Part shown: positions 1 to 64,000 of the stretch, piece after piece
How positions within the stretch are numbered: position 1 is the stretch's first letter
How the letters are laid out: the number at the start of each line of letters is the position of its first letter
NCBI GenBank assembly: GCA_030652035.1
Contig: JAUSBJ010000035.1
Location: 124,001 to 188,000 of the forward strand
Direction of reading: 5' to 3'
DNA: 64,000 nt
DNA from: Sulfurimicrobium sp.
GTDB lineage: Bacteria; Pseudomonadota; Gammaproteobacteria; Burkholderiales; Sulfuricellaceae
Notes under the pieces: model-generated
Seen by the model: only the letters and a program-made list of their open reading frames with translations
Told to the model about the DNA's origin: nothing
Database searches by the model: none
Translations under genes and position numbers: made by a program

Positions 1-2
1 GG

Positions 3-1151
3 TCGAAGCTAAGCGCTGCATTTGACGTCTGGCGCAAGCACTGGCGCCATGAGGATGCCGACCATACCGGACTGCAACCCCTCGCCGTGGGTGGCTTTGC
101 CTTTGCGGCGAAGCCGGATGACAACACGATATTGCCATCAGCGCGGCTGTCCGTACCCGAGCTGCTGATGCAGCGCCGAGGAGAAATTTGCGCCCTGACA
201 TTCACGTTCAGTTCATCCCCTGATGATGCAGCCATTGCCTCAGCCATGGCGCGCTTGCGCCAACTGATGACAGCGCTCATTCAGAAAATCAGGCCTGTAC
301 ATGCAAGCAGGCCATTGCAGCGCATCGATGATAAACACGCTGATCAAGCATGGCTGGGGCGGGCCGCGCAGGCAGTGCATGACATACGCAGCGGCAGGCT
401 GGACAAGGTGGTATTGAGCCGGCGCGTGTCGTTTCGCGCCAAATGGGATTTCGACCCGGCCCGGGTCATGGCGGATCTGGAACTACAACATCCCTCATGC
501 ACCCTGTTTGCCACGGATACGGCGGATGGCGGCGTGTTTCTCGGTGCCAGTCCGGAAACCCTGGTACGACTGCAGGGCGGAGACGTCTATTGCGACGCGC
601 TGGCAGGAACGGCCTGGGGCGAAGGACGAGCCACATTCGCAGCAGACCAGAAGCTGCTCGCCGATGTGAAAAACGGTCGCGAACACCGTTTGGTGGTGCA
701 AGCCATCGCCGAGGCCTTGCGCCCCGTGTGCGCGCGCCTGGAAGTGCCCGATGCGCCGCAGATCCGGCGCCTTGGCCGTTTGCGCCATTTGTGGAGCAGC
801 CTGCACGGGCGCGTCAAATCGGGCATCAGCCTGCTCGATCTGTTGCAGCGCGTGCATCCCACACCTGCCGTCGGCGGCTATCCGCGCAAGGCTGCGCTGG
901 ACTGGCTGAGCCAGCAAGGCGAGCAGCGTGAAGGCTGGTACACCGGCGCCATCGGCTGGCTGGATTGCGCCGGAAATGGGGAATTCGCAGTAGCGCTGCG
1001 TTGCGCCCATTTGCAGGGACAGGTGGCGCATCTCTATGCCGGAGCAGGCATCGTTGCCGGCTCCGAGCCACAACGTGAACTGGCAGAAACCGAGGCCAAA
1101 CTTTCTGCCATGCTGCAGGTTCTGGGACAAATTGAGGTTGGGAATGGCTGA
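3..1151 (+). CDS. menF: Isochorismate synthase MenF (5' end outside window)
   Basis: Converts chorismate to isochorismate, the first committed step of menaquinone synthesis. The reading frame is open to the left edge of the window and its translation before the GTG at 87 is still protein-like, so the true start lies upstream and this entry is partial. Chorismate-utilising enzyme signatures are visible: GASPETLVRL, ALAGTAWGEGR, KNGREHRLVV, PTPAVGGYP, and the C-terminal YAGAGIVAGSEP followed by an E..ETEAKL helix. menD overlaps the stop by 8 bp, which fixes the pathway as menaquinone rather than siderophore or salicylate. The final Gly-Ser-Glu and ETEAK region is the Mg/chorismate site known in the family. 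Confidence 0.93.
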   Translation, partial: SKLSAAFDVWRKHWRHEDADHTGLQPLAVGGFAFAAKPDDNTILPSARLSVPELLMQRRGEICALTFTFSSSPDDAAIASAMARLRQLMTALIQKIRPVHASRPLQRIDDKHADQAWLGRAAQAVHDIRSGRLDKVVLSRRVSFRAKWDFDPARVMADLELQHPSCTLFATDTADGGVFLGASPETLVRLQGGDVYCDALAGTAWGEGRATFAADQKLLADVKNGREHRLVVQAIAEALRPVCARLEVPDAPQIRRLGRLRHLWSSLHGRVKSGISLLDLLQRVHPTPAVGGYPRKAALDWLSQQGEQREGWYTGAIGWLDCAGNGEFAVALRCAHLQGQVAHLYAGAGIVAGSEPQRELAETEAKLSAMLQVLGQIEVGNG

Positions 1152-2835
1152 TATGGCGAACGAGAATTTCATCTGGGCCGGCCACCTGATCCATGGCCTG
1201 GCAGCCGGCGGCGTAACGCATGCCGTGATTTCGCCCGGCTCGCGCTCCACGCCGCTGGCGCTGGCCTGCCTGCGGCATCCGGGCCTGAAAACCTGGGTGC
1301 AGGTGGACGAGCGCAGCGCGGCGTTTTTTGCCCTGGGGCTGGCCAAGGCCAGCCGCCAGCCCGTCATCCTGGTCTGCACTTCCGGCTCTGCGCCGGCCAA
1401 CTGGTTTCCCGCCGTGATCGAAGCGGACATGGGCATGGTTCCGCTGATCCTGCTGAGCGCAGACCGCCCGGCTGAACTGCGCGATTGCGGCGCCAACCAG
1501 TCCATCGATCAGGCCCATCTCTTCGGCGGCCATGTGCGCGCCTTTCACGAGCTGCCTGCCGCAGACGTGCGTCCGGAAATGCTGCGCTACCTGCGCACAC
1601 TGGCGGCACAGGTGATGGACCAGTGCCGCTGGCCCCTGCCCGGCCCGGTGCATGTCAACGTGCCGTTGCGCGAGCCGCTGGTGCCTGCCGGGCCGCTGCC
1701 TCCAATTGCAGAAATGGCGCCTGTCGTCGTCAGCCATCCGCGACTGTCCCTGCCCCCAGAAGAATGCGCAACGCTGGCGCGCGAACTGGCAGGCGGGAAG
1801 GGCCTGATCGTGTGCGGCTGGGGGGAGCATGGCCCGGATTTCCCTGAAGCAATCGCCGCGCTGGCAAGCAAGCTGGATTGCGCCGTGCTGGCCGACCCCC
1901 TTTCCGGACTGCGTTTCGGCAGCCATGGGCGGGACGATCTCCTGTGCCGATACGATGCTTTCCTGCGTCGCAGCAGCGCGCATGAAAACCTGCGCCCGAG
2001 CTGGGTGCTGCGTTTCGGCGCGATGCCGGTCTCCAAGGCCTTGCAGCCGTTTCTCTCGGCACTGCCCGCCATGCCCCACATCGTGGTGGATGCATGCGGC
2101 CGCTGGCCCGATCCGCTGCATCTGGCCACGCGTCTGGTGAGGGCCGATCCTGCGCTGCTGTGCCGGCAACTGGCGAGCGGGATTGAAGCCGCGGCGCCCT
2201 CTTCCTGGCGGGCGGCATTTCAGGCCGAGGAGTTGCGTGCGGCTGAGCTTGCCCGGCACAATGCGCCGCTGGAAGCCGCCGTGGTGCAGGCCATGGTGGA
2301 TCTGCTGCCGGCTGGCGGCATGCTGTTCAGCGGCAACTCCATGGCGATTCGCGATCTCGACGCTTTTTCCGGCAGCAGCAGCAAACCGTTGCGGATCATC
2401 GGCAACCGAGGTGCGAGCGGCATCGACGGCAATGTGTCCAGCGCCCTCGGCCTGGCTGCGGGTGGCTCACGTCCCGTGGTGGCGCTGCTCGGCGACCTGG
2501 CGTTCTACCACGACATGAACGGCCTCCTGGCTGCGCGCGGGCTGGATGTGGTGCTGGTCGTGCTCAACAACGGCGGCGGGGGAATTTTCGAATATCTGCC
2601 GCAGGCGCAACTGGAGGATTTCGGGCGCGCCTGGCTGACGCCGCTGGGGCTGGATTTTGCCCATGCTGCAGGGATGTACGGCTTGGGCTACCAGAAGATC
2701 AGCCGGGCTGCGGATTTCCCGGCGGCCCTGGCGGGTGCGCTAGCGGGCGGCGCGCACCTGATCGAGGTGACGGTCGAACGGGATGTCAGTGTAGCGCTTC
2801 ACCGGGCTTACTGGATGGCAGTGGCGGAGAATTAG
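1144..2835 (+). CDS. menD: SEPHCHC synthase MenD
   Basis: Thiamine-diphosphate enzyme joining 2-oxoglutarate-derived succinic semialdehyde to isochorismate in menaquinone synthesis. It has 563 residues, typical of the family. Family motifs are VISPGSRSTPLALA near the N-terminus, GNRGASGIDGNVSSALG in the cofactor domain, and GDLAFYHDMNGL followed by LNNGGGGIF for Mg-ThDP binding. The ATG at 1144 is preferred because it sits behind a GAGGTTGGG stretch and is coupled to menF by an 8-bp overlap; an ATG at 1153 is the alternative. Its 3' end overlaps the convergent gene on the minus strand by 50 bp. No other men gene is in the window. Confidence 0.95.
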   Translation: MADMANENFIWAGHLIHGLAAGGVTHAVISPGSRSTPLALACLRHPGLKTWVQVDERSAAFFALGLAKASRQPVILVCTSGSAPANWFPAVIEADMGMVPLILLSADRPAELRDCGANQSIDQAHLFGGHVRAFHELPAADVRPEMLRYLRTLAAQVMDQCRWPLPGPVHVNVPLREPLVPAGPLPPIAEMAPVVVSHPRLSLPPEECATLARELAGGKGLIVCGWGEHGPDFPEAIAALASKLDCAVLADPLSGLRFGSHGRDDLLCRYDAFLRRSSAHENLRPSWVLRFGAMPVSKALQPFLSALPAMPHIVVDACGRWPDPLHLATRLVRADPALLCRQLASGIEAAAPSSWRAAFQAEELRAAELARHNAPLEAAVVQAMVDLLPAGGMLFSGNSMAIRDLDAFSGSSSKPLRIIGNRGASGIDGNVSSALGLAAGGSRPVVALLGDLAFYHDMNGLLAARGLDVVLVVLNNGGGGIFEYLPQAQLEDFGRAWLTPLGLDFAHAAGMYGLGYQKISRAADFPAALAGALAGGAHLIEVTVERDVSVALHRAYWMAVAEN

Positions 2836-3559
2836 CGGGCAACTGGCGCAGGTAAATCTGCCCCGTTGCGCCATCCACAAAGCGGATTTCCTCGAGCTGG
2901 CCGACCAGGTAGCGTTTCCTCAAGGTGTAATCCACCGGGTCGGCAAAATCGGCTTTCCAGAAGGTGTTGCTCTCGCTGTGGTAGGGCGCTTTCAGGCGGA
3001 ACACGGCGAGCATTTTCAGGCGCTCCCGAGCAGGCAATCCGGTTGCCTTGATGCTCGCGCCGAAGCCGGCATCATCATCCACCGTGCGCGGATAAAAATC
3101 ATAGAGATTCTCGAAGGCCAGGAAATAGTCATAGCGCCACACGTTCCTGACTTCCAGTCTTTTCCCCGGATAAAGCTCCACTTCAACCGGCCCGGCCTTT
3201 TCCTCCTGGGTCGATTTCAGGGGCAGGAACTTGGCGCGGTAATAATCCTGGCTCTCCGGGTTGGCCAGCGGCTCCCAGCTCCAGCCTTCTGCAATGTTGT
3301 TGAAGCCCATGCGATACAGCAGCGCGAGCGAGCCGCTTTGCGCATCGAAGTCCATGCTAAAGCCGGGGCTGTTGTCGAGATCCACGGCAAAGGAGAACAG
3401 CCGCCCGTCCAGTTCCGCAAGACGGGCCGGGGCCATGAGTGAAATCGTGTGGAACCAGTCTTCGATGTCCTGGCCGGCATTGCCGCCGGGCAAGGATGAA
3501 TCCGCGCAGGCGAGGCCGGCAAACAGACCCAGGAGCAGCGCCAGGAAGTATTTGAACAC
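2786..3559 (-). CDS. Periplasmic protein of unknown function
   Basis: A 257-residue protein beginning with GTG. The N-terminus (MFKYFLALLLGLFAGLACAD) is a signal peptide, possibly of lipoprotein type since Cys lies near the cleavage region. The mature part is rich in aromatic and acidic residues and looks like a beta-rich domain. I do not recognise the family. It lies 8 bp after the diheme cytochrome gene and is probably cotranscribed with it. Its last 50 bp run into the 3' end of menD on the opposite strand, which is unusually tight for convergent genes. Confidence 0.75.
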   Translation of the reverse strand: MFKYFLALLLGLFAGLACADSSLPGGNAGQDIEDWFHTISLMAPARLAELDGRLFSFAVDLDNSPGFSMDFDAQSGSLALLYRMGFNNIAEGWSWEPLANPESQDYYRAKFLPLKSTQEEKAGPVEVELYPGKRLEVRNVWRYDYFLAFENLYDFYPRTVDDDAGFGASIKATGLPARERLKMLAVFRLKAPYHSESNTFWKADFADPVDYTLRKRYLVGQLEEIRFVDGATGQIYLRQLPANSPPLPSSKPGEALH

Positions 3560-3567
3560 GTGTCCGC

Positions 3568-4290
3568 CTACTCCCGCGGCTGGATCGAAGTGAGATAGGC
3601 CAGGATGTCGCGGATATCGGTATCCTTCAATTTGGCCAGAACGCCGAGGGAGTCATCTTCATCATGCGGGCGCTCGCCCTTGAGGTAGCTGTTGACCTGC
3701 TTCATGAGGTAATTCGAATACTGCCCCACCAGCATCGGAAACGATCCCCGTCCGCGTCCATCCTTGGCATGACAGGAAGCGCATTCCTTCTGGTAAACCA
3801 CGCCGCCATTCGCGATATCACCCTCGGCGCGCGGGATGATCATGACTTTCTCCATCATCTGCAGGCGCGTCAGGGCATCTTCATGGCCCTTGAATGTGGG
3901 CGGGATGGTCGACAGTGTGACGCCGGACAAATAGCCGGCAATGGCGTGGATATCCTCATCCGACAGCTCGCGCTCCTCGGTGTAGGGAAACATCGGGATG
4001 TTGATGCGCTTGCGGGAACGGAAACTTTCCAGCTGGGATGCCAGGTATTTTTCAGACTGCCCGGCGATCCGGGGATACTCGCCGCGCGCGCCTCCTTGGC
4101 CAAAATCGCCGTGGCAGGTCGCGCAAACGCCCATCAGGTCACGGGCCCGTTCGGCATCGAAGGCATTTGCATCAAGGCTGGAGAAGCCGAGCACGAGCAC
4201 GAAGAAAACCGCGAAAAACTGACCGGCAGCGCGGTGCGGAATTTCAGGCTTTGTATTGGAGCGAGGTAAAAACGACATCAGAATTTTCAT
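3568..4290 (-). CDS. Diheme cytochrome c (c4 type)
   Basis: About 240 residues with a hydrophobic export signal (FFAVFFVLVLGF). Two class I cytochrome c domains follow, with haem motifs CATCHG and CASCHAKDGRGRG, the pattern of cytochrome c4. Such proteins shuttle electrons in the periplasm, often to terminal oxidases or nitrite reductase. ATG at 4290 is preferred over a TTG at 4305. It is the first gene of a pair with the unknown protein downstream. The nearby SCO1 gene makes a link to respiratory oxidase or copper handling possible, but nothing in the sequence proves a partner. Confidence 0.85.
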   Translation of the reverse strand: MKILMSFLPRSNTKPEIPHRAAGQFFAVFFVLVLGFSSLDANAFDAERARDLMGVCATCHGDFGQGGARGEYPRIAGQSEKYLASQLESFRSRKRINIPMFPYTEERELSDEDIHAIAGYLSGVTLSTIPPTFKGHEDALTRLQMMEKVMIIPRAEGDIANGGVVYQKECASCHAKDGRGRGSFPMLVGQYSNYLMKQVNSYLKGERPHDEDDSLGVLAKLKDTDIRDILAYLTSIQPRE

Positions 4291-4388
4291 GCGACACGAT
4301 CTCAAAACGAATGCAATTAAACGGGAATGATTCTAGCGTCCCTCGCTTACTTTGGAACTTGATCTGAAGCAGGAATTCGGAACAAATC

Positions 4389-5009
4389 TCAATCCCGGGC
4401 TTCATCAGGTGGCGAGAGACGCCCTTCCATCAAGCGCAGGATACGCTCCGCCACTTCGCTGGGCGGCGAAGCATAGGCGAACTTGGTAATGAAGCGCCCA
4501 TCCGGCCCCAGCAGGTACATGCCCGCCGAGTGGTCCACCGAATACTTGTCCTTCGCGGCCCCCGGCTCCCAGTGCTTTTCGTAACGCACCTTGAAGTGAT
4601 CCGCCACGCGGCGCACCAGTTCCGGCGAGCCGGAGAGCCCGATGATGCGCGGGTGGAAAAACGCGGTATAGCGGCGCAGCACCTCCGGGGTATCGCGCTC
4701 CGGGTCCACCGTGACGAACAGCGGCTGCAAGCGTTCCGCCTGCTTGCCCAGCTTGCCCAGAATAAGCGCCATTTCTGCCAGGGTGGTCGGGCAAATGTCA
4801 GGACAGAAGGTATAGCCGAAGGAGATGAGCTGGAAACGGCCGGGAAAATCCTGGTCGGTCACGGCGCGCCCACGGTGATCCATGAGCAGGTAGCGCGCGA
4901 CGATCCCGCTTTCCTGCTGCTCTTCAACGCCCGCAGGCGGCGCCTCGGCCCAGGCCGGAGACGCACCCATCAGCATCAGGGCAAGCGCGGCAAAGCATAA
5001 TTTCTTCAT
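4389..5009 (-). CDS. SCO1/SenC copper chaperone
   Basis: Thioredoxin-fold protein of the SCO1/SenC/PrrC family, about 206 residues with an N-terminal signal (MKKLCFAALALMLMGASPAWA). The copper-binding CPDIC motif lies in FGYTFCPDICPTTL, and the distal His is in SVDHSAG. Known homologues deliver copper to, or reduce, the CuA centre of cytochrome oxidase. The start at 5009 is chosen because AGGA lies 8 bases upstream; a longer Arg-rich N-terminus in the same frame is not credible. The ribosome site overlaps the stop of the gene upstream, suggesting cotranscription with it. Confidence 0.92.
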   Translation of the reverse strand: MKKLCFAALALMLMGASPAWAEAPPAGVEEQQESGIVARYLLMDHRGRAVTDQDFPGRFQLISFGYTFCPDICPTTLAEMALILGKLGKQAERLQPLFVTVDPERDTPEVLRRYTAFFHPRIIGLSGSPELVRRVADHFKVRYEKHWEPGAAKDKYSVDHSAGMYLLGPDGRFITKFAYASPPSEVAERILRLMEGRLSPPDEARD

Positions 5010-5019
5010 GGCACGCATC

Positions 5020-5370
5020 CTATTGGGGCACAACAGCCGGGATGGCGGCCTGCAAGCGTGTCGCCAGCCCCTCGGCCTGGCTGGCGATTGACGTTTCATC
5101 CTGACAGGCAGCTGGATCTTTTTTGACCTGCGCCAGGAAGGCTTCGCTGGTGGTTGCCTCAAACGCCTCGCCATAGCGCCGCGTCTTGGGCGCGTGCTGG
5201 ATCATGATGGCCTTGATCCGGGCCGCAGCCTGGGTGTGTGAACAGGCCAGCGCCTGGCCATTGAGCAGGCCCAGATCACGAACTTCCGCCAGACCGGCAT
5301 CGGTGGGAACATCCGCTGCAGCCGGCATCGCCAGGCCGAGAAAAAACAAGACAAGGGCAAAACGTTTCAT
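5020..5370 (-). CDS. Small secreted protein, unknown
   Basis: A 116-residue protein with a clear signal peptide (MKRFALVLFFLGLAMPAAA). The mature part is alpha-helical with two Cys (ALACSHTQ and PAACQDE), which may form a disulphide. The start at 5370 follows GGAGAAAGAGAAT. It precedes the SCO1 gene with 10 bp between the stop and the SCO1 start. The two Cys and the SCO1 neighbour could suggest copper or redox work, but this is only context. Family not recognised. Confidence 0.7.
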   Translation of the reverse strand: MKRFALVLFFLGLAMPAAADVPTDAGLAEVRDLGLLNGQALACSHTQAAARIKAIMIQHAPKTRRYGEAFEATTSEAFLAQVKKDPAACQDETSIASQAEGLATRLQAAIPAVVPQ

Positions 5371-5408
5371 ATTCTCTTTCTCCAATGGTTCCAAATATAT
5401 CGCAAAAT

Positions 5409-5879
5409 TCATTTGCGGACAGCCGGTGTGGGCGTAGCCAGCATCTTGATCAGCAGAATGGCCGATATCTCGCGGCTCATGACCTTTTCCGCATAGTCGC
5501 GCGCGGTTTTACCCTGGTTGTCCTTGGCATGCACGTCGGCGCCTTTGGCAAGGAGCAGTTCGAGATTTTCCTTGTGGCCGGTGAATGCTGCCACGTGCAG
5601 TGGCGTGGTGCCGCGGTTGTCCTTTACGTTGACCGTCGCGCCCTTGTCGATCAGTAATTTGACCATGTCCGGCGCCGAAATGCTCGCTGCGATGTGGAGC
5701 GGCGTCGAGCCGAGTTCATTCCGGCTATTCACCAGGTTGCGATTTTCGGAAATCAGCCGGGCGACAGCCTGCACATCCCCGTTTCTCACGACTTCATGTA
5801 TGGTAGCGGCAATGGCAGAAAAGCTGGCGGCCAGAGCAAGGATGCCGATGAACTTTGCAATAATGCGGGTCGGGGTCAT
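5409..5879 (-). CDS. Secreted ankyrin-repeat protein
   Basis: A 156-residue protein with an N-terminal signal (IAKFIGILALAASFSAIAA) and three ankyrin repeats. The repeats show as GSTPLHIAASISAPDMVKLL, GTTPLHVAAFTGHKENLELL and GKTARDYAEK. Ankyrin domains bind proteins; small periplasmic ankyrin proteins in proteobacteria are sometimes associated with oxidative-stress enzymes, but no such partner is adjacent. It is the first of four minus-strand genes running toward the diheme cytochrome. The partner and role are unknown. Confidence 0.85.
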   Translation of the reverse strand: MTPTRIIAKFIGILALAASFSAIAATIHEVVRNGDVQAVARLISENRNLVNSRNELGSTPLHIAASISAPDMVKLLIDKGATVNVKDNRGTTPLHVAAFTGHKENLELLLAKGADVHAKDNQGKTARDYAEKVMSREISAILLIKMLATPTPAVRK

Positions 5880-5970
5880 TTGATAATCCTGTTGTAAATC
5901 AATTCATGCCAGCACGACATTGGCTAGAATAACGGCCAGTTTAATCCGCACACACTCAAGGAATAACCCG

Positions 5971-6372
5971 ATGAATACATGGTCTTTTATGGCAACACTG
6001 CTGGGCGCGCTTTTCGCCGGCCAGGCTCTGGCAGCTGAATGGGCCCCCATCAAGCAGGAAGATCATACAGTACGCGAGATCGACACCGCCAGCATCAAGA
6101 AGAATGGACCGCTGGTGACTTTCACTGCGCGCCATACCTTCGTGGACCGGAATGAGTACAAGGTGAGCCGTAAGGAAGCGCAATATCTCCTGATCCACTC
6201 CCGCGCCAATTGCGGCTTCCGCACGTTGGCCCAGCTCGCCACCGAGGCCTACGACGAAAAAATGGTGCTGATCAGCAAGCAGCGAATCCAGCTGCCGCAG
6301 GATTTGCCGGTGACGCCTGGAAGCATCGACGAGGCCGCACTGAAATTTGTCTGCGCCGCAAAAGGGCAGTGA
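5971..6372 (+). CDS. Surface-adhesin E-like secreted protein
   Basis: A 133-residue exported protein (signal MATLLGALFAGQALAAEW). The rest has the all-beta layout with two Cys (ANCGF and KFVCAAK) seen in the small surface-adhesin protein E-like family common in betaproteobacteria. ATG at 5971 follows AAGGA at a normal distance. It stands alone, divergent from the ankyrin gene. The family name comes from a Haemophilus adhesin; an adhesive role here is not shown. Confidence 0.6.
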   Translation: MNTWSFMATLLGALFAGQALAAEWAPIKQEDHTVREIDTASIKKNGPLVTFTARHTFVDRNEYKVSRKEAQYLLIHSRANCGFRTLAQLATEAYDEKMVLISKQRIQLPQDLPVTPGSIDEAALKFVCAAKGQ

Positions 6373-6409
6373 ACAATAACCCGCGGATTCAACAGGAATT
6401 CCAAATCCA

Positions 6410-7012
6410 ATGAAGACACCTGAATTTTTCGCCTCTGTGCGCACCATCAGAATGTTCGACCCGCTGGCCGAATTCCTCGGCGCGGCTGAGGACGGACAGA
6501 TCGAATACGCCTATCTCGATGCCGTGAAGCTCGCCGGGCACTCCTGCCCCACTGTGGCTGGCGCCTACCTGTCGACCCTGAAGGCCCTGGAACGCCTGTA
6601 CCCCGGCACCATGCCACGACGCGGCGACATCAAGGTATCTTTCCGCGAATCCGGCACCAGCGGCGTCACCGGCGTCATGGCGAACATTGCCGCCCTGATC
6701 ACCGGCGCCACGCAGGACAATGGCTTCAAGGGGATCAACGGCAAATTCGACCGGCGCAATCTGCTGTTCTTCGACGCAGACGTTCCCGGCGAGATCTGTT
6801 TCGAACGCCGCGACACGGGTATTGCGGTGAACACTACCTATCATCCCGAAACCGTACCTCCGGACCCGGCCATGAAGGACTTGATGCAAACAGTCATGGC
6901 GGGTAGCGCCGATGCAATGGCAAGGAAAGAATTTGCCAGATTGTGGCAGGAACGGGTCAAGCGCATCCTGATCGATCACATCGACGACCCGCGACTGGTT
7001 ATTCTGGGTTGA
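6410..7012 (+). CDS. FmdE-like protein
   Basis: A 200-residue cytoplasmic protein with the FmdE-domain signature GHSCPTVAGAYLSTLKAL, a variant of the family pattern GH.CPG...G. A second conserved stretch is FRESGTSGVTGVMANIAAL. The name comes from a gene beside molybdenum formylmethanofuran dehydrogenase in methanogens; stand-alone bacterial copies have no settled function and many bind metal through the His/Cys. No C-terminal zinc finger is present. It is followed after 3 bp by a gene of unknown function, so the two form an operon. Confidence 0.75.
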   Translation: MKTPEFFASVRTIRMFDPLAEFLGAAEDGQIEYAYLDAVKLAGHSCPTVAGAYLSTLKALERLYPGTMPRRGDIKVSFRESGTSGVTGVMANIAALITGATQDNGFKGINGKFDRRNLLFFDADVPGEICFERRDTGIAVNTTYHPETVPPDPAMKDLMQTVMAGSADAMARKEFARLWQERVKRILIDHIDDPRLVILG

Positions 7013-7015
7013 CCC

Positions 7016-7546
7016 ATGGAAATGCTGAAGCTGCTCTTAAGCCCTGAGCAGGCCGAAACCCAGTGCCAGGTGCTGGTCACGCAAACCCGGCATTCCGGCC
7101 AGACACTGGCTGCGCTCACCGCGCTGCACGCATTCATCAACGCGACCGCCCGCCCGGACGAACAGACAAGCAGCATTCACAATGACATCCAGCGCATCCT
7201 GGAACAGCACATTGCCGCCGCGCGCCAAAGCGTCATGCAAGACAATCTCGTCCGTCTGCTTGATGCGCTCGGGGCGCAGAATATCTGCGGCATCCAGAGC
7301 GTTCATACCGCGCTCTCGCGCAACGGCTTCCACCAGACCGTGCTGTCCGCCATCCGGCAGCTACCGGAAGCCAAACTGCGCGCTGCTGCGGATTGGGCAG
7401 CCGACTGGCAGTGCGATGCCCGAACCCGCGCCACAGCAGCCAGCCCCTATCCGGATGCATTGGACCTGCGTGGAGCGGGAATTTCAGTCGCAGATTTCGC
7501 CGCCATGTCAGAACTCAACATGTATTTCCAGGAAGCCCTTGCCTAA
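7016..7546 (+). CDS. Unknown protein coupled to FmdE-like gene
   Basis: A 176-residue, mainly alpha-helical soluble protein with no signal peptide or membrane segment. It contains four Cys spread through the chain. I recognise no family. It begins 3 bp after the FmdE-like stop and lacks a strong ribosome site of its own, suggesting translational coupling and a shared function with that protein. Confidence 0.65.
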   Translation: MEMLKLLLSPEQAETQCQVLVTQTRHSGQTLAALTALHAFINATARPDEQTSSIHNDIQRILEQHIAAARQSVMQDNLVRLLDALGAQNICGIQSVHTALSRNGFHQTVLSAIRQLPEAKLRAAADWAADWQCDARTRATAASPYPDALDLRGAGISVADFAAMSELNMYFQEALA

Positions 7547-7637
7547 TCAAATTCAGGCAAAGTCATGATGACGTTATGCTTCCAGAAGCTTAGTATTGAA
7601 ATTGCGCCCACCATATTTTTCTTTCGAAGGAGTCATG

Positions 7638-8189
7638 ATGAAGCTCAGTTTCGATATTCGCAGCCCCTACTCCCTGCTAATACTTGGCTTGGCCGCCACG
7701 TCACTGGCAGGAAACGCGCTCGCCTCCGACACGCCCAAGCGCAAATCCGGCCTGTGGGAAATCAGCACCCGCATAGAGGGCGTGCCCAGCATGGGCCCCA
7801 TGCAACAGTGCATCGACCAGAACACCGATAACCTCATGCAGGAACGCGCACAGAAGGAAAAACCCAATTGCAGCGTGATGGACACCAAGCAGCAGGGCAA
7901 CAAATTCACCCTGCATTCGGTGTGCAAGTTCGAAAACACTACGGCAACGACCGATGCAGTGTTCACCGGCACCTTCGATTCAGCCTACAAGGGCAACATG
8001 CACACCCGCTACAGCCCGCCGATGCATGGCATGAGCGAATCAAAAATGTCCATGGAAGCCAAATGGCTGGGGCCGTGCAAAGCCGGCCAGAAACCCGGCG
8101 ACGTGATCATGCCGAACATGAAGGGCATGAACATCAACGAAATGATGAACGACCCGAAATTCCAGGAAATGATGAAAAAGCAGAAATAG
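7638..8189 (+). CDS. DUF3617-type secreted protein
   Basis: A 183-residue exported protein (signal ending NALAS). It opens with KSGLWEISTRIEG and a following MQQCID, the arrangement of the DUF3617 family of small periplasmic beta-barrel-like proteins. Paired Cys residues occur in MQQCID, NCSVMD, SVCKF and LGPCKAG. The C-terminus is Met-rich (MPNMKGMNINEMMNDPKF), which could bind metal, but this is speculation. Either of two adjacent ATGs (7635, 7638) may be used after AAGGAG; 7638 has the better spacing. No function is known. Confidence 0.7.
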   Translation: MKLSFDIRSPYSLLILGLAATSLAGNALASDTPKRKSGLWEISTRIEGVPSMGPMQQCIDQNTDNLMQERAQKEKPNCSVMDTKQQGNKFTLHSVCKFENTTATTDAVFTGTFDSAYKGNMHTRYSPPMHGMSESKMSMEAKWLGPCKAGQKPGDVIMPNMKGMNINEMMNDPKFQEMMKKQK

Positions 8190-8529
8190 CCTGATATCGG
8201 GCCCGGCTTTGGCATGTTCTGTCAGAGCCGTAACTGCCGCTTTCGACCCATTGCTGCCGGTCATCGCCTTGTTAGCCACGGCCTGCTCGTCACTATAAAA
8301 CAGGCATTCAGCCTAATCCGTCTGGCAAACTCTCACAGTCAATTTCATTCGTTCCGGTTTACTGAGGACACAAATCTTATCTGTCTGTACTATTACATCA
8401 TATGCGGACAGTATAATTTGATGGAATTCCAATGAATCGACAGCTTATCAAAATTCAGCACACCTTATTATTATCAATAGTACTAACCGGTGGGTCCGTA
8501 TATTATTAAGTTAGTCTTTGGAGGATACG
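8190..8529 (+). other. AT-rich intergenic region before hydrolase gene
   Basis: 340 bp without a convincing gene. From about 8290 it is clearly richer in A and T than its surroundings (for example TATTACATCATATGCGG and TTATTATTATCAATAG), which continues into the hydrolase gene. It holds one copy of a 14-base direct repeat at 8250-8263. A promoter for the hydrolase probably lies in the last 60 bp, but no confident -35/-10 pair can be named. Confidence 0.5.
8250..8263. repeat. 14-base direct repeat, left copy
   Basis: ATTGCTGCCGGTCA occurs here and again, exactly, at 9445-9458. The two copies bracket the AT-rich hydrolase gene and its attC-like hairpin, 1195 bp apart. They may mark the limits of an inserted segment, or be two copies of a short dispersed intergenic repeat. 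Confidence 0.55.
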
Positions 8530-9312
8530 ATGCATACGCTTTGTAGGTGTCTGATCGTTGTGGCTTCTCTGGTTCTAGTTCTGTCTCCCGCCGCCAAGGC
8601 CGAGGAATCCGATGTCGGCATTGTTCTCATGCATGGGAAATGGGCAGGTCCGCCCGCCCCTCCAATCCAGTCTCTTGCAGCATCGTTAAGAGCTAAGGGC
8701 TTCAAGGTAGTTACGCCTGTTATGCCTTGGGGGAAAAAACGGATGTACGACGTCGATTACCCAACGGCACTCTCAGAGATTGAGTCAGCAGTGGAGGATC
8801 TTCGCAAGAAAGGAGCAAAGCACATCATAGTCGCTGGCCAAAGTTTCGGAGCTAATGCTTCCATTGCTTATGCTGCCTCCGGCGGGGAGATAGACGGAGT
8901 AATGGCGCTCGCGCCTGGACATATGCCCGATGTACAGAAATTTGGTGCCAGCGTTGAGAAAGCCCGCCAGATGATAGCGGAGGGCAAAGCAGAAGAGACT
9001 GCTTCGTTCGCTGACAACAATCAGGGTAAAGATATGCCTATCAGCACGTCCGCAAAGATTTACCTTTCGTATTTCGATCCAAATGGACTGGGGGCAATGC
9101 CAAAGAGTGCCTCGGCAATACCCAAACCGGTGCCTTTCCTATGGGTCGTAGGAACTGATGACCAAATTTACCGCAGAGGAGAAGACTATGTCTTCAATAA
9201 GGTTCCGAAGCACCCCAAGAACAGATACCTAGTTGTAAATGGCGACCACAGCACTACGCCCGTGGTCGCCGCTTCGCAAATTATTGAATGGATCATGTCT
9301 TTGCATTACTAA
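8530..9312 (+). CDS. Secreted alpha/beta hydrolase
   Basis: A 260-residue exported protein (signal VVASLVLVLSPAAKAEE) with an alpha/beta-hydrolase fold. The oxyanion strand is IVLMHGKW, the nucleophile elbow is GQSFGAN (Ser about 105), the acid region is VVGTDDQIY and the catalytic His is in VNGDHSTTP. The substrate is unknown. ATG at 8530 follows GGAGGA. Base composition and codon use are more AT-rich than in neighbouring genes, and an attC-like hairpin starts four bases after the stop, so the gene may have arrived as a mobile cassette. Confidence 0.85.
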   Translation: MHTLCRCLIVVASLVLVLSPAAKAEESDVGIVLMHGKWAGPPAPPIQSLAASLRAKGFKVVTPVMPWGKKRMYDVDYPTALSEIESAVEDLRKKGAKHIIVAGQSFGANASIAYAASGGEIDGVMALAPGHMPDVQKFGASVEKARQMIAEGKAEETASFADNNQGKDMPISTSAKIYLSYFDPNGLGAMPKSASAIPKPVPFLWVVGTDDQIYRRGEDYVFNKVPKHPKNRYLVVNGDHSTTPVVAASQIIEWIMSLHY

Positions 9313-9315
9313 AAG

Positions 9316-9396
9316 ACTAACAACGCCATCAACCCGGACGTGCAACAGCGCCGCTTCGCTCTGTTATTGCACGCCGGTTATGACAAACGTTGACGC
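9316..9396 (+). repeat. attC-like imperfect hairpin after hydrolase gene
   Basis: Starts a few bases after the hydrolase stop. CAACG (9321-9325) pairs with CGTTG (9388-9392). Inside, CATCAACCCGGACGTGCAA pairs with TTGCACGCCGGTTATG, and the tip is CAGCGCCGCTTCGCTCTG. The arms are long with extrahelical bases, and CTAACAAC / AAACGTTG ends resemble the 1R/1L and 2L/2R boxes of integron attC sites. The match to the RYYYAAC/GTTRRRY consensus is not exact. No integrase is in view. A simple terminator is less likely since no T-run follows. Confidence 0.45.
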
Positions 9397-9444
9397 TGTA
9401 GAAAATCCCAATAACTAATTGTCTGATTGACCGCTGCTCGTCAA

Positions 9445-9458
9445 ATTGCTGCCGGTCA
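9445..9458. repeat. 14-base direct repeat, right copy
   Basis: Second exact copy of ATTGCTGCCGGTCA (the other is at 8250-8263). It lies past the attC-like hairpin and before the 3' end of the CAP-domain gene. Confidence 0.55.
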
Positions 9459-9513
9459 AGCAAGGTGTGATCACCGTTGCCTTATGGCACATGGCAGCCC
9501 TTCCGGCCGATCA

Positions 9514-10125
9514 TCAATATGGCTTCTGGCCGGCCCAGTTGCCTGCGGGTGAATACTGGCACACCCATATCTGATCCCGGCTCCCGCACACCGCCATGCC
9601 GCACCCTACGGCCGTCGTCTTTTTCCATACCAACTGGGTGTAATGGCCGCACATTTCGGAAGGTGCACAAGCATTATCTGCATGGCGGTAATGTTTCTTT
9701 TCACTGCCCCAGGCATCCACCACCGCTTTAGGATCGACCTGCTGCAGCTCTCGCCTGCCATCGGACCAGATGACCGCGCTTTGCCAAAAAATATTTTCAC
9801 CTGCCGCACCACCGCTATGCTTCATGTTGCAGTCATGGCTGTTTTTTAGCTGGTCTGCCCAAGCCTGCGCCGAGGAGGCCAGTTTTTTCGAATAGGCGAC
9901 CCCCGGAACACCGAGTTCGGCACGCCATTTATTGTGCGCCGCGACGATTCTGGCGCCATCCACCCGAGCAGGCGAAAAATCGTCACCCAGAGGCGGCGCG
10001 GTCACGGTCTTGCTCTCACCCCAGAAAGCGGCAGCTTCGGCGAAATCGGCCTGGGCAAAACTGCCATGAAACATAACCAGGGCGAACAATGCGCGTGAAA
10101 GATATTTCAATAACGGTTTACCCAA
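9514..10125 (-). CDS. CAP-superfamily (SCP/PR-1) secreted protein
   Basis: A 203-residue secreted protein with a CAP domain. Visible motifs are AAHNKWRAELGVPG (first His/helix), WADQL, GENIF, then CGHYTQLVWKKTTAVGCG and VCQYSPAGNW, which match CAP motifs 1-4 with the two His and two Glu of the cavity. Cys pairs suit an oxidising periplasm or the outside. The start is uncertain: TTG at 10125 or TTG at 10110 (giving MKYLSRALFAL) are the only candidates in front of the signal peptide. Bacterial CAP proteins have few proven functions. Confidence 0.85.
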   Translation of the reverse strand: MGKPLLKYLSRALFALVMFHGSFAQADFAEAAAFWGESKTVTAPPLGDDFSPARVDGARIVAAHNKWRAELGVPGVAYSKKLASSAQAWADQLKNSHDCNMKHSGGAAGENIFWQSAVIWSDGRRELQQVDPKAVVDAWGSEKKHYRHADNACAPSEMCGHYTQLVWKKTTAVGCGMAVCGSRDQIWVCQYSPAGNWAGQKPY

Positions 10126-10190
10126 ATCCAGCCCAATTTGTCATAAACAAAGCAAACGGCTACCACCGGAACTCAGTCCTCGGACACAAG

Positions 10191-10217
10191 AAAGGCATGC
10201 CACTGGCACGCCTTTTT
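10191..10217 (-). terminator. Hairpin terminator after glycine-zipper lipoprotein gene
   Basis: AAAGGCATGCC and GGCACGCCTTT form an 11-bp stem with one wobble and a three-base loop. It is followed by T-rich sequence on both strands, so it can act in both directions. It sits just beyond the stop of the minus-strand lipoprotein gene. Confidence 0.7.
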
Positions 10218-10238
10218 GGTGAAAACGACTGGAATTTA

Positions 10239-10697
10239 TCAGTTGCGCGTTACGCGCGTCACGCCGCCACCGCTCAAGATGCGCACCCGGTCACCGGGGC
10301 GGATGTCTTCGTCAGCTTCCTGGGTAATCGCGATCATCCTGCCGCTATCCAGCTTGACAGTGATTTCCAGGCCGGGTTTTTTGGTTACGCCTTCTTCAAT
10401 GGCAGAACCGGCCACGCCGCCGGCCACCGCGCCCAGAATGGCGCCGACCGTGCTGCCCTTGCCGCCGCCGATATTGCTGCCGGCGATGCCGCCCACGGCG
10501 GCGCCCGCGATCGTTCCCACAGGCGTTTTGGTGCCTTCAAGCTGCACCTGGCGCACGCTTTCCACCACGCCCATCTGCACTTCCTGGACCTGGCGCGCCT
10601 GCGAACGCGTATATGCACCCCCCGACATGCTCGAAGCACATCCACCCAGAAGCGTTGCTGCAACCAGCAGCACGCCTGCAATTTTAATTGAGTTCAT
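10239..10697 (-). CDS. Glycine-zipper 2TM lipoprotein (SlyB/Pcp-like)
   Basis: A 152-residue outer-membrane lipoprotein. The lipobox is LLGGCAS near residue 20. A glycine-zipper segment follows (VGTIAGAAVGGIAGSNIGGG and VGAILGAVAGGVAGSAIEEG) and then a beta-rich C-terminal domain with GDRVRILSGGGVTRVTR. This is the SlyB/Pcp arrangement, proteins that stabilise the outer membrane under stress. ATG at 10697 follows AAGGGGACG. It is a single-gene unit closed by a hairpin. Confidence 0.88.
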   Translation of the reverse strand: MNSIKIAGVLLVAATLLGGCASSMSGGAYTRSQARQVQEVQMGVVESVRQVQLEGTKTPVGTIAGAAVGGIAGSNIGGGKGSTVGAILGAVAGGVAGSAIEEGVTKKPGLEITVKLDSGRMIAITQEADEDIRPGDRVRILSGGGVTRVTRN

Positions 10698-10888
10698 GAA
10701 CGTCCCCTTCAAAAATATCAAACTTGCTTAACGCACCTTATTGCACAACAGTTTACCATTCCATTTCTTATCAGTGAGACAACGCTTGATCCGACAAGTT
10801 TTCGGCCCCAGAGCACCCGATCACATACCCCCATCAACAACGCGGTTGAACACGGCAATGGGACATGCTAGTCTTCTTGTCCTGAATT

Positions 10889-11842
10889 ATGGCGCTATCA
10901 GATTACATTCATACCTTCGGCCAGCACCTGCTCCAGCTCCACGGCGAGCGGGTGCACAAGATCGCCCTGGATGTGGGCTTCACTTGCCCCAACCGCGATG
11001 GGGTCAAGGGTATCGGCGGCTGCACCTTCTGCAACAACAGTTCCTTCAGCCCCAACGGGCGCCAGCCTCAAGCCATGGAAACCCAGCTGGACAGCGGCCG
11101 CCGCGCCATTGCACGGCGCACGCGCGCGAGGAAATATCTCGCCTACTTCCAGGCATATACCAATACTTATGCCGATGTGAAAGAGCTGGATTTGCTTTAT
11201 CGCCAGGCGCTGGCCCACCATGACATCATCGGCCTGTCCATCGGCACTCGGCCGGATTGCGTCTCGCCCCAGGTGCTGGACCTGCTGGCGGCTTATCGCT
11301 CGCAGGGACGGGTGGTATGGCTGGAGCTGGGATTGCAGTCAGCCTTTGACGAAACCCTGCAGCGCGTCAACCGTGGGCATGGCCTGAAGGAATACCGTGA
11401 AGTCGCGATTGCAGCACGCCGGCGCGGCATTCCGGTCTGCGCCCACCTGATCCTGGGCCTGCCGGGCGAAGGCGAGGACCATTATCACACCACCCTGGAC
11501 AGGGTTCTCGATATCGGCGTGGACGGGCTAAAACTGCACCCCCTGCATGTAGTGAAACACACGGTGCTCGCCAATCAGTGGCGGCGCGGCGAATACCTGC
11601 CGCTAAAGCGCGAGGCGTACATACGGCATGCCGCAGACCTGATAGAGCGCACGCCAGAACATATCATTTATCACCGAGTCACCGGCACCGCGCCAAAAGA
11701 CATCCTGCTCGCGCCCGAGTGGTGTTCGCAGAAATGGAACGTGCTCAATGGCATCGAGCGCGAGCTTGCCCGGCGCGGTCATCGTCAGGGCCAGTTTGCC
11801 GGCACGCCATGGATCAACGAGGAAATTCCCGATGCAGCCTGA
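10889..11842 (+). CDS. Radical SAM protein, YhcC type (TIGR01212)
   Basis: A 317-residue radical SAM enzyme. The iron-sulphur motif is the long-spaced form CPNRDGVKGIGGCTFC near residue 30, diagnostic of the YhcC/TIGR01212 group in which Cys-X(11)-Cys-XX-Cys replaces CX3CX2C. GLSIGTRPDC and LGLPGEGEDHY are further family motifs. No reaction has been assigned to the family. Its 3' end overlaps ubiU by 11 bp, so it is cotranscribed with the anaerobic ubiquinone genes, a link worth noting. Confidence 0.88.
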   Translation: MALSDYIHTFGQHLLQLHGERVHKIALDVGFTCPNRDGVKGIGGCTFCNNSSFSPNGRQPQAMETQLDSGRRAIARRTRARKYLAYFQAYTNTYADVKELDLLYRQALAHHDIIGLSIGTRPDCVSPQVLDLLAAYRSQGRVVWLELGLQSAFDETLQRVNRGHGLKEYREVAIAARRRGIPVCAHLILGLPGEGEDHYHTTLDRVLDIGVDGLKLHPLHVVKHTVLANQWRRGEYLPLKREAYIRHAADLIERTPEHIIYHRVTGTAPKDILLAPEWCSQKWNVLNGIERELARRGHRQGQFAGTPWINEEIPDAA

Positions 11843-12848
11843 AACCAGAAAATTCGAACTTGTCTGTCCGGCAGGCAGCCTGCCGGCCCTGAAAACCGCC
11901 GTGGATAATGGCGCGGACTGTATCTACATGGGCTTTCGCGACGATACCAACGCCCGCAACTTCACCGGCCTGAATTTCGACCTTGCGAATGCAAAAGAGG
12001 GCGTGCGCTACGCTCATGCCAAGGGGAAAAAAGTATTGCTGGCCCTCAATACCTATCCCCAGACCAGCGGCTGGCAGCGCTGGACCTCGGCCATCGACAA
12101 TGCCGCCGAGCTGGGCATGGACGCTGTGATCCTGGCCGACCCCGGACTGATGCGCTACGCCACCAAAACGCATCCCGAGCTGCGCCTGCACCTTTCTGTG
12201 CAAGGCTCCGCCACCAATTACGAAGCGATCAATTTCTACCACGAGATGTTCGGCATCCGGCGCGCCGTTGTACCGCGCGTGCTGGCACTGGCACAGGTCG
12301 AGCAGTTAATGGCCAACACCCCGGTGGAAATCGAGCTGTTCGGTTTTGGTGGCTTGTGCGTCATGGTGGAGGGGCGCTGCGCCCTGTCCTCCTACGCCAC
12401 CGGGGATTCGCCCAACACCTGCGGCGTGTGCTCGCCACCCAAGGCGGTGCGCTGGCAGGAAACTGCGAACGGCCTGGAATCGCGCCTCAACGGCATCCTC
12501 ATCGACCGCTACGGCAAGGACGAGAACACCGGCTATCCCACGCTGTGCAAAGGCCGCTTCGAAGTGGCCGGTGAAACCTACTATGCCATCGAGGAGCCCA
12601 CCAGCCTCAATACGCTGGAACTGCTGCCGGAACTGATGCGCATGGGTGTCGCCGCAATCAAGATCGAAGGGCGTCAACGCAGCCCTGCTTATGTGGCACA
12701 AGTCACCAAGGTTTGGCGTCAGGCAATCGATGCCTGCCGTCGCGAGGGACAGAGCTTTTCCGTTAAACCGGCGTGGATGGCGGAACTGGGCAAGGTCTCG
12801 GAAGGCCAGCAACAGACGCTGGGCGCCTATTATCGTCCATGGAAATAA
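11832..12848 (+). CDS. ubiU: Anaerobic ubiquinone hydroxylation protein UbiU
   Basis: Peptidase-U32-like iron-sulphur protein of 338 residues. UbiU with UbiV performs the oxygen-independent hydroxylations of ubiquinone synthesis. It opens with ELVCPAGSLPALKTAVDNGA, the U32 signature, and shows the Cys set for the 4Fe-4S cluster: GGLCVMVEGRC, NTCGVCSPP and PTLCKG. ATG at 11832 follows GAGGAAA and overlaps the preceding radical SAM gene. It is the first of ubiU-ubiV-ubiT in the order seen in many facultative denitrifiers. Confidence 0.93.
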   Translation: MQPETRKFELVCPAGSLPALKTAVDNGADCIYMGFRDDTNARNFTGLNFDLANAKEGVRYAHAKGKKVLLALNTYPQTSGWQRWTSAIDNAAELGMDAVILADPGLMRYATKTHPELRLHLSVQGSATNYEAINFYHEMFGIRRAVVPRVLALAQVEQLMANTPVEIELFGFGGLCVMVEGRCALSSYATGDSPNTCGVCSPPKAVRWQETANGLESRLNGILIDRYGKDENTGYPTLCKGRFEVAGETYYAIEEPTSLNTLELLPELMRMGVAAIKIEGRQRSPAYVAQVTKVWRQAIDACRREGQSFSVKPAWMAELGKVSEGQQQTLGAYYRPWK

Positions 12849-12852
12849 GAAC

Positions 12853-13764
12853 ATGAAACTTGCTCTCGGCCCCCTCCTCTACTACTGGGATAGCGAAAAG
12901 GTCAATGCCTTTTACGACACCGTGGCGCGTGCGCCGGTGGACATCGTCTACCTCGGCGAAACGGTGTGTTCGCGCCGCCATCTTCTGCGTCTGGATGACT
13001 GGCTTGAAGTTGCGGAGAAACTCAGCGACGCGGGCAAGGAAGTCGTGCTCTCCACCCAGACCCTGATCGAATCCGAGTCCGACCTCAAAACCCTGCGCAA
13101 AATCACCTCCAATCCGAATTTTCGCGTCGAAGCCAACGACATGGGCGCAGTGCGCCTGCTGGCAAACCGGGTGCCTTTCGTGGCAGGTCCCACCCTGAAT
13201 ATCTATAACCCGCAAACATTACAACTCCTGTCCGAAATGGGCGCCATGCGCTGGGTCATGCCGGTGGAGATGTCCGGAGCGGCGCTTGCCGACATGCAGC
13301 AAAGCCGTCCGGATGGCATGGAAACCGAGGTCTTCGCTTATGGACGGCTGCCACTGGCGTTCTCCGCACGCTGTTTCACCGCTCGCCATCACAACCTGCA
13401 GAAGGATGACTGCCAGTTCCGCTGCATCGATTACGAAAACGGCCTCACGCTCAAAACCCGTGAAGGCCAGCCCTTCCTTACGCTCAACGGGATCCAGACG
13501 ATGTCGGCACGGGTATACAACCTGTTGGGCGATCTGGAGGAAGTGCGAGCAAGCGGTGTGGACGTGGTACGCGTCAGCCCACAGGCATACCACAGCGAAA
13601 AAATCCTGCATCTGTTCCACGAGACTCTGGAACAGAGAATCCCCCCCAGCCTGGCATTGGCCCAGATGGAAAAATTGATGCCCGAACTGCCCTGCAACGG
13701 ATACTGGCACGGCAAACCCGGCCTGGACTTCGTCCCACAACCCGCACTCGCCAGAAGCGCCTGA
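12853..13764 (+). CDS. ubiV: Anaerobic ubiquinone hydroxylation protein UbiV
   Basis: Partner of UbiU, 303 residues, U32 family. Its 4Fe-4S Cys residues are visible in ETVCSRR and in ARCFTARHHNLQKDDCQFRC. The start KLALGPLLYYW is typical. It begins 4 bp after ubiU. The heterodimer needs no O2, which suits the denitrifying lifestyle implied by nir and nap genes further on. Confidence 0.93.
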   Translation: MKLALGPLLYYWDSEKVNAFYDTVARAPVDIVYLGETVCSRRHLLRLDDWLEVAEKLSDAGKEVVLSTQTLIESESDLKTLRKITSNPNFRVEANDMGAVRLLANRVPFVAGPTLNIYNPQTLQLLSEMGAMRWVMPVEMSGAALADMQQSRPDGMETEVFAYGRLPLAFSARCFTARHHNLQKDDCQFRCIDYENGLTLKTREGQPFLTLNGIQTMSARVYNLLGDLEEVRASGVDVVRVSPQAYHSEKILHLFHETLEQRIPPSLALAQMEKLMPELPCNGYWHGKPGLDFVPQPALARSA

Positions 13765-13774
13765 AAGGAACCCC

Positions 13775-14239
13775 ATGCGTCCATTCTTCATTCCCCTCAA
13801 AGTCAGCGCCGTACTTTCCCGGCTGCCGCAGTATCCCCATTCTCTGATTTTCGCCCGGGCAATCAATCTGGCTCTTGGCGCAAAACTCCAAGACCCCGTC
13901 TGGCAACCGCTGCAGGGCAAGCAGGTGTGCATACGGGTGCGGGATGCCGGCATCGCCTTCCACTTCACGCTTGACCAGAATGGCCTCGTCGCCCGCCAAG
14001 CCAGCGCGCAACCCGATCTGGCCATCAGCGCCAGCGCTCAGGATTTCGTGCTGCTGGCACTGAGGAAGGAAGATCCGGACACCCTGTTCTTCTCCCGCCG
14101 CCTGGTCATGGAGGGCGATACAGAATTGGGGCTGCTGGTCAAAAACACGCTGGATGGAATGGAACTGCCGCCGCTGGATTTCCGCAGCCTTCTACCCGCG
14201 CATCTGTTCGGCAAACTCAGGGCCCGTTTGCTCACATAA
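13775..14239 (+). CDS. ubiT: Ubiquinone accessory lipid carrier UbiT (SCP2 domain)
   Basis: A 154-residue SCP2-domain protein; UbiT binds ubiquinone precursors for the anaerobic pathway. The N-terminal helix (LPQYPHSLIFARAINLAL) is followed by an SCP2 fold with ISASAQDFVLLALRKEDPDTLFFSRRL, where the DTLFF..RL stretch is characteristic. It lies 10 bp after ubiV and ends the operon. Confidence 0.9.
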   Translation: MRPFFIPLKVSAVLSRLPQYPHSLIFARAINLALGAKLQDPVWQPLQGKQVCIRVRDAGIAFHFTLDQNGLVARQASAQPDLAISASAQDFVLLALRKEDPDTLFFSRRLVMEGDTELGLLVKNTLDGMELPPLDFRSLLPAHLFGKLRARLLT

Positions 14240-14267
14240 AATAAAACACCATCTATAGTGTTTATGC

Positions 14268-14298
14268 TTTACAAATAACCACAACATGTTGATATAAT
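14268..14298 (+). promoter_or_regulatory. Probable sigma-70 promoter for PilZ gene
   Basis: TTTACA (14268-14273) and a perfect TATAAT (14293-14298) are separated by 19 bp, slightly long. The start codon of the PilZ gene is 37 bp downstream with GAGGAGGG in front. Just upstream, AAACAC and GTGTTT (14245-14262) form a small inverted repeat that may be a weak terminator of the ubi operon or an operator. Confidence 0.5.
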
Positions 14299-14334
14299 CT
14301 TCTTCACAAATACAAATCATGTGAGGAGGGTTTC

Positions 14335-14733
14335 ATGCCGTTCGCCAATGCTTACCAGCAGCAAAATCGATCCGAAACACGCCGTGCCCATCAGGTTCAT
14401 TTGCGCATTATCAATGGCGGCCAGCGCACCAACGAAGCGCGAGGGGAAATGCGCTGCTCGCGTCGCATCCCGATGGAATGCTATGTCAAGGTCAGGATGA
14501 CGGAAAGTGGCGACGTGTTCTACGCCATGAGCAAGAACCTGAGCGTGGACGGCCTTGCCTTCATCGCCCAGTATGTACCCCGCTATGGCGAACTGATGGA
14601 GATCCAGCTACAGTCGCCGCTCGGCGCCAACGCAAAACCCTTCAAGGCGCTGGTCCAGGTTCGACGTTGCAGCCAGATGGGCGACAACAAAGGGTACGAG
14701 ATCGGCACGGCCATCATCAAGGTACGCCAGTAA
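14335..14733 (+). CDS. PilZ-domain c-di-GMP receptor
   Basis: A 132-residue protein with a single PilZ domain. The c-di-GMP-binding Arg motif is RCSRRIPM and the second motif is NLSVDGLAF (variant of D/NxSxxG). About 40 residues precede the domain and have no recognisable fold. PilZ adaptors link c-di-GMP to motility, adhesion or export. It has its own promoter and ends 23 bp before the convergent nirN stop. The diguanylate cyclase at 35.4-37.6 kb is the only c-di-GMP enzyme in the window. Confidence 0.87.
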   Translation: MPFANAYQQQNRSETRRAHQVHLRIINGGQRTNEARGEMRCSRRIPMECYVKVRMTESGDVFYAMSKNLSVDGLAFIAQYVPRYGELMEIQLQSPLGANAKPFKALVQVRRCSQMGDNKGYEIGTAIIKVRQ

Positions 14734-14756
14734 GCCCCTGCAATATCGCGCCCGGG

Positions 14757-16241
14757 CTAGTGGCTGGTGCCCGCTGAGCGGGTGGTCTTGTTATATACGT
14801 TGTACTTTCCCGATGGCTTCTTCATCGGGATTCGCTTCACTTCCTTCAGCGTTTCTGTGTCATAGATCACCAGTGCGCCATCCATTTCCCAGATGCTCAC
14901 GAGCGCGTACTTTCCGTCGCGCGTGAATTCCACATGGGCCGCCGTCTTGCCCGGCTCGGGGCGCAGGATGTGGGCAACTTCCAGGGTTTCCTTGTCGATC
15001 AGGTGCATCACGTCATTGCTCGCCGGATTGCCGGTGGCGAAACCATCCGTCCAGGCATAACGCGTATTCTCGTGACTACGCATGAAGAAGCCCGGCCCCA
15101 GCGTCTTGATCTCTTTCACCGTCTTCCAGCTCTGCATATCGATCACGCTCACCACGCCGTCTTTCATGTTGGGCGTGGCCATCACCGGCCGCCCCTGATA
15201 TTCCCAGGTAATGCCTGAACCGAGATGCGGCATGCCGGGCAGATCCAGTTGCGCCAGTTTTTTTCCTGTATCCAGATCGATGACCTGTCCTTTGTGGCTG
15301 TCGCGTGCGGTACCGATCAGCAGTTTATAGCTTTGGTCGAAAAAGAAATCATCGAGATAATCTTCCACCGCGATGCGGCGGATCGGATAATCCTTTTCGC
15401 CATAAGCAATTTCCCACACCTCGCGCGTATCTTTCAACGCCGCCACGAAACTGCCGCGCGGCTCCGCCTGATACACCGCAGAGACCCTTGAACTCTTGCC
15501 ATCCTGCCCGACGGTTGGAATCACCTTGATTAGCGAGAGATCTTCGGCATCCAGCAGCACCAGGCTATGCGGCAAGTAATTGCCCACTAACACCGTCTTG
15601 CCATCGCCGGACACTGCCAGATTGCGGGTATTGATGCCGGCGCGCACTTCCGCCACGGTTTTCAGATTGTAGATATCGAACTTGCTTACCCAGCCATCGC
15701 GCGAAGCAAAATACACAAAACGTCCATCGGGAGAAAACTTCGGACCGCCGTGCAAGGCGAAACGGGTGGTAAAGCGGTGAATCGGCTCCAGTTTGTCGCC
15801 ATCCAAAATGGTGGCATGATGGTCGCCCAGCTCCACCACCACGAACAAATTCAGTGGGTCGGCACTGAATACCGGCTTATCCGGAAGGCTGCCTGCCGGC
15901 ACATGCTGAATATGGGTAGTAATGATTTCATTCTCGCCCCATACCGGCACCTGCGGCAGTTTGCTGTAAATCAAACCCACCAGCGCCTCGATCTCCTCCT
16001 TGCCCAGCTTGTCGCCAAACCCTGCCATCTGGCTGGCTGCGCGCCCGCTAGCGATGGTCTTGACCGCTTCCGGGCGGCGCAAGCGCGCAAGGTTTTCCGG
16101 TAGAAGTGCAGGGCCAATGCCACCCAGACGATCCGTGCCGTGGCAGGAAGCGCAATGCTCGGCGTAAATCTTGTCCACCGGCTGGGAAGCCTGGGCGAAT
16201 TGGGCCACAAGCAGGCAGGTTGCCATCACAAGCCATCGCAT
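14757..16241 (-). CDS. nirN: NirN, haem d1 biosynthesis dehydrogenase
   Basis: A 494-residue periplasmic protein with signal MRWLVMATCLLVAQFAQA, a c-type haem domain (CASCHGTDRLGGIGPALL) and a C-terminal eight-bladed d1 propeller. It resembles NirS in layout but lacks the active-site His region of NirS and sits after nirJ, the position of nirN. NirN oxidises dihydro-haem d1 to haem d1 as the final biosynthetic step. ATG at 16241 follows GAGGAGGG and lies 2 bp after the nirJ stop. Confidence 0.88.
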   Translation of the reverse strand: MRWLVMATCLLVAQFAQASQPVDKIYAEHCASCHGTDRLGGIGPALLPENLARLRRPEAVKTIASGRAASQMAGFGDKLGKEEIEALVGLIYSKLPQVPVWGENEIITTHIQHVPAGSLPDKPVFSADPLNLFVVVELGDHHATILDGDKLEPIHRFTTRFALHGGPKFSPDGRFVYFASRDGWVSKFDIYNLKTVAEVRAGINTRNLAVSGDGKTVLVGNYLPHSLVLLDAEDLSLIKVIPTVGQDGKSSRVSAVYQAEPRGSFVAALKDTREVWEIAYGEKDYPIRRIAVEDYLDDFFFDQSYKLLIGTARDSHKGQVIDLDTGKKLAQLDLPGMPHLGSGITWEYQGRPVMATPNMKDGVVSVIDMQSWKTVKEIKTLGPGFFMRSHENTRYAWTDGFATGNPASNDVMHLIDKETLEVAHILRPEPGKTAAHVEFTRDGKYALVSIWEMDGALVIYDTETLKEVKRIPMKKPSGKYNVYNKTTRSAGTSH

Positions 16242-16243
16242 AA

Positions 16244-17407
16244 TCAACCCTCCTCATTCATGTTCTGTATCACACCAATTTCATCGTCGTCCAGATAACA
16301 GGCGGGGTCTTCTGCCCACGGATCACCCGTAACCTGCCACGCACGCACCCTCGTATTTCCGCCGCATATATTAAAGTAAGCGCACGCTCCGCAGCGTCCG
16401 CCAACGCTTCTCAGCTGCGCTTTCAGCCCAGCCATGATGGGGTCGGAGGTGTCCACCCAGATGTCCGAGAAGGGCCGCTCTCGCACATTGCCCAAGGTGT
16501 AGTTCCACCACATGGTGTCGGGATGGACGTTGCCAAGATTGTCGATATTCGCCACGTTCACGCCGGAAGAATTGCCGCCCCACTGCTCCAGCTTGGCGCG
16601 GATGTGCGTCTCCAGATGCGGGAAGTTTTTTCGCACCCACAGCAGCAGGTAAACACCGTCGGCATCGTTGTTGCCAGTGACAAACTCCTTCGGCCTGCCC
16701 GCCTGCTGGTCGTGCCAGCAGGTGTCGAGAAGCAGGTCCATGGCCTGCCGGGTGGTCTGGTGAAAGGCATCGTCCTTGCGGTTCTTGTTGCCTCGCCCTG
16801 CATAGTTAAGGTGAGAGAGGTAAAACTTGTCCAGCCCTTCGGCCTCCATCAGTTGCAGCAACTCCGGCAAGTCGTGGGCATTGTCCTGGGTCAGGGTGAA
16901 GCGGATGCCGACCTTGATGCCGCGTTGCTTGCACAGGCGGATACCGTGCATGGACTTGTCGAAGGCGCCCGCCATGCGGCGGAATTTATCGTGCGTGGCC
17001 TCAATACCATCCAGGCTGACGCCGACATAATCGAATCCTATGGCGGCAATCCGATCGATATTCGATTCATCAATCAGCGTCCCATTGGATGACAGTCCAA
17101 CATAAAAACCCATTTCCTTGGCGCGGCGGGCGATATCGAAAATATCCGCCCGCAACAAGGGTTCACCGCCCGAGAGAATCAGCACCGGCACGCGAAAGTG
17201 CTTGAGATCATCCATCACGCCGAATACTTCCTGCGTGGACAACTCGCCGGGGAAATCCTTGTCAGCGGAGATCGAATAGCAATGCTTGCAGGTCAGGTTG
17301 CAGCGACGAATCAGGTTCCAGATCACCACCGGGCCGGGCGGATTACGTTTGGTCCCAAGTGGGGTGGGATGGGAAATTTCCTGCATGAACTGGGAAATGC
17401 GAAACAT
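16244..17407 (-). CDS. nirJ: NirJ, radical SAM haem d1 synthesis enzyme
   Basis: A 387-residue radical SAM/SPASM protein that removes two propionates to create the oxo groups of haem d1. The N-terminal cluster motif is CNLTCKHCY; SAM-binding ILSGGEPLL follows. The C-terminal auxiliary-cluster Cys are in CGACAYFNICGGNTR and DPACYLDD. It forms a two-gene unit with nirN, headed by an FNR-like box about 70 bp upstream. Confidence 0.93.
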   Translation of the reverse strand: MFRISQFMQEISHPTPLGTKRNPPGPVVIWNLIRRCNLTCKHCYSISADKDFPGELSTQEVFGVMDDLKHFRVPVLILSGGEPLLRADIFDIARRAKEMGFYVGLSSNGTLIDESNIDRIAAIGFDYVGVSLDGIEATHDKFRRMAGAFDKSMHGIRLCKQRGIKVGIRFTLTQDNAHDLPELLQLMEAEGLDKFYLSHLNYAGRGNKNRKDDAFHQTTRQAMDLLLDTCWHDQQAGRPKEFVTGNNDADGVYLLLWVRKNFPHLETHIRAKLEQWGGNSSGVNVANIDNLGNVHPDTMWWNYTLGNVRERPFSDIWVDTSDPIMAGLKAQLRSVGGRCGACAYFNICGGNTRVRAWQVTGDPWAEDPACYLDDDEIGVIQNMNEEG

Positions 17408-17472
17408 TAAACGCTCCGGAATGCCGCCTCGAATTGATGAGGCGACTGTACCCGGCCCGACATGTGCCGGGA

Positions 17473-17486
17473 ATGATTTAAATCAA
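17473..17486. promoter_or_regulatory. FNR/DNR-type box upstream of nirJ-nirN
   Basis: ATGATTTAAATCAA matches TTGAT-N4-ATCAA with one mismatch at the first base. Its centre is about 72 bp before the nirJ start, between nirJ and the hemerythrin gene. It likely gives nirJN its own anaerobic or NO-responsive promoter. Confidence 0.7.
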
Positions 17487-17507
17487 AGGCACGCGTGTTT
17501 CAAGAAA

Positions 17508-18053
17508 TTAATGGTACTCCTGCTGAGGCAGGTAGAGCGGATAAAGAACATTTTCCTCGGTTTGGATGCGCTTGGTCAGAACTTTACCGATACCGCCCAC
17601 TTCCTGCTGGAAGCTCAGCCACATCTGCTCATCCCATTCGCCCTCGGCGGTATATTTGTGCAGGAAATCAGCCACTGCTTTCCCGATATGCTGCATTTCC
17701 CGGCGGAATTCGTGCATGATCGCGGCATTCTCGACATCGCCTTCCAGGCTATGCTGAAGATAGACGTAAAAACGCACATTCTCCTTAAGTAGATGGCCAC
17801 GTAGCGCATCGCCGAATTCGCCCAGTTTATCCTTGGTCCGTGCCATGTTCTTCTGCTCCATCGCGGCCGCGATTTCGCCAAAAATACCGAGCAGGGCATG
17901 GTGATCTGAAACCAGGTTGGGCACCAGATTGGGATCGTAATGCAACTGCGTTCCGCTCGCCACTCCCTGCGCAGCGGCCGTGGAAGCCTGCTCAGGCTGT
18001 CTCGCCTCTTCCTGTGTTGCTGGTTTTTTCCTTTTCCACAAGAACTCGAACAT
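17508..18053 (-). CDS. Hemerythrin-like (HHE) protein
   Basis: A 181-residue cytoplasmic protein. After a polar 40-residue N-terminus comes a four-helix hemerythrin cation-binding domain: SDHHALLGIF, RGHLLKENVRFYVYL, HEFRREMQHI and QTEENVLYPLYL supply His/Glu di-iron ligands. Hemerythrins bind O2 or NO, or repair iron centres. Its place in the haem d1 cluster suggests NO sensing, NO detoxification or iron-sulphur repair, but this is inference. It follows nirH by 23 bp. Confidence 0.85.
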   Translation of the reverse strand: MFEFLWKRKKPATQEEARQPEQASTAAAQGVASGTQLHYDPNLVPNLVSDHHALLGIFGEIAAAMEQKNMARTKDKLGEFGDALRGHLLKENVRFYVYLQHSLEGDVENAAIMHEFRREMQHIGKAVADFLHKYTAEGEWDEQMWLSFQQEVGGIGKVLTKRIQTEENVLYPLYLPQQEYH

Positions 18054-18076
18054 AAAGCCTCCAATCGACTAATTGA

Positions 18077-18556
18077 TCAAATAATCCGCAAGCCCGTTTT
18101 TTTCAGAATCCTCGTGCTATAAAGAATTTCATGCCCCCGGCAGGCATCGCCCAGAATTTCATCAATCTGGCGTGCCTTCTGTTCCACTTCGGCCCGGTCA
18201 TGACCGTGCACCATGGCAAATAAATTATATGGCCAGTCCGGCAGATGGCGCGGGCGCTGGTAGCAGTGGGTGACAGAAGCCAGTTGGCCGATACGCTCGC
18301 CCAGTTCATCGATACGCTCGTCCGCCACATCCCACACCGTCATCCCGTTGGCCTTATATCCCAATGCATAATGGTTCGGCACCGCGCCAATGCGGCGAAT
18401 GACGCCACTTTCCAACATGGCGGCCAGACGCTCCATCACCTCGCCGGGCGCAATCCCGACCTGTTCAGCCACTGCGTGATAAGGCTGCGGCACCAAGGGC
18501 AAACCTTCCTGCGTGGCAAGGATGATGGCTCGGTCTATGGCGTCCATGGCTATCAT
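18077..18556 (-). CDS. nirH: Sirohaem decarboxylase subunit NirH
   Basis: A 159-residue Lrp/AsnC-like protein. NirD, L, G and H together decarboxylate sirohaem to didecarboxysirohaem. The NirH features are VIRRIGAVPNHYALGYKANG, TVWDVAD, YQRPRHLPDWPYNLFAMVHG and a C-terminal LYSTRILKKTGLRI. ATG at 18556 forms an ATGA overlap with the cytochrome gene upstream; an internal ATG at 18547 is possible. It is separated from nirG by the PilJ-like and cytochrome c4 genes. Confidence 0.88.
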   Translation of the reverse strand: MIAMDAIDRAIILATQEGLPLVPQPYHAVAEQVGIAPGEVMERLAAMLESGVIRRIGAVPNHYALGYKANGMTVWDVADERIDELGERIGQLASVTHCYQRPRHLPDWPYNLFAMVHGHDRAEVEQKARQIDEILGDACRGHEILYSTRILKKTGLRII

Positions 18557-19206
18557 CTCATGCCGGAAACATACGCCACCAGGGAATCGATGTCGGCATC
18601 GCTCAGGTTTTTGGTGTTGGCCGCCATTTGCGGGTCAGCGCGTTCCCCCGTGCCATCGCGGTAGCGTTTCAGGGAAAAGGTCAAATATTCAGCCTGCTGG
18701 CCGGCAATACGCGGAATTTTTTCATTGCCACGTCCCTGCTCGCCATGGCAGCGCTGGCAGACCTTGAAAAAAAGCTCCTTGCCGTGAGCTGCCAAGGCCG
18801 GGTTGGATGAAGCATGGACCTTGACTGTCTGACTGGAAAAATGCATCACCGCGTTCACCTTTTCCTCGTCGCTCATGGCTTTGATCATTCCCTGCATAAA
18901 ATCGTTGCGGCGGCGCCCATCTGTGAATTTCAACACCTGCTCCAGCAAATAAGCCGGATTCTGGCCAGCCAGATTGGGAATTTCGGGCTTGTTGCTGTTT
19001 CCGCCCTCGCCATGGCAATTGGCACAGAACAGGGTCACCTTCTTGCCCGCCTTGATCGCGACTTGAGTAGCCGAGGCATCCCGCATCACAGAGCCAAGTC
19101 GTTCTTCCAGGCTAAGTCTTGCCCCCCCCCCAGGCTCAGCAGCTACGGCAAGGCCGCTAGCAAAAACACTAGCCAGCATGCCGGCATACAATCGCTTCGG
19201 TATCAT
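18553..19206 (-). CDS. Diheme cytochrome c4-type protein of nir cluster
   Basis: A 217-residue exported protein with two class I haem domains, CANCHGEGGN and CQRCHGEQGRG, each followed by a Met ligand region (NDFMQGMIKAM and DPQMAAN). It is probably an electron donor to NirS, or to haem d1 assembly, replacing the cytochrome c551 (NirM) of pseudomonads. It starts the transcription unit with nirH and the hemerythrin gene. A perfect FNR-type box lies about 108 bp upstream. Confidence 0.88.
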   Translation of the reverse strand: MIPKRLYAGMLASVFASGLAVAAEPGGGARLSLEERLGSVMRDASATQVAIKAGKKVTLFCANCHGEGGNSNKPEIPNLAGQNPAYLLEQVLKFTDGRRRNDFMQGMIKAMSDEEKVNAVMHFSSQTVKVHASSNPALAAHGKELFFKVCQRCHGEQGRGNEKIPRIAGQQAEYLTFSLKRYRDGTGERADPQMAANTKNLSDADIDSLVAYVSGMR

Positions 19207-19307
19207 GGATCCCCTTGATCTTTAATTCAGTGTCGCCACTAATTATGGATAAAGGCATCGATTTTATGGGATGAGCCCCTACTAATCCATCAAGATCTTT
19301 GAACACT

Positions 19308-19321
19308 TTGATGAATATCAA
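19308..19321. promoter_or_regulatory. Perfect FNR/DNR-type box upstream of cytochrome c4-nirH unit
   Basis: TTGATGAATATCAA matches TTGAT-N4-ATCAA at all ten defined positions. It lies in the 237-bp gap between the PilJ-like gene and the cytochrome c4 gene, about 108 bp before the latter's start codon. Confidence 0.8.
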
Positions 19322-19443
19322 AAAGTTCATCTCAAGGTAAGCCCCTAATGCCGCATCTCCATCACGATAGAGCCACAATAATTTGCTTATTCACCTCTCT
19401 AAATTTCTCCCCGTTTCTCTTAAGTACCGACCTCATCACCCTG

Positions 19444-20250
19444 TTAGATTTTTTCGTACATTCCCGTCACTCGATCCATGACTTCCAGTATTCTCTCGCT
19501 TGAAGTTGCAACATTGACAGCGGAAGTGGCGTCCTGCCCGCTATCCTGAGCCAGCGCATTCTCGAAGAACACCCACTGCATTTTAGCCAGTTCGAGTTCT
19601 TTCCTGATCGCCGCCGTGTTCTGTGGCGCGGCAAGCAGTTCCTGCAGTGCGCTCTTGAATTCATCCCGAGCCTGCTCCAGCCCATCCGTCACTTCGCTGG
19701 CATTGAAGCCACGCCGCTTCTGCATGTAAAACTTGGCCATGCGCTGCGACAGCATACGCTGCCTGCCTGCAATGTTAACCAGGCGTCCGGTCTGAGTGCC
19801 TGCGGCATCCTGGAGCAGCACGGTGGTTTTGTGGGCCACAAGGAGCAATTCCTCGCTCATCCCGATCAGCTTCTTTCCGCCCTCTTTCGTCGACGCTCCG
19901 GAGACAATTTCCTTGAACGGCCCCCACAAGGTTTCCATTCTTGCCACCGAGGCCTGAATCTCCTTATTTGGAGCAACCTGTTTTAGCTCCATCAACTGTG
20001 CATCAAACAGATCAATCGATCCCGCCAATTGCTTTTTGGATTTATCCTCCACAATCTGCTGCCCGATCTGGCAATATAATTTGACCATGCGTTGGGTCAG
20101 CATACGCTGTCGTCCGGCCTTGTTGATCGCAGAGGCCAAGGTAATCTGGGGGGTGTTGGCCGCATTTGCATATGAAGGCGCCATGAAACCTAGCCCCAGA
20201 ATCATGCTGAAAACCAGTGTTGCCAATTTATTCATGCTCACTTTGTTCAC
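19444..20250 (-). CDS. Periplasmic PilJ/NarX-like sensor-domain protein
   Basis: A 268-residue protein with a signal peptide (LVFSMILGLGFMAPSYANA) and no later membrane helix. It carries two copies of the type IV pili methyl-accepting N-terminal (PilJ) motif: INKAGRQRMLTQRMVKLYC near residue 42 and VNIAGRQRMLSQRMAKFYMQ near residue 152. This helix is related to the nitrate/nitrite-sensing P-box of NarX/NarQ. No kinase or methyl-accepting part is attached. GTG at 20250 overlaps the nirG stop; ATG at 20235 is an alternative. Its place in the nir operon suggests it binds nitrate, nitrite or a haem precursor. Confidence 0.82.
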   Translation of the reverse strand: MNKVSMNKLATLVFSMILGLGFMAPSYANAANTPQITLASAINKAGRQRMLTQRMVKLYCQIGQQIVEDKSKKQLAGSIDLFDAQLMELKQVAPNKEIQASVARMETLWGPFKEIVSGASTKEGGKKLIGMSEELLLVAHKTTVLLQDAAGTQTGRLVNIAGRQRMLSQRMAKFYMQKRRGFNASEVTDGLEQARDEFKSALQELLAAPQNTAAIRKELELAKMQWVFFENALAQDSGQDATSAVNVATSSERILEVMDRVTGMYEKI

Positions 20251-20699
20251 ACCCTAAATTTCAAACCTACAAAATATTCTCTTGTTTTCGGCATGTTAAA
20301 CACCGGATAACCGGTGTCCCGTTCAATCTCGGCAATCGCTTTCTGCTGTCCCTCAGGGGTTTCCGTGGCGAGCACAAACCACATATTGAGGGCATGGTCA
20401 CGGGCATAGTTGTGAGCTACTTCAGGCATCAGGTTGACGATACCGGCAACCCGCTCAAAATCTTCAGGAGGAATTTTCAGCGCCGCCAGGCTCAAGCCGC
20501 CACCCAAACGCTCGGCGTGATACATCGGGCCAAATCGAGTGAGCACTCGATCATATAGCAAATACTCGAGGCGCTCCAGCAGATCCTTCTCGCACATGCC
20601 CAACTCTTCAGCAACCGCCGCATAGGGATGTTCACAAATGGGGAAGCCATCCTGCAAGCGATTGATTATGGCGCGATCCAACGCATCCAGTTCTATCAT
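20247..20699 (-). CDS. nirG: Sirohaem decarboxylase subunit NirG
   Basis: A 150-residue Lrp-like protein starting MIELDALDRAIINRLQDGFP. The NirG traits are LTRFGPMYHAERLGGG, the central VAHNYARDHALNMWFVLAT and the C-terminal NMPKTREYFVGLKF. It works with NirDL and NirH on sirohaem. It overlaps nirDL by 4 bp (ATGA) and is followed by the PilJ-like gene. Confidence 0.88.
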   Translation of the reverse strand: MIELDALDRAIINRLQDGFPICEHPYAAVAEELGMCEKDLLERLEYLLYDRVLTRFGPMYHAERLGGGLSLAALKIPPEDFERVAGIVNLMPEVAHNYARDHALNMWFVLATETPEGQQKAIAEIERDTGYPVFNMPKTREYFVGLKFRV

Positions 20700-21688
20700 G
20701 CCGCCGCTCTGGCATAACGGGCGCCACACTGCTTGAAACGGCGGGTGCTAAATAAAACTTCGCAGGCGATATGTTTCAGGCCGCATCCCTGCCGCATTTC
20801 TTCAACACGCGCCAGCACTTCCTTACGGTCGCGGCCATGTATCATGCAAAACAGATTGTAGCGCCAGGCTGGCAGGCGGCGCGGGCGGCGGTAACAAAGG
20901 GTGACAAATTCCAGTTTTCCCAGACAGTGGCCGAGCGAGCTGACTTCCTCATCCGGAATATCCCACACCACCATGGCATTGGCGTGATAGCCCAACTCGT
21001 GATGGCGCACTACGACTCCCATGCGTTTGATCACGCCCTTGCCGATCAGGTTTTGCAAGCATCCAATCACCGTGGCCTCGGATAATCCCTGGCTCGCAGC
21101 CACCGCCTCATAGGGCCGCTCCACTAGCGGCAAACCAGACTGGATGGCAGCGATTACCCGACTTTCATCCTGACTGGGCAGATAAGGCTGGCACGGCGAA
21201 CCAGCGTGGGCAGCGATAAAAGAAGCGTTCTTGCGCCGATTTCCGGTCATGTCAAAACCCAGGTCGATGTGGTAATCCTCCACCAGCGGCAGAAACAGCA
21301 CCCGGCATCCCGAGCGATCCTCGATTTCCTTCAGCACCCGTTGTAGCGCCATTTCATCCGGTGCCGCCACCACAAACCAAAGGTTGTAATGGTGCTCGCG
21401 CTGGTAGTTGTGATTCACTTCCGGATAACTGCTGACCATCGCGGCCACGTCTTCCAGGCGCTCCTCCGGAACGGCTAGCGCTGCCAGCGTGCTGGTGCCG
21501 ATACTACGCGGCCGGAACACGGCGCCGACCCGGCTGACCACGCCCTGTTGTTGCAGCCTGGTCAGTGTTTGCAGCACTTCGCTCTCGGCAACGCCCAGTT
21601 CCCGGGCAATCGTTTCAAACGGCGCCGCCAGCAAGGGAAAATCATGCTGGAAATCATTGAGCAGCCGGTTTTCAAGCAAACTATTCAT
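20696..21688 (-). CDS. nirDL: Fused sirohaem decarboxylase NirD-NirL
   Basis: A 330-residue fusion. Residues about 1-150 are NirD (VGAVFRPRSIGTSTLAAL, VNHNYQREHHYNLWFVVA). Residues about 175-330 are NirL (MGVVVRHHELGYHANAMVVW, YNLFCMIHGRDR, LFSTRRFKQCGARY). The two are separate genes in Pseudomonas and fused in several other denitrifiers. It is joined to nirF by a 4-bp overlap and to nirG by another. Confidence 0.92.
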   Translation of the reverse strand: MNSLLENRLLNDFQHDFPLLAAPFETIARELGVAESEVLQTLTRLQQQGVVSRVGAVFRPRSIGTSTLAALAVPEERLEDVAAMVSSYPEVNHNYQREHHYNLWFVVAAPDEMALQRVLKEIEDRSGCRVLFLPLVEDYHIDLGFDMTGNRRKNASFIAAHAGSPCQPYLPSQDESRVIAAIQSGLPLVERPYEAVAASQGLSEATVIGCLQNLIGKGVIKRMGVVVRHHELGYHANAMVVWDIPDEEVSSLGHCLGKLEFVTLCYRRPRRLPAWRYNLFCMIHGRDRKEVLARVEEMRQGCGLKHIACEVLFSTRRFKQCGARYARAAA

Positions 21689-22857
21689 AGGCCGGTCCGA
21701 TGAGCACGGTGAGTAAAGAAAATACCGCTCGGGCTGTCTGACAGCAGATCGCCCAGTTTGACAAAACTCTCGCTATCGTAAATTTCGACGCGGTTTTCAT
21801 CGCGCAGCGAAAGCCATGCATGCTCGCCGCGCGGCGTGAATTCGATATGCAACACACCCTTGCCGGGTTTGAAAGTGTGAACGATCTTTCGGCTCGGCAC
21901 ATCGATCACCTGCACCGTATCATTGTGCGGGAAAGCGAAATTCACCCACACCTGGCGGTTATCCGGTCGCGCCACCACAAACACCGGCTGACCATGCACC
22001 GGAATTCGCCCTACTTCCTGCCAGTGGCTCTGGTCCACCACCAGCACCTCGTGCCGCCCCACTGCGGGCACCAGCAGCTCGTTCCCGGTGGCCGCCCAGC
22101 CTTCGAGGTGCGGCATCTTGAATACCGGCAGTTTTTGCTCGCCCTTGCCATAACCATCCAGGACACGCTTCACCCCGGCAGGAAGATTCCACAGGTCAAG
22201 CATGGCAAGACCATCTTCGCCAAATAGTCCTGCCAAATAATAACGGCCATCAGCGGTGATCATGGCATCATAAGGTTCCTTGCCGATATTCCTGAATTTC
22301 TGCAACATGGGTGCAGCCGGGGTTTTCATGTCTGCCAGCCAGATCTCACCCGCTTCGAACAGACTCCATACAAAACGATTGCCCGGCGCATCCACCAGTC
22401 CCACCACCTTGGAGGGCTTGCCGGCCTCGTCCAGCGAAGGGATATCCGCCACCAGATCCAGCGTGGCGGCATCGAACACCTTGACGCCGCCCGGCGTATA
22501 GTTGGCCACCGCGACCAGCTTGCCGTCCTGGGAAATTGCGCCGCCAATGCTGTTGCCGGATTGCATTACACGCTTGACGATGCGCATTTCCAGCAGGTCG
22601 ACTTTGCTCAAACCGCCGTCACGGCCAAACACAAAGGCATAGCGGCCATCACGAGAGTAATTCAAAGAAGCATGAGAAAGATCTCCCAGGCCAGACACCT
22701 TTCCGAGCACAGTGCGCCCGCTGGTTTCTACAATTTCCACCCGGCCTTGGGCACGCTCGATAATCACCCCCAAGTCACCCGTGCCGCGCAGTTGAGGCGC
22801 AGCACAGGCAGACAGCAGAGAGACCGCCAGCATCGCCATCACGGCTTTAATGCTCAT
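21685..22857 (-). CDS. nirF: NirF, haem d1 biosynthesis lipoprotein
   Basis: A 390-residue d1-propeller protein without a c-haem domain. The N-terminus has a lipobox (LAVSLLSACAAP), so it is probably membrane-anchored in the periplasm. Propeller motifs such as YSRDGRYAFVFGRDGGLSKV and HIEFTPRGEHAWLSLRDEN match NirF. NirF binds a haem d1 precursor late in the pathway. ATG at 22857 follows AAGGA and overlaps the end of nirC by 11 bp. Confidence 0.92.
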   Translation of the reverse strand: MSIKAVMAMLAVSLLSACAAPQLRGTGDLGVIIERAQGRVEIVETSGRTVLGKVSGLGDLSHASLNYSRDGRYAFVFGRDGGLSKVDLLEMRIVKRVMQSGNSIGGAISQDGKLVAVANYTPGGVKVFDAATLDLVADIPSLDEAGKPSKVVGLVDAPGNRFVWSLFEAGEIWLADMKTPAAPMLQKFRNIGKEPYDAMITADGRYYLAGLFGEDGLAMLDLWNLPAGVKRVLDGYGKGEQKLPVFKMPHLEGWAATGNELLVPAVGRHEVLVVDQSHWQEVGRIPVHGQPVFVVARPDNRQVWVNFAFPHNDTVQVIDVPSRKIVHTFKPGKGVLHIEFTPRGEHAWLSLRDENRVEIYDSESFVKLGDLLSDSPSGIFFTHRAHRTGL

Positions 22858-23248
22858 CAGGAAATCCTTTTAACAAGTTGTCCACAATCCACTTGGCCTC
22901 ATTTTCATTAAGGAAAGCGCCCCACGGCGGCATCGGTGTACCTGGACGGCCATAGAGAATGGTCGCGACCAGGCTTTCCGCTGGTTTGTCGCGCAGCAGC
23001 GCGGGTAACAGCGCCGGGCCGAGCCCTCCAGCCAGCGTCATGCCGTGACAGGAACCGCAATCCTGGCGTACCAGCCTGACCAGTTCGCCTTGCCGCTGCA
23101 AGCCCGGAGACTCATCCGCCTGAACACATTTCACGCCGCCCAGCACGCTGAGCAGCATCCCGCACAGCAGGCCATAAAAAAGGGGGCCATGCAGCCCCCT
23201 TTGTGCCAGACCAGGAAGGCTATTTACATCAAGCGCCATAAACCGCAC
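22847..23248 (-). CDS. nirC: NirC-type cytochrome c
   Basis: A 133-residue monohaem cytochrome with one membrane/signal segment and a CGSCHGMTLAGGLGPALLP haem motif followed by a Met ligand in GRPGTPMPPWG. NirC serves as electron carrier for haem d1 maturation. GTG at 23248 is chosen because GGAG lies six bases before it; an ATG nine bases downstream would be too far from that site. Confidence 0.88.
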   Translation of the reverse strand: MRFMALDVNSLPGLAQRGLHGPLFYGLLCGMLLSVLGGVKCVQADESPGLQRQGELVRLVRQDCGSCHGMTLAGGLGPALLPALLRDKPAESLVATILYGRPGTPMPPWGAFLNENEAKWIVDNLLKGFPDEH

Positions 23249-23271
23249 TCTTGACTCCCTCCCTGAACAAT

Positions 23272-24180
23272 TTATTTATTAGCCGTTATATCGGCCTTGG
23301 TATCGATCCCCAAGGTGTAGCCAAAGGACACATGGTGGAAACGGCCGGCCGAGTGATCATTATGGATGGCAAAGCCCATGTTGTAGGTCTTGCCGGAAGC
23401 CAGGGCAATATCACCCTCTCCACCAGTCAGCTTGCGGGTGAAAGTCACACTCCAGGTGTCTCCTTCCTTCTTGCCTTCCGCGCTCACCAGCGCCTTACCG
23501 CCTTCCATCACGCGCTTGTCGGCCACGTAGCCGTCAACCGGCTTGGCGCCCTTGCCGCTTTTCCACTGCATCAGGTCGTAATACTGGCCATTTGCGAGAG
23601 ACCCCCCTTTGACATACTTGGTTTTCTTGTCGTCAGCGCCAGGCATGGTGCGTGCATCCGTGTGGCAAGTACCCCAGCAGCCCCCAGCCAGGCCTATCTG
23701 CACATCCTTGCCCTTGGAGTCCTTGGCGACTACCTTGTTATCTTCAAGCATGACGGCCAGCTTGACAGGATTGTCCTTGTCCATTTTTTCCGCACCGCTC
23801 TTGGGCTCTTTCCAGGTGAAGTGCAGATAAAGGTTGGCGCCATCATTGGCCGCCTGCACAGTCACCGGGAAAGTTGGAGTATGCCCGCTGATTGGCTTGG
23901 GTTCGAGCTTCTCGCCCTTGAGAATCTTGTCTGCGGCAATATCGATGGTGTGTTTCTTTTCGTCCTCGTGGCAACCAATACAGGTTTCGCCTTTTGAAAT
24001 TCCTTTGGCGCCACCGTGATCGGTACCCTTCAGTATCCACTCCAGGCCCGAAGTGCCTGGATGAAATACGGTCACATTGCGTGACGGCACCTTGCTCCAG
24101 TCCGGGGCTGCCAAGACGGACCCGGCCATGCCGGCCAGCACCAAGCCCAATGCGGAAGTGGCAATCAAAGTCTTATTCAT
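23272..24180 (-). CDS. Ethylbenzene-dehydrogenase-related haem-domain cytochrome c
   Basis: A 302-residue exported protein (signal TSALGLVLAGMAGSVLA). Its beta-rich domain resembles the haem-b-binding gamma subunit of ethylbenzene dehydrogenase/DMSO reductase-type enzymes, with LYLHFTWKEP and a C-terminal MGFAIHNDHSAGRFHHVSFG. It also has a c-haem motif CIGCHEDEKK and a second Cys-His element GGCWGTCHTDA, which is CX3CH. Similar domains occur fused to c-haems in proteobacteria. Lying between nirT and nirC, it may pass electrons to NirS. This gene is not part of the textbook nir set. Start at 24180 follows AGGAG. Confidence 0.75.
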   Translation of the reverse strand: MNKTLIATSALGLVLAGMAGSVLAAPDWSKVPSRNVTVFHPGTSGLEWILKGTDHGGAKGISKGETCIGCHEDEKKHTIDIAADKILKGEKLEPKPISGHTPTFPVTVQAANDGANLYLHFTWKEPKSGAEKMDKDNPVKLAVMLEDNKVVAKDSKGKDVQIGLAGGCWGTCHTDARTMPGADDKKTKYVKGGSLANGQYYDLMQWKSGKGAKPVDGYVADKRVMEGGKALVSAEGKKEGDTWSVTFTRKLTGGEGDIALASGKTYNMGFAIHNDHSAGRFHHVSFGYTLGIDTKADITANK

Positions 24181-24237
24181 GTTCAAACTCCTATCGAATA
24201 TGTTGTGCAAATTCATTCACGCGGCGAAGCGCAGTGT

Positions 24238-24825
24238 TTAACCGCCAGCCTCTTCTTCCGTCATCCCTTCAGGCTTCTTGTGGGCAATACCCTTATGGCA
24301 GTCGATGCAGGTCATATTATCCTTCCTGGCATTTTCATGCTGTTTTGCCGCCCGGTTTTTCTGCTTCTCCGTATCCATGCCTTCAAAAGTGTGGCAGTTG
24401 CGGCACTCGCGCGAGTCCGATGCTTTCATCCGTGCCCATTCATGGCGCGCCAGTTCCAGACGCTTGGCCTCGAATTTTTCCTTGGTATCGATGGTGCCCG
24501 TGATTCTTCCCCATACCTCGCGGGAAGCCTGGATCTTGCGAATCATCTTGTGCGTCCAGTCCTTGGGCACATGGCAGTCTGAACACTCCGCACGCACGCC
24601 TGTGCGGTTGGAATAGTGAATGGTCTGTTTGTATTCCTGATAAACATTGTCCCGCATCTCGTGACAACCGATGCAGAACTCAAGTTTGTTGGTGGCTTCC
24701 ATGCCGGTGTTGAAGCCACCCCAGAACAGGATGCCGGCGATAAAACCGCCGCCGAGCAAAGTGAGGAGAGAGTATTTTGCACTGGGTGAGCGCAGTTTCG
24801 CCCACCATCCTTGTTTTGCTGCCAT
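24238..24825 (-). CDS. nirT: NapC/NirT-family tetraheme quinol dehydrogenase
   Basis: A 195-residue protein with one N-terminal membrane helix (LLTLLGGGFIAGILFWGG) and four haem motifs: CIGCH, CSDCH, CRNCH and CIDCH. NapC/NirT proteins oxidise quinol and pass electrons to periplasmic reductases. It lies directly after nirS, so NirS is the likely client, though it could also feed NapAB, which lacks its own napC. Confidence 0.92.
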   Translation of the reverse strand: MAAKQGWWAKLRSPSAKYSLLTLLGGGFIAGILFWGGFNTGMEATNKLEFCIGCHEMRDNVYQEYKQTIHYSNRTGVRAECSDCHVPKDWTHKMIRKIQASREVWGRITGTIDTKEKFEAKRLELARHEWARMKASDSRECRNCHTFEGMDTEKQKNRAAKQHENARKDNMTCIDCHKGIAHKKPEGMTEEEAGG

Positions 24826-24890
24826 ATTTCCCCCCTCAACTATAATTTTGCGGCAGGTCGGAAATTTCCTTCCGCCCGCCGACTTTGGTT

Positions 24891-26582
<1,692 letters not shown>

Positions 26583-26609
26583 TCATGTTCCAAGGAAACC
26601 AGGTGAACC

Positions 26610-26623
26610 TTGATACACGTCAA
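26610..26623. promoter_or_regulatory. FNR/DNR-type box upstream of nirS
   Basis: TTGATACACGTCAA matches TTGAT-N4-ATCAA with one change (GTCAA). It is centred about 100 bp before the nirS start in the divergent nirS/napD region. Confidence 0.7.
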
Positions 26624-26698
26624 GTTTTTCTGATTTCGGGAACTTTTACAAGCTTGCGCCAGCTAAAAACAACCATGCAACTTGAGAATGGCCAATTG

Positions 26699-26712
26699 TT
26701 GATCTACGTCAA
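26699..26712. promoter_or_regulatory. FNR/DNR-type box upstream of napD
   Basis: TTGATCTACGTCAA carries the same single change (GTCAA) as the nirS-side box. It is centred about 71 bp before the napD start; a possible -10 lies in GATATACAGT around 26741-26750, giving spacing close to a class II activator site. Confidence 0.68.
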
Positions 26713-26776
26713 TGCAAAATTAGAAAAATACCCACATTCTGATATACAGTATTTTTAGCCAGGATAAATCACTCCC

Positions 26777-27022
26777 ATGCATATCTCAGGAGTTCTCGTT
26801 CACGCGCTCCCCGAGCATGCCGCGCAAGTCCAAGAGCAACTCGCCGCCATCCCCGGCGTTGAGGTCCACAACAGCGACGTTGTAGGCAAATTGATCGTCA
26901 CTCTCGAAGAAGAGGATGAACAGGCTACCGTGGACACGTTTGGACTGCTCAGCGAGCTTCCCGACGTACTCGCTGCCACCATGGTTTATCACCATTTCGA
27001 ACCCGAAACAGATTCAAAATAA
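26777..27022 (+). CDS. napD: NapD, NapA maturation chaperone
   Basis: An 81-residue ferredoxin-like chaperone that binds the Tat signal of NapA. It begins MHISGVLVHALPEHAAQVQEQ, continues IPGVEVHNSDVVGKLIVTLE and ends with MVYHHFE, all typical of NapD. It lies 20 bp before napA. Confidence 0.92.
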   Translation: MHISGVLVHALPEHAAQVQEQLAAIPGVEVHNSDVVGKLIVTLEEEDEQATVDTFGLLSELPDVLAATMVYHHFEPETDSK

Positions 27023-27042
27023 TTCAGTAGAGGAGACCCAAA

Positions 27043-29586
27043 ATGGAATTGACTCGCCGTGAATTTGTAAAACTCAGTGCAGCTGCCGCCACTGCCACCG
27101 CAGCCGGTGTAACCATACCCGGCGCACAAGCCGCACTGGCAGCAGCTGGCGATAAGGGGATACGCTGGGACAAGGGCGTATGCCGTTTCTGCGGCACTGG
27201 TTGCGGCGTGCTGGTTGGCACCAAGGATGGCCGCGTGGTGGCTACTCAGGGCGACCCGGACGCGCCGGTCAACAAGGGTCTCAACTGCATCAAGGGCTAT
27301 TTCCTGTCAAAGATCATGTACGGCAAGGACCGTCTCACCCAGCCCATGCTGAGAATGAAGGATGGCAAATTCGACAAAAACGGCGAGTTCGCCCCCATAT
27401 CATGGGATCAGGCCTTCGACATCATGGCCGAGAAATGCAAGGCCACCCTCAAGGCCAAGGGCCCTAAAGGCATCGGCATGTTCGGCTCGGGCCAGTGGAC
27501 GGTGTGGGAAGGCTATGCCGCCGCCAAACTAATGAAAGCCGGCTTCCGCTCCAACAACATCGACCCCAATGCGCGCCACTGCATGGCTTCCGCTGTGGCC
27601 GGCTTCATGCGCACCTTCGGCATCGACGAGCCGATGGGCTGCTATGACGACCTGGAACACGCGGATGCCTTCGTGCTGTGGGGTGCCAACATGGCGGAAA
27701 TGCACCCCATCCTATGGTCGCGTCTGACCGACCGCCGCCTGACTGGCAAGGAGGTCAAGGTTGCGGTGCTCTCGACCTTCAGCCACCGTTCGACCGAACT
27801 GGCCGACATAGAGATGATCTTCAAGCCCCAGTCCGATCTGGCCATCCTCAATTTCATCAGCAACTACATCATCCAGAACAACGCGGTGAATGAGGACTTC
27901 GTCAAGAAAAACGTCAGTTTCAAGAAGGGTGTGACCGACATCGGTTATGGCCTGCGCCCCAACCATCCGCTCGAGCAAGTAGCCAACAACAACGGCTACC
28001 CCGGCGCCGACGGAAAACCGAAGGGCAACCCCGGCAAAGCCGACCCGATGACGTTTGACGAGTTCAAAGCTTTCGTTTCCGAATACACGGTGGAAAAAGC
28101 CTCCGATATCTCCGGCGTACCCAAGGAAAAGCTGCTGGAACTGGCCAAGATCTACGCTGATCCGAACAAGAAAGTGGTGTCCTACTGGACCATGGGCTTC
28201 AACCAGCATACGCGCGGCACTTGGGTCAACAACATGATCTACAACGTGCACCTCCTGGTGGGCAAAATCTCTGAGCCTGGCAACGGTCCATTCTCCCTCA
28301 CGGGCCAACCCTCCGCCTGTGGCACTGCACGTGAAGTCGGCACCTTTGCCCACCGCCTGCCTGCTGACATGGAAGTGACGAATCCCAAGCACCGCGAAGC
28401 CACGGAAAAAATCTGGAAACTTCCCCCTGGCGCCATTCCAGACTGGGTCGGTTCCCACGCGGTGAAACAAAGCCGCGATCTCAAGGATGGCAATATCAAC
28501 TTTTACTGGACTCAATCCACCAACAATATGCAGGCCGGCCCCAACATCAATGGCGAAATCTACCCCGGCTGGCGCAACCCGGCTAACTTCGTGGTGGTCA
28601 CGGACCCCTACCCCACCGTTTCCGCCGTTTCCGCCGACCTGATGCTTCCAGCTGCCATGTGGATGGAGAAGGAAGGCGCCTTCGGCAATGCCGAGCGTCG
28701 TACCCAGTTCTGGCGCCAGCAAGTGAAGGCTCCGGGCCAGTCCCGTTCGGACCTGTGGCAGCTCATGGAATTTGCCAAGCGCTTCAAGATGGAAGAGGTA
28801 TGGCCGGCTGAATTGCTGGACAAAGCGCCGGAATACAAGGGTAAGACCATGTATGACGTGCTCTACGCCAATGGCGAAGTCAACAAATACCCGCTTTCCG
28901 AGGTGCAGAAAGTCAACGCGCACGGCATCAAGAACTACAAAAACGACGAGTCGGAGCACTTCGGCTATTACGTGCAGAAAGGCCTGTTTGAGGAATATGC
29001 CCAGTTCGGACGCGGACACGCCCACGACCTTGCCGATTTTGACTCCTACCACAAGTCGCGTGGCATGCGCTGGCCGGTGGTGGACAACAAGGAAACCCTG
29101 TGGCGTTTCCGCGAAGGCTACGACCCTTATGTAAAGAAAGGCGAAGGGATCAAGTTCTACGGCAAGCCGGATGGCAAGGCGGTGATTTTCGCCCTGCCCT
29201 ACCAGCCTGCCGCCGAGATGCCGGACAGCGAATTCGACCTGTGGCTATGCACCGGCCGTGTACTGGAACACTGGCACACCGGCTCCATGACACGGCGCGT
29301 GCCGGAGCTATACAAGGCGGTGCCGGATGCCCTGGTCTACATGCATCCGGATGACGCCAAGAAGCGCGGCCTGAAGCGCGGCGACAAGGTCAAGGTCATG
29401 AGCCGTCGCGGCGAAATCACCACCCTGGTTGAAACGCGCGGCCGCAACAAGCCGCCGGTTGGACTGATATTCGTGCCCTTCTTCGATGAACACAGGCTGG
29501 TGAACAAGTTGACCCTGGACGCCACCTGCCCGATCTCGAAAGAGACCGACTTCAAGAAATGCGCGGCGAAGATCGTGAAAGCGTGA
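27043..29586 (+). CDS. napA: Periplasmic nitrate reductase catalytic subunit NapA
   Basis: An 847-residue molybdo-bis-MGD enzyme reducing nitrate to nitrite. The Tat signal is [14 protein letters not shown]. The 4Fe-4S Cys are C47, C50, C54 and C82 ([13 protein letters not shown] and LNCIKG), and the Mo ligand is C180 in [13 protein letters not shown]-terminal [20 protein letters not shown] is a cofactor-binding signature. GAGGAG precedes the start. The operon order is napD-A-G-H-B. Confidence 0.97.
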
Positions 29587-29636
29587 GGTGTAGGGCGTGA
29601 GGGGTGAGGAGAAATACCCCTCCCCTGACCAATACC

Positions 29637-30488
29637 ATGGCAGCTAATACCAACCCTCAGTCACGGCGGCAGTTCCTGCTCGACATGGCGAAAACCGCTT
29701 GCGGTGTCGGCATGTTCGGGCTCGGATTGGGCTTGTATGCCAAGCAGGCACGCGCCCTGCCGCCGATGGCCATTCGACCGCCGGGCGCGTTGCCGGAGCC
29801 GGACTTCCAGGGCGCCTGCATCCGTTGCGGCATGTGCGTGCGCGACTGTCCCTACGACATCCTGGAACTGGCCAGACCAGAGGATGATCTCGCCACGGGC
29901 ACGCCCTATTTCGTGGCACGCAAGATTCCCTGCGAAATGTGCGAGGATATCCCGTGCATCAAGGCCTGTCCGACCGGCGCGCTGGACCACAAGCTGACCG
30001 ATATCAACAAGGCCAAAATGGGGCTGGCGGCCCTGGTCGACCAGGAAACCTGCCTCAACTTTCTCGGCCTGCGCTGCGATGTGTGCTACCGCGTGTGTCC
30101 TGTGATCGACAAAGCCATCACGCTGGAGCGCACCCATAACGTACGCACCACCAAGCACACCATGTTCCTGCCCACGGTCCACTCGGAGCACTGCACCGGT
30201 TGCGGCAAGTGCGAACGATCCTGTGTGCTGGAAGTGGCGGCCATCAAGGTTTTTCCGCTCCATTTGGCGCAGGGCAAACTGGGTTCGCACTACCAGATGG
30301 GCTGGGAAGAAAAGGAAAAGGCTGGCCAGAGCCTTGTGGCACCGGAGATCGAGCACGAGTACAACCTGCCGGAAGGCTTCAAGTATGAGCCAGGTCGTGG
30401 CCTTAGCGGCGAGGCCGTTCCTCCGCCCGCCACATCACCGGGTGCGCAACCTGGCGTGCCTCAGGCGCTGCACGGAGACAAGCTGTGA
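29637..30488 (+). CDS. napG: NapG, Fe-S quinol dehydrogenase subunit
   Basis: A 283-residue ferredoxin-type protein with a Tat signal ([15 protein letters not shown]) and four 4Fe-4S Cys clusters: [43 protein letters not shown] and [11 protein letters not shown]. With NapH it moves electrons from quinol to NapB. The ATG at 29637 is preferred, although an imperfect G/C hairpin around 29600-29628 leaves the ribosome site unclear. The last 4 bp overlap napH. Confidence 0.93.
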
Positions 30489-31393
30489 GCACGGACAGGA
30501 ACATCGGCGTTGACGCCGTCCTGGCGAAGGGCTGGCTCGGCGCCCATAAATGGCTGCTGCTGCGCCGCACCTCCCAGCTTGGCATCCTCGCCCTTTTTTT
30601 GCTCGGTCCTTTTGCGGGCATCTGGATCGTAAAGGGCAATCTGGCCTACAGCCTGACGCTCGACATCCTGCCACTGGCCGATCCCTATGTGCTGCTGCAG
30701 TCACTGCTGGCAGGGCACATACCGGAAAGACTCGCGCTCATCGGGGTCGCCATCGTGATCGGATTTTATGTTCTGGTGGGCGGCCGCAGCTACTGCTCGT
30801 GGGTCTGCCCGGTCAACATGGTGACCGATTCCGCCGCCTGGCTGCGGCGCCGTTTCGGCATCAAGAGCGGCGCCCGATTCTCGCGCAGGACGCGCTACTG
30901 GATTCTGGCCATGACGCTGATCCTGGCTGGCACCACCGGCACCATCGCCTGGGAAATGCTCAACCCGGTTTCGATGCTGCACCGCGGCCTGATTTTCGGG
31001 CTGGGCACGGCGTGGGCGATCATTCTTACGGTGTTCCTGTTCGATCTGTTCGTCAGCCCGGATGGCTGGTGCGGACATCTCTGCCCGGTGGGCGCCTTTT
31101 ACAGCCTGATCGGCAAAGCCAGCCTGCTGCGCGTCAATGCGGCGCAGCGCGCTGCATGCAACGACTGCATGGACTGTTTTGTGGTGTGCCCCGAACCGCA
31201 GGTCATCAAACCGGCCCTTAAAGGCGCCTCAAAAGGCCTCGGCCCGGTGATCAATTCAGCCCATTGCACCAACTGCGGGCGCTGTATCGACGTGTGCTCG
31301 AAAGAGGTATTCGGATTTGGTTTACGTTTCATCAACAAGGCGGACAACAACGCCCCGCAAGGGGAAACGGCCGCGCTCGGTAACAGGCCATAA
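30485..31393 (+). CDS. napH: NapH, membrane quinol dehydrogenase subunit
   Basis: A 302-residue membrane protein with four helices (about residues 29-50, 80-100, 140-165 and 175-195), two CxxxCP motifs ([18 protein letters not shown]) and a C-terminal double ferredoxin site ([25 protein letters not shown]). Starts with GTG overlapping the napG stop. With NapG it can oxidise menaquinol, or ubiquinol, without NapC. Confidence 0.94.
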
Positions 31394-31430
31394 CATGCTC
31401 AAAGGCCACATCATAAAGAGGAGATCGACC

Positions 31431-31913
31431 ATGAAAATTTCACTGCGCTTAGTCTTGGTGGCACTGTCCGCTTCAGCCTTCTCTCTCGCCGCAACGCCAC
31501 CGGCGTTGTCAGCGGAAGCGGTCCATTCCCTGCGTGGCGTGGACGCCCAGGTAGCCGATCAGGCCCCGGAAGAAAAATTCAACCCGGGGAAACGGCCCGG
31601 TTCGCAAAAACCGATCCCGCGCACTTTTGAGCAGCAGCCCCCGGTGATTCCGCACGCCACAGAAAATTTTGACGAAATCACGCTGGAGGAAAACCAGTGC
31701 ATGACCTGCCACGGCCCGGAAAAATACAAGGAAAAGAAATCGCCCAGGATCGGAGACAGCCATTTCCGCAACCAGCAAACCGGCGAGATCATGAAACAGA
31801 TGTCAAGCGCTCGCCACAACTGCGTGCAGTGCCATGTACCACAGGTGGATGCGCCACCACTGGTGGAAAACACTTTCAAGGGCGTGCCAGTACAGGCAAA
31901 GAAAAACCCTTAA
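31431..31913 (+). CDS. napB: NapB, diheme cytochrome c subunit
   Basis: A 160-residue periplasmic partner of NapA. The signal ends in PPALSAEA. Two c-haem motifs, CMTCHGPEKY and CVQCHVPQVDA, and the central IPHATENFDEITLEENQCM are typical of NapB. ATG at 31431 follows GAGGAG. It ends the nap operon; no napC, E or F is nearby. The 82-bp gap to the convergent penicillin-binding protein gene contains TCTGGC/GCCAGA inverted bases without a clear T-run. Confidence 0.95.
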   Translation: MKISLRLVLVALSASAFSLAATPPALSAEAVHSLRGVDAQVADQAPEEKFNPGKRPGSQKPIPRTFEQQPPVIPHATENFDEITLEENQCMTCHGPEKYKEKKSPRIGDSHFRNQQTGEIMKQMSSARHNCVQCHVPQVDAPPLVENTFKGVPVQAKKNP

Positions 31914-31995
31914 TCTCAAACTCGGCTCTGGCTGCCATACGGTGGCCAGAACTATTGGGCGCCTGCACTGATATCACTTCACCGTGCTGATTGGA

Positions 31996-34900
31996 TCAAT
32001 CAGTCAGCGCCCCCGCTTCTTCCTTGTCAGTCAAATCAACGGCTTCATCCCTGCCGGGCGCCGTTTTCGGTACAACGACGCGAGGGGCCTCCTGCTTGCC
32101 GGGCAAGGGCTGGGCGGAATCGGTAAGCGGTTTCAGGGTTGGCAGCAGGTGTTTCAGTATCTGCGCAGAGAGGGATGAAGTGAACTTGTAATCTGCAGCA
32201 GCAGCGCCTGGCACGAAAGCAGTCAATGTGCCGTAAAAACGGTCACCAATGAAGAAAACAAAAGTGGCTGAACGGTTCACGGCGCGTGATTCTTTGACCA
32301 CCCCCGCGGACGAAAATGTGACATAACGGTGGTCGCCGGTTCCAGTCTTGCCCCCAATAGCGATGTGCTCCCCATTCTCTTTGACGATGGCGCGTGCCAG
32401 GCGGGAAGCTGTACCATGCTCCACCACGTTGATCAGCGCCCCGCGCACGGCGGACGCAAGCTCCGGTGAAAAGAGGCGCTCACCTTTCCCTGGAATGCGT
32501 TTGTAGAGGGTTTCGAAGGGCGTGCCGGCAGCAAAATGCAATTCCTCGATCAGCGCTGCGGGCGGACGTACGCCGTTGTTAAGAATGATGCCCATCAGAT
32601 CCGCCAGCGCGGCGGGCCGGTCGGCCGAACTGCCGATGGCAGTGGCAAGCGAAGGCACCAGATAATCGAAGGGGTAGCCCAGGCGCTTCCAGTCGCGGTG
32701 GATTTCAAGGAATGCCTCCACTTCCAGCAGGTTGCGGATGCGGCTGTCCTGAGCGTTCTTGTGGCTGGTATTGATGAGCCAGTTGTAAACCTCGATGCGC
32801 TCAGCGCCGCTGGCATCGATTGCGTCCTGGAACTTGGCACCGGGATGCTGCACGAGAAAAGCTGCCAGCCACAGCTCAAGGGGGTGAACACGCACGGTGT
32901 ACCCCTGGTCAGCAAGCGTCAGACGACCGGGAGAAAATTCCTCGTACATGCTTGCGATGGCGCGTTCCCCCGCATTCCTGAAACCCGGGATGTGCGCTTC
33001 CATGAAGGCACTGAAATCGGCCTGTGAGGCCTTAGGGTACACATAGCGATGGGCCGCAGCCAGACGCCGCCGGGTAGGCTTGACGCCGGAAAAGAAGATT
33101 TCGCTGATTTCCTGGGGCTTCTTGTTGCGGTATTTCTGGTAGAAGCGGCTGATGAACTCCTTACCTTCCTTGTCGGCGAAACGTTGCAGATAAATCTTGC
33201 GGTTGGGATCCTTGGCGTCCCTGAGTATCCTGGCCGATGAGCCCTGCATATTGAACATGTAATAACGCTCGATGTCGCGCATGAGGCGAATGAACACCAG
33301 ATTCACCGAGTTGCGCGTCGCGTCGCGCACACTCATCACCTGTCCGTCGTCGTCACGCTTGAAGTTATGGAAATAGTGCACCCCCCCACCCGTGAAGAAT
33401 GCCTCGCCGGGGCTGGCGGAATAATGCCGCTCAAGGGCAGCATCCAGCATGTCAGCCAGATTTCTGTCCTCATGGCTGAGAAGATAATCGATGGACCAGC
33501 GGGTAAGGACATCCACAGGATCGTTCTCGATCTTGCGCAACTCCTCCTCCGGAGTATTGGCATAGAGCTGATGAAGTTTTTCGATGATTTCAAGATAGCT
33601 CACCAGGGTGCGCAGCTTGGCAGTGGAGCCCAGATCCAGCTTGGAGCCCTGGTTGATGTCAAAGGGCTGGTCATAATTGTCGGCCTGGATGCGCAGCTTG
33701 GAACCTTCCGGGGTCAATTCATGAATATTCAGGCTGTAGATGATGCGCCCCGGATCGGCCGTGCCCAGCATGCGGTCGCCATACAGACCGGCAGCCCGAG
33801 CGTATTTCGGCTCCCTGAGTTGGCGCAGGACTTCCGTTACCTGCTGCTGGAGATCCCTGTTGAGCGTGGTTTTGACCGTCAGGTCGAGACGATCCAGTTC
33901 GTACAGGCGCCCAATCCCGAGCATCGAAGCGAGCCGCACGCGCACGGCATTTACCGCCTTGCGCGAGGAGTAAGCGCCATTATCCTCAGTGATCGCCGCC
34001 TTGCGGAACTGGAGTTTCACCTGGATGGCGGCATCTCGCAAACTGGCTGGAATCACGCCCTCAGCCGCCAGCACGCGCAGATGGCTATTGGTCAGCGCTT
34101 CCAGCGCTGCATGCCCCCCGCCCAGATAGCCGGAAGGCCGCCGCTGCGCGATCATCAGGCTTAACACATGCTTGTAGACGTTTGCCACTGCCCCGGCTTC
34201 GGCTGGGGCGCCAGACCAGGCACGCAAGGTCCGGTTGGCAAGCTCAAAATCCATTCCGTACCAGGCCCATAACCCGTCACCCATGCCATTGACTTCGCCA
34301 AATCCGCCGACTGCCGCCAGCGGCACCGTATTGAGATAGCTAACCAAAATTGACTTACGCCATGGCAGGGTATTTTCACCATCCAGATAGGCGCGCACCG
34401 ATGCCGAAGCCATCTGCTGCAATTTGTCTTCGGCACTGAGCGTCAGGCCATTAGGCGAATGGCGGTATTTTTCGATCTGCGTGGCCAGTGTACTGCCACC
34501 CGGCACATCATGCTCAGGCCTGATAGCCTGAATCCCCTTGTCCAGCACAGCCCGGCCAAGACGTTCCCATTCCAGCGCAGGATTCTTTTTAGGATGTGCC
34601 TGGTCGAGCAGTTCACGATTTTCGATAAACAGCAGCGTATCGCGCACCAGCGCAGGGACAGCATCGAAATTTGGATAAATACGGGAGGGAAACAGTCCGC
34701 CATACTGGCGCGCGCCGGCCTGATCGAGAATATTCAGCCCGGCCTGGGTTTTTTCATGGTAAGGAGCAAACAGATCATGATCGATCAGCTCCTGCATCTG
34801 GGTTGAAATCCGTGCCTGATGGCTGATCTGGAATTCCTGCTCGAGCAGGCGCGGCGTCCACCCCTTGATCCGGCTGTACCCCAGCCGCTCGTCATATGGC

Positions 34901-35127
34901 CCCGCCTGGGTAACATTAAATTCCGGGTTGGGGCCACTTTTAAGCTCGAAGCGCAGCGACTTGCCCAGCCGCGCCAGATATTCAGCCTGAAAAGTCGATG
35001 TCTGGCCTTCATAATAGGCCAGCACGCCCAGCACTATCAGTGCCAGGAAAAAGATGGCGGCGAGACCAAGAACAAAAAACCGGATCAGGCGCCTCAGTAT
35101 GGAACGTTTTGGAGTGCCAGAGTCCAC
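31996..35127 (-). CDS. Class A penicillin-binding protein (transglycosylase/transpeptidase)
   Basis: A 1043-residue membrane-anchored bifunctional murein synthase. One N-terminal helix (FFVLGLAAIFFLALIVLGVL) is followed by a GT51 glycosyltransferase domain with LLFIENREL and GGSTLATQIEKYRHS (about residues 170-230). The transpeptidase part has SxxK in LGSTAKLRT (Ser about 501) and KTGT in GGKTGTGDHR (Lys about 927). At over 1000 residues it is longer than PBP1A/1B; the extra length lies between the two catalytic domains and in the transpeptidase part. It stands alone between nap and the diguanylate cyclase. Confidence 0.88.
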   Translation of the reverse strand: MDSGTPKRSILRRLIRFFVLGLAAIFFLALIVLGVLAYYEGQTSTFQAEYLARLGKSLRFELKSGPNPEFNVTQAGPYDERLGYSRIKGWTPRLLEQEFQISHQARISTQMQELIDHDLFAPYHEKTQAGLNILDQAGARQYGGLFPSRIYPNFDAVPALVRDTLLFIENRELLDQAHPKKNPALEWERLGRAVLDKGIQAIRPEHDVPGGSTLATQIEKYRHSPNGLTLSAEDKLQQMASASVRAYLDGENTLPWRKSILVSYLNTVPLAAVGGFGEVNGMGDGLWAWYGMDFELANRTLRAWSGAPAEAGAVANVYKHVLSLMIAQRRPSGYLGGGHAALEALTNSHLRVLAAEGVIPASLRDAAIQVKLQFRKAAITEDNGAYSSRKAVNAVRVRLASMLGIGRLYELDRLDLTVKTTLNRDLQQQVTEVLRQLREPKYARAAGLYGDRMLGTADPGRIIYSLNIHELTPEGSKLRIQADNYDQPFDINQGSKLDLGSTAKLRTLVSYLEIIEKLHQLYANTPEEELRKIENDPVDVLTRWSIDYLLSHEDRNLADMLDAALERHYSASPGEAFFTGGGVHYFHNFKRDDDGQVMSVRDATRNSVNLVFIRLMRDIERYYMFNMQGSSARILRDAKDPNRKIYLQRFADKEGKEFISRFYQKYRNKKPQEISEIFFSGVKPTRRRLAAAHRYVYPKASQADFSAFMEAHIPGFRNAGERAIASMYEEFSPGRLTLADQGYTVRVHPLELWLAAFLVQHPGAKFQDAIDASGAERIEVYNWLINTSHKNAQDSRIRNLLEVEAFLEIHRDWKRLGYPFDYLVPSLATAIGSSADRPAALADLMGIILNNGVRPPAALIEELHFAAGTPFETLYKRIPGKGERLFSPELASAVRGALINVVEHGTASRLARAIVKENGEHIAIGGKTGTGDHRYVTFSSAGVVKESRAVNRSATFVFFIGDRFYGTLTAFVPGAAAADYKFTSSLSAQILKHLLPTLKPLTDSAQPLPGKQEAPRVVVPKTAPGRDEAVDLTDKEEAGALTD

Positions 35128-35355
35128 AATAAGCCAGGGAAGTATGTAAATAGAATAAGGTGCAAATGATAAACGTAAATTCGCTTACCGGGCCAGGGTT
35201 AACCAGAATTCATGAAACATCAGTAAACTTTGCTTCCGGCCGTTCCGCTACCACGACAAGGCCGCCAGCACACCTGGCCTGGCGCCCATTTCAGACCCAG
35301 CGAAAAATATAATCCAGATGCCCTATGCGAACGTTTGCATGCCAAATAGCAGGCA
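35128..35355. other. Intergenic region between PBP and diguanylate cyclase genes
   Basis: No gene is seen. The left part (35140-35215) is AT-rich and probably holds the promoter of the penicillin-binding protein gene on the minus strand. The rest has no recognisable site until the terminator at 35356. Confidence 0.4.
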
Positions 35356-35388
35356 GAAAAAAAGCCGTCTATCAACCGGCTGTTTTTC
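35356..35388 (-). terminator. Intrinsic terminator after diguanylate cyclase gene
   Basis: AGCCG and CGGCT form a stem around TCTATCAAC, flanked by a run of A on one side and T on the other, so read on the minus strand it ends in seven T. It lies 45 bp after the cyclase stop. Confidence 0.75.
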
Positions 35389-35432
35389 TGGGGTTCATGC
35401 TCTATTGATATTCTGGCCGCAAGGCAACAGGA

Positions 35433-37601
35433 TTATTCAGCCTTGACCACCTGGTTGCGCCCTCCCTCCTTGGCCCGGTAGAGCGCTTCATCCGCCTTGC
35501 GCACCATTTCTTCCATGCTGGACACCTTGAGATCGGGAAAACCGGCGGCCCCGATGCTGATGGTAAGACGGCGCTCGCCCATGCCCTCAACAGGCGCCTC
35601 GCTCACTGCCAGGCGAATTTTTTCCGCCACGGTCAGCGCCTTGGCAAAGTCGGTATGCGGCAGCAGAACCACAAACTCTTCTCCGCCGTAGCGCCCCACC
35701 AGGTCGGATTCCCGTACCGACTGCTGCAATACCCGCGCCACCGTGATCAGGGCATTGTCCCCGATCTGGTGGCCAAAGGTATCGTTCACACGCTTGAAGA
35801 AATCCACGTCCATGACCAGCAGGGAAAGCGGCGTTTCATAGCGTATTGCCTTGGAATATTCCTCTTCCAGGCGTTCGCTCAGGAAGCGGCGGTTGTAAAG
35901 GCCGGTCAGGCCATCCGCAATGGAAAGGCGCTCCACTTTCTCATGCGTCAGGGCATTGTCCAGGGTGATCGCGATCTGGTTGGCCAGATACTCGATCAGT
36001 GGCTGCTCCTCGGTCTGATAGTGTCCAAAAGTGCCGAGCAGCATGACGCCCAGCACTTTCTCCTTATACATCAGCGGAAAGGCTGCCACCTCACTGGGCA
36101 GAGCCTCGGCGAAACCCAGATCGACCCGGATGTAGCATTTTTCAGGAATATGCTCCAGCACCACCGAATGGCGCTCCTGTGCAGCAAACCCGGCAATGCC
36201 CTCACCCATTTTCAGAGGCGGCAGAGCAGCAAGGTCAACACCATACGTAACAAATGGCGCCAGCACTTCGGTCTGCTCGTTCATCAAATAGATCACGCCC
36301 AGCTTCGAATCTGTCAGCTCCAGCACCTTGTCAAGCGCATTCTTCAGCAACTCCTTAGGGTTCAAGGTGGTAATCAGCAACTTGGCAAGGGAATTGTATT
36401 TCTCGACCCGCATCTGCTGCACGTATACAGCATCCGCCATGCGATTGAAGCCCTTGCCGAGATCATCGAACTCGTCCTTGGTCGAAATCTCTGTGCGGAC
36501 ATCCACCTTGCCCGCCGCAAAATCGTCCATCGCTCCGACCAGCGCCCGTATAGGACGAATGGTGTCGCGATAGGCCAAAAAGGCAATCACGATGGAAAGA
36601 AAACCGCCCAGCACCAGGAAGCCGTAAATTGTCAGCATATTGCCGCGAATGAAAGCATCGACGGCACCGGCCTTGCTTCCTACCACCAGCGAACCGATAA
36701 CGTGCTTCTGCGCGTTCAGAATCGGCTCCGCACTGATAAAGCAGGGCTCGTTGTTGATCGTCGCCGGCCCGTTGAAGGGTCTGCCCTTGAGCACCAGATC
36801 GCTCACTTCCACCGGCAGCAACTGTCCCTCTGCCCAGAAATTTCCTGGCCGCCGCGATGCCGCCACCACCCGGGATTCCTGCACCAACGCCCCGAACAGG
36901 CGGGTACCATCACCCGACCCATCATGGATCAGGTTGGGCAGCCAGTCATAGCCATCGAGCAACACCATGCCAATCAGGACGCCGATCACGCCACCGTCTT
37001 TCATCACCGGGACGGCCACCACACTAGCCATCACGACCCGCTCCAGACGCAGAAAGCGCTCCGGATTCTCGCGCAGGAAAATGTCGCGCGACAGGGCCTC
37101 GGTCGATACAACCGCATAGCCGTTGCTCATCACCTGCGGCAGGATGGTATTCAGCGCCACCTGGTCGCCGGCACTGCCGTTGCGCCGTGCAATCACGTTG
37201 CCCTTGGTGTCCATCGCCAGCCACGCATCCACGAACGGCAGATTGAATGCGAAGTCCTGCAGCAGATCCACCAAGGGTGCTTTCTTCTTTTCGGACAGCG
37301 CCTCCTTGACGCCGGGAGCAGAGGCGGAGTGGCTTAGAATCACATTGACCGTACCCAGGCGACTGGCATGCGCCGCCTGGGCGCTATGCAGGCTGGTAGC
37401 CAGTGCACCGGAGATATGCTGGCGTGCCACGCCGACCAGAATATTATCCACCAGCATGGTGACGCCGATCAGCGGGATAAAGGCCACGACAAAGAAGGCG
37501 ACCAGTGTTTTCCAGCCAATCGACAGGCGAAACCGCTGCGCGCCCCACACCACGCGGTAAGGATTATCCTTCTTAAGTGGGCTGGAAATCATTTCATTCA
37601 T
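35433..37601 (-). CDS. Membrane diguanylate cyclase (Cache-HAMP-GAF-GGDEF)
   Basis: About 722 residues. A first membrane helix (TLVAFFVVAFIPLIGVTML) precedes a large periplasmic dCache-like sensor domain with FWAEGQLLPVEV and FISAEPIL. A second helix (IYGFLVLGGFLSIVIAFLAY), HAMP, GAF (about 410-540) and GGDEF domains follow. The active-site loop is GGEEF within VGRYGGEEFVVLLP, so it should make c-di-GMP. ATG at 37601 is chosen over an in-frame TTG; an ATG at 37592 is also possible. The ligand is unknown. Confidence 0.92.
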   Translation of the reverse strand: MNEMISSPLKKDNPYRVVWGAQRFRLSIGWKTLVAFFVVAFIPLIGVTMLVDNILVGVARQHISGALATSLHSAQAAHASRLGTVNVILSHSASAPGVKEALSEKKKAPLVDLLQDFAFNLPFVDAWLAMDTKGNVIARRNGSAGDQVALNTILPQVMSNGYAVVSTEALSRDIFLRENPERFLRLERVVMASVVAVPVMKDGGVIGVLIGMVLLDGYDWLPNLIHDGSGDGTRLFGALVQESRVVAASRRPGNFWAEGQLLPVEVSDLVLKGRPFNGPATINNEPCFISAEPILNAQKHVIGSLVVGSKAGAVDAFIRGNMLTIYGFLVLGGFLSIVIAFLAYRDTIRPIRALVGAMDDFAAGKVDVRTEISTKDEFDDLGKGFNRMADAVYVQQMRVEKYNSLAKLLITTLNPKELLKNALDKVLELTDSKLGVIYLMNEQTEVLAPFVTYGVDLAALPPLKMGEGIAGFAAQERHSVVLEHIPEKCYIRVDLGFAEALPSEVAAFPLMYKEKVLGVMLLGTFGHYQTEEQPLIEYLANQIAITLDNALTHEKVERLSIADGLTGLYNRRFLSERLEEEYSKAIRYETPLSLLVMDVDFFKRVNDTFGHQIGDNALITVARVLQQSVRESDLVGRYGGEEFVVLLPHTDFAKALTVAEKIRLAVSEAPVEGMGERRLTISIGAAGFPDLKVSSMEEMVRKADEALYRAKEGGRNQVVKAE

Positions 37602-37761
37602 GTCAGGCAACTACCGTAAGTCATGCCACACCCCTCGCAAAACGGATACCGCAGTCGCAAATATTGCTAGAATTCTGATAGAATTGCTCACAATTTCTAC
37701 TTATACTGACATAAAAAACATTCCAGTGATCACAAATATCCAGAACCAGAGAGAAAACCAC

Positions 37762-38439
37762 ATGCACCTTACGCTATCCCCTGCCCGCCACATTACGTCT
37801 ACCGGTCTGATTCTGGCCTGCCTCGTGGCCATCGGCGGCTGCAACCAGAGCACTCCCCCTCAGGCTGAAAAAACACCCGCTACCACTGCCCAGGCAAGCG
37901 CCCCCGCCGCGCCCGCCGGCAACATGATTTCCAACGTTCCGGTCAAGGGCGATGAAGCGCTCCCGCCCAGCCACCCGCCGCTGCCCGCAGCCACCCCGCC
38001 CCACCCGACCAATGATACCGGCAACCCTCCTGACCTGAATCAGCAGCTCGCCGCCCAGCACCCCAAACCCGCTGGCAAGAAAAAACTTGCCGTGGCGGTT
38101 CCGGACAGCGTTAAAGGAAAGTGGGCTTCCGCTACTCTAGCCGTCACTGCCGGTGGCTTAGAAAAAGAAATCAAGCTTGCGATTGGCGACAAGGTTTCCC
38201 TGGGTAAAAACCTGCAGATTCAACTGCTTCATTACCTGCCGGCATACACCAGCGATTTTCAAACCGTGACCAGCTCATCCAACGAGCAGGTAAACCCCGC
38301 CGTTCAGATCCAGGCCATCTCGAACGGGCAAGTGCTTACCGAAGGCTGGATTTTCCAGAATCTTCCCGAATTCAATTCGTTCAGCAGCGAACAGGTCAGG
38401 GTGCGGCTGATTTCCGCTGAGCGTACCCAGAAACAATAA
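37762..38439 (+). CDS. Lipoprotein with DUF2155-like domain
   Basis: A 225-residue protein with a lipobox (LVAIGGCNQST), then about 90 residues rich in Pro, Ala and Thr, a likely flexible linker. The C-terminal domain (about 115-220) has ISNGQVLTEGWIFQNLPEFN and is similar to DUF2155 periplasmic proteins, where a GW.F...P pattern is conserved. It has its own upstream region and ends in a strong hairpin. Function unknown. Confidence 0.65.
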   Translation: MHLTLSPARHITSTGLILACLVAIGGCNQSTPPQAEKTPATTAQASAPAAPAGNMISNVPVKGDEALPPSHPPLPAATPPHPTNDTGNPPDLNQQLAAQHPKPAGKKKLAVAVPDSVKGKWASATLAVTAGGLEKEIKLAIGDKVSLGKNLQIQLLHYLPAYTSDFQTVTSSSNEQVNPAVQIQAISNGQVLTEGWIFQNLPEFNSFSSEQVRVRLISAERTQKQ

Positions 38440-38446
38440 CCCTGGT

Positions 38447-38474
38447 TGCAGGCCGGAAAAACTCCCGGCCTGCA
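38447..38474 (+). terminator. Perfect-stem hairpin after DUF2155-like gene
   Basis: TGCAGGCCGG and CCGGCCTGCA form a perfect 10-bp stem with an eight-base loop, starting eight bases after the stop codon. Only a short T-rich stretch (GTGTTTC) follows, so termination may be partial. Confidence 0.6.
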
Positions 38475-38582
38475 GGTGTTTCAAGACTCACAAGACATGG
38501 CGCGAACACCAGCATCCCCATTGACTATGCGACATGTTTGGTAATTATGTGTATTTACTGCCAACTCATATAAGGTCTGCTT

Positions 38583-40307
38583 ATGAGCAATACCCGTTTT
38601 CTCCCCCTGCTTGGCGCACTGCTGGTCTGCAATGGCGTCCTGCTCGAAGCACAGGCAGCCGATGATGCGGCGCAAAAACAGCAGGAACTGAGCCAATCCA
38701 TTCAGCGCCAGATTCTGTCACTGAACGTCAACCAGGCTGAAAAATACCAGATTGATTTTCATTTCTCCAGCTTTCACGGCATGTATGCCTACCGCGAGTT
38801 GTTGCTCTGGGCGCAGGCTGCAACCCAGCAACAACGCAACGATCTCATGGCCATGACGCGCACCGGACTGGAAGCGGTGGTGCGCGACTCCGGAATGGGC
38901 CTCCCCCTTTCCGGCGACAAGTGGGAAGGGCAGCCTGTCGGGCTGCTTTTCAGCAAGGGCCTGCCGCGCTATACCGCTCTGCCGGACTTCACCAAGCCGG
39001 CAACGCTCAAATGGGACCCAGCACGCTTCGAGCGCCAGACTGCCCCTGAAACCGTCGGCCAGTCCCTGGCTGCAAAGTCGCTCTATGTGCTGACGGACAC
39101 TTCTGATGACGCGAAAAAATCCAAGGAAATAATGCTGGCATCCGCGCTGCAGGAATTTCAAACCATTCTTCCCCTGCTGGAACTGGGCGGCGACAAGGGC
39201 GTCAGTTACATGCCCGCCCAGCTCAAGCTGGAACAGGACAAATGGTCGGCGACCAACGCCTCCAGCCATCTCTACGGCCAGATGTCCCTGATCCAGGGGC
39301 TTGCCCGCCTGCATGCCCTGCTATTGCTTCCCGCGCTGGAAACCGAAACCGTCGCTGGCAAGCGTGTGAACGAGTGGCGCAAGGAGGTCCGCCGCACGCT
39401 GGAAAAAGTTTACCAGACCACGATCAAGCTCCATCTTGACACCAAGGCCGGCAGCTTTGTCAGCAACCATGAGCCAATCAAGGGCGCCTCTGACCGTCTA
39501 GGCGCGGAAGACGCGGGCTATGCGCTGGAAGTGCTGGCCGACCTTGCCGCCTCCCTGCAAAAGGACGACCCGCTACGCGAAGCCGCACTCAAGCAGCTGG
39601 CTGCCCAGGCCGATTATGTGGTGGCGCGCCTGGATGGAAAGCCATTGGCTCCAAAAACCTTCCTGGTAAAGAAAAACCAGACTTTCGCCGGCATGCTGTT
39701 GCAGCTCGATGATCAACTGTCCATCGTAAATGGCCTGCTGGCTGCGGAACAGGCCGCCACCGGGAAACATTACGGAAAAACCGCTCTGGACATCTTCAAT
39801 GCCGCGCACGAGACGCTCTGGTCCGCCCCGGCTGGCATCTTCCGCTCCGCCGCCGGCCAGACCGTCACCGCCTACGACGGACGCATGTTCGGCCTGACGC
39901 TGGCCACCTGGAGACGGCTTGAGAAATCGCTGCCGCCGGGCGAGGCCAGGAAGCATGGCGAGCGCCTGATCGAGGCGGTTCTCAAACAAGGCGGTCTGCT
40001 GCAAGCCGAAGGCCCCGCCACAGGCGAGCCAAAGCAACCTGAAACCTTCATCCACGACGAGTTGCCGCAATTGATTGACAGCATCATTGCCCTGAAAAAA
40101 GAAGAGCAGTCAGAAAAAATCATGGCAGCCGTCAAATCCCTGAGCGATCAGGATGGTGACGGCGTGCCGGGCTCCCGCTTCGCTGGCGGACGTTTCGGCT
40201 CCGCGCCGGTACTCGTCATCCAGACCAGCATCAGAACCACTTTCGACCCGCCACCGGACAAAACCACCCCGCCAGTTGAAACCACCCCGCCAAGGAGTAC
40301 ACCATGA
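38583..40307 (+). CDS. Large secreted protein of unknown function
   Basis: A 574-residue exported protein (signal LGALLVCNGVLLEAQAAD), mainly alpha-helical. Near residue 525 it has DQDGDGVPGSRFAGG, a calcium-loop-like DxDxDG motif, followed by SAPVLVIQTSI and a Pro/Thr-rich tail (TTPPVETTPP). I do not recognise the family. Its stop overlaps the next gene, a monohaem cytochrome, by 4 bp (ATGA), so the two products very likely act together. The pair could be a periplasmic oxidoreductase and its electron acceptor, but no cofactor site is visible here. Confidence 0.75.
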   Translation: MSNTRFLPLLGALLVCNGVLLEAQAADDAAQKQQELSQSIQRQILSLNVNQAEKYQIDFHFSSFHGMYAYRELLLWAQAATQQQRNDLMAMTRTGLEAVVRDSGMGLPLSGDKWEGQPVGLLFSKGLPRYTALPDFTKPATLKWDPARFERQTAPETVGQSLAAKSLYVLTDTSDDAKKSKEIMLASALQEFQTILPLLELGGDKGVSYMPAQLKLEQDKWSATNASSHLYGQMSLIQGLARLHALLLLPALETETVAGKRVNEWRKEVRRTLEKVYQTTIKLHLDTKAGSFVSNHEPIKGASDRLGAEDAGYALEVLADLAASLQKDDPLREAALKQLAAQADYVVARLDGKPLAPKTFLVKKNQTFAGMLLQLDDQLSIVNGLLAAEQAATGKHYGKTALDIFNAAHETLWSAPAGIFRSAAGQTVTAYDGRMFGLTLATWRRLEKSLPPGEARKHGERLIEAVLKQGGLLQAEGPATGEPKQPETFIHDELPQLIDSIIALKKEEQSEKIMAAVKSLSDQDGDGVPGSRFAGGRFGSAPVLVIQTSIRTTFDPPPDKTTPPVETTPPRSTP

Positions 40308-40669
40308 AACCGGTCCTGATCCTCTCCCTGCTAATACTGTGCAGCGCCCCTGCCGCCCACGCCTTCAGCGGCATGGGCAATCCGGACCGGGGTAAGATGA
40401 TTTTCACCCAGCGCTGCACCATGTGCCACGGCGAGGACGGACGCGGACGCGACGGCATGGCTGCCGACCTGGTAGGAGAATGGCACCGGCTCACCAAATC
40501 CGACATGGAGCTGACCCACAACCTCCGCACAGGCGCCCTGCGCACGCCTGGCAAAATCTATTCGGCAGGCCAATGCCCGCCCCAGATGCTGAACGACCGC
40601 GACATGAACGACGTGCTTGCCTACCTGCGCAACTCATTTGGCACGCCTCAACTCGAATTCGGACGATAA
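40304..40669 (+). CDS. Small monohaem cytochrome c
   Basis: A 121-residue exported class I cytochrome with CTMCHGEDGRGRDG and signal ILSLLILCSAPAAHA. A Met ligand may lie in CPPQMLNDRDMNDVLAYLR. It is translationally coupled to the large unknown secreted protein and followed by another secreted unknown, which makes it the probable redox carrier of this three-gene operon. Confidence 0.85.
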   Translation: MKPVLILSLLILCSAPAAHAFSGMGNPDRGKMIFTQRCTMCHGEDGRGRDGMAADLVGEWHRLTKSDMELTHNLRTGALRTPGKIYSAGQCPPQMLNDRDMNDVLAYLRNSFGTPQLEFGR

Positions 40670-40690
40670 CATCACTCCAATGGAACTATC

Positions 40691-41275
40691 ATGCCACGCA
40701 TTCCAGCCCATATCGTATTACCCATCCTGATCCTGTCCCTCGCTCCAGTTGCGCCGGCTTTCAGCGCCGAATCGGCGCCATCTGTTCAGTCCACGGTAAA
40801 GCTTGCTTTCATCGGCCTGGAGGCACATGTTCCAGCGGCATGGACGATGGTGCCCCCGGCAACCGACAAGCGGCTCGCGCAATTCAAGATATCAACGCCC
40901 GGCGAGGGCATGACAGCAGAAGTTATCGTTTACTATTTCGGCAAGGGTGAGGGAGGAACGGCGGAGGCCAATATTGAGCGCTGGCAGGGGCAGTTCGTCG
41001 CCACGGAGAACAAACCTGTCCTTCCTCCCGTTGTCAGTCGTTTCCAATCGAACGGCATGGCCGTCACCACCGCAGAACTGCATGGCGCCTATGCGCGCGG
41101 CATCGGGGTCGGACCCGTGGGCGTGCCCAAGCCCGACCAGACCCTGCTCGCCGCCGTAGTAGAAACGCCTGAGGGCAACCTCATTATCCAACTTCACGGC
41201 AAGGCGGCAAGCGTAAGCACCCAGAAAGAAGCCTTCCTCGCCTTCGTCCGCTCCATTCGCGGCGAGACCATCTGA
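40691..41275 (+). CDS. Secreted protein of unknown function
   Basis: A 194-residue exported protein (signal LPILILSLAPVAPAFSAES). The mature part is an alpha/beta domain with AAWTMVPPATDKRLAQFKI and a C-terminal helix KEAFLAFVRSIRG. No Cys and no cofactor motif. It is 21 bp after the cytochrome gene, in the same operon. Family not recognised. Confidence 0.7.
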   Translation: MPRIPAHIVLPILILSLAPVAPAFSAESAPSVQSTVKLAFIGLEAHVPAAWTMVPPATDKRLAQFKISTPGEGMTAEVIVYYFGKGEGGTAEANIERWQGQFVATENKPVLPPVVSRFQSNGMAVTTAELHGAYARGIGVGPVGVPKPDQTLLAAVVETPEGNLIIQLHGKAASVSTQKEAFLAFVRSIRGETI

Positions 41276-41307
41276 CGATTTCATTCTCCTTAAAGAAAGA
41301 CTGCCAA

Positions 41308-42204
41308 ATGTCCAGCATCTCTAACGTCAATTCCGGCGGCGGCATGTACGGAACCCGCCCGCGCAAGCCCCTTTACGCACTGCTGATGTCCGTCTGCCCC
41401 GGGTTGGGGCAGCACTATGCAGGCTATATGAAGCGCGGAATCCTGTTTTACATCGCACTGGTCATCGCTTCCTGGGCGGCGGCAATCGCCTTCATGTCAA
41501 TCCAAAGCAAGCTCAGCATCATCTTCCTCTGCGTACCCTTCATCGGCGTCGGACTGATCGCACTCGATGCTTATGCCTGCGCCCGCCGCCAGCCGCGCGA
41601 CTATCGCCTGCAGTGGTTCAACAAGCCGTGGATTTATGCAGTGGTTTTCCTCACCCTGCTGTTCACGGTCAACCCGCTGATGGATTTCCTGGTGGGCCAG
41701 CATGTGGTGAGGGCCTTTTTCATGAACTCCATCAGCATGTCGCCAAGCATCCTCGACCGCGATATCGTGCTGGTCAATAAACTGGCCTTCCCCAAGCGTG
41801 GCGAAATCGCGCTGATCAAGTTAGGGAAGAGCAAACCCGGCGCCAAACTGACCCAGCTCATTGACGATCAACTCATCAAGCGCGTTATCGCCCTGCCCGG
41901 CGATACACTGGAAATCCGAGATGACGTGGTGTGGATCAACGGCCAGAAAATCGACGAACCCTATGCCCACTTCAAGGGCACGCTCCGATTCAATAGTGCC
42001 CAACGCTCGAATTTCGGCCCCAAACTGGTACCGCCCGGGTACTACTTCGTCATGGGCGACAACCGCAACGAAAGCATCGACAGCCGTATCCTGGGCTACA
42101 TCCATGAAGACCAGATCGGCGGCACAGCCACCAAAGTGTTCTGGTCGTGGAACTTCGACGAAGGCGGCATCCGCTGGGATAGAACGGCCAAGAGCCTGAA
42201 GTAA
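41308..42204 (+). CDS. lepB: Signal peptidase I with extra N-terminal membrane domain
   Basis: A 298-residue type I signal peptidase. The catalytic Ser is in ISMSPS (Ser about 143) and the Lys in LIKRVIALPGD (Lys about 191); MGDNRNESIDSR is box E. About 125 residues precede it, with several helices including CPGLGQHYAGYMKRGILFYI, which resembles a TM2-type domain rather than the usual two-helix LepB anchor. It lies 32 bp after the unknown secreted-protein operon and may serve secreted cytochromes or these proteins. A housekeeping lepB would be expected elsewhere. Confidence 0.88.
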   Translation: MSSISNVNSGGGMYGTRPRKPLYALLMSVCPGLGQHYAGYMKRGILFYIALVIASWAAAIAFMSIQSKLSIIFLCVPFIGVGLIALDAYACARRQPRDYRLQWFNKPWIYAVVFLTLLFTVNPLMDFLVGQHVVRAFFMNSISMSPSILDRDIVLVNKLAFPKRGEIALIKLGKSKPGAKLTQLIDDQLIKRVIALPGDTLEIRDDVVWINGQKIDEPYAHFKGTLRFNSAQRSNFGPKLVPPGYYFVMGDNRNESIDSRILGYIHEDQIGGTATKVFWSWNFDEGGIRWDRTAKSLK

Positions 42205-42224
42205 TTCATTCGCTTCTAGAAATC

Positions 42225-42313
42225 GTAGGTCGTGTTTTAACCCGACATGTCGGGCTGAAGCCCGACCTACCAAAATTTGTATGCGATTGTAGGTCGGGCT
42301 TCAGCCCGACTAC
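42225..42313. repeat. REP palindromes 5' of RAYT gene
   Basis: Two REP units. The first (42225-42270) has GTAGGTCG...CCCGAC, then GTCGGGCTGAAGCCCGACCTAC. The second (42289-42313) is GTAGGTCGGGCTTCAGCCCGACTAC. Both share the GTAGGTCGGGCTTCAGCCC core and can fold into hairpins. They lie between lepB and the RAYT gene. Confidence 0.85.
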
Positions 42314-42330
42314 AGAACCCGGCCCCCACG

Positions 42331-42777
42331 ATGCCATACACACACCTCCGCAAAGGCAGGTTCTCCCAGACCGGAATGGTGTACCACATCACAACGGCCA
42401 CCCTTCACCGCACACCTCACTTTTCCGACCTCGCAAAAGGACGCAAGGTAGTCCAGGAATTGAAAACCCTGCAGGAACAAGGCAAAGCCGAAACACTGTG
42501 TTACGTCCTGATGCCGGACCACCTGCACTGGCTCATGGCCTTGCAGGATGGCGAGTTGTCCGGGATCATGCACCTGCTGAAAGGTCGCTCCGCCCGCGCC
42601 ATCGGATATTCACTTTGGCAAGCCAACTACTACGACCATGCCGTGCGGCAGGAAGAAGATTTACGCAAAATGGCGCGCTACATGGTGGCCAACCCGTTGC
42701 GCGCCAACCTGGTCAACAGCATCGGAGATTATCCGCTGTGGGATGCAGTCTGGCTGGATGACACCTTGTCGGGTTGA
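42331..42777 (+). CDS. REP-associated tyrosine transposase (RAYT)
   Basis: A 148-residue Y1 transposase of the IS200/IS605-related TnpA_REP group. The metal-binding HUH motif is HLH in VLMPDHLHWLMAL and the catalytic Tyr is probably in MARYMVANPLRA. ATG at 42331 gives the typical start MPYTHLRKGRFSQTGMVYHIT. REP sequences lie on both sides and one overlaps the stop codon. RAYT proteins bind and cut REP hairpins. The gene looks intact. Confidence 0.93.
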   Translation: MPYTHLRKGRFSQTGMVYHITTATLHRTPHFSDLAKGRKVVQELKTLQEQGKAETLCYVLMPDHLHWLMALQDGELSGIMHLLKGRSARAIGYSLWQANYYDHAVRQEEDLRKMARYMVANPLRANLVNSIGDYPLWDAVWLDDTLSG

Positions 42778-42832
42778 AACCCGACCTACGAGTTCATGCG
42801 AACTTCCTTCGTAGGTCGGACTTTAGCCCGAT
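42768..42832. repeat. REP palindromes 3' of RAYT gene
   Basis: GTCGGGTTGAAACCCGACCTAC (42768-42789) overlaps the RAYT stop, and GTAGGTCGGACTTTAGCCCGAT (42811-42832) follows in the opposite orientation, making a BIME-like pair. These are slightly diverged copies of the upstream units. Confidence 0.82.
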
Positions 42833-42855
42833 TTGCGCGTGACCCGGCAATCCCC

Positions 42856-43632
42856 CTACTTAAACAGATACTGCCCATGTATGCTGCGCATGATCAGCAG
42901 CAATCCATAGGTGGTGAACAGCATCATGGCATAGGGCAATAGCGCAACCACCGCCCAGCGTTTCCCCCGCCAGGCCGGTTTATGGCGCAAGTGAAGTACA
43001 AAAGCATAAGCCACGATGGTGGCGAACGCCCAGCTCTCGATCGGGTCCCAGCCCCAGTAGCGGCCCCAGGCCAGGCTGGCCCAGTACGATCCGGCCGCCA
43101 CCATCGCCGCCCAGAGGAAGAAAGCCCAGCCCGCCAGCCTGCCCGCCAGTATCGCAGCATCCGGGCTATTGATGCGCCCCGCGAGCCAAGCCATGTGCAC
43201 GCCCGCCGCCAGTGTTCCCGCACCAATGGCGAAGGAATTGAGCTGGGCGTGGATAATCAGCCAGTTGGTGCGCAGCGACGGGTCCATGGGGAAAGCGCCC
43301 CGGCTATGGAACAAGGCCCATGCCACGCCCAGCCCCGCCACGCCCAAGGTCAGCAAACCCGCCGGGCGCAGCTCCGGCAGGCGCCACTGCACGGCAAGAA
43401 AGACCAGGGCCACCGCCAATGCATCCACCGTCAGATCTTCGTAACGGGTGATGATGGGAATCTGCCCGATATCCTGCCAGCGCAGGGAAAACAGGCCGAG
43501 GTGCAACAGGGCACCCAGCAGGGCAAGGGCAATGGCAAGGCGCTGCATGCGCACACTTGACGGCCAGAGCAGGATTGCCGCCCCCAGGTACAGGGCAGCG
43601 ATGCCACCCTGAATAACCGTGATTACGCTCAT
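42856..43632 (-). CDS. ccsA: CcsA/ResC-type cytochrome c synthase subunit
   Basis: A 258-residue membrane protein with about seven to eight helices and the haem-handling motif WGRYWGWDPIESWA. External His residues (HAQLNS, LHLRHK, SIHGQ) match CcsA. With ResB it forms the System II haem lyase that attaches haem to CXXCH in the periplasm. ATG overlaps the resB stop by 4 bp. The pair follows the 11-heme cytochrome gene and is probably cotranscribed with it. Confidence 0.92.
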   Translation of the reverse strand: MSVITVIQGGIAALYLGAAILLWPSSVRMQRLAIALALLGALLHLGLFSLRWQDIGQIPIITRYEDLTVDALAVALVFLAVQWRLPELRPAGLLTLGVAGLGVAWALFHSRGAFPMDPSLRTNWLIIHAQLNSFAIGAGTLAAGVHMAWLAGRINSPDAAILAGRLAGWAFFLWAAMVAAGSYWASLAWGRYWGWDPIESWAFATIVAYAFVLHLRHKPAWRGKRWAVVALLPYAMMLFTTYGLLLIMRSIHGQYLFK

Positions 43633-44882
43633 TCCCCTCTCTCCCACTCGCGCCACTGCCGCTCAAAGCGCCAGTCGTCGCGCAAGGTCCAGGATTCGAG
43701 CTGCCACTTGTCCCCGTCGCGCCGCAAGCGCAGGCGACGCGGAAAAACCAGAAGGTGCAGGGCGAACCCCGCCAGGGCCAGGACAATTCCGGCAAAAATC
43801 CACCTAACCATCTGACCCGAAGCAAGATACAGCCCCGCCCAGGGCACTGTGCCAATAAATTTCAACTGATACACGCCCAGATCGGCCACATCGCCCGGCG
43901 CCAGAGAGCCATCGAAGACTGGCTTGCCGAGGCGCTCGGCGACAAGGTGAAAACGCGGCGCATCGCCGGGCGTCAGGGCCATGCGGAAATTGACCGGCCG
44001 CTCCTCGAACATCATCACTTCATCGCGCTTCAGGGGGGTGCTCTTTCCCCAGGAATCCCGCGCCATCATGAAATTGATCAGCAGACGGCGGCGTTGCCCG
44101 TCCGGCAGGACACGCTCGAACACAGCCGTCTGCCCTACGTTCTTGTCCAGGTAAATCTGGTAGGCGCCGATTCTGGCCGGGTGATTCATCGCCAGGGTTT
44201 GCTGGTGTAAAGGGCCGCCCGCCTGCTGCAGCGACAGGCGGGCCTGCAATTCACGATAGCGTCCCCCTTCCATCTCCACCCGGAGTTCATCGAGACGCAG
44301 GCGGAAACCCAGCTCCCCATCCGGCAGGTGCGTGTCCCGATCCAGCAACAGCTTGCCTTTCGCCTCGCTCAGCACTTCCCCCTCGGCCAGTTCGAAATGA
44401 GCGCCCAGGCGCTGGGAAGCGTGGGCAGCGGCGGCCAGGATGATGATCACGACACCCACATGGAACAGCGGAAGTCCAGCCAGCCCCCATCCGCCGCGAT
44501 GCTGCCCACTCGGCCCGGCATCCTGCAAAGATGCAAGGGTGGGCGGCAGCGCGGTAAGTGAAAGTGTGCGGTTGGGCGTCTCTCCCCTGAACCAGGCCGA
44601 CAGGTAAGCCACGTGGGCCAAGGTGCCCGCCGTCAGATTCACGACCAGGGCAACGCAAAGCGCAAAAAATCCCGTCGATGCATATACGTCCGCCAGGCCG
44701 AGGCGCTCCAGCCACAAGGAAACCAAAGGCCAAGCCTGGTGCCAGGCATCCAGTTCCAGAGGCGACAGGCGCGAACTCTGCGGCAGAGTGCCGCCCGCGA
44801 TGGCGGCCAGGACCAGGCCGCCGATCAGGGCGAGCGCCAGGTCCGGAGATGCCAGCAGCCTGAAAAAGCGGCTTCTCAGCAA
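43629..44882 (-). CDS. resB: ResB/CcsB-type cytochrome c synthase subunit
   Basis: A 417-residue ResB protein: three N-terminal helices, a large periplasmic domain (about 155-355) and a last helix (WIFAGIVLALAGFALHLLVF). Motifs include GGTLPQ, FFALCVALVVNL, LFHVGVVIIIL and INFMMARDSWG. It begins 22 bp after the 11-heme cytochrome. It is the larger half of the System II lyase; a separate System I or II for the other cytochromes is not in the window. Confidence 0.92.
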   Translation of the reverse strand: MLRSRFFRLLASPDLALALIGGLVLAAIAGGTLPQSSRLSPLELDAWHQAWPLVSLWLERLGLADVYASTGFFALCVALVVNLTAGTLAHVAYLSAWFRGETPNRTLSLTALPPTLASLQDAGPSGQHRGGWGLAGLPLFHVGVVIIILAAAAHASQRLGAHFELAEGEVLSEAKGKLLLDRDTHLPDGELGFRLRLDELRVEMEGGRYRELQARLSLQQAGGPLHQQTLAMNHPARIGAYQIYLDKNVGQTAVFERVLPDGQRRRLLINFMMARDSWGKSTPLKRDEVMMFEERPVNFRMALTPGDAPRFHLVAERLGKPVFDGSLAPGDVADLGVYQLKFIGTVPWAGLYLASGQMVRWIFAGIVLALAGFALHLLVFPRRLRLRRDGDKWQLESWTLRDDWRFERQWREWERGE

Positions 44883-44903
44883 GAATATTCCGGCTTCATT
44901 GCG

Positions 44904-46907
44904 CTAGCAGGAACCCACGCCAGTGCCGGTGCCATGGCAGTCATTCCTGGCCCAGTTACCGCTCTGTATGGCATCGACATTCAGTGCGGAAGGTATGCCG
45001 TACACGCTGCTGCCATTGATGGGGTATTTGCTGTGGCTGTTATAGGGCGCAAGGTCGGGGGTGCCGGTACCATAGATCAAGAAGGCACGCCGCTTCCAGC
45101 CATGCGGCACGCCGGAATGACATGCCTGGCAGGGCATCTGGCGCAGCTCGATGTGGCGGTAATGGAGGTTTCTCATGGAACCACCGCCACCTCCACCGCC
45201 GCCACCTCCACCGCCACCAAGCCCGCTAAAACCGGTTTCCTGCCAAGTCCATGATGACCCTCCCGGACCGCCATAGACCGACGCTTTGTGGCACTTAAAA
45301 CACAAGTCGCCCTCGGTGCCGTTGACGCCGGTAGAACCGGTGTAAGGCGCCCACAGCAGCGGCCAGACATCCGATCCGTGCGGCCCCTTTGGCCCCGTTC
45401 CGGCCAAGTCGGCATTGGAATGGCATTCAACGCAGGTGAAGGTCGAGGTGGGCGTCATGCCTCCGATCAGCGAGGACTTATAATCGTAGACCACACCGCC
45501 CACCGTCATCTTGAAATCATTCTTGCCCACCGCCGCGACCGGGTGATAGGAGGCGTTGTTGGGGTTGAATTCCTGCGCCTGGTCGGTATTGACCCCGCCG
45601 GCAATGATGCCGTAGGGATCGGGCGGCGGGGTGGCGCCGAAAGCGTAATAGGAATGGCACTTGAGACAGATTTCGTGCTGGTACTGGGTGTCGTTCACCA
45701 CGTTGTACTGGGTGACCTGCCCCCATGGTCCCGGCCAGACCGGCTGCACCCCCCACACGCCCTTGAGCACGTTGGATGTGAGGTTATTGGTGACAGCGGG
45801 CATGCTGGGAGACACGCCGGGGGATGCCGCGTGGGGATTGTGGCAATCCGAGCATTCGGCGTGACGGCTGCCCAGCCCGATATCAACCACATCCTCGCGC
45901 ACCTTGCCGTCTAGCTGACGTTTAGGATTGTGCTTGCCGGAGATCGTTTTGGACGGGTGAACGTACGGCCTGTTCATCGCGGCGTCGATATTCTTGGTGG
46001 CGCTGGCGACAGAGCCGTTGTGGCATGCCAGGCACACCGCGGACTCGCCATCCTGCTTGAGGATTTGCCTTGGCCCGGCGCCGCTGTGGGGCTTGTGGCA
46101 GCTTTCGCAGCCATTGCTCTTGGGCGTGGAATTGGCGTTAAGCGCCAGGTTCTGCCCGGCAATATGGTAGGGATTGGTGCCGGTGCCGTTCCACTGGGCG
46201 ATGGAATTTCGGTGCGAATTGTTGGGAACGGTGTTCCAGTACTGCTTGTTGTGGCAGGACAGGCACATGGGTGAGCCAAAGCCGGCGCCATCGGTATAGC
46301 CTACATGCATGAACTTGGGATTGGCATCGCTATGCGCGTCATGGCAACTGGTGCACTGCATCAGGCCGGAGCCGTCGGGCTTGATCTTGCCCGTGAGCAA
46401 GGCGGGCGACACCAGTTCGAGGTTGGCCGCCGCCAAGGTGGCGTCGTAGGTGAAGGAAACCGGGTGGTCATTGCGCAAATCGGTACCCAGATTGGCCACT
46501 CCGGTCAGAAACATCTCCAGCCCGGAAATCGTGCCCGCCGTCTGCTGGCCGAAGGGCATGTTCTGCACCCCGCCCAGCGCCACCGTGCCATCGTGGCAGG
46601 TCAGGCATAATTTGGACGCGCCATTCGGCTGCCCCGGCGCGGCTGCCGCCAGCGTTTTACTGCTGTAAGGGGTATATATCTCCGCGGACAGTTTATGGTT
46701 CCACAGCGGCACGGCGGGATTGGTATTGTGCGGGGCGTGGCAGAACACACACAACTGTGTTTCGCTGGTCGCCTTGAAGGTGCCAGTCCCGGTGGCGGAA
46801 AGATTGTGCTTGGAGGTGGAGATGCCCGCCATGACGGGCGCAGTCCAGCCCAACAATCCGGGAACCAGCAAAATGGCGGTCAGCCATGCATAGTAGCGTG
46901 TTTTCAT
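44904..46907 (-). CDS. Eleven-heme secreted cytochrome c
   Basis: A 667-residue exported protein with 11 CXXCH motifs: CVFCH, CLTCH, CTSCH, CLSCH, CESCH, CLACH, CSDCH, CLKCH, CVECH, CFKCH and CQACH. It has long haem-free stretches, for example about residues 105-175 and 365-410, and doubled-CXXCH pairs typical of large multiheme proteins. A run of 13 Gly (about 564-576) separates the last haem domain, and the tail has a lone NDCHG with no partner Cys in CXXCH spacing. It is probably periplasmic or extracellular. NHL protein, small protein, this cytochrome, ResB and CcsA form one operon. Confidence 0.92.
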   Translation of the reverse strand: MKTRYYAWLTAILLVPGLLGWTAPVMAGISTSKHNLSATGTGTFKATSETQLCVFCHAPHNTNPAVPLWNHKLSAEIYTPYSSKTLAAAAPGQPNGASKLCLTCHDGTVALGGVQNMPFGQQTAGTISGLEMFLTGVANLGTDLRNDHPVSFTYDATLAAANLELVSPALLTGKIKPDGSGLMQCTSCHDAHSDANPKFMHVGYTDGAGFGSPMCLSCHNKQYWNTVPNNSHRNSIAQWNGTGTNPYHIAGQNLALNANSTPKSNGCESCHKPHSGAGPRQILKQDGESAVCLACHNGSVASATKNIDAAMNRPYVHPSKTISGKHNPKRQLDGKVREDVVDIGLGSRHAECSDCHNPHAASPGVSPSMPAVTNNLTSNVLKGVWGVQPVWPGPWGQVTQYNVVNDTQYQHEICLKCHSYYAFGATPPPDPYGIIAGGVNTDQAQEFNPNNASYHPVAAVGKNDFKMTVGGVVYDYKSSLIGGMTPTSTFTCVECHSNADLAGTGPKGPHGSDVWPLLWAPYTGSTGVNGTEGDLCFKCHKASVYGGPGGSSWTWQETGFSGLGGGGGGGGGGGGGSMRNLHYRHIELRQMPCQACHSGVPHGWKRRAFLIYGTGTPDLAPYNSHSKYPINGSSVYGIPSALNVDAIQSGNWARNDCHGTGTGVGSC

Positions 46908-47080
46908 AGCGGAAAGACTCCACTCAATGAATATGGTTTGTTTACAGTAATTTGCAGACCAGAAACCTGTAAGCCAGGCACTTCCTCCGGGAATGGAGAC
47001 TTCGCCTCTCGTCCCGGCGAGAAAACCTGACCTATCACGTAGGATTCCACCGGCTGCATCATAAAATCCAAGCTACTCAT
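46904..47080 (-). CDS. Small 58-residue protein between NHL and 11-heme genes
   Basis: A 58-residue frame, MSSLDFMMQPVESYVIGQVF at its start and NKPYSLSGVFPL at its end. Its ATG overlaps the NHL stop (GATGAGTAG), GGAG lies six bases upstream, and its TGA overlaps the ATG of the 11-heme gene. Tight coupling on both sides argues for a real gene in a gap of about 165 bp that otherwise lacks function. No signal peptide, Cys or helix is visible. It may be a short fragment of a lost domain. Confidence 0.5.
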   Translation of the reverse strand: MSSLDFMMQPVESYVIGQVFSPGREAKSPFPEEVPGLQVSGLQITVNKPYSLSGVFPL

Positions 47081-48152
47081 CCCGCTCTCCGAGATACTGG
47101 AATATTTGCACCCGTTTGTTGTACGAGTCCGCGACGTAAATCCGGTCCTGCGCATCGATCAGCAACCCGGCCGGCAGCCAGAATTCCCCGGCATCCTGGC
47201 CAGAAGTCCCCCAGAACAACAGCAGTTTCCCGGTTTCATCAAACACCTGGATATTATCAAAACCTGCATCGGCGACGTACACATGCCCTTCGCTATCCAG
47301 CGCCACGCCCTTGGGAGCGGAAAAATCGCCAGAACCATCACCGTTTTTTCCGAAGACAGACACCAGTTGCCCCTCGGCATCGAATATCTGGATGCGCATA
47401 TTCATGCTGTCCGTGACCACCAGCCGCCCCTGGCGATCCAGCGTGGCGAAGGTGGGGAAGTTGAATTGCCCGCGTTCCACGCCACGGCTGCCGATCACGC
47501 TGCGTATTGTCCCTGAAGGCAGGTCAAGCACCTTTATATCGTGGGCAGGTGTATCCACCACGTACAAGCGCTGCCGCGCACGGTCGATTGCCAGTGCCGA
47601 AGGGCGCTTGAGCCAGGGGGTGGTAGCAAGCATGCGGTCAAATTCACCGTCTGGTCTGAACACGAAAATCTTGTTCAGTTCACCATCCGCGACATAAATA
47701 TTGTCCTGGCCATCCACCGCCAACCCAATGGGCAGGCGCATGGATTCCATGTCACTGCCACGCAAGTGGCTATATTCACCCTGTCGGCGGTCGAAAATGT
47801 GCACCCGCCCCCTCAGGGTATCCGCCACCAGCAGCCGGTCCCGGCCATCAACTGCCACGGCCATGGGGCGCGCCACCTGCTCGTCCGCCTCCTCTCCGCG
47901 AATGAAATCCCACACCTTGCGCCAGAAACCTTTTTTGCGCCCGATATCCTCCGGATTGGCAACCGAGCCAAGATAGCGGATACGCGGCTGCAGCGGCGGT
48001 GAGGGCCATACCAGATCTGGTGCCGCAGCAGTTTGCTCCTTCGCTTGCGGAACAGTCTCGGCAGGTGGGGCTTCTTCTGCTCTGAGAGGTGTCGCCGTCA
48101 GCAGCAAAGCAGCGGCGACAACCAGAATTTTCATAATCGCTTGATGTAACAT
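47073..48152 (-). CDS. Secreted NHL-repeat beta-propeller protein (first copy)
   Basis: A 359-residue exported protein (signal ILVVAAALLLTATPLRAEE). After about 70 residues it has six NHL repeats, seen as MAVAVDGRDRLLVADTLRGR, GLAVDGQDNIYVADGELNKI, ALAIDRARQRLYVVDTPAHD, FATLDRQGRLVVTDSMNMR, GVALDSEGHVYVADAGFDN and GLLIDAQDRIYVADSYNKR. Such propellers often accompany multiheme cytochrome loci. ATG at 48152 follows GGAGAAAA. It heads the operon with the small protein, 11-heme cytochrome and ResB/CcsA. Confidence 0.9.
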   Translation of the reverse strand: MLHQAIMKILVVAAALLLTATPLRAEEAPPAETVPQAKEQTAAAPDLVWPSPPLQPRIRYLGSVANPEDIGRKKGFWRKVWDFIRGEEADEQVARPMAVAVDGRDRLLVADTLRGRVHIFDRRQGEYSHLRGSDMESMRLPIGLAVDGQDNIYVADGELNKIFVFRPDGEFDRMLATTPWLKRPSALAIDRARQRLYVVDTPAHDIKVLDLPSGTIRSVIGSRGVERGQFNFPTFATLDRQGRLVVTDSMNMRIQIFDAEGQLVSVFGKNGDGSGDFSAPKGVALDSEGHVYVADAGFDNIQVFDETGKLLLFWGTSGQDAGEFWLPAGLLIDAQDRIYVADSYNKRVQIFQYLGERDE

Positions 48153-48320
48153 TTTTCTCCACCGCCAATATTTGAGGATATGCCGGACTGAATCCGTTGA
48201 TCACGGAACATCCATGCCGCCGGATTAAAATCCGGCCCTCGGCCATGATTTTCCTCGTCGCTACCTTAGCCGGCATTCAAGCCGACGCACCACTCCGGAA
48301 TACAAAATACGCCGCCACGA

Positions 48321-51300
48321 TTACCTGTATAGCATATGCTTTTTGCGTGAGGTTTCGCCATGATAATATTTGTAGCGAAACAGCGCATCCAGGCCGTGGC
48401 AATCGGCACACAGCGAAAAATCGCTGGTATTTCTCAGGAAACTGCTGCGCGCGTCGCCCTCGACATTCCGGCCTTCGCCTTCCTCGGCTTTGAGCGGACT
48501 CCACTGATGGGCATTATGGCAAGTCGGGCAGGAGATGATGCCTGAGCCGCTGCGAACGCCATCGGGGGTATATACCGGAAAACTCCCGCCGCCCTCGCGT
48601 TGGCTGCCGGGATTGGAAATCACGTTGACCTTGGCCGGGTGGCTGCCCTTGACCGGCAGCTTGGCTGCGGCCACTTTGCCTGCGGCATGGCAGGAACGGC
48701 ACAGTCGTTCCATGGCATCATTGCCCTCTCCCGTCTGACGCGCCCACAGGCGCTCCTTGGCCACCGCATTATGCACCACGTGGCACTGTCCGCACACGCC
48801 GGATTGCTGCGTGTTCTGGCCGCGGATGTTGGTTTCCGCCGGCGCTGTGACGGAAAGATCGTGGTCCGTTTTTTTCACCTGCTGCTTGTTCTGGTGGCAG
48901 TTGGCACAGAGCTGGGGGGCAGGCCAGGCAGGCTGGCGCAGGAAACTGTCGGCTGCGCCGCCCTCCACATCGGCTTTTGCCCCGGCCTTGCTGCCGACAT
49001 CTGCAGGATCCCACTGGTGCAGGTTATGGCAGGTGGCGCAGGCAACCTTGCCGTTGACGTTATCCTTTTTACCTTCGGCGGTGTAAAGCGGCAGCGTGGT
49101 CTTTCCTCCGACATTCTTCAAGTCCACGCGTAGCGGATGGCTGTTGGCGCCGGTCTGTTTTTTCTCCGCCACGCCGCCGTCGCGGTGACATTCATTGCAC
49201 AGCACCTCGACGCCGTCCTGGCCAGGGCCGGTAGCGCGCGCCCACATTTTAGCGCCGTTGCCATTGTGCGGCAGGTGACAGGAGCCACATACGCCGGTTT
49301 CCGCCGTGGTCCGTCCCTTGGCGTTTTTCACCTCGGGCGCGGAAATGGCGAGATTGTGCTTGGACAGGGCGATCGGCCCCTTGTCCACATGACAGTTGGC
49401 GCACAAGGTCCCTTTGCTGTCGTTCGGCATGCGCAGGAAGCTGGTATCCCCCGTGCCCTTGGACTGGCGGGGGTCGCCGGATGGACTGCCCTTGGCCAGC
49501 GGCGACCAGTTATGGGGGTCGTGGCAGGTGCCGCAGAATACACTGCCGCCATCGGCCGCAGGCACCCCGCGATGATCGTACAGGGGCAGCACCTTGCCAG
49601 GCTGGCCAACGCTTTGCGGCGGCACAGTCCACTTCCCGTCCTTTGCCGTAATGCCGATATTGGCGATAGGCACATCCAGCGGATGGCTGTTGGCTCCAAT
49701 GGTTTTATCCTTTGCCACGCCCTGTGCGTTATGGCAACTCAGGCAGGTAGAAGAAACAGGGTCCACCCCGGCCAGCGGTTCACGCGCCCACATGCGTGCG
49801 CCCTTGCCGTTGTGGGGCAGGTGACAACTCGCGCAGACGCCGGTTTCGGCAGGCGTCTGCCCCTTGATATTGCGTTCTTCCGGTGCCATGACAGCCAGAT
49901 CGTGCTTGGTGTTGACGACGCCAAGCTTGTTTTTGTGGCAGGTCAGGCACAGGTCAGCCTCCGGGCCATTGGGCTTGCGCAGGAACTTGTTGCTGCCATC
50001 GCTATCTTCGCCCGGTTTCGAGGTTTTTTCCGGGTTGAGCGGGTCCCACTGGTGCGGATCGTGACAACTGGGGCAACTGATCCGCCCCTTGCTGTCGCCC
50101 ACTGACTTGACGCCATCCCGAGTATAGCCCGGCAGATCCACCGTCCCGCCCAGCCGCGCCATGTCGCGGCCCACCGGATGGGTATGCTGGCCGACTTGCT
50201 TGTCCTTGGCCAATCCGCCCTCGGTGTGGCAGGTCAGGCACAGATCGGCTACCGGGTCATCGCCTTGCTTCACCGTACGCGCCCACATTTTCGGCCCCTG
50301 CCCCCCATGCGGCAGATGACAGGCACTGCACACACCTGCCTGGCCCACTTCCTGGCTGCGTACATTCTTGTCTGAGTTATTGACCAGAGTCATGTCGTGC
50401 TTGCTGCTCGCCACCCGGCGCTGCTCGATGTGGCAATTCTGGCACAACTGGGATTGAGGATTGCGTTCCACCAGAAGCTTGCCCCCGTCCTCTGAAAAAT
50501 GCGGCTTGTGGCAAGTCTGGCAAATCACGGTGCCGCCCTCTCCCAGCTTCGCGCCCTTATCCAACAGGGTTTGGGGTATTTTCACCTTGTCGGGGCGAAT
50601 GTTGACCGGATGAGTGCCCATGCGTCCGGCCTCGGCGGGCGTATTGGCGTAGCGATCGGCATGGCAGATGCCGCACAGTTCCGAATTGGCATTTCTTACC
50701 AGCAGCTGTTTCTTCTCGGGAGCACCGTGGACGCGGTGGCAGGACTGGCAGATCACAGTGCCGCCGATTCCGATTTTCGCACCAGCCTCCATCAGCGCGT
50801 GTGGGGTGTCCTTCATTTTCTTTTGTATCGGATGGTTACCCTCTTCCGGTCCGGTGCCGCGTTCCAGGTGGCAGGCCATGCACATGGCGGAATCGGCATT
50901 TTTCATGCGCATGAACACGGTGGCATGCTTATCCCCCCACGCCACCCCATGCGCACTATGGCAGGTGCCGCAATACACCTTCCCATCCTCGTTGAGCGGA
51001 AACACCATCTTGCCCTCGGCCGTGGGAATTTTCACCTTGTCGGACGGCTTGACGCCGATGGGGTGAAAATTCTGTCGATTTTGCCATGCAAACCGGGAGT
51101 CAAGCACGAAGCCATCATGGCAGGAAAAGCACATGCGATCGGTGCTCACCACATCCTGCTTGCCGGTTGCTTCCACCGGCCTGGGGTTGTATGCGATCAG
51201 CGGTGTTACATCCTTGCGGTTGAAATCGACCAGCCATGCGATGTGGCAGTTGGCGCATTCACGCTGGGGGGAAATATCTCGCGCCGCCTCAGCGCCACGC

Positions 51301-51383
51301 ACCATGCCGAACATGAACATGAACATCAGCGCCAGTTGCATTGCCAGTCCAGCGCCGCGACTCCCTTTCAGACGAATGAACAT
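48321..51383 (-). CDS. 24-heme secreted cytochrome c with tandem tetraheme repeats
   Basis: A 1020-residue exported protein (signal AMQLALMFMFMFGMVRGAEA) with 24 CXXCH motifs. The first eight lie in an N-terminal part with two copies of GGTVIC..CH. Four tetraheme repeats follow, starting near residues 352, 517, 699 and 864. Each has GVC.(A/S/Q)CH(L/V)(P/V)H(G/N), then (L/T)C..CH, then SCP/GTCH.PH.W.PL, then LC..CH...KHDL. ATG at 51383 follows GGAG at eight bases; an upstream in-frame extension has no signal peptide. It lies 135 bp after the triheme B gene, probably the same operon. It could form a long haem wire. Confidence 0.93.
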   Translation of the reverse strand: MFIRLKGSRGAGLAMQLALMFMFMFGMVRGAEAARDISPQRECANCHIAWLVDFNRKDVTPLIAYNPRPVEATGKQDVVSTDRMCFSCHDGFVLDSRFAWQNRQNFHPIGVKPSDKVKIPTAEGKMVFPLNEDGKVYCGTCHSAHGVAWGDKHATVFMRMKNADSAMCMACHLERGTGPEEGNHPIQKKMKDTPHALMEAGAKIGIGGTVICQSCHRVHGAPEKKQLLVRNANSELCGICHADRYANTPAEAGRMGTHPVNIRPDKVKIPQTLLDKGAKLGEGGTVICQTCHKPHFSEDGGKLLVERNPQSQLCQNCHIEQRRVASSKHDMTLVNNSDKNVRSQEVGQAGVCSACHLPHGGQGPKMWARTVKQGDDPVADLCLTCHTEGGLAKDKQVGQHTHPVGRDMARLGGTVDLPGYTRDGVKSVGDSKGRISCPSCHDPHQWDPLNPEKTSKPGEDSDGSNKFLRKPNGPEADLCLTCHKNKLGVVNTKHDLAVMAPEERNIKGQTPAETGVCASCHLPHNGKGARMWAREPLAGVDPVSSTCLSCHNAQGVAKDKTIGANSHPLDVPIANIGITAKDGKWTVPPQSVGQPGKVLPLYDHRGVPAADGGSVFCGTCHDPHNWSPLAKGSPSGDPRQSKGTGDTSFLRMPNDSKGTLCANCHVDKGPIALSKHNLAISAPEVKNAKGRTTAETGVCGSCHLPHNGNGAKMWARATGPGQDGVEVLCNECHRDGGVAEKKQTGANSHPLRVDLKNVGGKTTLPLYTAEGKKDNVNGKVACATCHNLHQWDPADVGSKAGAKADVEGGAADSFLRQPAWPAPQLCANCHQNKQQVKKTDHDLSVTAPAETNIRGQNTQQSGVCGQCHVVHNAVAKERLWARQTGEGNDAMERLCRSCHAAGKVAAAKLPVKGSHPAKVNVISNPGSQREGGGSFPVYTPDGVRSGSGIISCPTCHNAHQWSPLKAEEGEGRNVEGDARSSFLRNTSDFSLCADCHGLDALFRYKYYHGETSRKKHMLYR

Positions 51384-51518
51384 GCATCGCTCCGCAATCT
51401 GGGCACGGAAACCCGATTCGCCAGTATTTCCGCCCCAGCCATACCTTTGCCGGCCTGGAGGCGCAAGGCCCATGGCACCCATCTCCCGGCTACCTGGCGC
51501 AACACATCACGACCCACC

Positions 51519-52607
51519 TTACGGCGCCGTAGCTGCCTTGGGTGGCGTATCGAAGGCGTTGCGCCACCAGCCGCGCGGATCACGCTTCATTTCCTCAGCC
51601 GAGGGTTCCGGCGCCTTCTCGGACGTGCCAAACAGGACCCCCTGGCGGGACTTGCTGGCATCATCAAGGAAAATGGTAGGGATGTAGAATTCCTTGTACT
51701 TCTGCGTGATACCGATGATGTTCACATTGGTCAGAGCAGAGATGCGTTTATCGGAAAAACCAAGTGCGCGGAATGGCAAGAAACTTTCCTTCTCGGGGGC
51801 GTGGCAACGGGTGCAGAAGCGTCCAACTGGGTTCACCTGGCTATGGAAGGCTTTCTTGATCGACCCCATGTCCTGGTCGGAAAGCTGACTGCGCAGCTTG
51901 ACGAATTCCTGCGCTTCAGGCGCATCCTCGGTGATCTCCAGCAAAGCCTCCCGCCCGTTGATATTGGAATAGGCCACCACCTTGGAGTAGAAATCGTCGG
52001 TCTCGAGCAGGAAACCTGTCGCCGGGTCAACATCCAACCCGTATGGCTTGCCCTTCACCTCGATTCCCGAATAGTTGAGCCAGCGTAGAGTCATGGAGCT
52101 TTCCGGCACCTTGCGGTCGTCGGTATGGCAGGTCATGCAGCCAATGAATTGGGTGTGCATATTGAGCAGGGTACGTATCATCGGCTTTTTCGCGTGCGGA
52201 TATTCGCTATGGCAGGTATAGCAGATCGGTCGTTTCCCCAGTGTCAGGGGGTCGACCTTGGGCAAATTGTGGAAGTGCTTGATTTTTTCCTTCTGCCGCT
52301 CAATATCCAGCCTTTCCAGAAGCTTTGGCGCCTCGGGCTCTTTTTCCTGGCCTCCGCCCATCATGGAATAGACGGATGAGGCAAGCAAAACGGCAATGAT
52401 GATCCACAACAGAAAAGACACCATCCACGCCCAGATCGGGTGGTTGCGGCGCAGGCCGGAAATACTGAAGATGTCTCGCCTGATCTCGCCCGGGATGCGT
52501 GCCTTGTGGTCAATAATGATCAGCAGCGCGATGGCAAAGAGGAGGAACATCACCACTGCCAGCGCAATAAAATAACTATCGAGTTCAACGGTATGATGCA
52601 TGGTCAA
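51519..52607 (-). CDS. Triheme membrane cytochrome c (module B)
   Basis: A 362-residue protein with two N-terminal helices (LDSYFIALAVVMFLLFAIAL and WAWMVSFLLWIIIAVLLASS) and a periplasmic domain carrying CYTCH, CMTCH and CTRCH. A conserved C-terminal motif, LGFSDKRISALTN....YKEFYIP, also occurs in the module A and C trihemes. It is the last member of octaheme B-cytochrome b-small protein-triheme. Its likely role is handing electrons from the cytochrome b to soluble cytochromes. Confidence 0.9.
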   Translation of the reverse strand: MTMHHTVELDSYFIALAVVMFLLFAIALLIIIDHKARIPGEIRRDIFSISGLRRNHPIWAWMVSFLLWIIIAVLLASSVYSMMGGGQEKEPEAPKLLERLDIERQKEKIKHFHNLPKVDPLTLGKRPICYTCHSEYPHAKKPMIRTLLNMHTQFIGCMTCHTDDRKVPESSMTLRWLNYSGIEVKGKPYGLDVDPATGFLLETDDFYSKVVAYSNINGREALLEITEDAPEAQEFVKLRSQLSDQDMGSIKKAFHSQVNPVGRFCTRCHAPEKESFLPFRALGFSDKRISALTNVNIIGITQKYKEFYIPTIFLDDASKSRQGVLFGTSEKAPEPSAEEMKRDPRGWWRNAFDTPPKAATAP

Positions 52608-52622
52608 TCCTTAAAATAATCA

Positions 52623-52739
52623 TCAGCCCTGGGTCAACAGCAGCCAGATGGCGTATAGCCCGAAAACGGTCCACGCCAGCACAAACACCAGCGAACCGTA
52701 AGCCAAAACTTTCTGCCAGGGTTTAAGCTCGGCTCTCAT
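52623..52739 (-). CDS. Small 38-residue single-helix membrane protein (module B)
   Basis: A 38-residue frame encoding MRAELKPWQKVLAYGSLVFV followed by LAWTVFGLYAIWLLLTQG, a single membrane helix after a short charged start. It lies between cytochrome b (stop 52779) and the triheme gene (start 52607). Small single-helix subunits are common in cytochrome b complexes. A comparable gene does not fit in modules A (15-bp gap) or C (overlapping genes). The ribosome site is weak (GCGAGCT). Confidence 0.55.
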   Translation of the reverse strand: MRAELKPWQKVLAYGSLVFVLAWTVFGLYAIWLLLTQG

Positions 52740-52778
52740 AGCTCGCGATATCCGGCGTTATTATCAACATGTTTATTT

Positions 52779-53696
52779 CTAATCATGAGGTTGTGTCCCC
52801 CACATTTTTTTGCTCTCGATCAGTTTCCTGAGATAGCTGCGCTCCTCAGGCATGGTCACGATACAGCGCAGATATTCGAGAAAATGCTCCTCGATCTGGT
52901 GTTCACGCGTGATTTTTCCGGTGAGGAAGGTCCATTGCATGGGGAAGCGTCCAGGTGCCAAATGGACGTTGTACCAATGCCAGAATGCGATCACCAGCAA
53001 GGCAAGCAGGGCTTCATGGGGATGGGATAGGCGCATCATTTCCTGAAAGTGCGACGCCATCTCCACCGGCAGAATGCTGGCCCAGACATCGGGAAACAGG
53101 AAGGTCGATCCGGAAATCACCATCACCGTGTTGCCGAAACCTGCAGCAAAATAGTGAATTTTCTGCTTGTACATGAATTTGTCCATTTCCGGACGTACTG
53201 GGCGCTTGCCTCTGAAAAACTGCATATCCTCCTTGAAATCGCGAATGTCCTTCCATACCGGCAGGATGGTGCGCCGCAATTCAAATACGCGGGCACGCAG
53301 CTTCAACAGCGAGCCAAGACCGATGGTGACAAAGTGATAAAGCATGGCAAAAATCATGGCTGCTGCGAGCGTGCGATGTATCACCCGCGTCACTTCCAGT
53401 CCACCCAGCACAGAGTTGAACGGTTCTGCCCAGAAAGCGGTGTTGTAGTGGATAGGCAAGCCAGTAAAGGCCAGCAACAGGAAAGTACTGAAAATCAGCA
53501 AATGCTGAATGCGGATATGGATGTTGTAGCGGTAGAAATCGCCAATCGGGTTCGAATCCACATTTTTGTATAGCACCGAGCGGTCATCCGGCAACAGTGC
53601 GACCACTTCTTCAATATCGCGATCCTCCTCCGGACTCACCCTGTTGTGGCGCTTTGCGGTGTCCAGCACCTCGCGTGCTTCTTGTGATAATTTCAT
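52779..53696 (-). CDS. Four-helix cytochrome b (module B)
   Basis: A 305-residue membrane cytochrome b of the FdnI/HydC (b561-like) type. Four helices are seen with His ligand candidates in RIQHLLIFS, VIHRTLAAAM..LYHF and HPHEALLALLVIAFWHWYNVH. It has about 60 extra N-terminal residues compared with the module A and C copies, and no Cys-rich domain. In such complexes quinol is oxidised at the membrane and electrons are passed to c haems. It follows the octaheme B gene after a gap that holds a REP-like sequence. Confidence 0.9.
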   Translation of the reverse strand: MKLSQEAREVLDTAKRHNRVSPEEDRDIEEVVALLPDDRSVLYKNVDSNPIGDFYRYNIHIRIQHLLIFSTFLLLAFTGLPIHYNTAFWAEPFNSVLGGLEVTRVIHRTLAAAMIFAMLYHFVTIGLGSLLKLRARVFELRRTILPVWKDIRDFKEDMQFFRGKRPVRPEMDKFMYKQKIHYFAAGFGNTVMVISGSTFLFPDVWASILPVEMASHFQEMMRLSHPHEALLALLVIAFWHWYNVHLAPGRFPMQWTFLTGKITREHQIEEHFLEYLRCIVTMPEERSYLRKLIESKKMWGTQPHD

Positions 53697-53757
53697 GTTC
53701 TACGTGTCCTTATGCGTCATAAGCTTTAATAATTCTGAACTATCTGGCGAACCTGCC

Positions 53758-53857
53758 GTAGGTCGGGCTTTCCCGCCAGCGCAAGCTGCTTTGCTGCCGC
53801 TGGCGGCGAGTGCACGACTGAGGGCCCACCCGGCTCTCGGGGCAAATCCCGATCTAC
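53758..53857. repeat. Dispersed REP pair between octaheme B and cytochrome b
   Basis: GTAGGTCGGGCTTTCCCGCC at the left and CCCGATCTAC at the right are inverted copies of the RAYT-linked REP end sequences, enclosing inner palindromes such as CCGCCAGCG/CGCTGGCGG. This shows that the RAYT-type REP has spread beyond its own locus. It sits inside the module B operon and may reduce or stabilise part of the transcript. Confidence 0.7.
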
Positions 53858-53863
53858 CTGCTA

Positions 53864-54976
53864 TCAGGGAAGGCGGTTGCTATTGCGCCGGGTGCGCCGC
53901 CACCACGATGATCCATCACGGAAGCGCCAGCTTACGCCATCCCGTAGACGCCCCCAGGTTTCGAATGCGGCCATCCCCACCAGCAATAGCAGTACGCTAT
54001 CGCCCACGATGGTATAGATCAGCTCGGCATAATGCTTGAAGGGGTTATCCTCCCTCTTGCTGGTGGGATGCGGATCGAGCTCGGCATAGTTCTTGTCGGC
54101 TCTGACGTGGCACTGCTTGCAGGTCTCCACCCGGTTCTCAGCACTGACCGGTGAGTTCGGGTCCCGCGAAGGCAGCAATTCATGCACGCTGAGATAGTAA
54201 TTCACGGTTTTTGCATGACAATCCAGGCAGTTGGCCGCCTTGGTATTGCCATACTTGGTCACCTTGCCGTGAAAGCTTTCCTCGTAGGATTCGATCGCGA
54301 AAGGGAATTTCCGGCCGAGCTCGCGTCCCTCTTCTTTGGCCGCTTGCTGGTGACGATCCAGCATCTGCTTGTCGGCATGGCACGATGAGCACATTGCGAC
54401 GATTTCCTGGGACGAACGCTTGACCTCACGAATGCGTCGGCTGGTGTGGTTGTACCACTTCTCAGCAAATTTGGCATCCTCGTGGCAGACCACGCAGCGG
54501 TCAATGATGTGCTTGGGAGGTTTATCCTCCTTGGCGTTGTAGAGCGGGTTGGTATGGCAGTTGACGCAATAAGGCTTGTCGGCGTCATTGCCCTTGGCGA
54601 TTTTTTCCCGGCCATGGACGCTTTTCTTAAAGGCATCATAAATTGGTTTGTGGCTGAACGGCTTGCCGGTGGCAGGATTTTTGATCGAATGGCACTCTGC
54701 GTTGCAGGTCACACCTTCAGTAACGGGCTTGTGCGGCAACTCCTTGATGTAACTGTGGCAATCGCGACAAGGCACATTACGGTGCACGGTTTTTGAAAAA
54801 ACGTTCGGCATAATATAGTACGTTTTTTGCAAACCATCTTCGGTAACACGCCCCATTTTCGGGTATTTGTGGCACATCAGGCAGGCCTCGTCATCCTCGA
54901 AAGCCAAAGCCGCCCCGGCATACCCCAGAAACAGGGATAACATGCCCGCAACGCACCATCTGATAAGCATCTCCAT
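53864..54976 (-). CDS. Octaheme cytochrome c, membrane-tailed (module B)
   Basis: A 370-residue exported protein. Haem motifs in order: CLMCH, CRDCH, CNAECH (CX3CH), CVNCH, CVVCH, CSSCH, CLDCH and CKQCH. A C-terminal helix (LIYTIVGDSVLLLLVGMAAF) anchors it. Shared family segments are GKPFSHKP and YEESFHGKVTKYGN before haem 7. Unlike the module A and C copies, its eighth motif is ordinary CX2CH. The gene leads the module B set. Confidence 0.92.
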   Translation of the reverse strand: MEMLIRWCVAGMLSLFLGYAGAALAFEDDEACLMCHKYPKMGRVTEDGLQKTYYIMPNVFSKTVHRNVPCRDCHSYIKELPHKPVTEGVTCNAECHSIKNPATGKPFSHKPIYDAFKKSVHGREKIAKGNDADKPYCVNCHTNPLYNAKEDKPPKHIIDRCVVCHEDAKFAEKWYNHTSRRIREVKRSSQEIVAMCSSCHADKQMLDRHQQAAKEEGRELGRKFPFAIESYEESFHGKVTKYGNTKAANCLDCHAKTVNYYLSVHELLPSRDPNSPVSAENRVETCKQCHVRADKNYAELDPHPTSKREDNPFKHYAELIYTIVGDSVLLLLVGMAAFETWGRLRDGVSWRFRDGSSWWRRTRRNSNRLP

Positions 54977-55496
54977 CCTCTTTATCCTTTTATTATTTCT
55001 GCAACCTGATCCAACGCCGTTCAGTCATTCGAGTCCAAGGACAGTCCGGTTAACCACGATCTAATGATGGTCTTTTGGCCGAGCAAAATCGACGACTACC
55101 GCGTAGTGCAGAGATCTCAATTCAAACCCTTATACCCATGCTTTAAACTACTCGCACTGCGATACAGCCACATTCAAACACATTCCTGACCAACAGCTTG
55201 GGCAAGCAGTTGACTGCCCACCCCATGCAGGATGTCGGCTTGGTTTCGCGCCATCAAAGCTCCGGCATCTTTCGCGAATAGCTGCAAATTGTCAATAATT
55301 GACACAGCGCGATTTATGCAAATGCCCTTTGCCTGCCACCTTCTTCAAACACACGAGCCACCCTATGTCGGCTTATTGTATCGCACGATCAGGTGCGGCA
55401 TTCGGGTTATTCTTACCCATCGGAGATAACCTTCATTTGCCACCGCTCATCAGGTCATTACCGGAAGATTTTTTTGCCTCATCGGGTCTGGAATGG
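54977..55496. other. Intergenic region upstream of module B
   Basis: About 520 bp with no convincing gene on either strand. It probably holds the module B promoter. A perfect 15-base palindrome lies at 55290-55304. No FNR-type box of TTGAT-N4-ATCAA form is present, unlike upstream of module A. Confidence 0.5.
55290..55304. promoter_or_regulatory. Perfect 15-base palindrome, operator candidate
   Basis: TGTCAATAATTGACA is a perfect palindrome about 315 bp upstream of octaheme B. Read on the minus strand it contains TTGACA followed 17 bp later by AAAGAT, a weak promoter pair. It is a plausible regulator site, but the regulator is unknown. Confidence 0.4.
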
Positions 55497-55537
55497 CAAA
55501 AAGCAAATAGGTGCTTCAATACGCACCCATTTGCTTA
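55497..55537 (-). terminator. Intrinsic terminator after module A
   Basis: AAGCAAATAGGTGC and GCACCCATTTGCTT form a 14-bp stem with one mismatch and an eight-base loop. On the minus strand it ends in CTTTTTGCC. It closes the module A operon, whose last gene stops at 55560. Confidence 0.82.
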
Positions 55538-55559
55538 ATACCGGTCCGGCACCTGATAC

Positions 55560-56531
55560 TTACTTTGCTTTCGATGTTTCGGCCCAATCCACCTTCGGGT
55601 CCGAAGATTGCCCCGGTTTACCCCTCCCTCCCTCTGACCAGGCCGCGCCTGTGCCCGGCAGCAGGAACTTGGGAATATGGAAATCGCTGTATTTATGCAA
55701 CATTCCCACAACCTCGGTATTGGTCAGTTGCTGTATCCGGCGCGGCGGATAACCGAGTTCTGCAAATGGAATATATGGCGTCTGCGATGAAGTATGGCAG
55801 CCGTCGCACAAAAGCGGCTTCTCATCCACCATGCGGTGAATCACTTTCTTCATCTTGGACTGCTCGGTGGTGCTGAGGCCTTCCTTGTTTTTCAGGTAGT
55901 CCGTTACGAATGCTCTTTCACGCTCCCCATTCAGGAAGCGGAAACTGCCATCGGCTGCCAAGGTTCCCGGTGCAATCTTGGTTCCATAGTTGCCATATTT
56001 CTCCTTTTCAGTTGCGACCAGCTCCGGAGGATTGGCCACTACCTGACCATTTGCCTTGTCATACCAACGGAACGCCCACGGTCCCTGATTCGGTTTCTGC
56101 CGAATGTGGCAGGTTTCGCAGGCAACGAAAAATGCATGCATATTCAGAAAGGCGCGTATGGGCTTCGACTTGTCATGAGGCACTGCACCATGGCAGCGCG
56201 TGCACACATTGGTTTCGTCAGGTTCCACCAACATCCCGATATGGTGGAAGTGGCCCTTCACGTACTGTTCTTTCACGACGGTATAACCGAGGTCTGTGGT
56301 GGCCGTCGCTTTCTGTTCCTTCATGACCTTCTTCAACGCCTCTTCTTCAAATGACGCTGCTTCGGGTGATTTAACCGTGGTGCCAAAAACCTGCACTTCC
56401 GCCGGCGGTTCTTCATGATGATCCGCATGGCTGAAGATAATCGGGTAAATGAAATTACCGTACCATAGCGCGAAAACGATCAGGGCGATTGCGTAGAGCT
56501 TGCCTATAAGTTTTTTGAATCGACTATACAT
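55560..56531 (-). CDS. Triheme membrane cytochrome c (module A)
   Basis: A 323-residue protein with one N-terminal helix (LYAIALIVFALWYGNFIYPI) and three haem motifs CTRCH, CETCH and CDGCH. The conserved C-terminal motif is LGYPPRRIQQLTN....YSDFHIPK, as in modules B and C. GGAGAAATAT precedes the start. It is the last gene of octaheme A-cytochrome b-triheme, ended by the terminator at 55497-55537. Confidence 0.9.
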   Translation of the reverse strand: MYSRFKKLIGKLYAIALIVFALWYGNFIYPIIFSHADHHEEPPAEVQVFGTTVKSPEAASFEEEALKKVMKEQKATATTDLGYTVVKEQYVKGHFHHIGMLVEPDETNVCTRCHGAVPHDKSKPIRAFLNMHAFFVACETCHIRQKPNQGPWAFRWYDKANGQVVANPPELVATEKEKYGNYGTKIAPGTLAADGSFRFLNGERERAFVTDYLKNKEGLSTTEQSKMKKVIHRMVDEKPLLCDGCHTSSQTPYIPFAELGYPPRRIQQLTNTEVVGMLHKYSDFHIPKFLLPGTGAAWSEGGRGKPGQSSDPKVDWAETSKAK

Positions 56532-56546
56532 ATATTTCTCCGGCCC

Positions 56547-57347
56547 TTAGTGGTGCTGAGGCTTGATCTCGTCCTGCAGGCCTTGTTCTGTCATGATCCG
56601 CACATATTCCGCATAATGCTCGTGAATCATGTCGGCTTCAGTGAGATATCCGGTAATGAACACCGTCCCCAAGGGAAACTTTTCGGGCGAGTAATGCACG
56701 TTGTACCAATGGACGAAGAACAGGAACAGCGCCGCCAGCAAGGCTTCGTCGGTATGCATGATGTAGAAGGCGTTCATCGCGATGCCGGGAAGGATGTGGC
56801 TGAACTCATCCCGCCACCAGAGAACGAAACCTGCCGGCCCCAGGATGGGTATGCCCCAGTAAGGCGCGTAGTAGTCGAACTTCTCCTTCCAGGACATGCG
56901 GTCATAGCGCGGCGGCCGGTTAGTGAAATACAACAGATACTTGAACATATCGATCAGGTCGTAGAAGTCTTTCTTGTTCGGGACCATCTCCTGGGCCAGG
57001 AATTCCCTGCCAATATTGCCCAAAGTTAGACGCCCTTCCTTCTTCAGTCGCAGCACCCGCCGGGTATAGAACAGATACATCCAGTAAATGGTGTGGTAGA
57101 CGAACAAGCCGAGCAATATGGATCCGACGATACGGTGAATCGTCGGCGCATGATCAATCCCGCCCAATGCGTTATAGATGGGCTCCGCCCATGGCTGATC
57201 GTGGTATTTCAGCGGGAACCCGGTTAACGACAGCGTGATCACCGTAGTGAACAAAACAATGTGCTGCAAACGTTGATGGAGCGAGAACCGGTAGAAATAT
57301 CTCCGCCCGTTTCTTTCACATATTATCGGATATTTTGGCATGGCCAT
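56547..57347 (-). CDS. Four-helix cytochrome b (module A)
   Basis: A 266-residue membrane protein with four helices and His in FSLHQRLQHIVLF, IHRIVGSILLGLFVYHTIY and HTDEALLAALFLFFVHWYNVH. The C-terminal HWYNVHYSPEKFP followed by EHYAEYVRIM is shared with module B and C cytochromes b. A longer TTG start at 57353 is possible. The gene lies 38 bp after octaheme A. Confidence 0.9.
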   Translation of the reverse strand: MAMPKYPIICERNGRRYFYRFSLHQRLQHIVLFTTVITLSLTGFPLKYHDQPWAEPIYNALGGIDHAPTIHRIVGSILLGLFVYHTIYWMYLFYTRRVLRLKKEGRLTLGNIGREFLAQEMVPNKKDFYDLIDMFKYLLYFTNRPPRYDRMSWKEKFDYYAPYWGIPILGPAGFVLWWRDEFSHILPGIAMNAFYIMHTDEALLAALFLFFVHWYNVHYSPEKFPLGTVFITGYLTEADMIHEHYAEYVRIMTEQGLQDEIKPQHH

Positions 57348-57385
57348 TTTCAAGTAACCCTCAATCAGTTCACATTTACGACATG

Positions 57386-58456
57386 TTATTTGGAGGAGTG
57401 GTGATCATCATCCGGCGGCTTCCTGAAAGAGAAGTTCGGAAAGAGCCTCCTCAGCAGTTCCAGAATAATGAGAACCATGAAGAAGTACATCACGCCCGCC
57501 ATTAACGCCGTGAAAAACTTCAACATGTAATGCTGCAAGGGGTATTTGTCCTTGTCATAGGTGACATGAACCTGGAAACCGGCCAGTTTCGGGCCTGCTT
57601 TCTCATGGCACTCGGAGGTACGGCAGGTCGTCGGAACATTCTGCTTGTTGCTGGCCGATGTCGGGGAGTCCTGACCCTCGATGAAGTGCACGCTCTCACC
57701 CTTGACCACGTGGCAATCCATGCAGTCTGGCGTTTCCTCTGAGCCAAAGCGAATCGCCTTATAGTGGAATGTTTCCTTGTAGGAGGTGACTACATCGTCA
57801 AGATCGTGCCGCTGCTGGAACCCCTTGTCGCCGTGGCATTTGGCGCAGATACCCACAATTTCTGTCGGCTTGCGCATTTTTTGCAGGCGCGAGGTTACGT
57901 GTTTGTAGAAGGATTCAGCGAAATTACCCGTGCTGTGACAGGTCTTGCAGCGACTGAGCCCTCTCTCGGATATTCCAGGGGCCTTGCCTTTGAAAAAGGA
58001 TAAGGGGCGGTACAAAGGCTCTTCGTGGCAATCCTTGCAGCCGGGGTAGTCCTGCTGGTGCTCCTTGGCATTGCCTTCAGCATCAAGCTTGCCGTGAACA
58101 CTCTTGGCCAACAAATCCGCCACTGGCTTATGAGAGAATTTTTTCTGACCTGACGGCTCGGTCAGGTGGCACTCGGTGGTGCAGTCCACTTTCTTGGCGG
58201 GATCGTGGGGGATCTTGCTGATATCCTGATGACAATCCATACACTTCACCCGGACATGAGGGCCCTCCTCAAACAACGCTTCGTTGATGTAAAACAGACG
58301 GAAATTGCCGTTTTCATCAATGCGGCTCAAGCCTCGATGCTTGTGGCAGAGAACGCAGTTCAGTTCGTCCTCGGCATAAGTTTCCCCTCCCGCCCCGAAA
58401 AGAAGCAAGGCAGCGAAAAACAAAATCACACGAGTTTTGAATGATGACTTACCCAT
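57386..58456 (-). CDS. Octaheme cytochrome c, membrane-tailed (module A)
   Basis: A 356-residue exported protein (signal VILFFAALLLFGAGGETYA). Haem motifs in order: CVLCH, CMDCH, CTTECH (CX3CH), CKDCH, CKTCH, CAKCH, CMDCH and CRTSECH (CX4CH). The C-terminal helix is FFTALMAGVMYFFMVLIILE. ATG at 58456 has AAGG at eight bases; ATG at 58462 is the alternative. A perfect FNR-type box lies about 209 bp upstream. Confidence 0.92.
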   Translation of the reverse strand: MGKSSFKTRVILFFAALLLFGAGGETYAEDELNCVLCHKHRGLSRIDENGNFRLFYINEALFEEGPHVRVKCMDCHQDISKIPHDPAKKVDCTTECHLTEPSGQKKFSHKPVADLLAKSVHGKLDAEGNAKEHQQDYPGCKDCHEEPLYRPLSFFKGKAPGISERGLSRCKTCHSTGNFAESFYKHVTSRLQKMRKPTEIVGICAKCHGDKGFQQRHDLDDVVTSYKETFHYKAIRFGSEETPDCMDCHVVKGESVHFIEGQDSPTSASNKQNVPTTCRTSECHEKAGPKLAGFQVHVTYDKDKYPLQHYMLKFFTALMAGVMYFFMVLIILELLRRLFPNFSFRKPPDDDHHSSK

Positions 58457-58829
58457 TGACATGGCCTTATATTTTTTGGTCTCTTTTTTAGTTGAACTCG
58501 TGCTGCATGCGCGTGCATGACGGTCCAACACTACCCTGGCGATGCCGCTTCAGGGTTCAAACCCGCCAACTACCGCACACTCCAAGCACCGCCAACCTGC
58601 CCGCCAGTACACCGCATAAAGGCGCATCCAGTTTATTCGGGCACTCCCTATAAACAACTTGATGTAGATCAATAATTCTAAACAATGGGATCAGAAGATC
58701 ATATTGTCTTAATAAAAAACAAGCAAGTCCTTACTCTTCACCATTCCCTTATGCAGTGACGATGAAATAACAAAAATCAATAAAGAACACTTCAGGCGGC
58801 GCTGCTATCCACCGTAATCAGCGCAAATG
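58457..58829. other. Intergenic region upstream of module A
   Basis: About 370 bp with no gene. It holds a perfect FNR-type box (58659-58672). The stretch from 58670 to 58790 is AT-rich, and the part from 58500 to 58630 would form the module A leader. No recognisable riboswitch consensus was found. Confidence 0.55.
58659..58672. promoter_or_regulatory. Perfect FNR/DNR-type box upstream of module A
   Basis: TTGATGTAGATCAA matches TTGAT-N4-ATCAA at every defined position. It lies in the long intergenic region before octaheme A, about 209 bp from the start codon, which implies a long leader or a promoter further from the gene. Confidence 0.8.
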
Positions 58830-59177
58830 TCAAAATGTTAAATACACAATACTCACCAGCATGGCAAAAAGCATGGCCCAGCCGACTAGCACCACAAGCA
58901 CACCAAAAAAACTGCCTGCTTCATTCTCTCCATTCGTGGTCATGCCCACGAAACTGCCAATCTCGATGCCGTACCAAATACAGCCGAGTGGAAGAACCAC
59001 AACGACGACGGAAAGATGAAAGGCTTCGCTACTCCCGAAAAAGAAAGCGATGGCCAAACAGGCAATCGCCACCAGAAGTGACGCCACTCGGCCAACTTCA
59101 GCCTTCACATCCACCACCTTCAAACAACCCTCGCTTGAATCCCGCACCCGGCAACACCCCATCCAAAGCAAAACCAT
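58830..59177 (-). CDS. Small three-helix membrane protein, unknown
   Basis: A 115-residue protein with three hydrophobic helices (VASLLVAIACLAIAFFFG, LSVVVVVLPLGCIWYG and FGVLVVLVGWAMLFAMLVSI) and no recognised domain. Codon use is slightly more AT-rich than in the cytochrome genes. It lies between module A and module C, facing away from the NHL gene. The start could be internal, since the first 20 residues are Cys-rich and polar. Confidence 0.6.
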   Translation of the reverse strand: MVLLWMGCCRVRDSSEGCLKVVDVKAEVGRVASLLVAIACLAIAFFFGSSEAFHLSVVVVVLPLGCIWYGIEIGSFVGMTTNGENEAGSFFGVLVVLVGWAMLFAMLVSIVYLTF

Positions 59178-59235
59178 TGAAAGAAACGTTCGAAGCGAGC
59201 TATTGACAACAACGATCTGGCCTATATCATATACC

Positions 59236-59273
59236 CATTAGTTTTACTGATCCATAACATTAGTTTTACTGAT
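59236..59273. repeat. Tandem pair CATTAGTTTTACTGAT
   Basis: CATTAGTTTTACTGAT occurs at 59236-59251 and 59258-59273, with a 22-bp period, about two turns of the DNA helix. It lies about 150 bp before the NHL gene of module C, a plausible regulator site. Confidence 0.5.
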
Positions 59274-59418
59274 TGTTAGTCATTCAATGGAACCAGCCCT
59301 TGTTTTCACCCTATCGCCCTGTTCACCCCCTCACAAATTGAGTACGATAACCAGAAACAGACGCGATGCGAGTTAGAACCACGCATAGCTTGGCAGGCAT
59401 GGAATTTTTGGAAACAAG

Positions 59419-60405
59419 TTGATGAGGGCAGGAATGCAGAAGATAAGTGGGTTTGGCATGCGTGTTTGGCATGCCGCATTTCGGCGATGTTCGCAATTAG
59501 GCATCACAACCCTACTGATTGTTTGGGCGGCCACATCAAGTGCTGCCGGCATACCCACCGCAGGCGTTCGCCATTTGTTCGACATCACCGGGCAGGGCGC
59601 TGGCGGACTATCGCTGCCGACCGACGTGGCAGTCAGCAGCGACGGCCGTATATTTATTGTAGATGGCGGCAACCATCGAGTGGTTGCTTTTGATCACAAT
59701 GGAAAATATCTCCTCACCATTGGCCGCAAGGGGTCTGGAGAGGGTCAGATGAAGGATCCAGTCGGCATCGGGGCCGATGGAAAAGGGCGTATCTATGTAG
59801 CCGACACAGGCAACCACCGCATCCAGGTATTCGCTTCAGATGGGCGATTTCAATATGCATTCCCGGTTGTCGAAAGTGGTCTGGCGATACGCCCTATAGA
59901 TGTAGCAACGGATGTCACGGGCACAAAGATTTTCGTGAGCGGCAACAATAATCACAAAATCATGGCATTTGCAGCGCCAGGCAGGCTTGTCGGCAAGTGG
60001 GGGGGGAACGGTGAGAGTGGAGGATTGTTCCGCTATCCTGCATCTGTTGCTCTATCCTCAGAAGGGGATGTCTATATAGCTGATGCGCTTAATTCCCGCG
60101 TGCAGGGATTCGACGAACTGGGTGCATTGCTTATTCAGGTTGGAGCCTGGGGCGTTCTCCCTGGCCAACTCTTCCGCCCCAAGGGCGTGGCTATCGACAG
60201 TAAACAAAACATCTACATCAGCGACAGCTATATGGATGTAGTTCAGGTTTATGACAGTGAAGGCCGATTCTTGCACGTTCTGGGCCAAGACGGTAAGCCG
60301 CAGCGATTTGTGTCCGCAGGCGGAATCGCCATCGGTAGCGACAACCGGCTTTACACCGCCGAGATTTTACGCAACAAGGTATCGGTCTATAGCCTGAATG
60401 ATTGA
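59419..60405 (+). CDS. Secreted NHL-repeat beta-propeller protein (second copy)
   Basis: A 328-residue protein with an N-terminal signal-like segment (LGITTLLIVWAATSSAAG). Six NHL repeats follow: DVAVSSDGRIFIVDGGNHRV, GIGADGKGRIYVADTGNHRI, TDVTGTKIFVSGNNNHKI, SVALSSEGDVYIADALNSR, GVAIDSKQNIYISDSYMDV and GIAIGSDNRLYTAEILRN. It parallels the NHL gene at 47.1-48.2 kb but is not identical. It lies upstream of module C in the same orientation, separated by a 319-bp structured gap. Confidence 0.88.
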   Translation: MMRAGMQKISGFGMRVWHAAFRRCSQLGITTLLIVWAATSSAAGIPTAGVRHLFDITGQGAGGLSLPTDVAVSSDGRIFIVDGGNHRVVAFDHNGKYLLTIGRKGSGEGQMKDPVGIGADGKGRIYVADTGNHRIQVFASDGRFQYAFPVVESGLAIRPIDVATDVTGTKIFVSGNNNHKIMAFAAPGRLVGKWGGNGESGGLFRYPASVALSSEGDVYIADALNSRVQGFDELGALLIQVGAWGVLPGQLFRPKGVAIDSKQNIYISDSYMDVVQVYDSEGRFLHVLGQDGKPQRFVSAGGIAIGSDNRLYTAEILRNKVSVYSLND

Positions 60406-60724
60406 AACCGCGGGATCTGCTCCTTCAATCCAGGGCAAACCGCATCAAGCTGGCAATAACGAAACTCTATAGTCTATAAATCGAAATGAGGCGCACAAAC
60501 GAAAACTGAAGTGGATTAATATGTCACATAATAGGATATTGGGAGCTTTTTATTCACGATATTATCGCCGATTGGCGGCGTGCAAGGCACGCAACCGATC
60601 GGCCAAAGAAGCAATCAGGAAAAGACAGTTCGGCTGCCTGGCAGCCGGATGTGGCAGAGATGGGCGGGACGGATTTGCCTACTTCTGGTCGGCAAAATCC
60701 GTCTGATGGCATAGAGGGCAACAG
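60406..60724 (+). other. Structured leader region upstream of octaheme C
   Basis: 319 bp without a convincing gene. Three strong hairpins lie in a row: CCGATTGG/CCGATCGG with inner GCGTGC/GCACGC (60568-60602), CGGCTGC/GCAGCCG (60631-60647) and GACGGATTTGCC/GGCAAAATCCGTC (60668-60703). The last ends 21 bp before the start codon. This could be a regulatory leader RNA or an internal transcription stop after the NHL gene. No T-run follows the last hairpin. Confidence 0.5.
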
Positions 60725-61939
60725 ATGAAGCACCAATCACAAAACAACAAACCGGTCATGCTCTTTGGCAGGCAAGGAAGAGCATGGACATTTTTTGCAG
60801 GTATTGCCACTGTATTGGCAATGCTGTCGACTTCAGGATTTGCGTCGACTGTCTCGGCGCCTACGCCAGGATTCTTAAATCCGAATCAGGCGGTTCCTGC
60901 GCCCAGCGTTCAGGTAGCCGTCCCCAAAGGGCAGGATGGCTGCCTCTTATGCCACAAGTATCCTGGCTTGGGGCGCTATGATAAGGATGCAAGAAATCGG
61001 ATCGTAAAGCGGGTTTTTTACGTCAACGAGGATACCCACAACGCCTCTTACCATGGCAGATTCAACTGCTCGGATTGCCACGAAGGCGTGGACAAAATCC
61101 CCCATACGGACGCGAAAAAAGTGGATTGCGGCAAGACCTGCCACCTCAACGAACCCTCCTCCGGCAAGAAGTTCTCGCACAAGGCTATTGTGGATGATCT
61201 GGAGAAAAGCGCTCACGGAGCAAAAGGCGCCGGCGCAGAAAACCAGTCTGACTTGCCTGCTTGCAGGGACTGCCATACGAACAAGCCCTATCTGCTCAAT
61301 CTTCAGCAACAAATGAAGTCGAAAGCGTCCATGCAGATTTGCCACCAGTGCCATGAAGATAAAGCATGGATTACCCGCTTCCTGAGCCACATCGATTACC
61401 GCCTTTCAAGCCGGCGCCCTTCGTCCGAAGTGGTCAGGCTATGCAGCAAATGCCACGCCAATCCGAGCATGATGGCGAGACACAAGCTGGATGTGGTGGT
61501 TGGATTTCAGGACACCTACCATGGCAAGGCGATCCTGTACGGGGATGAAGAAGTGGCTAACTGCCTGAACTGCCATGCGCCCTATGCGCTGGGGTTTTCA
61601 CCTCACAAGATCACGGCGCACAAAATGAAGGAATCGCCGGTCAACGCCGATAACAAGCGTGAAACCTGCGCACAGGCGGGCTGTCATGCCTCTGCGACGA
61701 ATGAGTTTGCCACGGGCAGCAAGGCGCATGCTTCCCAGCTCAAGGCAGTTCTCGAGACCAAGGGTGGCAACGCGGGCACCGATGCGGTGCTAGAGGACGA
61801 GGCCTTCCAGACCATGGTATTGCACTGGATCAACCTCTTCTATCAGATTCTCATCGCGGGGGTAGTTCTCGGACTTGGCGGTCACAGGTTGCTGGATCTT
61901 TATGCGACATACCGGGACAGTAAAAAAGGAGGTCATTGA
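60725..61939 (+). CDS. Octaheme cytochrome c, membrane-tailed (module C)
   Basis: A 404-residue exported protein (signal FFAGIATVLAMLSTSGFAS). Haem motifs in order: CLLCH, CSDCH, CGKTCH (CX3CH), CRDCH, CHQCH, CSKCH, CLNCH and CAQAGCH (CX4CH). The C-terminal helix is WINLFYQILIAGVVLGLG. Shared segments are GKKFSHK and DTYHGKAILYGD, matching modules A and B. It starts module C, with cytochrome b one base after its stop. Confidence 0.92.
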   Translation: MKHQSQNNKPVMLFGRQGRAWTFFAGIATVLAMLSTSGFASTVSAPTPGFLNPNQAVPAPSVQVAVPKGQDGCLLCHKYPGLGRYDKDARNRIVKRVFYVNEDTHNASYHGRFNCSDCHEGVDKIPHTDAKKVDCGKTCHLNEPSSGKKFSHKAIVDDLEKSAHGAKGAGAENQSDLPACRDCHTNKPYLLNLQQQMKSKASMQICHQCHEDKAWITRFLSHIDYRLSSRRPSSEVVRLCSKCHANPSMMARHKLDVVVGFQDTYHGKAILYGDEEVANCLNCHAPYALGFSPHKITAHKMKESPVNADNKRETCAQAGCHASATNEFATGSKAHASQLKAVLETKGGNAGTDAVLEDEAFQTMVLHWINLFYQILIAGVVLGLGGHRLLDLYATYRDSKKGGH

Positions 61940-61940
61940 G

Positions 61941-62672
61941 ATGGGCGGGCACGGCAACAATGAAAGAGCCTTCGTTCGGCTTACCAAGAGCGAGAGGATT
62001 CAACATGTCATTCTCTTCGTCTCCACAGGTTTGCTGATCCTGACAGGGTTCATGTTAATGGGCGAAGTATGGGCCATCAAGCTGTTCGGCTCAGCAGGGA
62101 AAAGCATCTTCTACTGGCGCGGAATCATTCACCGCGTCGCTGCCGTAGCGGTCACTGCGGTATGCTTCTATCACCTCTATTACGTTCTATTCAAGACCGA
62201 TGGCAAAAGTTGGATCCGCGCCATGCTGCCCAGATTGAAAGACGGGGTGGACGCTTACCAGAACGTCATGTACATGCTGGGCAAGCGGGATGAGCGACCC
62301 AAAATGGATCGATTCACCTACCTTGAAAAACTGGAATATTTTTCCGTCTATTTTGGCATGTTCATCGTTATCAGCACCGGCACCATGATGTGGACGCAAT
62401 CCTACTGGCCGAAATTCTACCTCGACGTTGCCGACGCGCTGCATTTGGGAGAGGCCACCCTGGCCGCACTGGCGATTATCGTTGGCCATATATTTACGGT
62501 TCATTACAACCCGCATGTCTACCCGATGAACAAGGCCTTTATCGACGGAAACATATCGGAAACGATGATGAAGGAAGAGCATTCGCTTTGGTACGAACGA
62601 ATCATTGCGGAAGAGGCCTCCAAATCAGCGAACACAGCGCACGCCACCGAAGGAGGGCATAGCAATGCATAA
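61941..62672 (+). CDS. Four-helix cytochrome b (module C)
   Basis: A 243-residue membrane cytochrome b with four helices and His in SERIQHVILFVST, IIHRVAAVAV..FYHLYYV and LGEATLAALAIIVGHIFTVHYNP. Family tail motifs are VHYNPHVYPMNKAF and EHSLWYE. AAGGAGG lies eight bases before the start. It is the shortest of the three copies. It overlaps the triheme gene by 8 bp. Confidence 0.9.
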   Translation: MGGHGNNERAFVRLTKSERIQHVILFVSTGLLILTGFMLMGEVWAIKLFGSAGKSIFYWRGIIHRVAAVAVTAVCFYHLYYVLFKTDGKSWIRAMLPRLKDGVDAYQNVMYMLGKRDERPKMDRFTYLEKLEYFSVYFGMFIVISTGTMMWTQSYWPKFYLDVADALHLGEATLAALAIIVGHIFTVHYNPHVYPMNKAFIDGNISETMMKEEHSLWYERIIAEEASKSANTAHATEGGHSNA

Positions 62673-63444
62673 AGACAGCGGCGCAAGCGTTCCGAAAAGG
62701 CTCCTCGTCCATCTAGTGATGCTCACGATAGGCATTCTGCTGGTATCCTTCTCCATCTGGCTGATCTATCTGACTTATTTCAAAGGCACGCATCGCGCTG
62801 AGGAGGCTCTGGCGAAAAAGGCTGTTCCACGGCAAGAGATGCTTTACGAGTCCTTCCACGGCATCGACGAGTCAATACAGGCTGGAAGCAAGTCGAAATC
62901 GTGGTGTCTGAAGTGCCACGAAGATTTGTCGCACTCGAAATCCAAGGAAGTAAGAGGGATGCTCAACGCCCACTCGTTCTTCCTGGCCTGCGAGGTTTGC
63001 CACATCGCCCCCAAGGCAGGCGAAAAGTTTGAATACAAATGGCTGCAGCGCGGCTCCAATACCCCCCTGACCGCCCTGAAAGGCCAGCCGGGAGATTATG
63101 GCGGAACGATCATTCCATTCAGGATAGAAAATGGCGTCCCCAGGCGCCTGGATGAAAACCAGGAAGCGCTGCAGTTCCTGGATGAATCTGCGTCCAAGGA
63201 CAGCGACGGAGACAACGAAAAGCGCAAGATGCGCCTTAACACGGACATTCATAAGGAATTCTCGCCCAAACCCATATTTTGCGATGAATGCCACAGGGAA
63301 AACGGTCCGCTGAATTTCGTGCAACTCATGTATTCGCCACAAAGGGCACAGCTCCTGACATTTGGCGAAGGCGCGAATGTCATCAAGCAATACAAGGACT
63401 TTTATCTGCCATCGCTCATGCGCAATGCCCGGAGCGAGCGCTAA
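62665..63444 (+). CDS. Triheme membrane cytochrome c (module C)
   Basis: A 259-residue protein with one N-terminal helix (LVMLTIGILLVSFSIWLIYL) and haem motifs CLKCH, CEVCH and CDECH. The family motif MYSPQRAQLLTF....YKDFYLP lies at the C-terminus. The shortest of the three trihemes. ATG at 62665 follows AGGAGGG and overlaps the cytochrome b stop. It ends module C. Confidence 0.9.
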   Translation: MHKDSGASVPKRLLVHLVMLTIGILLVSFSIWLIYLTYFKGTHRAEEALAKKAVPRQEMLYESFHGIDESIQAGSKSKSWCLKCHEDLSHSKSKEVRGMLNAHSFFLACEVCHIAPKAGEKFEYKWLQRGSNTPLTALKGQPGDYGGTIIPFRIENGVPRRLDENQEALQFLDESASKDSDGDNEKRKMRLNTDIHKEFSPKPIFCDECHRENGPLNFVQLMYSPQRAQLLTFGEGANVIKQYKDFYLPSLMRNARSER

Positions 63445-63478
63445 AACCGAAGAACAAGCAGAGCTTCACCCCGCAACA

Positions 63479-63515
63479 ACCTCCCTCCTTGATTTGATCA
63501 GAGAGGGGGTTTTTT
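63479..63515 (+). terminator. Intrinsic terminator after module C
   Basis: AACCTCCCTC and GAGAGGGGGTT form an imperfect stem around CTTGATTTGATCA, followed by a run of T. It lies about 35 bp after the triheme C stop. Confidence 0.75.
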
Positions 63516-63937
63516 GTGCCTGCCCGGAGATCTTCTCAGGGGCATTCTGACCTGGCCAATTCTCGCGTTCGTTCGCAGCCTAATAGCCATTCAGGCTGAA
63601 ATATCGCCATTGCAGGTCAGATATTAAGCCGAGCCCTCCATCGAGGTTAATTAATTGTGACCGACTACTGGCTCCTTGCGCGCTCACCGATGTTTCAATC
63701 CATCGGCACTATTCTTGAGCGCCCCTTTCAACCCAAAAAAAACAGTTAACCGCAAAGGGCGCAAAGGAACGCGAAGGAATTCAGTCGCTTGGACGGCGTG
63801 TGCGGCATACCCGATGGGTGATCTGTTCAAATTCATTAACGCCTCGTTTTACTTTGCGAACCTTTGCGTCCTTTGCGGTGAAAGCGGTTTTCAGGTTCAA
63901 CACTTTGATCACCACCAGCACACTGCTGGCGCGCCAA
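63516..63937. other. Intergenic region with CGCAAAGG-type inverted repeat
   Basis: About 420 bp with no convincing gene. Its main feature is a pair of inverted arms, 63747-63777 (AACCGCAAAGGGCGCAAAGG...) and 63852-63879 (CTTTGCG...CCTTTGCGGT), separated by about 75 bp. Each arm has repeated CGCAAAGG units. This repeat type is known in intergenic DNA of several environmental proteobacteria. Other parts are featureless. Confidence 0.55.
63747..63879. repeat. Inverted repeat of CGCAAAGG units
   Basis: Left arm CCGCAAAGGGCGCAAAGGAA and right arm (reverse complement) CCGCAAAGGACGCAAAGGTT differ at a few positions. The arms would pair as a long stem around a 75-bp loop. It may be a mobile palindromic element. 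Confidence 0.6.
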
Positions 63938-64000
63938 TCACTTGTTGTGGCAGTTGTTGCAAATCTGCGTCCCCGCGCCAATGCGCAGCCTCTTGTAACC
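63938..64000 (-). CDS. 3' end of another c-type cytochrome gene
   Basis: At the right edge the minus strand encodes a C-terminal tail GYKRLRIGAGTQICNNCHNK and then stops (TGA at 63938-63940). CNNCH is a haem-binding motif, so the gene continuing beyond the window is very likely another c-type cytochrome. Nothing further can be said about its size. Confidence 0.7.
   Translation of the reverse strand, partial: GYKRLRIGAGTQICNNCHNK

Follow-up and report, generated by a model that had tools for sequence, protein, structure and literature searches.

Electrons may cross the periplasm on their way to filaments either by free shuttles or through one bridging protein. The window, here the whole stretch of 64,000 nucleotides of a Sulfurimicrobium sp. 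contig that was analysed, contains the gene for a 24-haem cytochrome. The source genome comprises 3.27 Mb in 51 contigs, with a completeness of 89.9%. The cytochrome ORF runs on the minus strand from an ATG at 51383, immediately preceded by GGAG, to 48321 (Table 1), and an alternative ATG further upstream would yield a product of 1053 aa; a plus-strand reading of the same interval was rejected on account of its many stops. The protein contains exactly 24 CXXCH motifs between residues 43 and 992, or 42.5 residues per haem (1020/24), and begins with a hydrophobic, signal-like stretch, with no further membrane helix seen by eye. Doubled-CXXCH and cytochrome c7/c3 domains are assigned by Pfam, and only the generic doubled-CXXCH domain lies above the cut-off in NCBIfam. 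Promoter and terminator scans at the locus were level with the shuffled background, and a search for plasmid copies of the gene gave no match.

Table 1. The 24-haem cytochrome gene, its parts and the surrounding genes (coordinates in the window)
Feature	Coordinates	Strand	Basis or remarks
CcsB/ResC-like cytochrome c maturation protein	42856-43656	minus	
ResB-like cytochrome c maturation protein	43629-44882	minus	
11-haem cytochrome	44904-46907	minus	residues 15-221 match OmcE (7tfs, E 7.2e-32)
Second NHL beta-propeller	47073-48152	minus	downstream of the 24-haem gene
24-haem cytochrome gene	48321-51383	minus	1020 aa; 7 stretches matching Pfam Paired_CXXCH_1 (E 1.6e-52)
Unit R4 and C-terminal cap, residues 858-1020	48324-48812	minus	unit identity and shuffles; unit tree
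Unit R3, residues 693-857	48813-49307	minus	unit identity and shuffles; AF2 of R2-R3
Unit R2, residues 511-692	49308-49853	minus	unit identity and shuffles; AF2 of R2-R3
Unit R1, residues 346-510	49854-50348	minus	unit identity and shuffles
8-haem head (modules D1-D4) preceded by signal-like stretch, residues 1-345	50349-51383	minus	module comparison
Probable NHL gene remnant, 138 bases	51384-51521	minus	between 3-haem and 24-haem genes; local alignment
3-haem cytochrome, N-terminal membrane helix (module a)	51519-52607	minus	
Cytochrome b, Ni_hydr_CYTB/formate-DH-gamma type (module a)	52779-53696	minus	
7-haem cytochrome, C-terminal membrane helix (module a)	53864-54976	minus	
3-haem cytochrome (module b)	55560-56531	minus	
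Cytochrome b (module b)	56547-57353	minus	
6-haem cytochrome (module b)	57386-58531	minus	
NHL beta-propeller	59419-60405	plus	type directly preceding the big cytochrome in relatives
6-haem cytochrome (module c)	60725-61939	plus	
Cytochrome b (module c)	61875-62672	plus	
3-haem cytochrome (module c)	62605-63444	plus	
8-haem cytochrome, 3' end	63938-64000	minus	gene runs past the window; whole gene L095:1438-2466:-

Tetrahaem repeats and haem ligands

Haems 9, 13, 17 and 21 begin at residues 352, 517, 699 and 864, and the repeat periods are therefore 165, 182 and 165 residues, exactly as a sequence-only reading of this DNA had described for a 24-haem protein with four tetrahaem repeats, without naming the strand. 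The four units, R1 to R4, hold only 16 of the 24 haems, while haems 1 to 8 constitute a head. Pairwise identity among the units is 38-46%, or 33-43% once the CXXCH columns are removed, and their Smith-Waterman scores lie 14-29 standard deviations above 500 shuffles in which every CXXCH was fixed in place and, for masked units, 18-53 above shuffles. With identity and scores so far above the shuffles a chance origin was rejected, and both the duplication of a tetrahaem unit and the homology above background that the earlier reading had called for are borne out. When the twelve dihaem modules are compared with one another, modules 5 to 12, from residue 342 onward, alternate in an A-B-A-B checkerboard; the repeating unit is therefore genuinely tetrahaem and consists of two dissimilar dihaem halves. 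The head has dihaem repeats of its own (modules 2-4, z 5-10), set apart from the A-B units.

Across 21 aligned 24-haem members all 24 CXXCH motifs are invariant, as are 21 further histidines, and two more occur at 90% or above, which gives 23 distal histidines per 24 haems. Module D1 carries two haems and one conserved distal histidine. From this conservation we infer that every haem except one carries two His ligands.

Relationship of the repeat unit to OmcE

Each unit presents its landmarks in the order KHDL-CxxCHxPH-LW-CxxCH-HPV-CxTCHDPH-FLR-CxxCH, colinear with OmcE. When aligned from KHDL, R1 to R4 and the OmcE-like proteins agree in the order of the haem motifs, the four distal histidines and further landmarks, and the OmcE-like proteins stop where the repeat unit continues through a short linker to the next KHDL. 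This colinearity, distal histidines included, was found in every one of the units R1 to R4, to which the comparison was confined. A 97-row profile of the 24-haem family, spanning two units, matched OmcE best in the PDB (7tfs, 7.5e-12; then 9yuq, 1.6e-9), followed by 6r2q (3.9e-5), which is MtrABC according to PMC9473688, and OmcS (7.9e-5). The OmcE-like proteins aligned with the units in hhalign at 99.4% (E 3.6e-21) across their full mature length. With CXXCH masked the alignment remained colinear at 59.8% (E 8.8e-5) and a score of 35.3, where the highest of 30 column shuffles reached 18.6. Among the control families from the same locus, masked likewise, the 8-haem family scored 29.4 through a short match of 47 columns only, and the 7-haem (14.6), 6-haem (10.5) and 3-haem (9.8) families were at background.

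AF2 modelled units R2-R3 well (pLDDT 92.3, pTM 0.87). Of the 11 chains set against this model, OmcE matched it best in structure, with an rmsd of 2.6 over 126 residues and a Z of 5.4, which falls under the VIA-align caution line of 8. OmcS and an S-layer undecahaem cytochrome both gave Z 3.1; three of the 11 chains reached Z 2 or more, a result that does not exclude families outside the list. The full-length model was poor (pLDDT 61.9, pTM 0.45, residues 23-109 below 50). Foldseek returned no match at E 0.001 for either model, the R2-R3 model giving one meaningless match at E 8.3. On these models a likeness of the units to OmcE in fold is weakly indicated, and is weaker than that in sequence.

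The repeat unit is likely to be homologous to OmcE, and identical haem packing in the two is plausible. OmcE of Geobacter sulfurreducens (7tfs) is, however, a separate polymerising tetrahaem subunit with a free-standing form of ~200-230 aa, whereas the present protein joins four units and a head in one polypeptide, and because it is a 1020-aa fusion it was not classed as OmcE.

Gene neighbourhood

The most constant neighbours of the family are the NHL propeller and the module of 6/7-haem cytochrome, cytochrome b and 3-haem cytochrome. An NHL propeller gene is located upstream of the big cytochrome in 62 of the 69 loci with 1.5 kb of upstream sequence, and a 6/7-haem cytochrome together with cytochrome b (the bc module) in 54 of the 60 with 5.5 kb. 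These loci are not independent, since five were retrieved via the 7-haem protein and some share a genome; without the five, the counts are 57/64 for NHL and 49/55 for the bc module. Of 58 loci, 31 have an 8-haem homologue no more than 7.5 kb upstream, and in others it lies downstream. The outer part of the locus varies, as an OmcE-type or 11-haem-type ORF was found in only 26 of the 36 loci flanked by 7 kb each way. In Thiobacillus-type loci one strand encodes an NHL protein, an OmcE-like protein, a porin-like protein, a PQQ-type propeller, the 8-haem and 7-haem cytochromes and cytochrome b, and continues with a 3-haem cytochrome, an NHL protein, the big cytochrome, a second NHL protein, an 11-haem cytochrome, ResB and CcsB. 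Components for the entire path between the quinone pool and the cell exterior are included in this run. In four loci from the Desulfosediminicola phylum (L149, L150, L151 and L154) the cytochrome b and 3-haem proteins are fused in one ORF, and L150 carries a larger, 15-haem version of the 8-haem homologue.

In the genome studied here the NHL gene that usually precedes the big cytochrome is absent from that position. The interval 51384-51521, at the equivalent of which relatives carry NHL, aligns with the NHL protein encoded at 59419-60405 with a score of 57 (300 shuffles: mean 27, maximum 47), and is probably what is left of such a gene. A frame extension in the relative L005 also resembles the C-terminus of NHL (score 50, shuffles at most 37). 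Beyond the 8-haem gene, which crosses the window's end, the minus strand further encodes a PQQ-type propeller, a 613-aa porin-like protein, an OmcE-like 4-haem cytochrome and an NHL protein (L095). The porin-like protein matches no Pfam family above cut-off, its barrel being judged by eye, and the OmcE-like tetrahaem protein (226 aa) matches 7tfs over nearly its whole length (E 1.3e-31).

Another 5-haem ORF of OmcE-like appearance, recognised by eye, lies ~20 kb past the window (L009:528-1259); its start is signal-like and it contains an RHDL motif. An IS200-like transposase gene (Y1_Tnp, 42277-42777) adjoins the cluster, and by eye a similar-looking ORF occupies the matching place in L028 and L030. 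What look by eye like a cd1-type nitrite reductase gene (24891-26558, minus strand) and a periplasmic nitrate reductase cluster (27043-31913, plus strand) are also encoded in the window, and the host is therefore probably a denitrifier.

Distribution and length evolution of the family

Members of the family carry six phylum labels, and 79 loci were retained from 112 relatives in named genome contigs. The gene is present in six of the 22 genomes of the host's taxonomic family, one of them (G302) with a weak partial match only; homologues occur in two genomes placed in the host's genus. Cultured carriers include Noviherbaspirillum denitrificans TSA40 (L044) and Desulfosediminicola flagellatus (L088). 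In wider samples at E 1e-20, with the host genome included, it was found in two of 300 genomes of the order and one of 398 of the phylum.

The earlier suggestion that homologues with other repeat numbers be sought proved fruitful, with three, four, five and seven units found. Among 77 distinct complete ORFs, the present one included, 72 encode 18 (n=31), 20 (n=12), 22 (n=6), 24 (n=21) or 28 (n=2) haems, the other five having 9, 12, 14, 16 and 21. The 12- and 9-haem ORFs are the two parts of a single split member in a gammaproteobacterial MAG (L057:11394-14417), through a broken gene or an assembly error. The general pattern is D1 and two to four more dihaem modules, followed by three, four or five AB units, which a few 20- to 22-haem members fit less cleanly. 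A member from a genome of the Desulfosediminicola phylum (L154:11777-16696) has 38 haems in 1639 aa and comprises seven AB units together with a head-like module inside the chain. An apparent segmental duplication in this member comprises the head-like module and two AB units. Two ORFs lie upstream of its gene, one with 25 haems that begins like a lipoprotein and one with 16 haems.

When 69 units taken from 19 homologues were placed in a tree, nearly all last units formed one clade across phyla (support 1.0), the exception being the fourth unit of L035, and the inner units of L034 (Desulfobacterales) were separate from those of beta- and gammaproteobacteria. The protein tree (69 rows), a quick build with warnings on long branches and composition, places 24-haem members in at least three separate positions. 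Taken together, the two trees suggest that 24 haems were attained more than once in the evolution of the family. Two Nitrospirota members fall within the betaproteobacterial group (support 98) of the protein tree, which hints at transfer.

Proposed function

The favoured reading, with a probability of about 0.55, is that the 24-haem protein is a secreted, soluble, covalently fused OmcE-type wire that crosses the periplasm from the quinone-linked module to the outer membrane. OmcE is described as polymerising outside the cell, with His shared between subunits (PMC9473688, PMC12954529), and as having a rise of 34 angstrom (PMC12954529). In the fused protein the His given by the neighbouring subunit in OmcE would come from the unit that follows within the polypeptide, and in the final unit His1008 of the conserved C-terminal tail would supply the missing one, with all 24 haems forming one linear chain along a single polypeptide. 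If each unit adds the rise of OmcE, the wire would be ~20 nm long (24/4 x 34 angstrom), enough to cross the periplasm, which is typically ~20-30 nm wide, and its length would be set by the repeat number. Electrons would pass between the inner-membrane, quinone-linked 7-haem/cytochrome b/3-haem module and the outer-membrane 8-haem, porin-like and OmcE-like parts, with uptake slightly likelier than export in the presumed sulfur-oxidising denitrifier host. More tentatively, and at less than even odds, the protein may be a nanowire of fixed, encoded length, in which a head starts and a cap terminates a series of fused OmcE-type subunits. Its length would evolve by whole tetrahaem steps, together with dihaem steps in the head, from 18 to 38 haems, or ~15 to 32 nm if the packing is OmcE-like, matching the width of the periplasm, and it would load the OmcE-type filament encoded in the same locus.

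The sequence-only reading had seen in this protein either the electron acceptor of the neighbouring module or an extracellular wire. The partnership agrees with the synteny of the bc module, while the extracellular placement now appears the less likely part. A protein that leaves the cell, or is bound to its surface, and extends or caps OmcE-type filaments would be in keeping with the resemblance of its units to an extracellular filament subunit, with the OmcE-like gene and the 11-haem OmcE-like fusion in the same locus, and with the still longer extracellular cytochromes reported for PCC3 in PMC5566968. A lipobox-like motif, however, is present in only four of 78 complete homologues by a loose pattern, it is the inner-membrane module and NHL that accompany the gene constantly, and no OmcE- or 11-haem-type ORF was found in 10 of the 36 well-flanked loci, all of which makes an extracellular wire unlikely, at perhaps one chance in four. 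An electron store (capacitor) or loose shuttle in the periplasm, bridging no membranes, would profit from the large capacity of many bis-His haems, and such a role is weighed alongside conduction for large cytochromes in the Gallionellaceae study (PMC10734462). Storage alone would need neither the ordered tetrahaem register nor the C-terminal cap unit shared across phyla nor the narrow set of lengths, and this explanation is improbable. An oxidoreductase acting on a soluble substrate at one catalytic haem, for which the D1 haem apparently lacking a distal His could be adduced, is very improbable, as 23 of the 24 expected distal histidines are conserved or nearly so in 21 sequences and the unit profile resembles nitrite reductases in the PDB only weakly and across a short stretch (4.3e-6, ~50 residues).

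Comparison with known systems and significance

The idea of a multihaem wire spanning the periplasm is not new, having been proposed for PCC3, whose very long, repeated periplasmic cytochrome carries 21-27 haems (PMC5566968, PMC10734462). Membership in PCC3 was rejected, as its cytochromes have 22-39 residues per haem (PMC5566968), against 42.5 here, and its inner-membrane motifs (two WX3HX13H, SGXXG) occur in none of the window's three cytochromes b, the genes checked for them. Compared by gene composition only, Geobacter Cbc5 (CbcEDCBA) is likewise an operon that brings together a 7-haem cytochrome, a cytochrome b and a long cytochrome, but CbcC has 12 haems and CbcD two (PMC7894505, PMC11434368), where the present locus has 24 and three, plus NHL. 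The Uet cluster of Tenderiales/Gallionella, also likened by composition only, shares 4-haem, 11-haem and NHL proteins and, if the porin-like protein is one, a porin, but as described in PMC10734462 it lacks a 24-haem protein and has a PPIase (UetB) and 3-haem periplasmic proteins (UetDEG). In OetABI, from syntrophic sulfate reducers (PMC10553843), a porin-cytochrome conduit likewise stands beside filament cytochromes, as it may here. The 24-haem cytochrome of Geoalkalibacter, with 1,208 aa and fibronectin domains (PMC12016550), is unlike the present protein in make-up. A survey of multihaem cytochromes (PMC11475568) and PMC5371394, PMC13264449, PMC9769857 and PMC6295460 were also consulted. 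No description of a tandem-fused OmcE-type cytochrome was found in the literature searched, a partial coverage that does not prove such a protein unpublished.

The present system differs from the known ones in its OmcE-type unit, the tandem fusion of that unit, a family whose length changes stepwise, and its gene set. The variation of length by whole units across lineages allows the choice between free shuttles and a bridging protein to be tested directly, and a single-chain OmcE-like wire of defined length, if real, would be a more uniform object for studies of conductivity than a polymer.

Follow-up and report, generated by a model that had tools for sequence, protein, structure and literature searches.

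Three modules, each encoding an octahaem cytochrome, a cytochrome b and a trihaem cytochrome, lie close together in the 3.27-Mb genome of Sulfurimicrobium sp., within the 64-kb window (the whole stretch of 64,000 nucleotides that was analysed). They are probably isoforms of a quinone:multihaem cytochrome oxidoreductase linked to an extracellular-electron-transfer wire. I infer the assembly, the quinone activity, the link to extracellular electron transfer and the division of labour, with a probability of about 0.7 for the reading. Module B spans positions 51519-54976, module A 55560-58456 and module C 60725-63444; B and A are on the minus strand, and C is on the plus strand, divergent from B and A. 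Each module has, in its own direction, the gene order octahaem cytochrome, cytochrome b, trihaem cytochrome. All nine genes were found where a first-pass annotation of the window had placed them, on the same strands. The genes of the locus are listed below.

42856-44882, minus strand: CcsA-like (42856-43656) and ResB-like (43629-44882) genes, system II cytochrome c maturation
44904-46907, minus strand: 11-haem cytochrome (undecahaem), UetJ-like by haem count only
47073-48152, minus strand: NHL beta-propeller protein
48321-51482, minus strand: 24-haem Paired_CXXCH cytochrome, a candidate periplasmic wire
51519-52601, minus strand: module B trihaem cytochrome, 360 aa, two predicted N-terminal TM helices
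52779-53696, minus strand: module B cytochrome b, 305 aa, FdnI/Ni_hydr_CYTB type, with an N-terminal extension
53864-54976, minus strand: module B octahaem cytochrome, 370 aa, haem 8 CX2CH, C-terminal TM helix, clade B
55560-56531, minus strand: module A trihaem cytochrome, 323 aa, N-terminal TM anchor
56547-57341, minus strand: module A cytochrome b, 264 aa
57386-58456, minus strand: module A octahaem cytochrome, 356 aa from the ATG at 58456, haem 8 CX4CH, modelled with AlphaFold
58830-59177, minus strand: 115-aa hydrophobic protein, found in close relatives only
59419-60405, plus strand: NHL beta-propeller protein, directly upstream of module C
60725-61939, plus strand: module C octahaem cytochrome, 404 aa, haem 8 CX4CH
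61941-62672, plus strand: module C cytochrome b, 243 aa
62665-63444, plus strand: module C trihaem cytochrome, 259 aa, its start overlapping the b gene by 8 nt

Haem motifs were tallied as CX2CH, CX3CH or CX4CH. By this count, the octahaem cytochrome has eight motifs and the trihaem cytochrome three in each of B, A and C, and the third motif of every octahaem is CX3CH. A hydrophobic helix is found at the C-terminus of each octahaem and at the N-terminus of each trihaem (two helices in the trihaem of B). This is the architecture that the first-pass annotation had described, and the difference that it had noted in the eighth haem, CX2CH in B and CX4CH in A and C, was also seen by motif count. 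The paralogues share 31-36% identity among the octahaems (E 1e-53 to 1e-60), 28-33% among the cytochromes b (E 1e-22 to 1e-38) and 23-32% among the trihaems (E 1e-16 to 1e-28). The paralogy of the three modules is far above chance. None of the nine module proteins reached a curated NCBIfam cut-off, and Pfam gave only general haem-cytochrome and Ni_hydr_CYTB matches for them.

Is the trio found in other genomes? About 85,000 species genomes were scanned with an octahaem alignment, which gave 79 loci; the window and one extra locus bring the set to 81. The seed of the scan was of type A (the clade of module A, see below), and genomes with only type B or only type C are under-sampled. There are 120 complete trios in the same order, and 75 of the 81 loci have at least one. 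Thus, the profile search across genomes, which had been suggested as a check, revealed that the trio is no local oddity. The median intergenic gaps within trios are 6 and 0 nt. A TM helix is predicted at the C-terminus of all 120 octahaems and at the N-terminus of 118 of the 120 trihaems. The carriers include Gammaproteobacteria (Sedimenticola and Thiodiazotropha), Gallionellaceae, Nitrospirota, Desulfobacterota and Verrucomicrobiota, and fused forms are found in Planctomycetota and Myxococcota. The nearest named relatives in the scan are a Nitrosomonadales MAG and a Sulfurimicrobium MAG. Within the genus, three of eight genomes have all three modules; elsewhere in the family, two of 14 genomes have two modules, and none of 39 genomes from the rest of the order has any. 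Among sampled genomes, the trio was found in 18 of 297 Desulfobacterota and five of 198 Nitrospirota (seed genome counted in both cases), and in the host only among 398 Pseudomonadota. The trio is rare and patchy, and is therefore no core respiratory complex.

The octahaem tree separates 70 rows of type A, 32 of type B and 16 of type C, plus two deep outliers. The cytochrome b and trihaem trees give the same A, B and C sets, no row being exchanged (clade support for A, B and C: 99, 100 and 99 for b; 98, 79 and 64 for the trihaem). The identical membership therefore indicates that the subunits have not been mixed between types, as expected of cognate complexes. No locus has two modules of one clade. 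Six loci have all three types, and in each of them A lies between B and C: the window, L023, two Thiodiazotropha loci, one of Desulfobacteraceae and one of a MAG labelled Deltaproteobacteria. A Gallionellaceae MAG carries all three modules. Haem 8 of the octahaem is CX4CH in 70 of 70 type A rows and CX2CH in type B, while the motif is expanded to CX8CH in the type C octahaems of Desulfobacterota and of one other locus. This is an unusually long putative haem-binding motif, kept in Desulfobacterota and related loci (e.g., CSNQGGMQVCH; type C octahaems of L049, L054, L058, L065, L071, L077, L080 and L083). Judging from the trees, A, B and C are three ancient types common to Beta/Gammaproteobacteria and Desulfobacterota, and their divergence is therefore older than the host lineage. 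It is reasonable to infer from this divergence, as the first-pass annotation did, that the three types may differ in redox potential or partners.

It was found that a single 965-aa myxococcal reading frame encodes octahaem, cytochrome b and trihaem with all 11 haem motifs. Four more myxococcal genomes have full-length octahaem-b-trihaem fusions (42-47% identity). There are also octahaem-b fusions (L084, L094, L101 and L100) and a b-trihaem fusion (L081); therefore, both junctions have been fused independently. The topology fits: a periplasmic octahaem, an anchor helix, a four-helix b domain, another anchor helix and a periplasmic trihaem. The single-protein fusions strongly support the view that the three subunits would form one complex. 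The AlphaFold model of the 965-aa fusion has a mean pLDDT of 70 and a pTM of 0.66. Its core, which begins at the last haems of the octahaem and includes the six TM helices, scores about 80-98, and the trihaem domain is of low confidence. Few sequences underlie this trihaem part, because separate trihaems were misaligned when added.

The cytochromes b of modules B and C match Pfam Ni_hydr_CYTB (PF01292), while that of module A scores 29.8 bits against a cut-off of 30.1, or 30.3 bits with its neighbours in the frame. In the structure-database searches, alignments found matches for the b subunit and the trihaem, and single sequences were useless for the octahaem and the b subunit. The invariant histidines H27, H69, H196 and H211 align with H18, H57, H155 and H169 of FdnI, the cytochrome b of formate dehydrogenase N (1KQF_C), which I take to be the b-haem ligands of that structure. 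The b domain of the fusion model matches FdnI with a VIA Z of 14.7 over 207 residues and the hydrogenase-1 cytochrome b (4GD3) with a VIA Z of 10.1. Thus, the likeness to FdnI lies in the fold and all four b-haem ligand positions, and the likeness to the hydrogenase-1 protein in the fold. The partners differ, however: a dehydrogenase or a hydrogenase in the known systems, and multihaem cytochromes in the trio. Fusions, perfect co-segregation and the four conserved FdnI ligand positions support the earlier proposal that each module specifies a membrane complex, with b haems in addition to 11 c haems.

In 29 diverse octahaem sequences, there are eight proximal histidines and exactly eight further invariant ones, a pattern largely upheld in 113 sequences. 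The eight extra histidines suggest bis-His electron-transfer haems and no catalytic site. The trihaem has three proximal and four further invariant histidines, which likewise points to bis-His haems for electron transfer. No useful match for the octahaem was found among solved structures by alignment, and Foldseek with the octahaem model gave no PDB match with E < 5. A second look with the model listed only HAO, octahaem nitrite reductase and NrfA-type chains at Z of 5.2 or less; the likeness is too weak to be of use (VIA Z of 5.2 for HAO and 4.2 for octahaem nitrite reductase, rmsd > 11). The trihaem profile matches octahaem tetrathionate reductase (OTR; 1SP3, TIGR04315) with an E of 4.6e-7, in three segments that align in order with the C-terminal half of OTR. 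In contrast to OTR, the trihaem has no N-terminal haems of that kind and is membrane anchored. The trihaems score 23-37 bits over part of TIGR04315, whose curated score is 375, and are thus no full OTR. Homology between octahaem and trihaem beyond the haem motifs was considered and is unsupported (18% profile probability, over 55 columns). None of the nine module proteins matches the NapC/NrfH/CymA domain PF03264, and the octahaem of module B scores 30.9 bits against the NrfH model, whose cut-off is 134.

The system runs past position 63444. The 24-haem and 11-haem cytochromes, NHL propellers and the ResB/CcsA maturation genes flank the modules, the 11-haem, ResB/CcsA and NHL genes lying on one side. 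On the other side, just past the window, there are genes for an 8-haem cytochrome, a PQQ propeller, a barrel-like, unannotated 613-aa porin candidate, a 4-haem cytochrome and an NHL protein. Homologues of the 24-haem cytochrome were found in 62 external loci, of the NHL propeller upstream of module C in 65, and of the 8-haem cytochrome in 43. The commonest downstream order, trihaem, NHL and 18-28-haem cytochrome, is seen in 57 of the 117 trios outside the window. In two examined loci of Nitrospirota, two modules each come with an NHL gene and an 18- or 20-haem cytochrome gene of their own. The neighbourhood looks like a full path from the inner to the outer membrane, its outer part being putative. 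No MtrB/PioB porin was recognised in the host genome at E 0.001.

Several other features of these loci may be recorded here. Candidate porins of a new conduit type, barrel-like and without a convincing Pfam match, are encoded at L014 3059-4900 (just past the window) and L043 16460-18613. They are weakly alike (E 5e-4) and adjoin tetrahaem, NHL and multihaem genes. The ResB/CcsA-like genes (42856-44882) are kept in the same genus and, apart from single CcsA-like matches, were not found in distant trio loci. Towards the C-terminus of the 11-haem protein (44904-46907), about 13 glycines follow one another. Signal peptidase S26-like genes were seen near the haem cluster (41308-42204) and, in Thiodiazotropha (L035 8757-9674), between modules B and A. 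At 14757-31913, the window also has a cluster for cd1 nitrite reductase, in which NapC and several cytochrome d1 proteins are encoded; the periplasmic nitrate reductase genes for NapA and NapB come next. A dsrA gene is present in the host genome.

In the proposed mechanism, each module would be one three-subunit inner-membrane complex. A four-helix dihaem b subunit of the FdnI type would exchange electrons with the quinone pool. The octahaem, whose anchor helix would lie against the b subunit, would form an 11-haem periplasmic relay together with the helix-anchored trihaem. The relay would give electrons to, or take them from, the 18-28-haem periplasmic cytochrome encoded next door, beyond which there may be an outer-membrane porin-cytochrome conduit. 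A, B and C would be ancient isoforms kept as separate units, probably with different partners or potentials. More tentatively, and with the odds somewhat against so specific a picture, the three might constitute an ancient, jointly inherited three-tier set of quinone oxidoreductases, each tuned to its own potential range or wire. Such a set would be a paralogue counterpart of ImcH, CbcL and CbcBA of Geobacter, and the block may have been passed between phyla together with its own haem wires.

Other explanations were weighed against the quinone:multihaem cytochrome oxidoreductase. Adjacency and a common gene order would suit redundant local duplicates with a gene-dosage effect. However, this is contradicted by the trees, in which the modules fall into three deep cross-phylum clades with no same-clade pair in any locus; the three diverged copies of the first-pass annotation cannot be taken for recent local duplicates, and the dosage explanation is scarcely credible. 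It is also highly unlikely that the octahaem or the trihaem is a reductase (of nitrite, hydroxylamine or tetrathionate) fed by the b subunit, and no relay. The weak fold likeness to HAO and octahaem nitrite reductase and the relationship of the trihaem to OTR speak for such a reductase. However, eight extra invariant histidines per eight haems leave no open coordination site, and the trihaem matches the C-terminal half of OTR only, while the active-site haem of OTR presumably sits in the N-terminal part, outside the match. Since the host and several carriers are sulfur oxidisers, the b subunit might handle a non-quinone substrate such as a sulfur compound, the module being a periplasmic sulfur-compound enzyme. 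This is very improbable: by Pfam, the module has no molybdenum, flavin or rhodanese subunit, and its conserved neighbours are large haem wires and propellers.

A further alternative concerns direction only and is compatible with the oxidoreductase reading. Electrons from extracellular or periplasmic donors may flow inwards through the haem wire to reduce quinone at the cytoplasmic side, in lithotrophy or reverse electron flow. I regard this as slightly short of an even bet. It would agree with the dsrA-type sulfur metabolism of the host and the nitrate and nitrite reductases in the same window, with the Gallionellaceae MAG that has all three modules, with the sulfur-oxidising Gammaproteobacteria among the carriers, and with FdnI, the closest solved b subunit, which reduces menaquinone. 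However, CbcL works outwards in Geobacter (PMC9129911), and outward flow is at least as plausible in the Desulfobacterota and Nitrospirota that have the trio. Because the carriers include lithotrophic sulfur and iron oxidisers as well as Desulfobacterota and Nitrospirota, the complex may oxidise quinol, as the first-pass annotation read it, or reduce quinone, and the direction may differ between lineages. If the quinone site is cytoplasmic, as it is in FdnI, energy would be conserved by inward flow and spent on outward flow.

The best understanding of extracellular electron transfer comes from a small number of Geobacter and Shewanella complexes. Inner-membrane quinone oxidoreductases are regarded as being among its best genomic markers (PMC12977616). 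The trio forms a family that spans several phyla; its haem signature is diagnostic, and its architecture can be tested. It is also a natural experiment, in which three isoforms on the same scaffold are never mixed and often adjacent, and A, B and C could reveal how the quinone chemistry of a cell is suited to acceptors or donors that differ in potential. The natural single-chain fusions make the complex accessible to structure work.

The trio had been supposed not to be a named complex, and it is apparently unnamed: no name was found in full-text searches of openly licensed papers. NetBCD, which I take to be of the NrfBCD type, was rejected as its name, since the trio has no iron-sulfur or NrfD subunit (none among the nine proteins by Pfam). 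NetBCD is an Aeromonas system (PMC9012536) listed alongside CymA, CbcL and CbcAB (PMC10553843). The PCC3/PCC4 inner-membrane proteins, with five helices and HX13H (PMC5566968), are of a different design and were also rejected. The Uet pathway of Tenderiales and Gallionella has 11-haem and tetrahaem cytochromes, a porin and NHL in one cluster. The genes beside the trio are comparable to it by haem numbers and gene types only, and Uet as described has no octahaem-b-trihaem module (PMC10734462).

CbcBA/Cbc5 (cbcEDCBA) of Geobacter resembles the trio in that b-type and several c-type cytochromes are encoded in one operon, and it is a proposed menaquinol:cytochrome c oxidoreductase; unlike the trio, it has, in its published description, three c cytochromes and an additional membrane protein (PMC11434368). 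Cbc4 (CbcSTU) likewise combines a cytochrome c with a b-type membrane subunit, but it has the iron-sulfur subunit CbcT (PMC11434368), which the modules lack. CbcL of Geobacter sulfurreducens has nine c haems and a six-helix dihaem b domain and passes electrons to the trihaem PpcA (PMC9129911). By its described design, CbcL would be the nearest functional analogue of the trio. Both combine a multihaem c part with a dihaem membrane b part of six helices, as seen for the trio in the modelled natural fusion and the four invariant ligand positions. In contrast to the single nine-haem polypeptide followed by a b domain, the window has eight haems and separate genes; the trio has an octahaem with CX3CH as its third motif and, mostly, CX4CH as its eighth, genes that are usually separate, and a dedicated trihaem subunit. 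CbcL-like fusions are numerous in Myxococcota (L118-L141). They contain 7 to 11 c haems and a b domain of the same type, and the last haems, the anchor and the b domain are common to them and the trio family. The best reading, placed by the published descriptions of CbcL and CbcBA, is that the trio would be a variant of the CbcL-type complexes.
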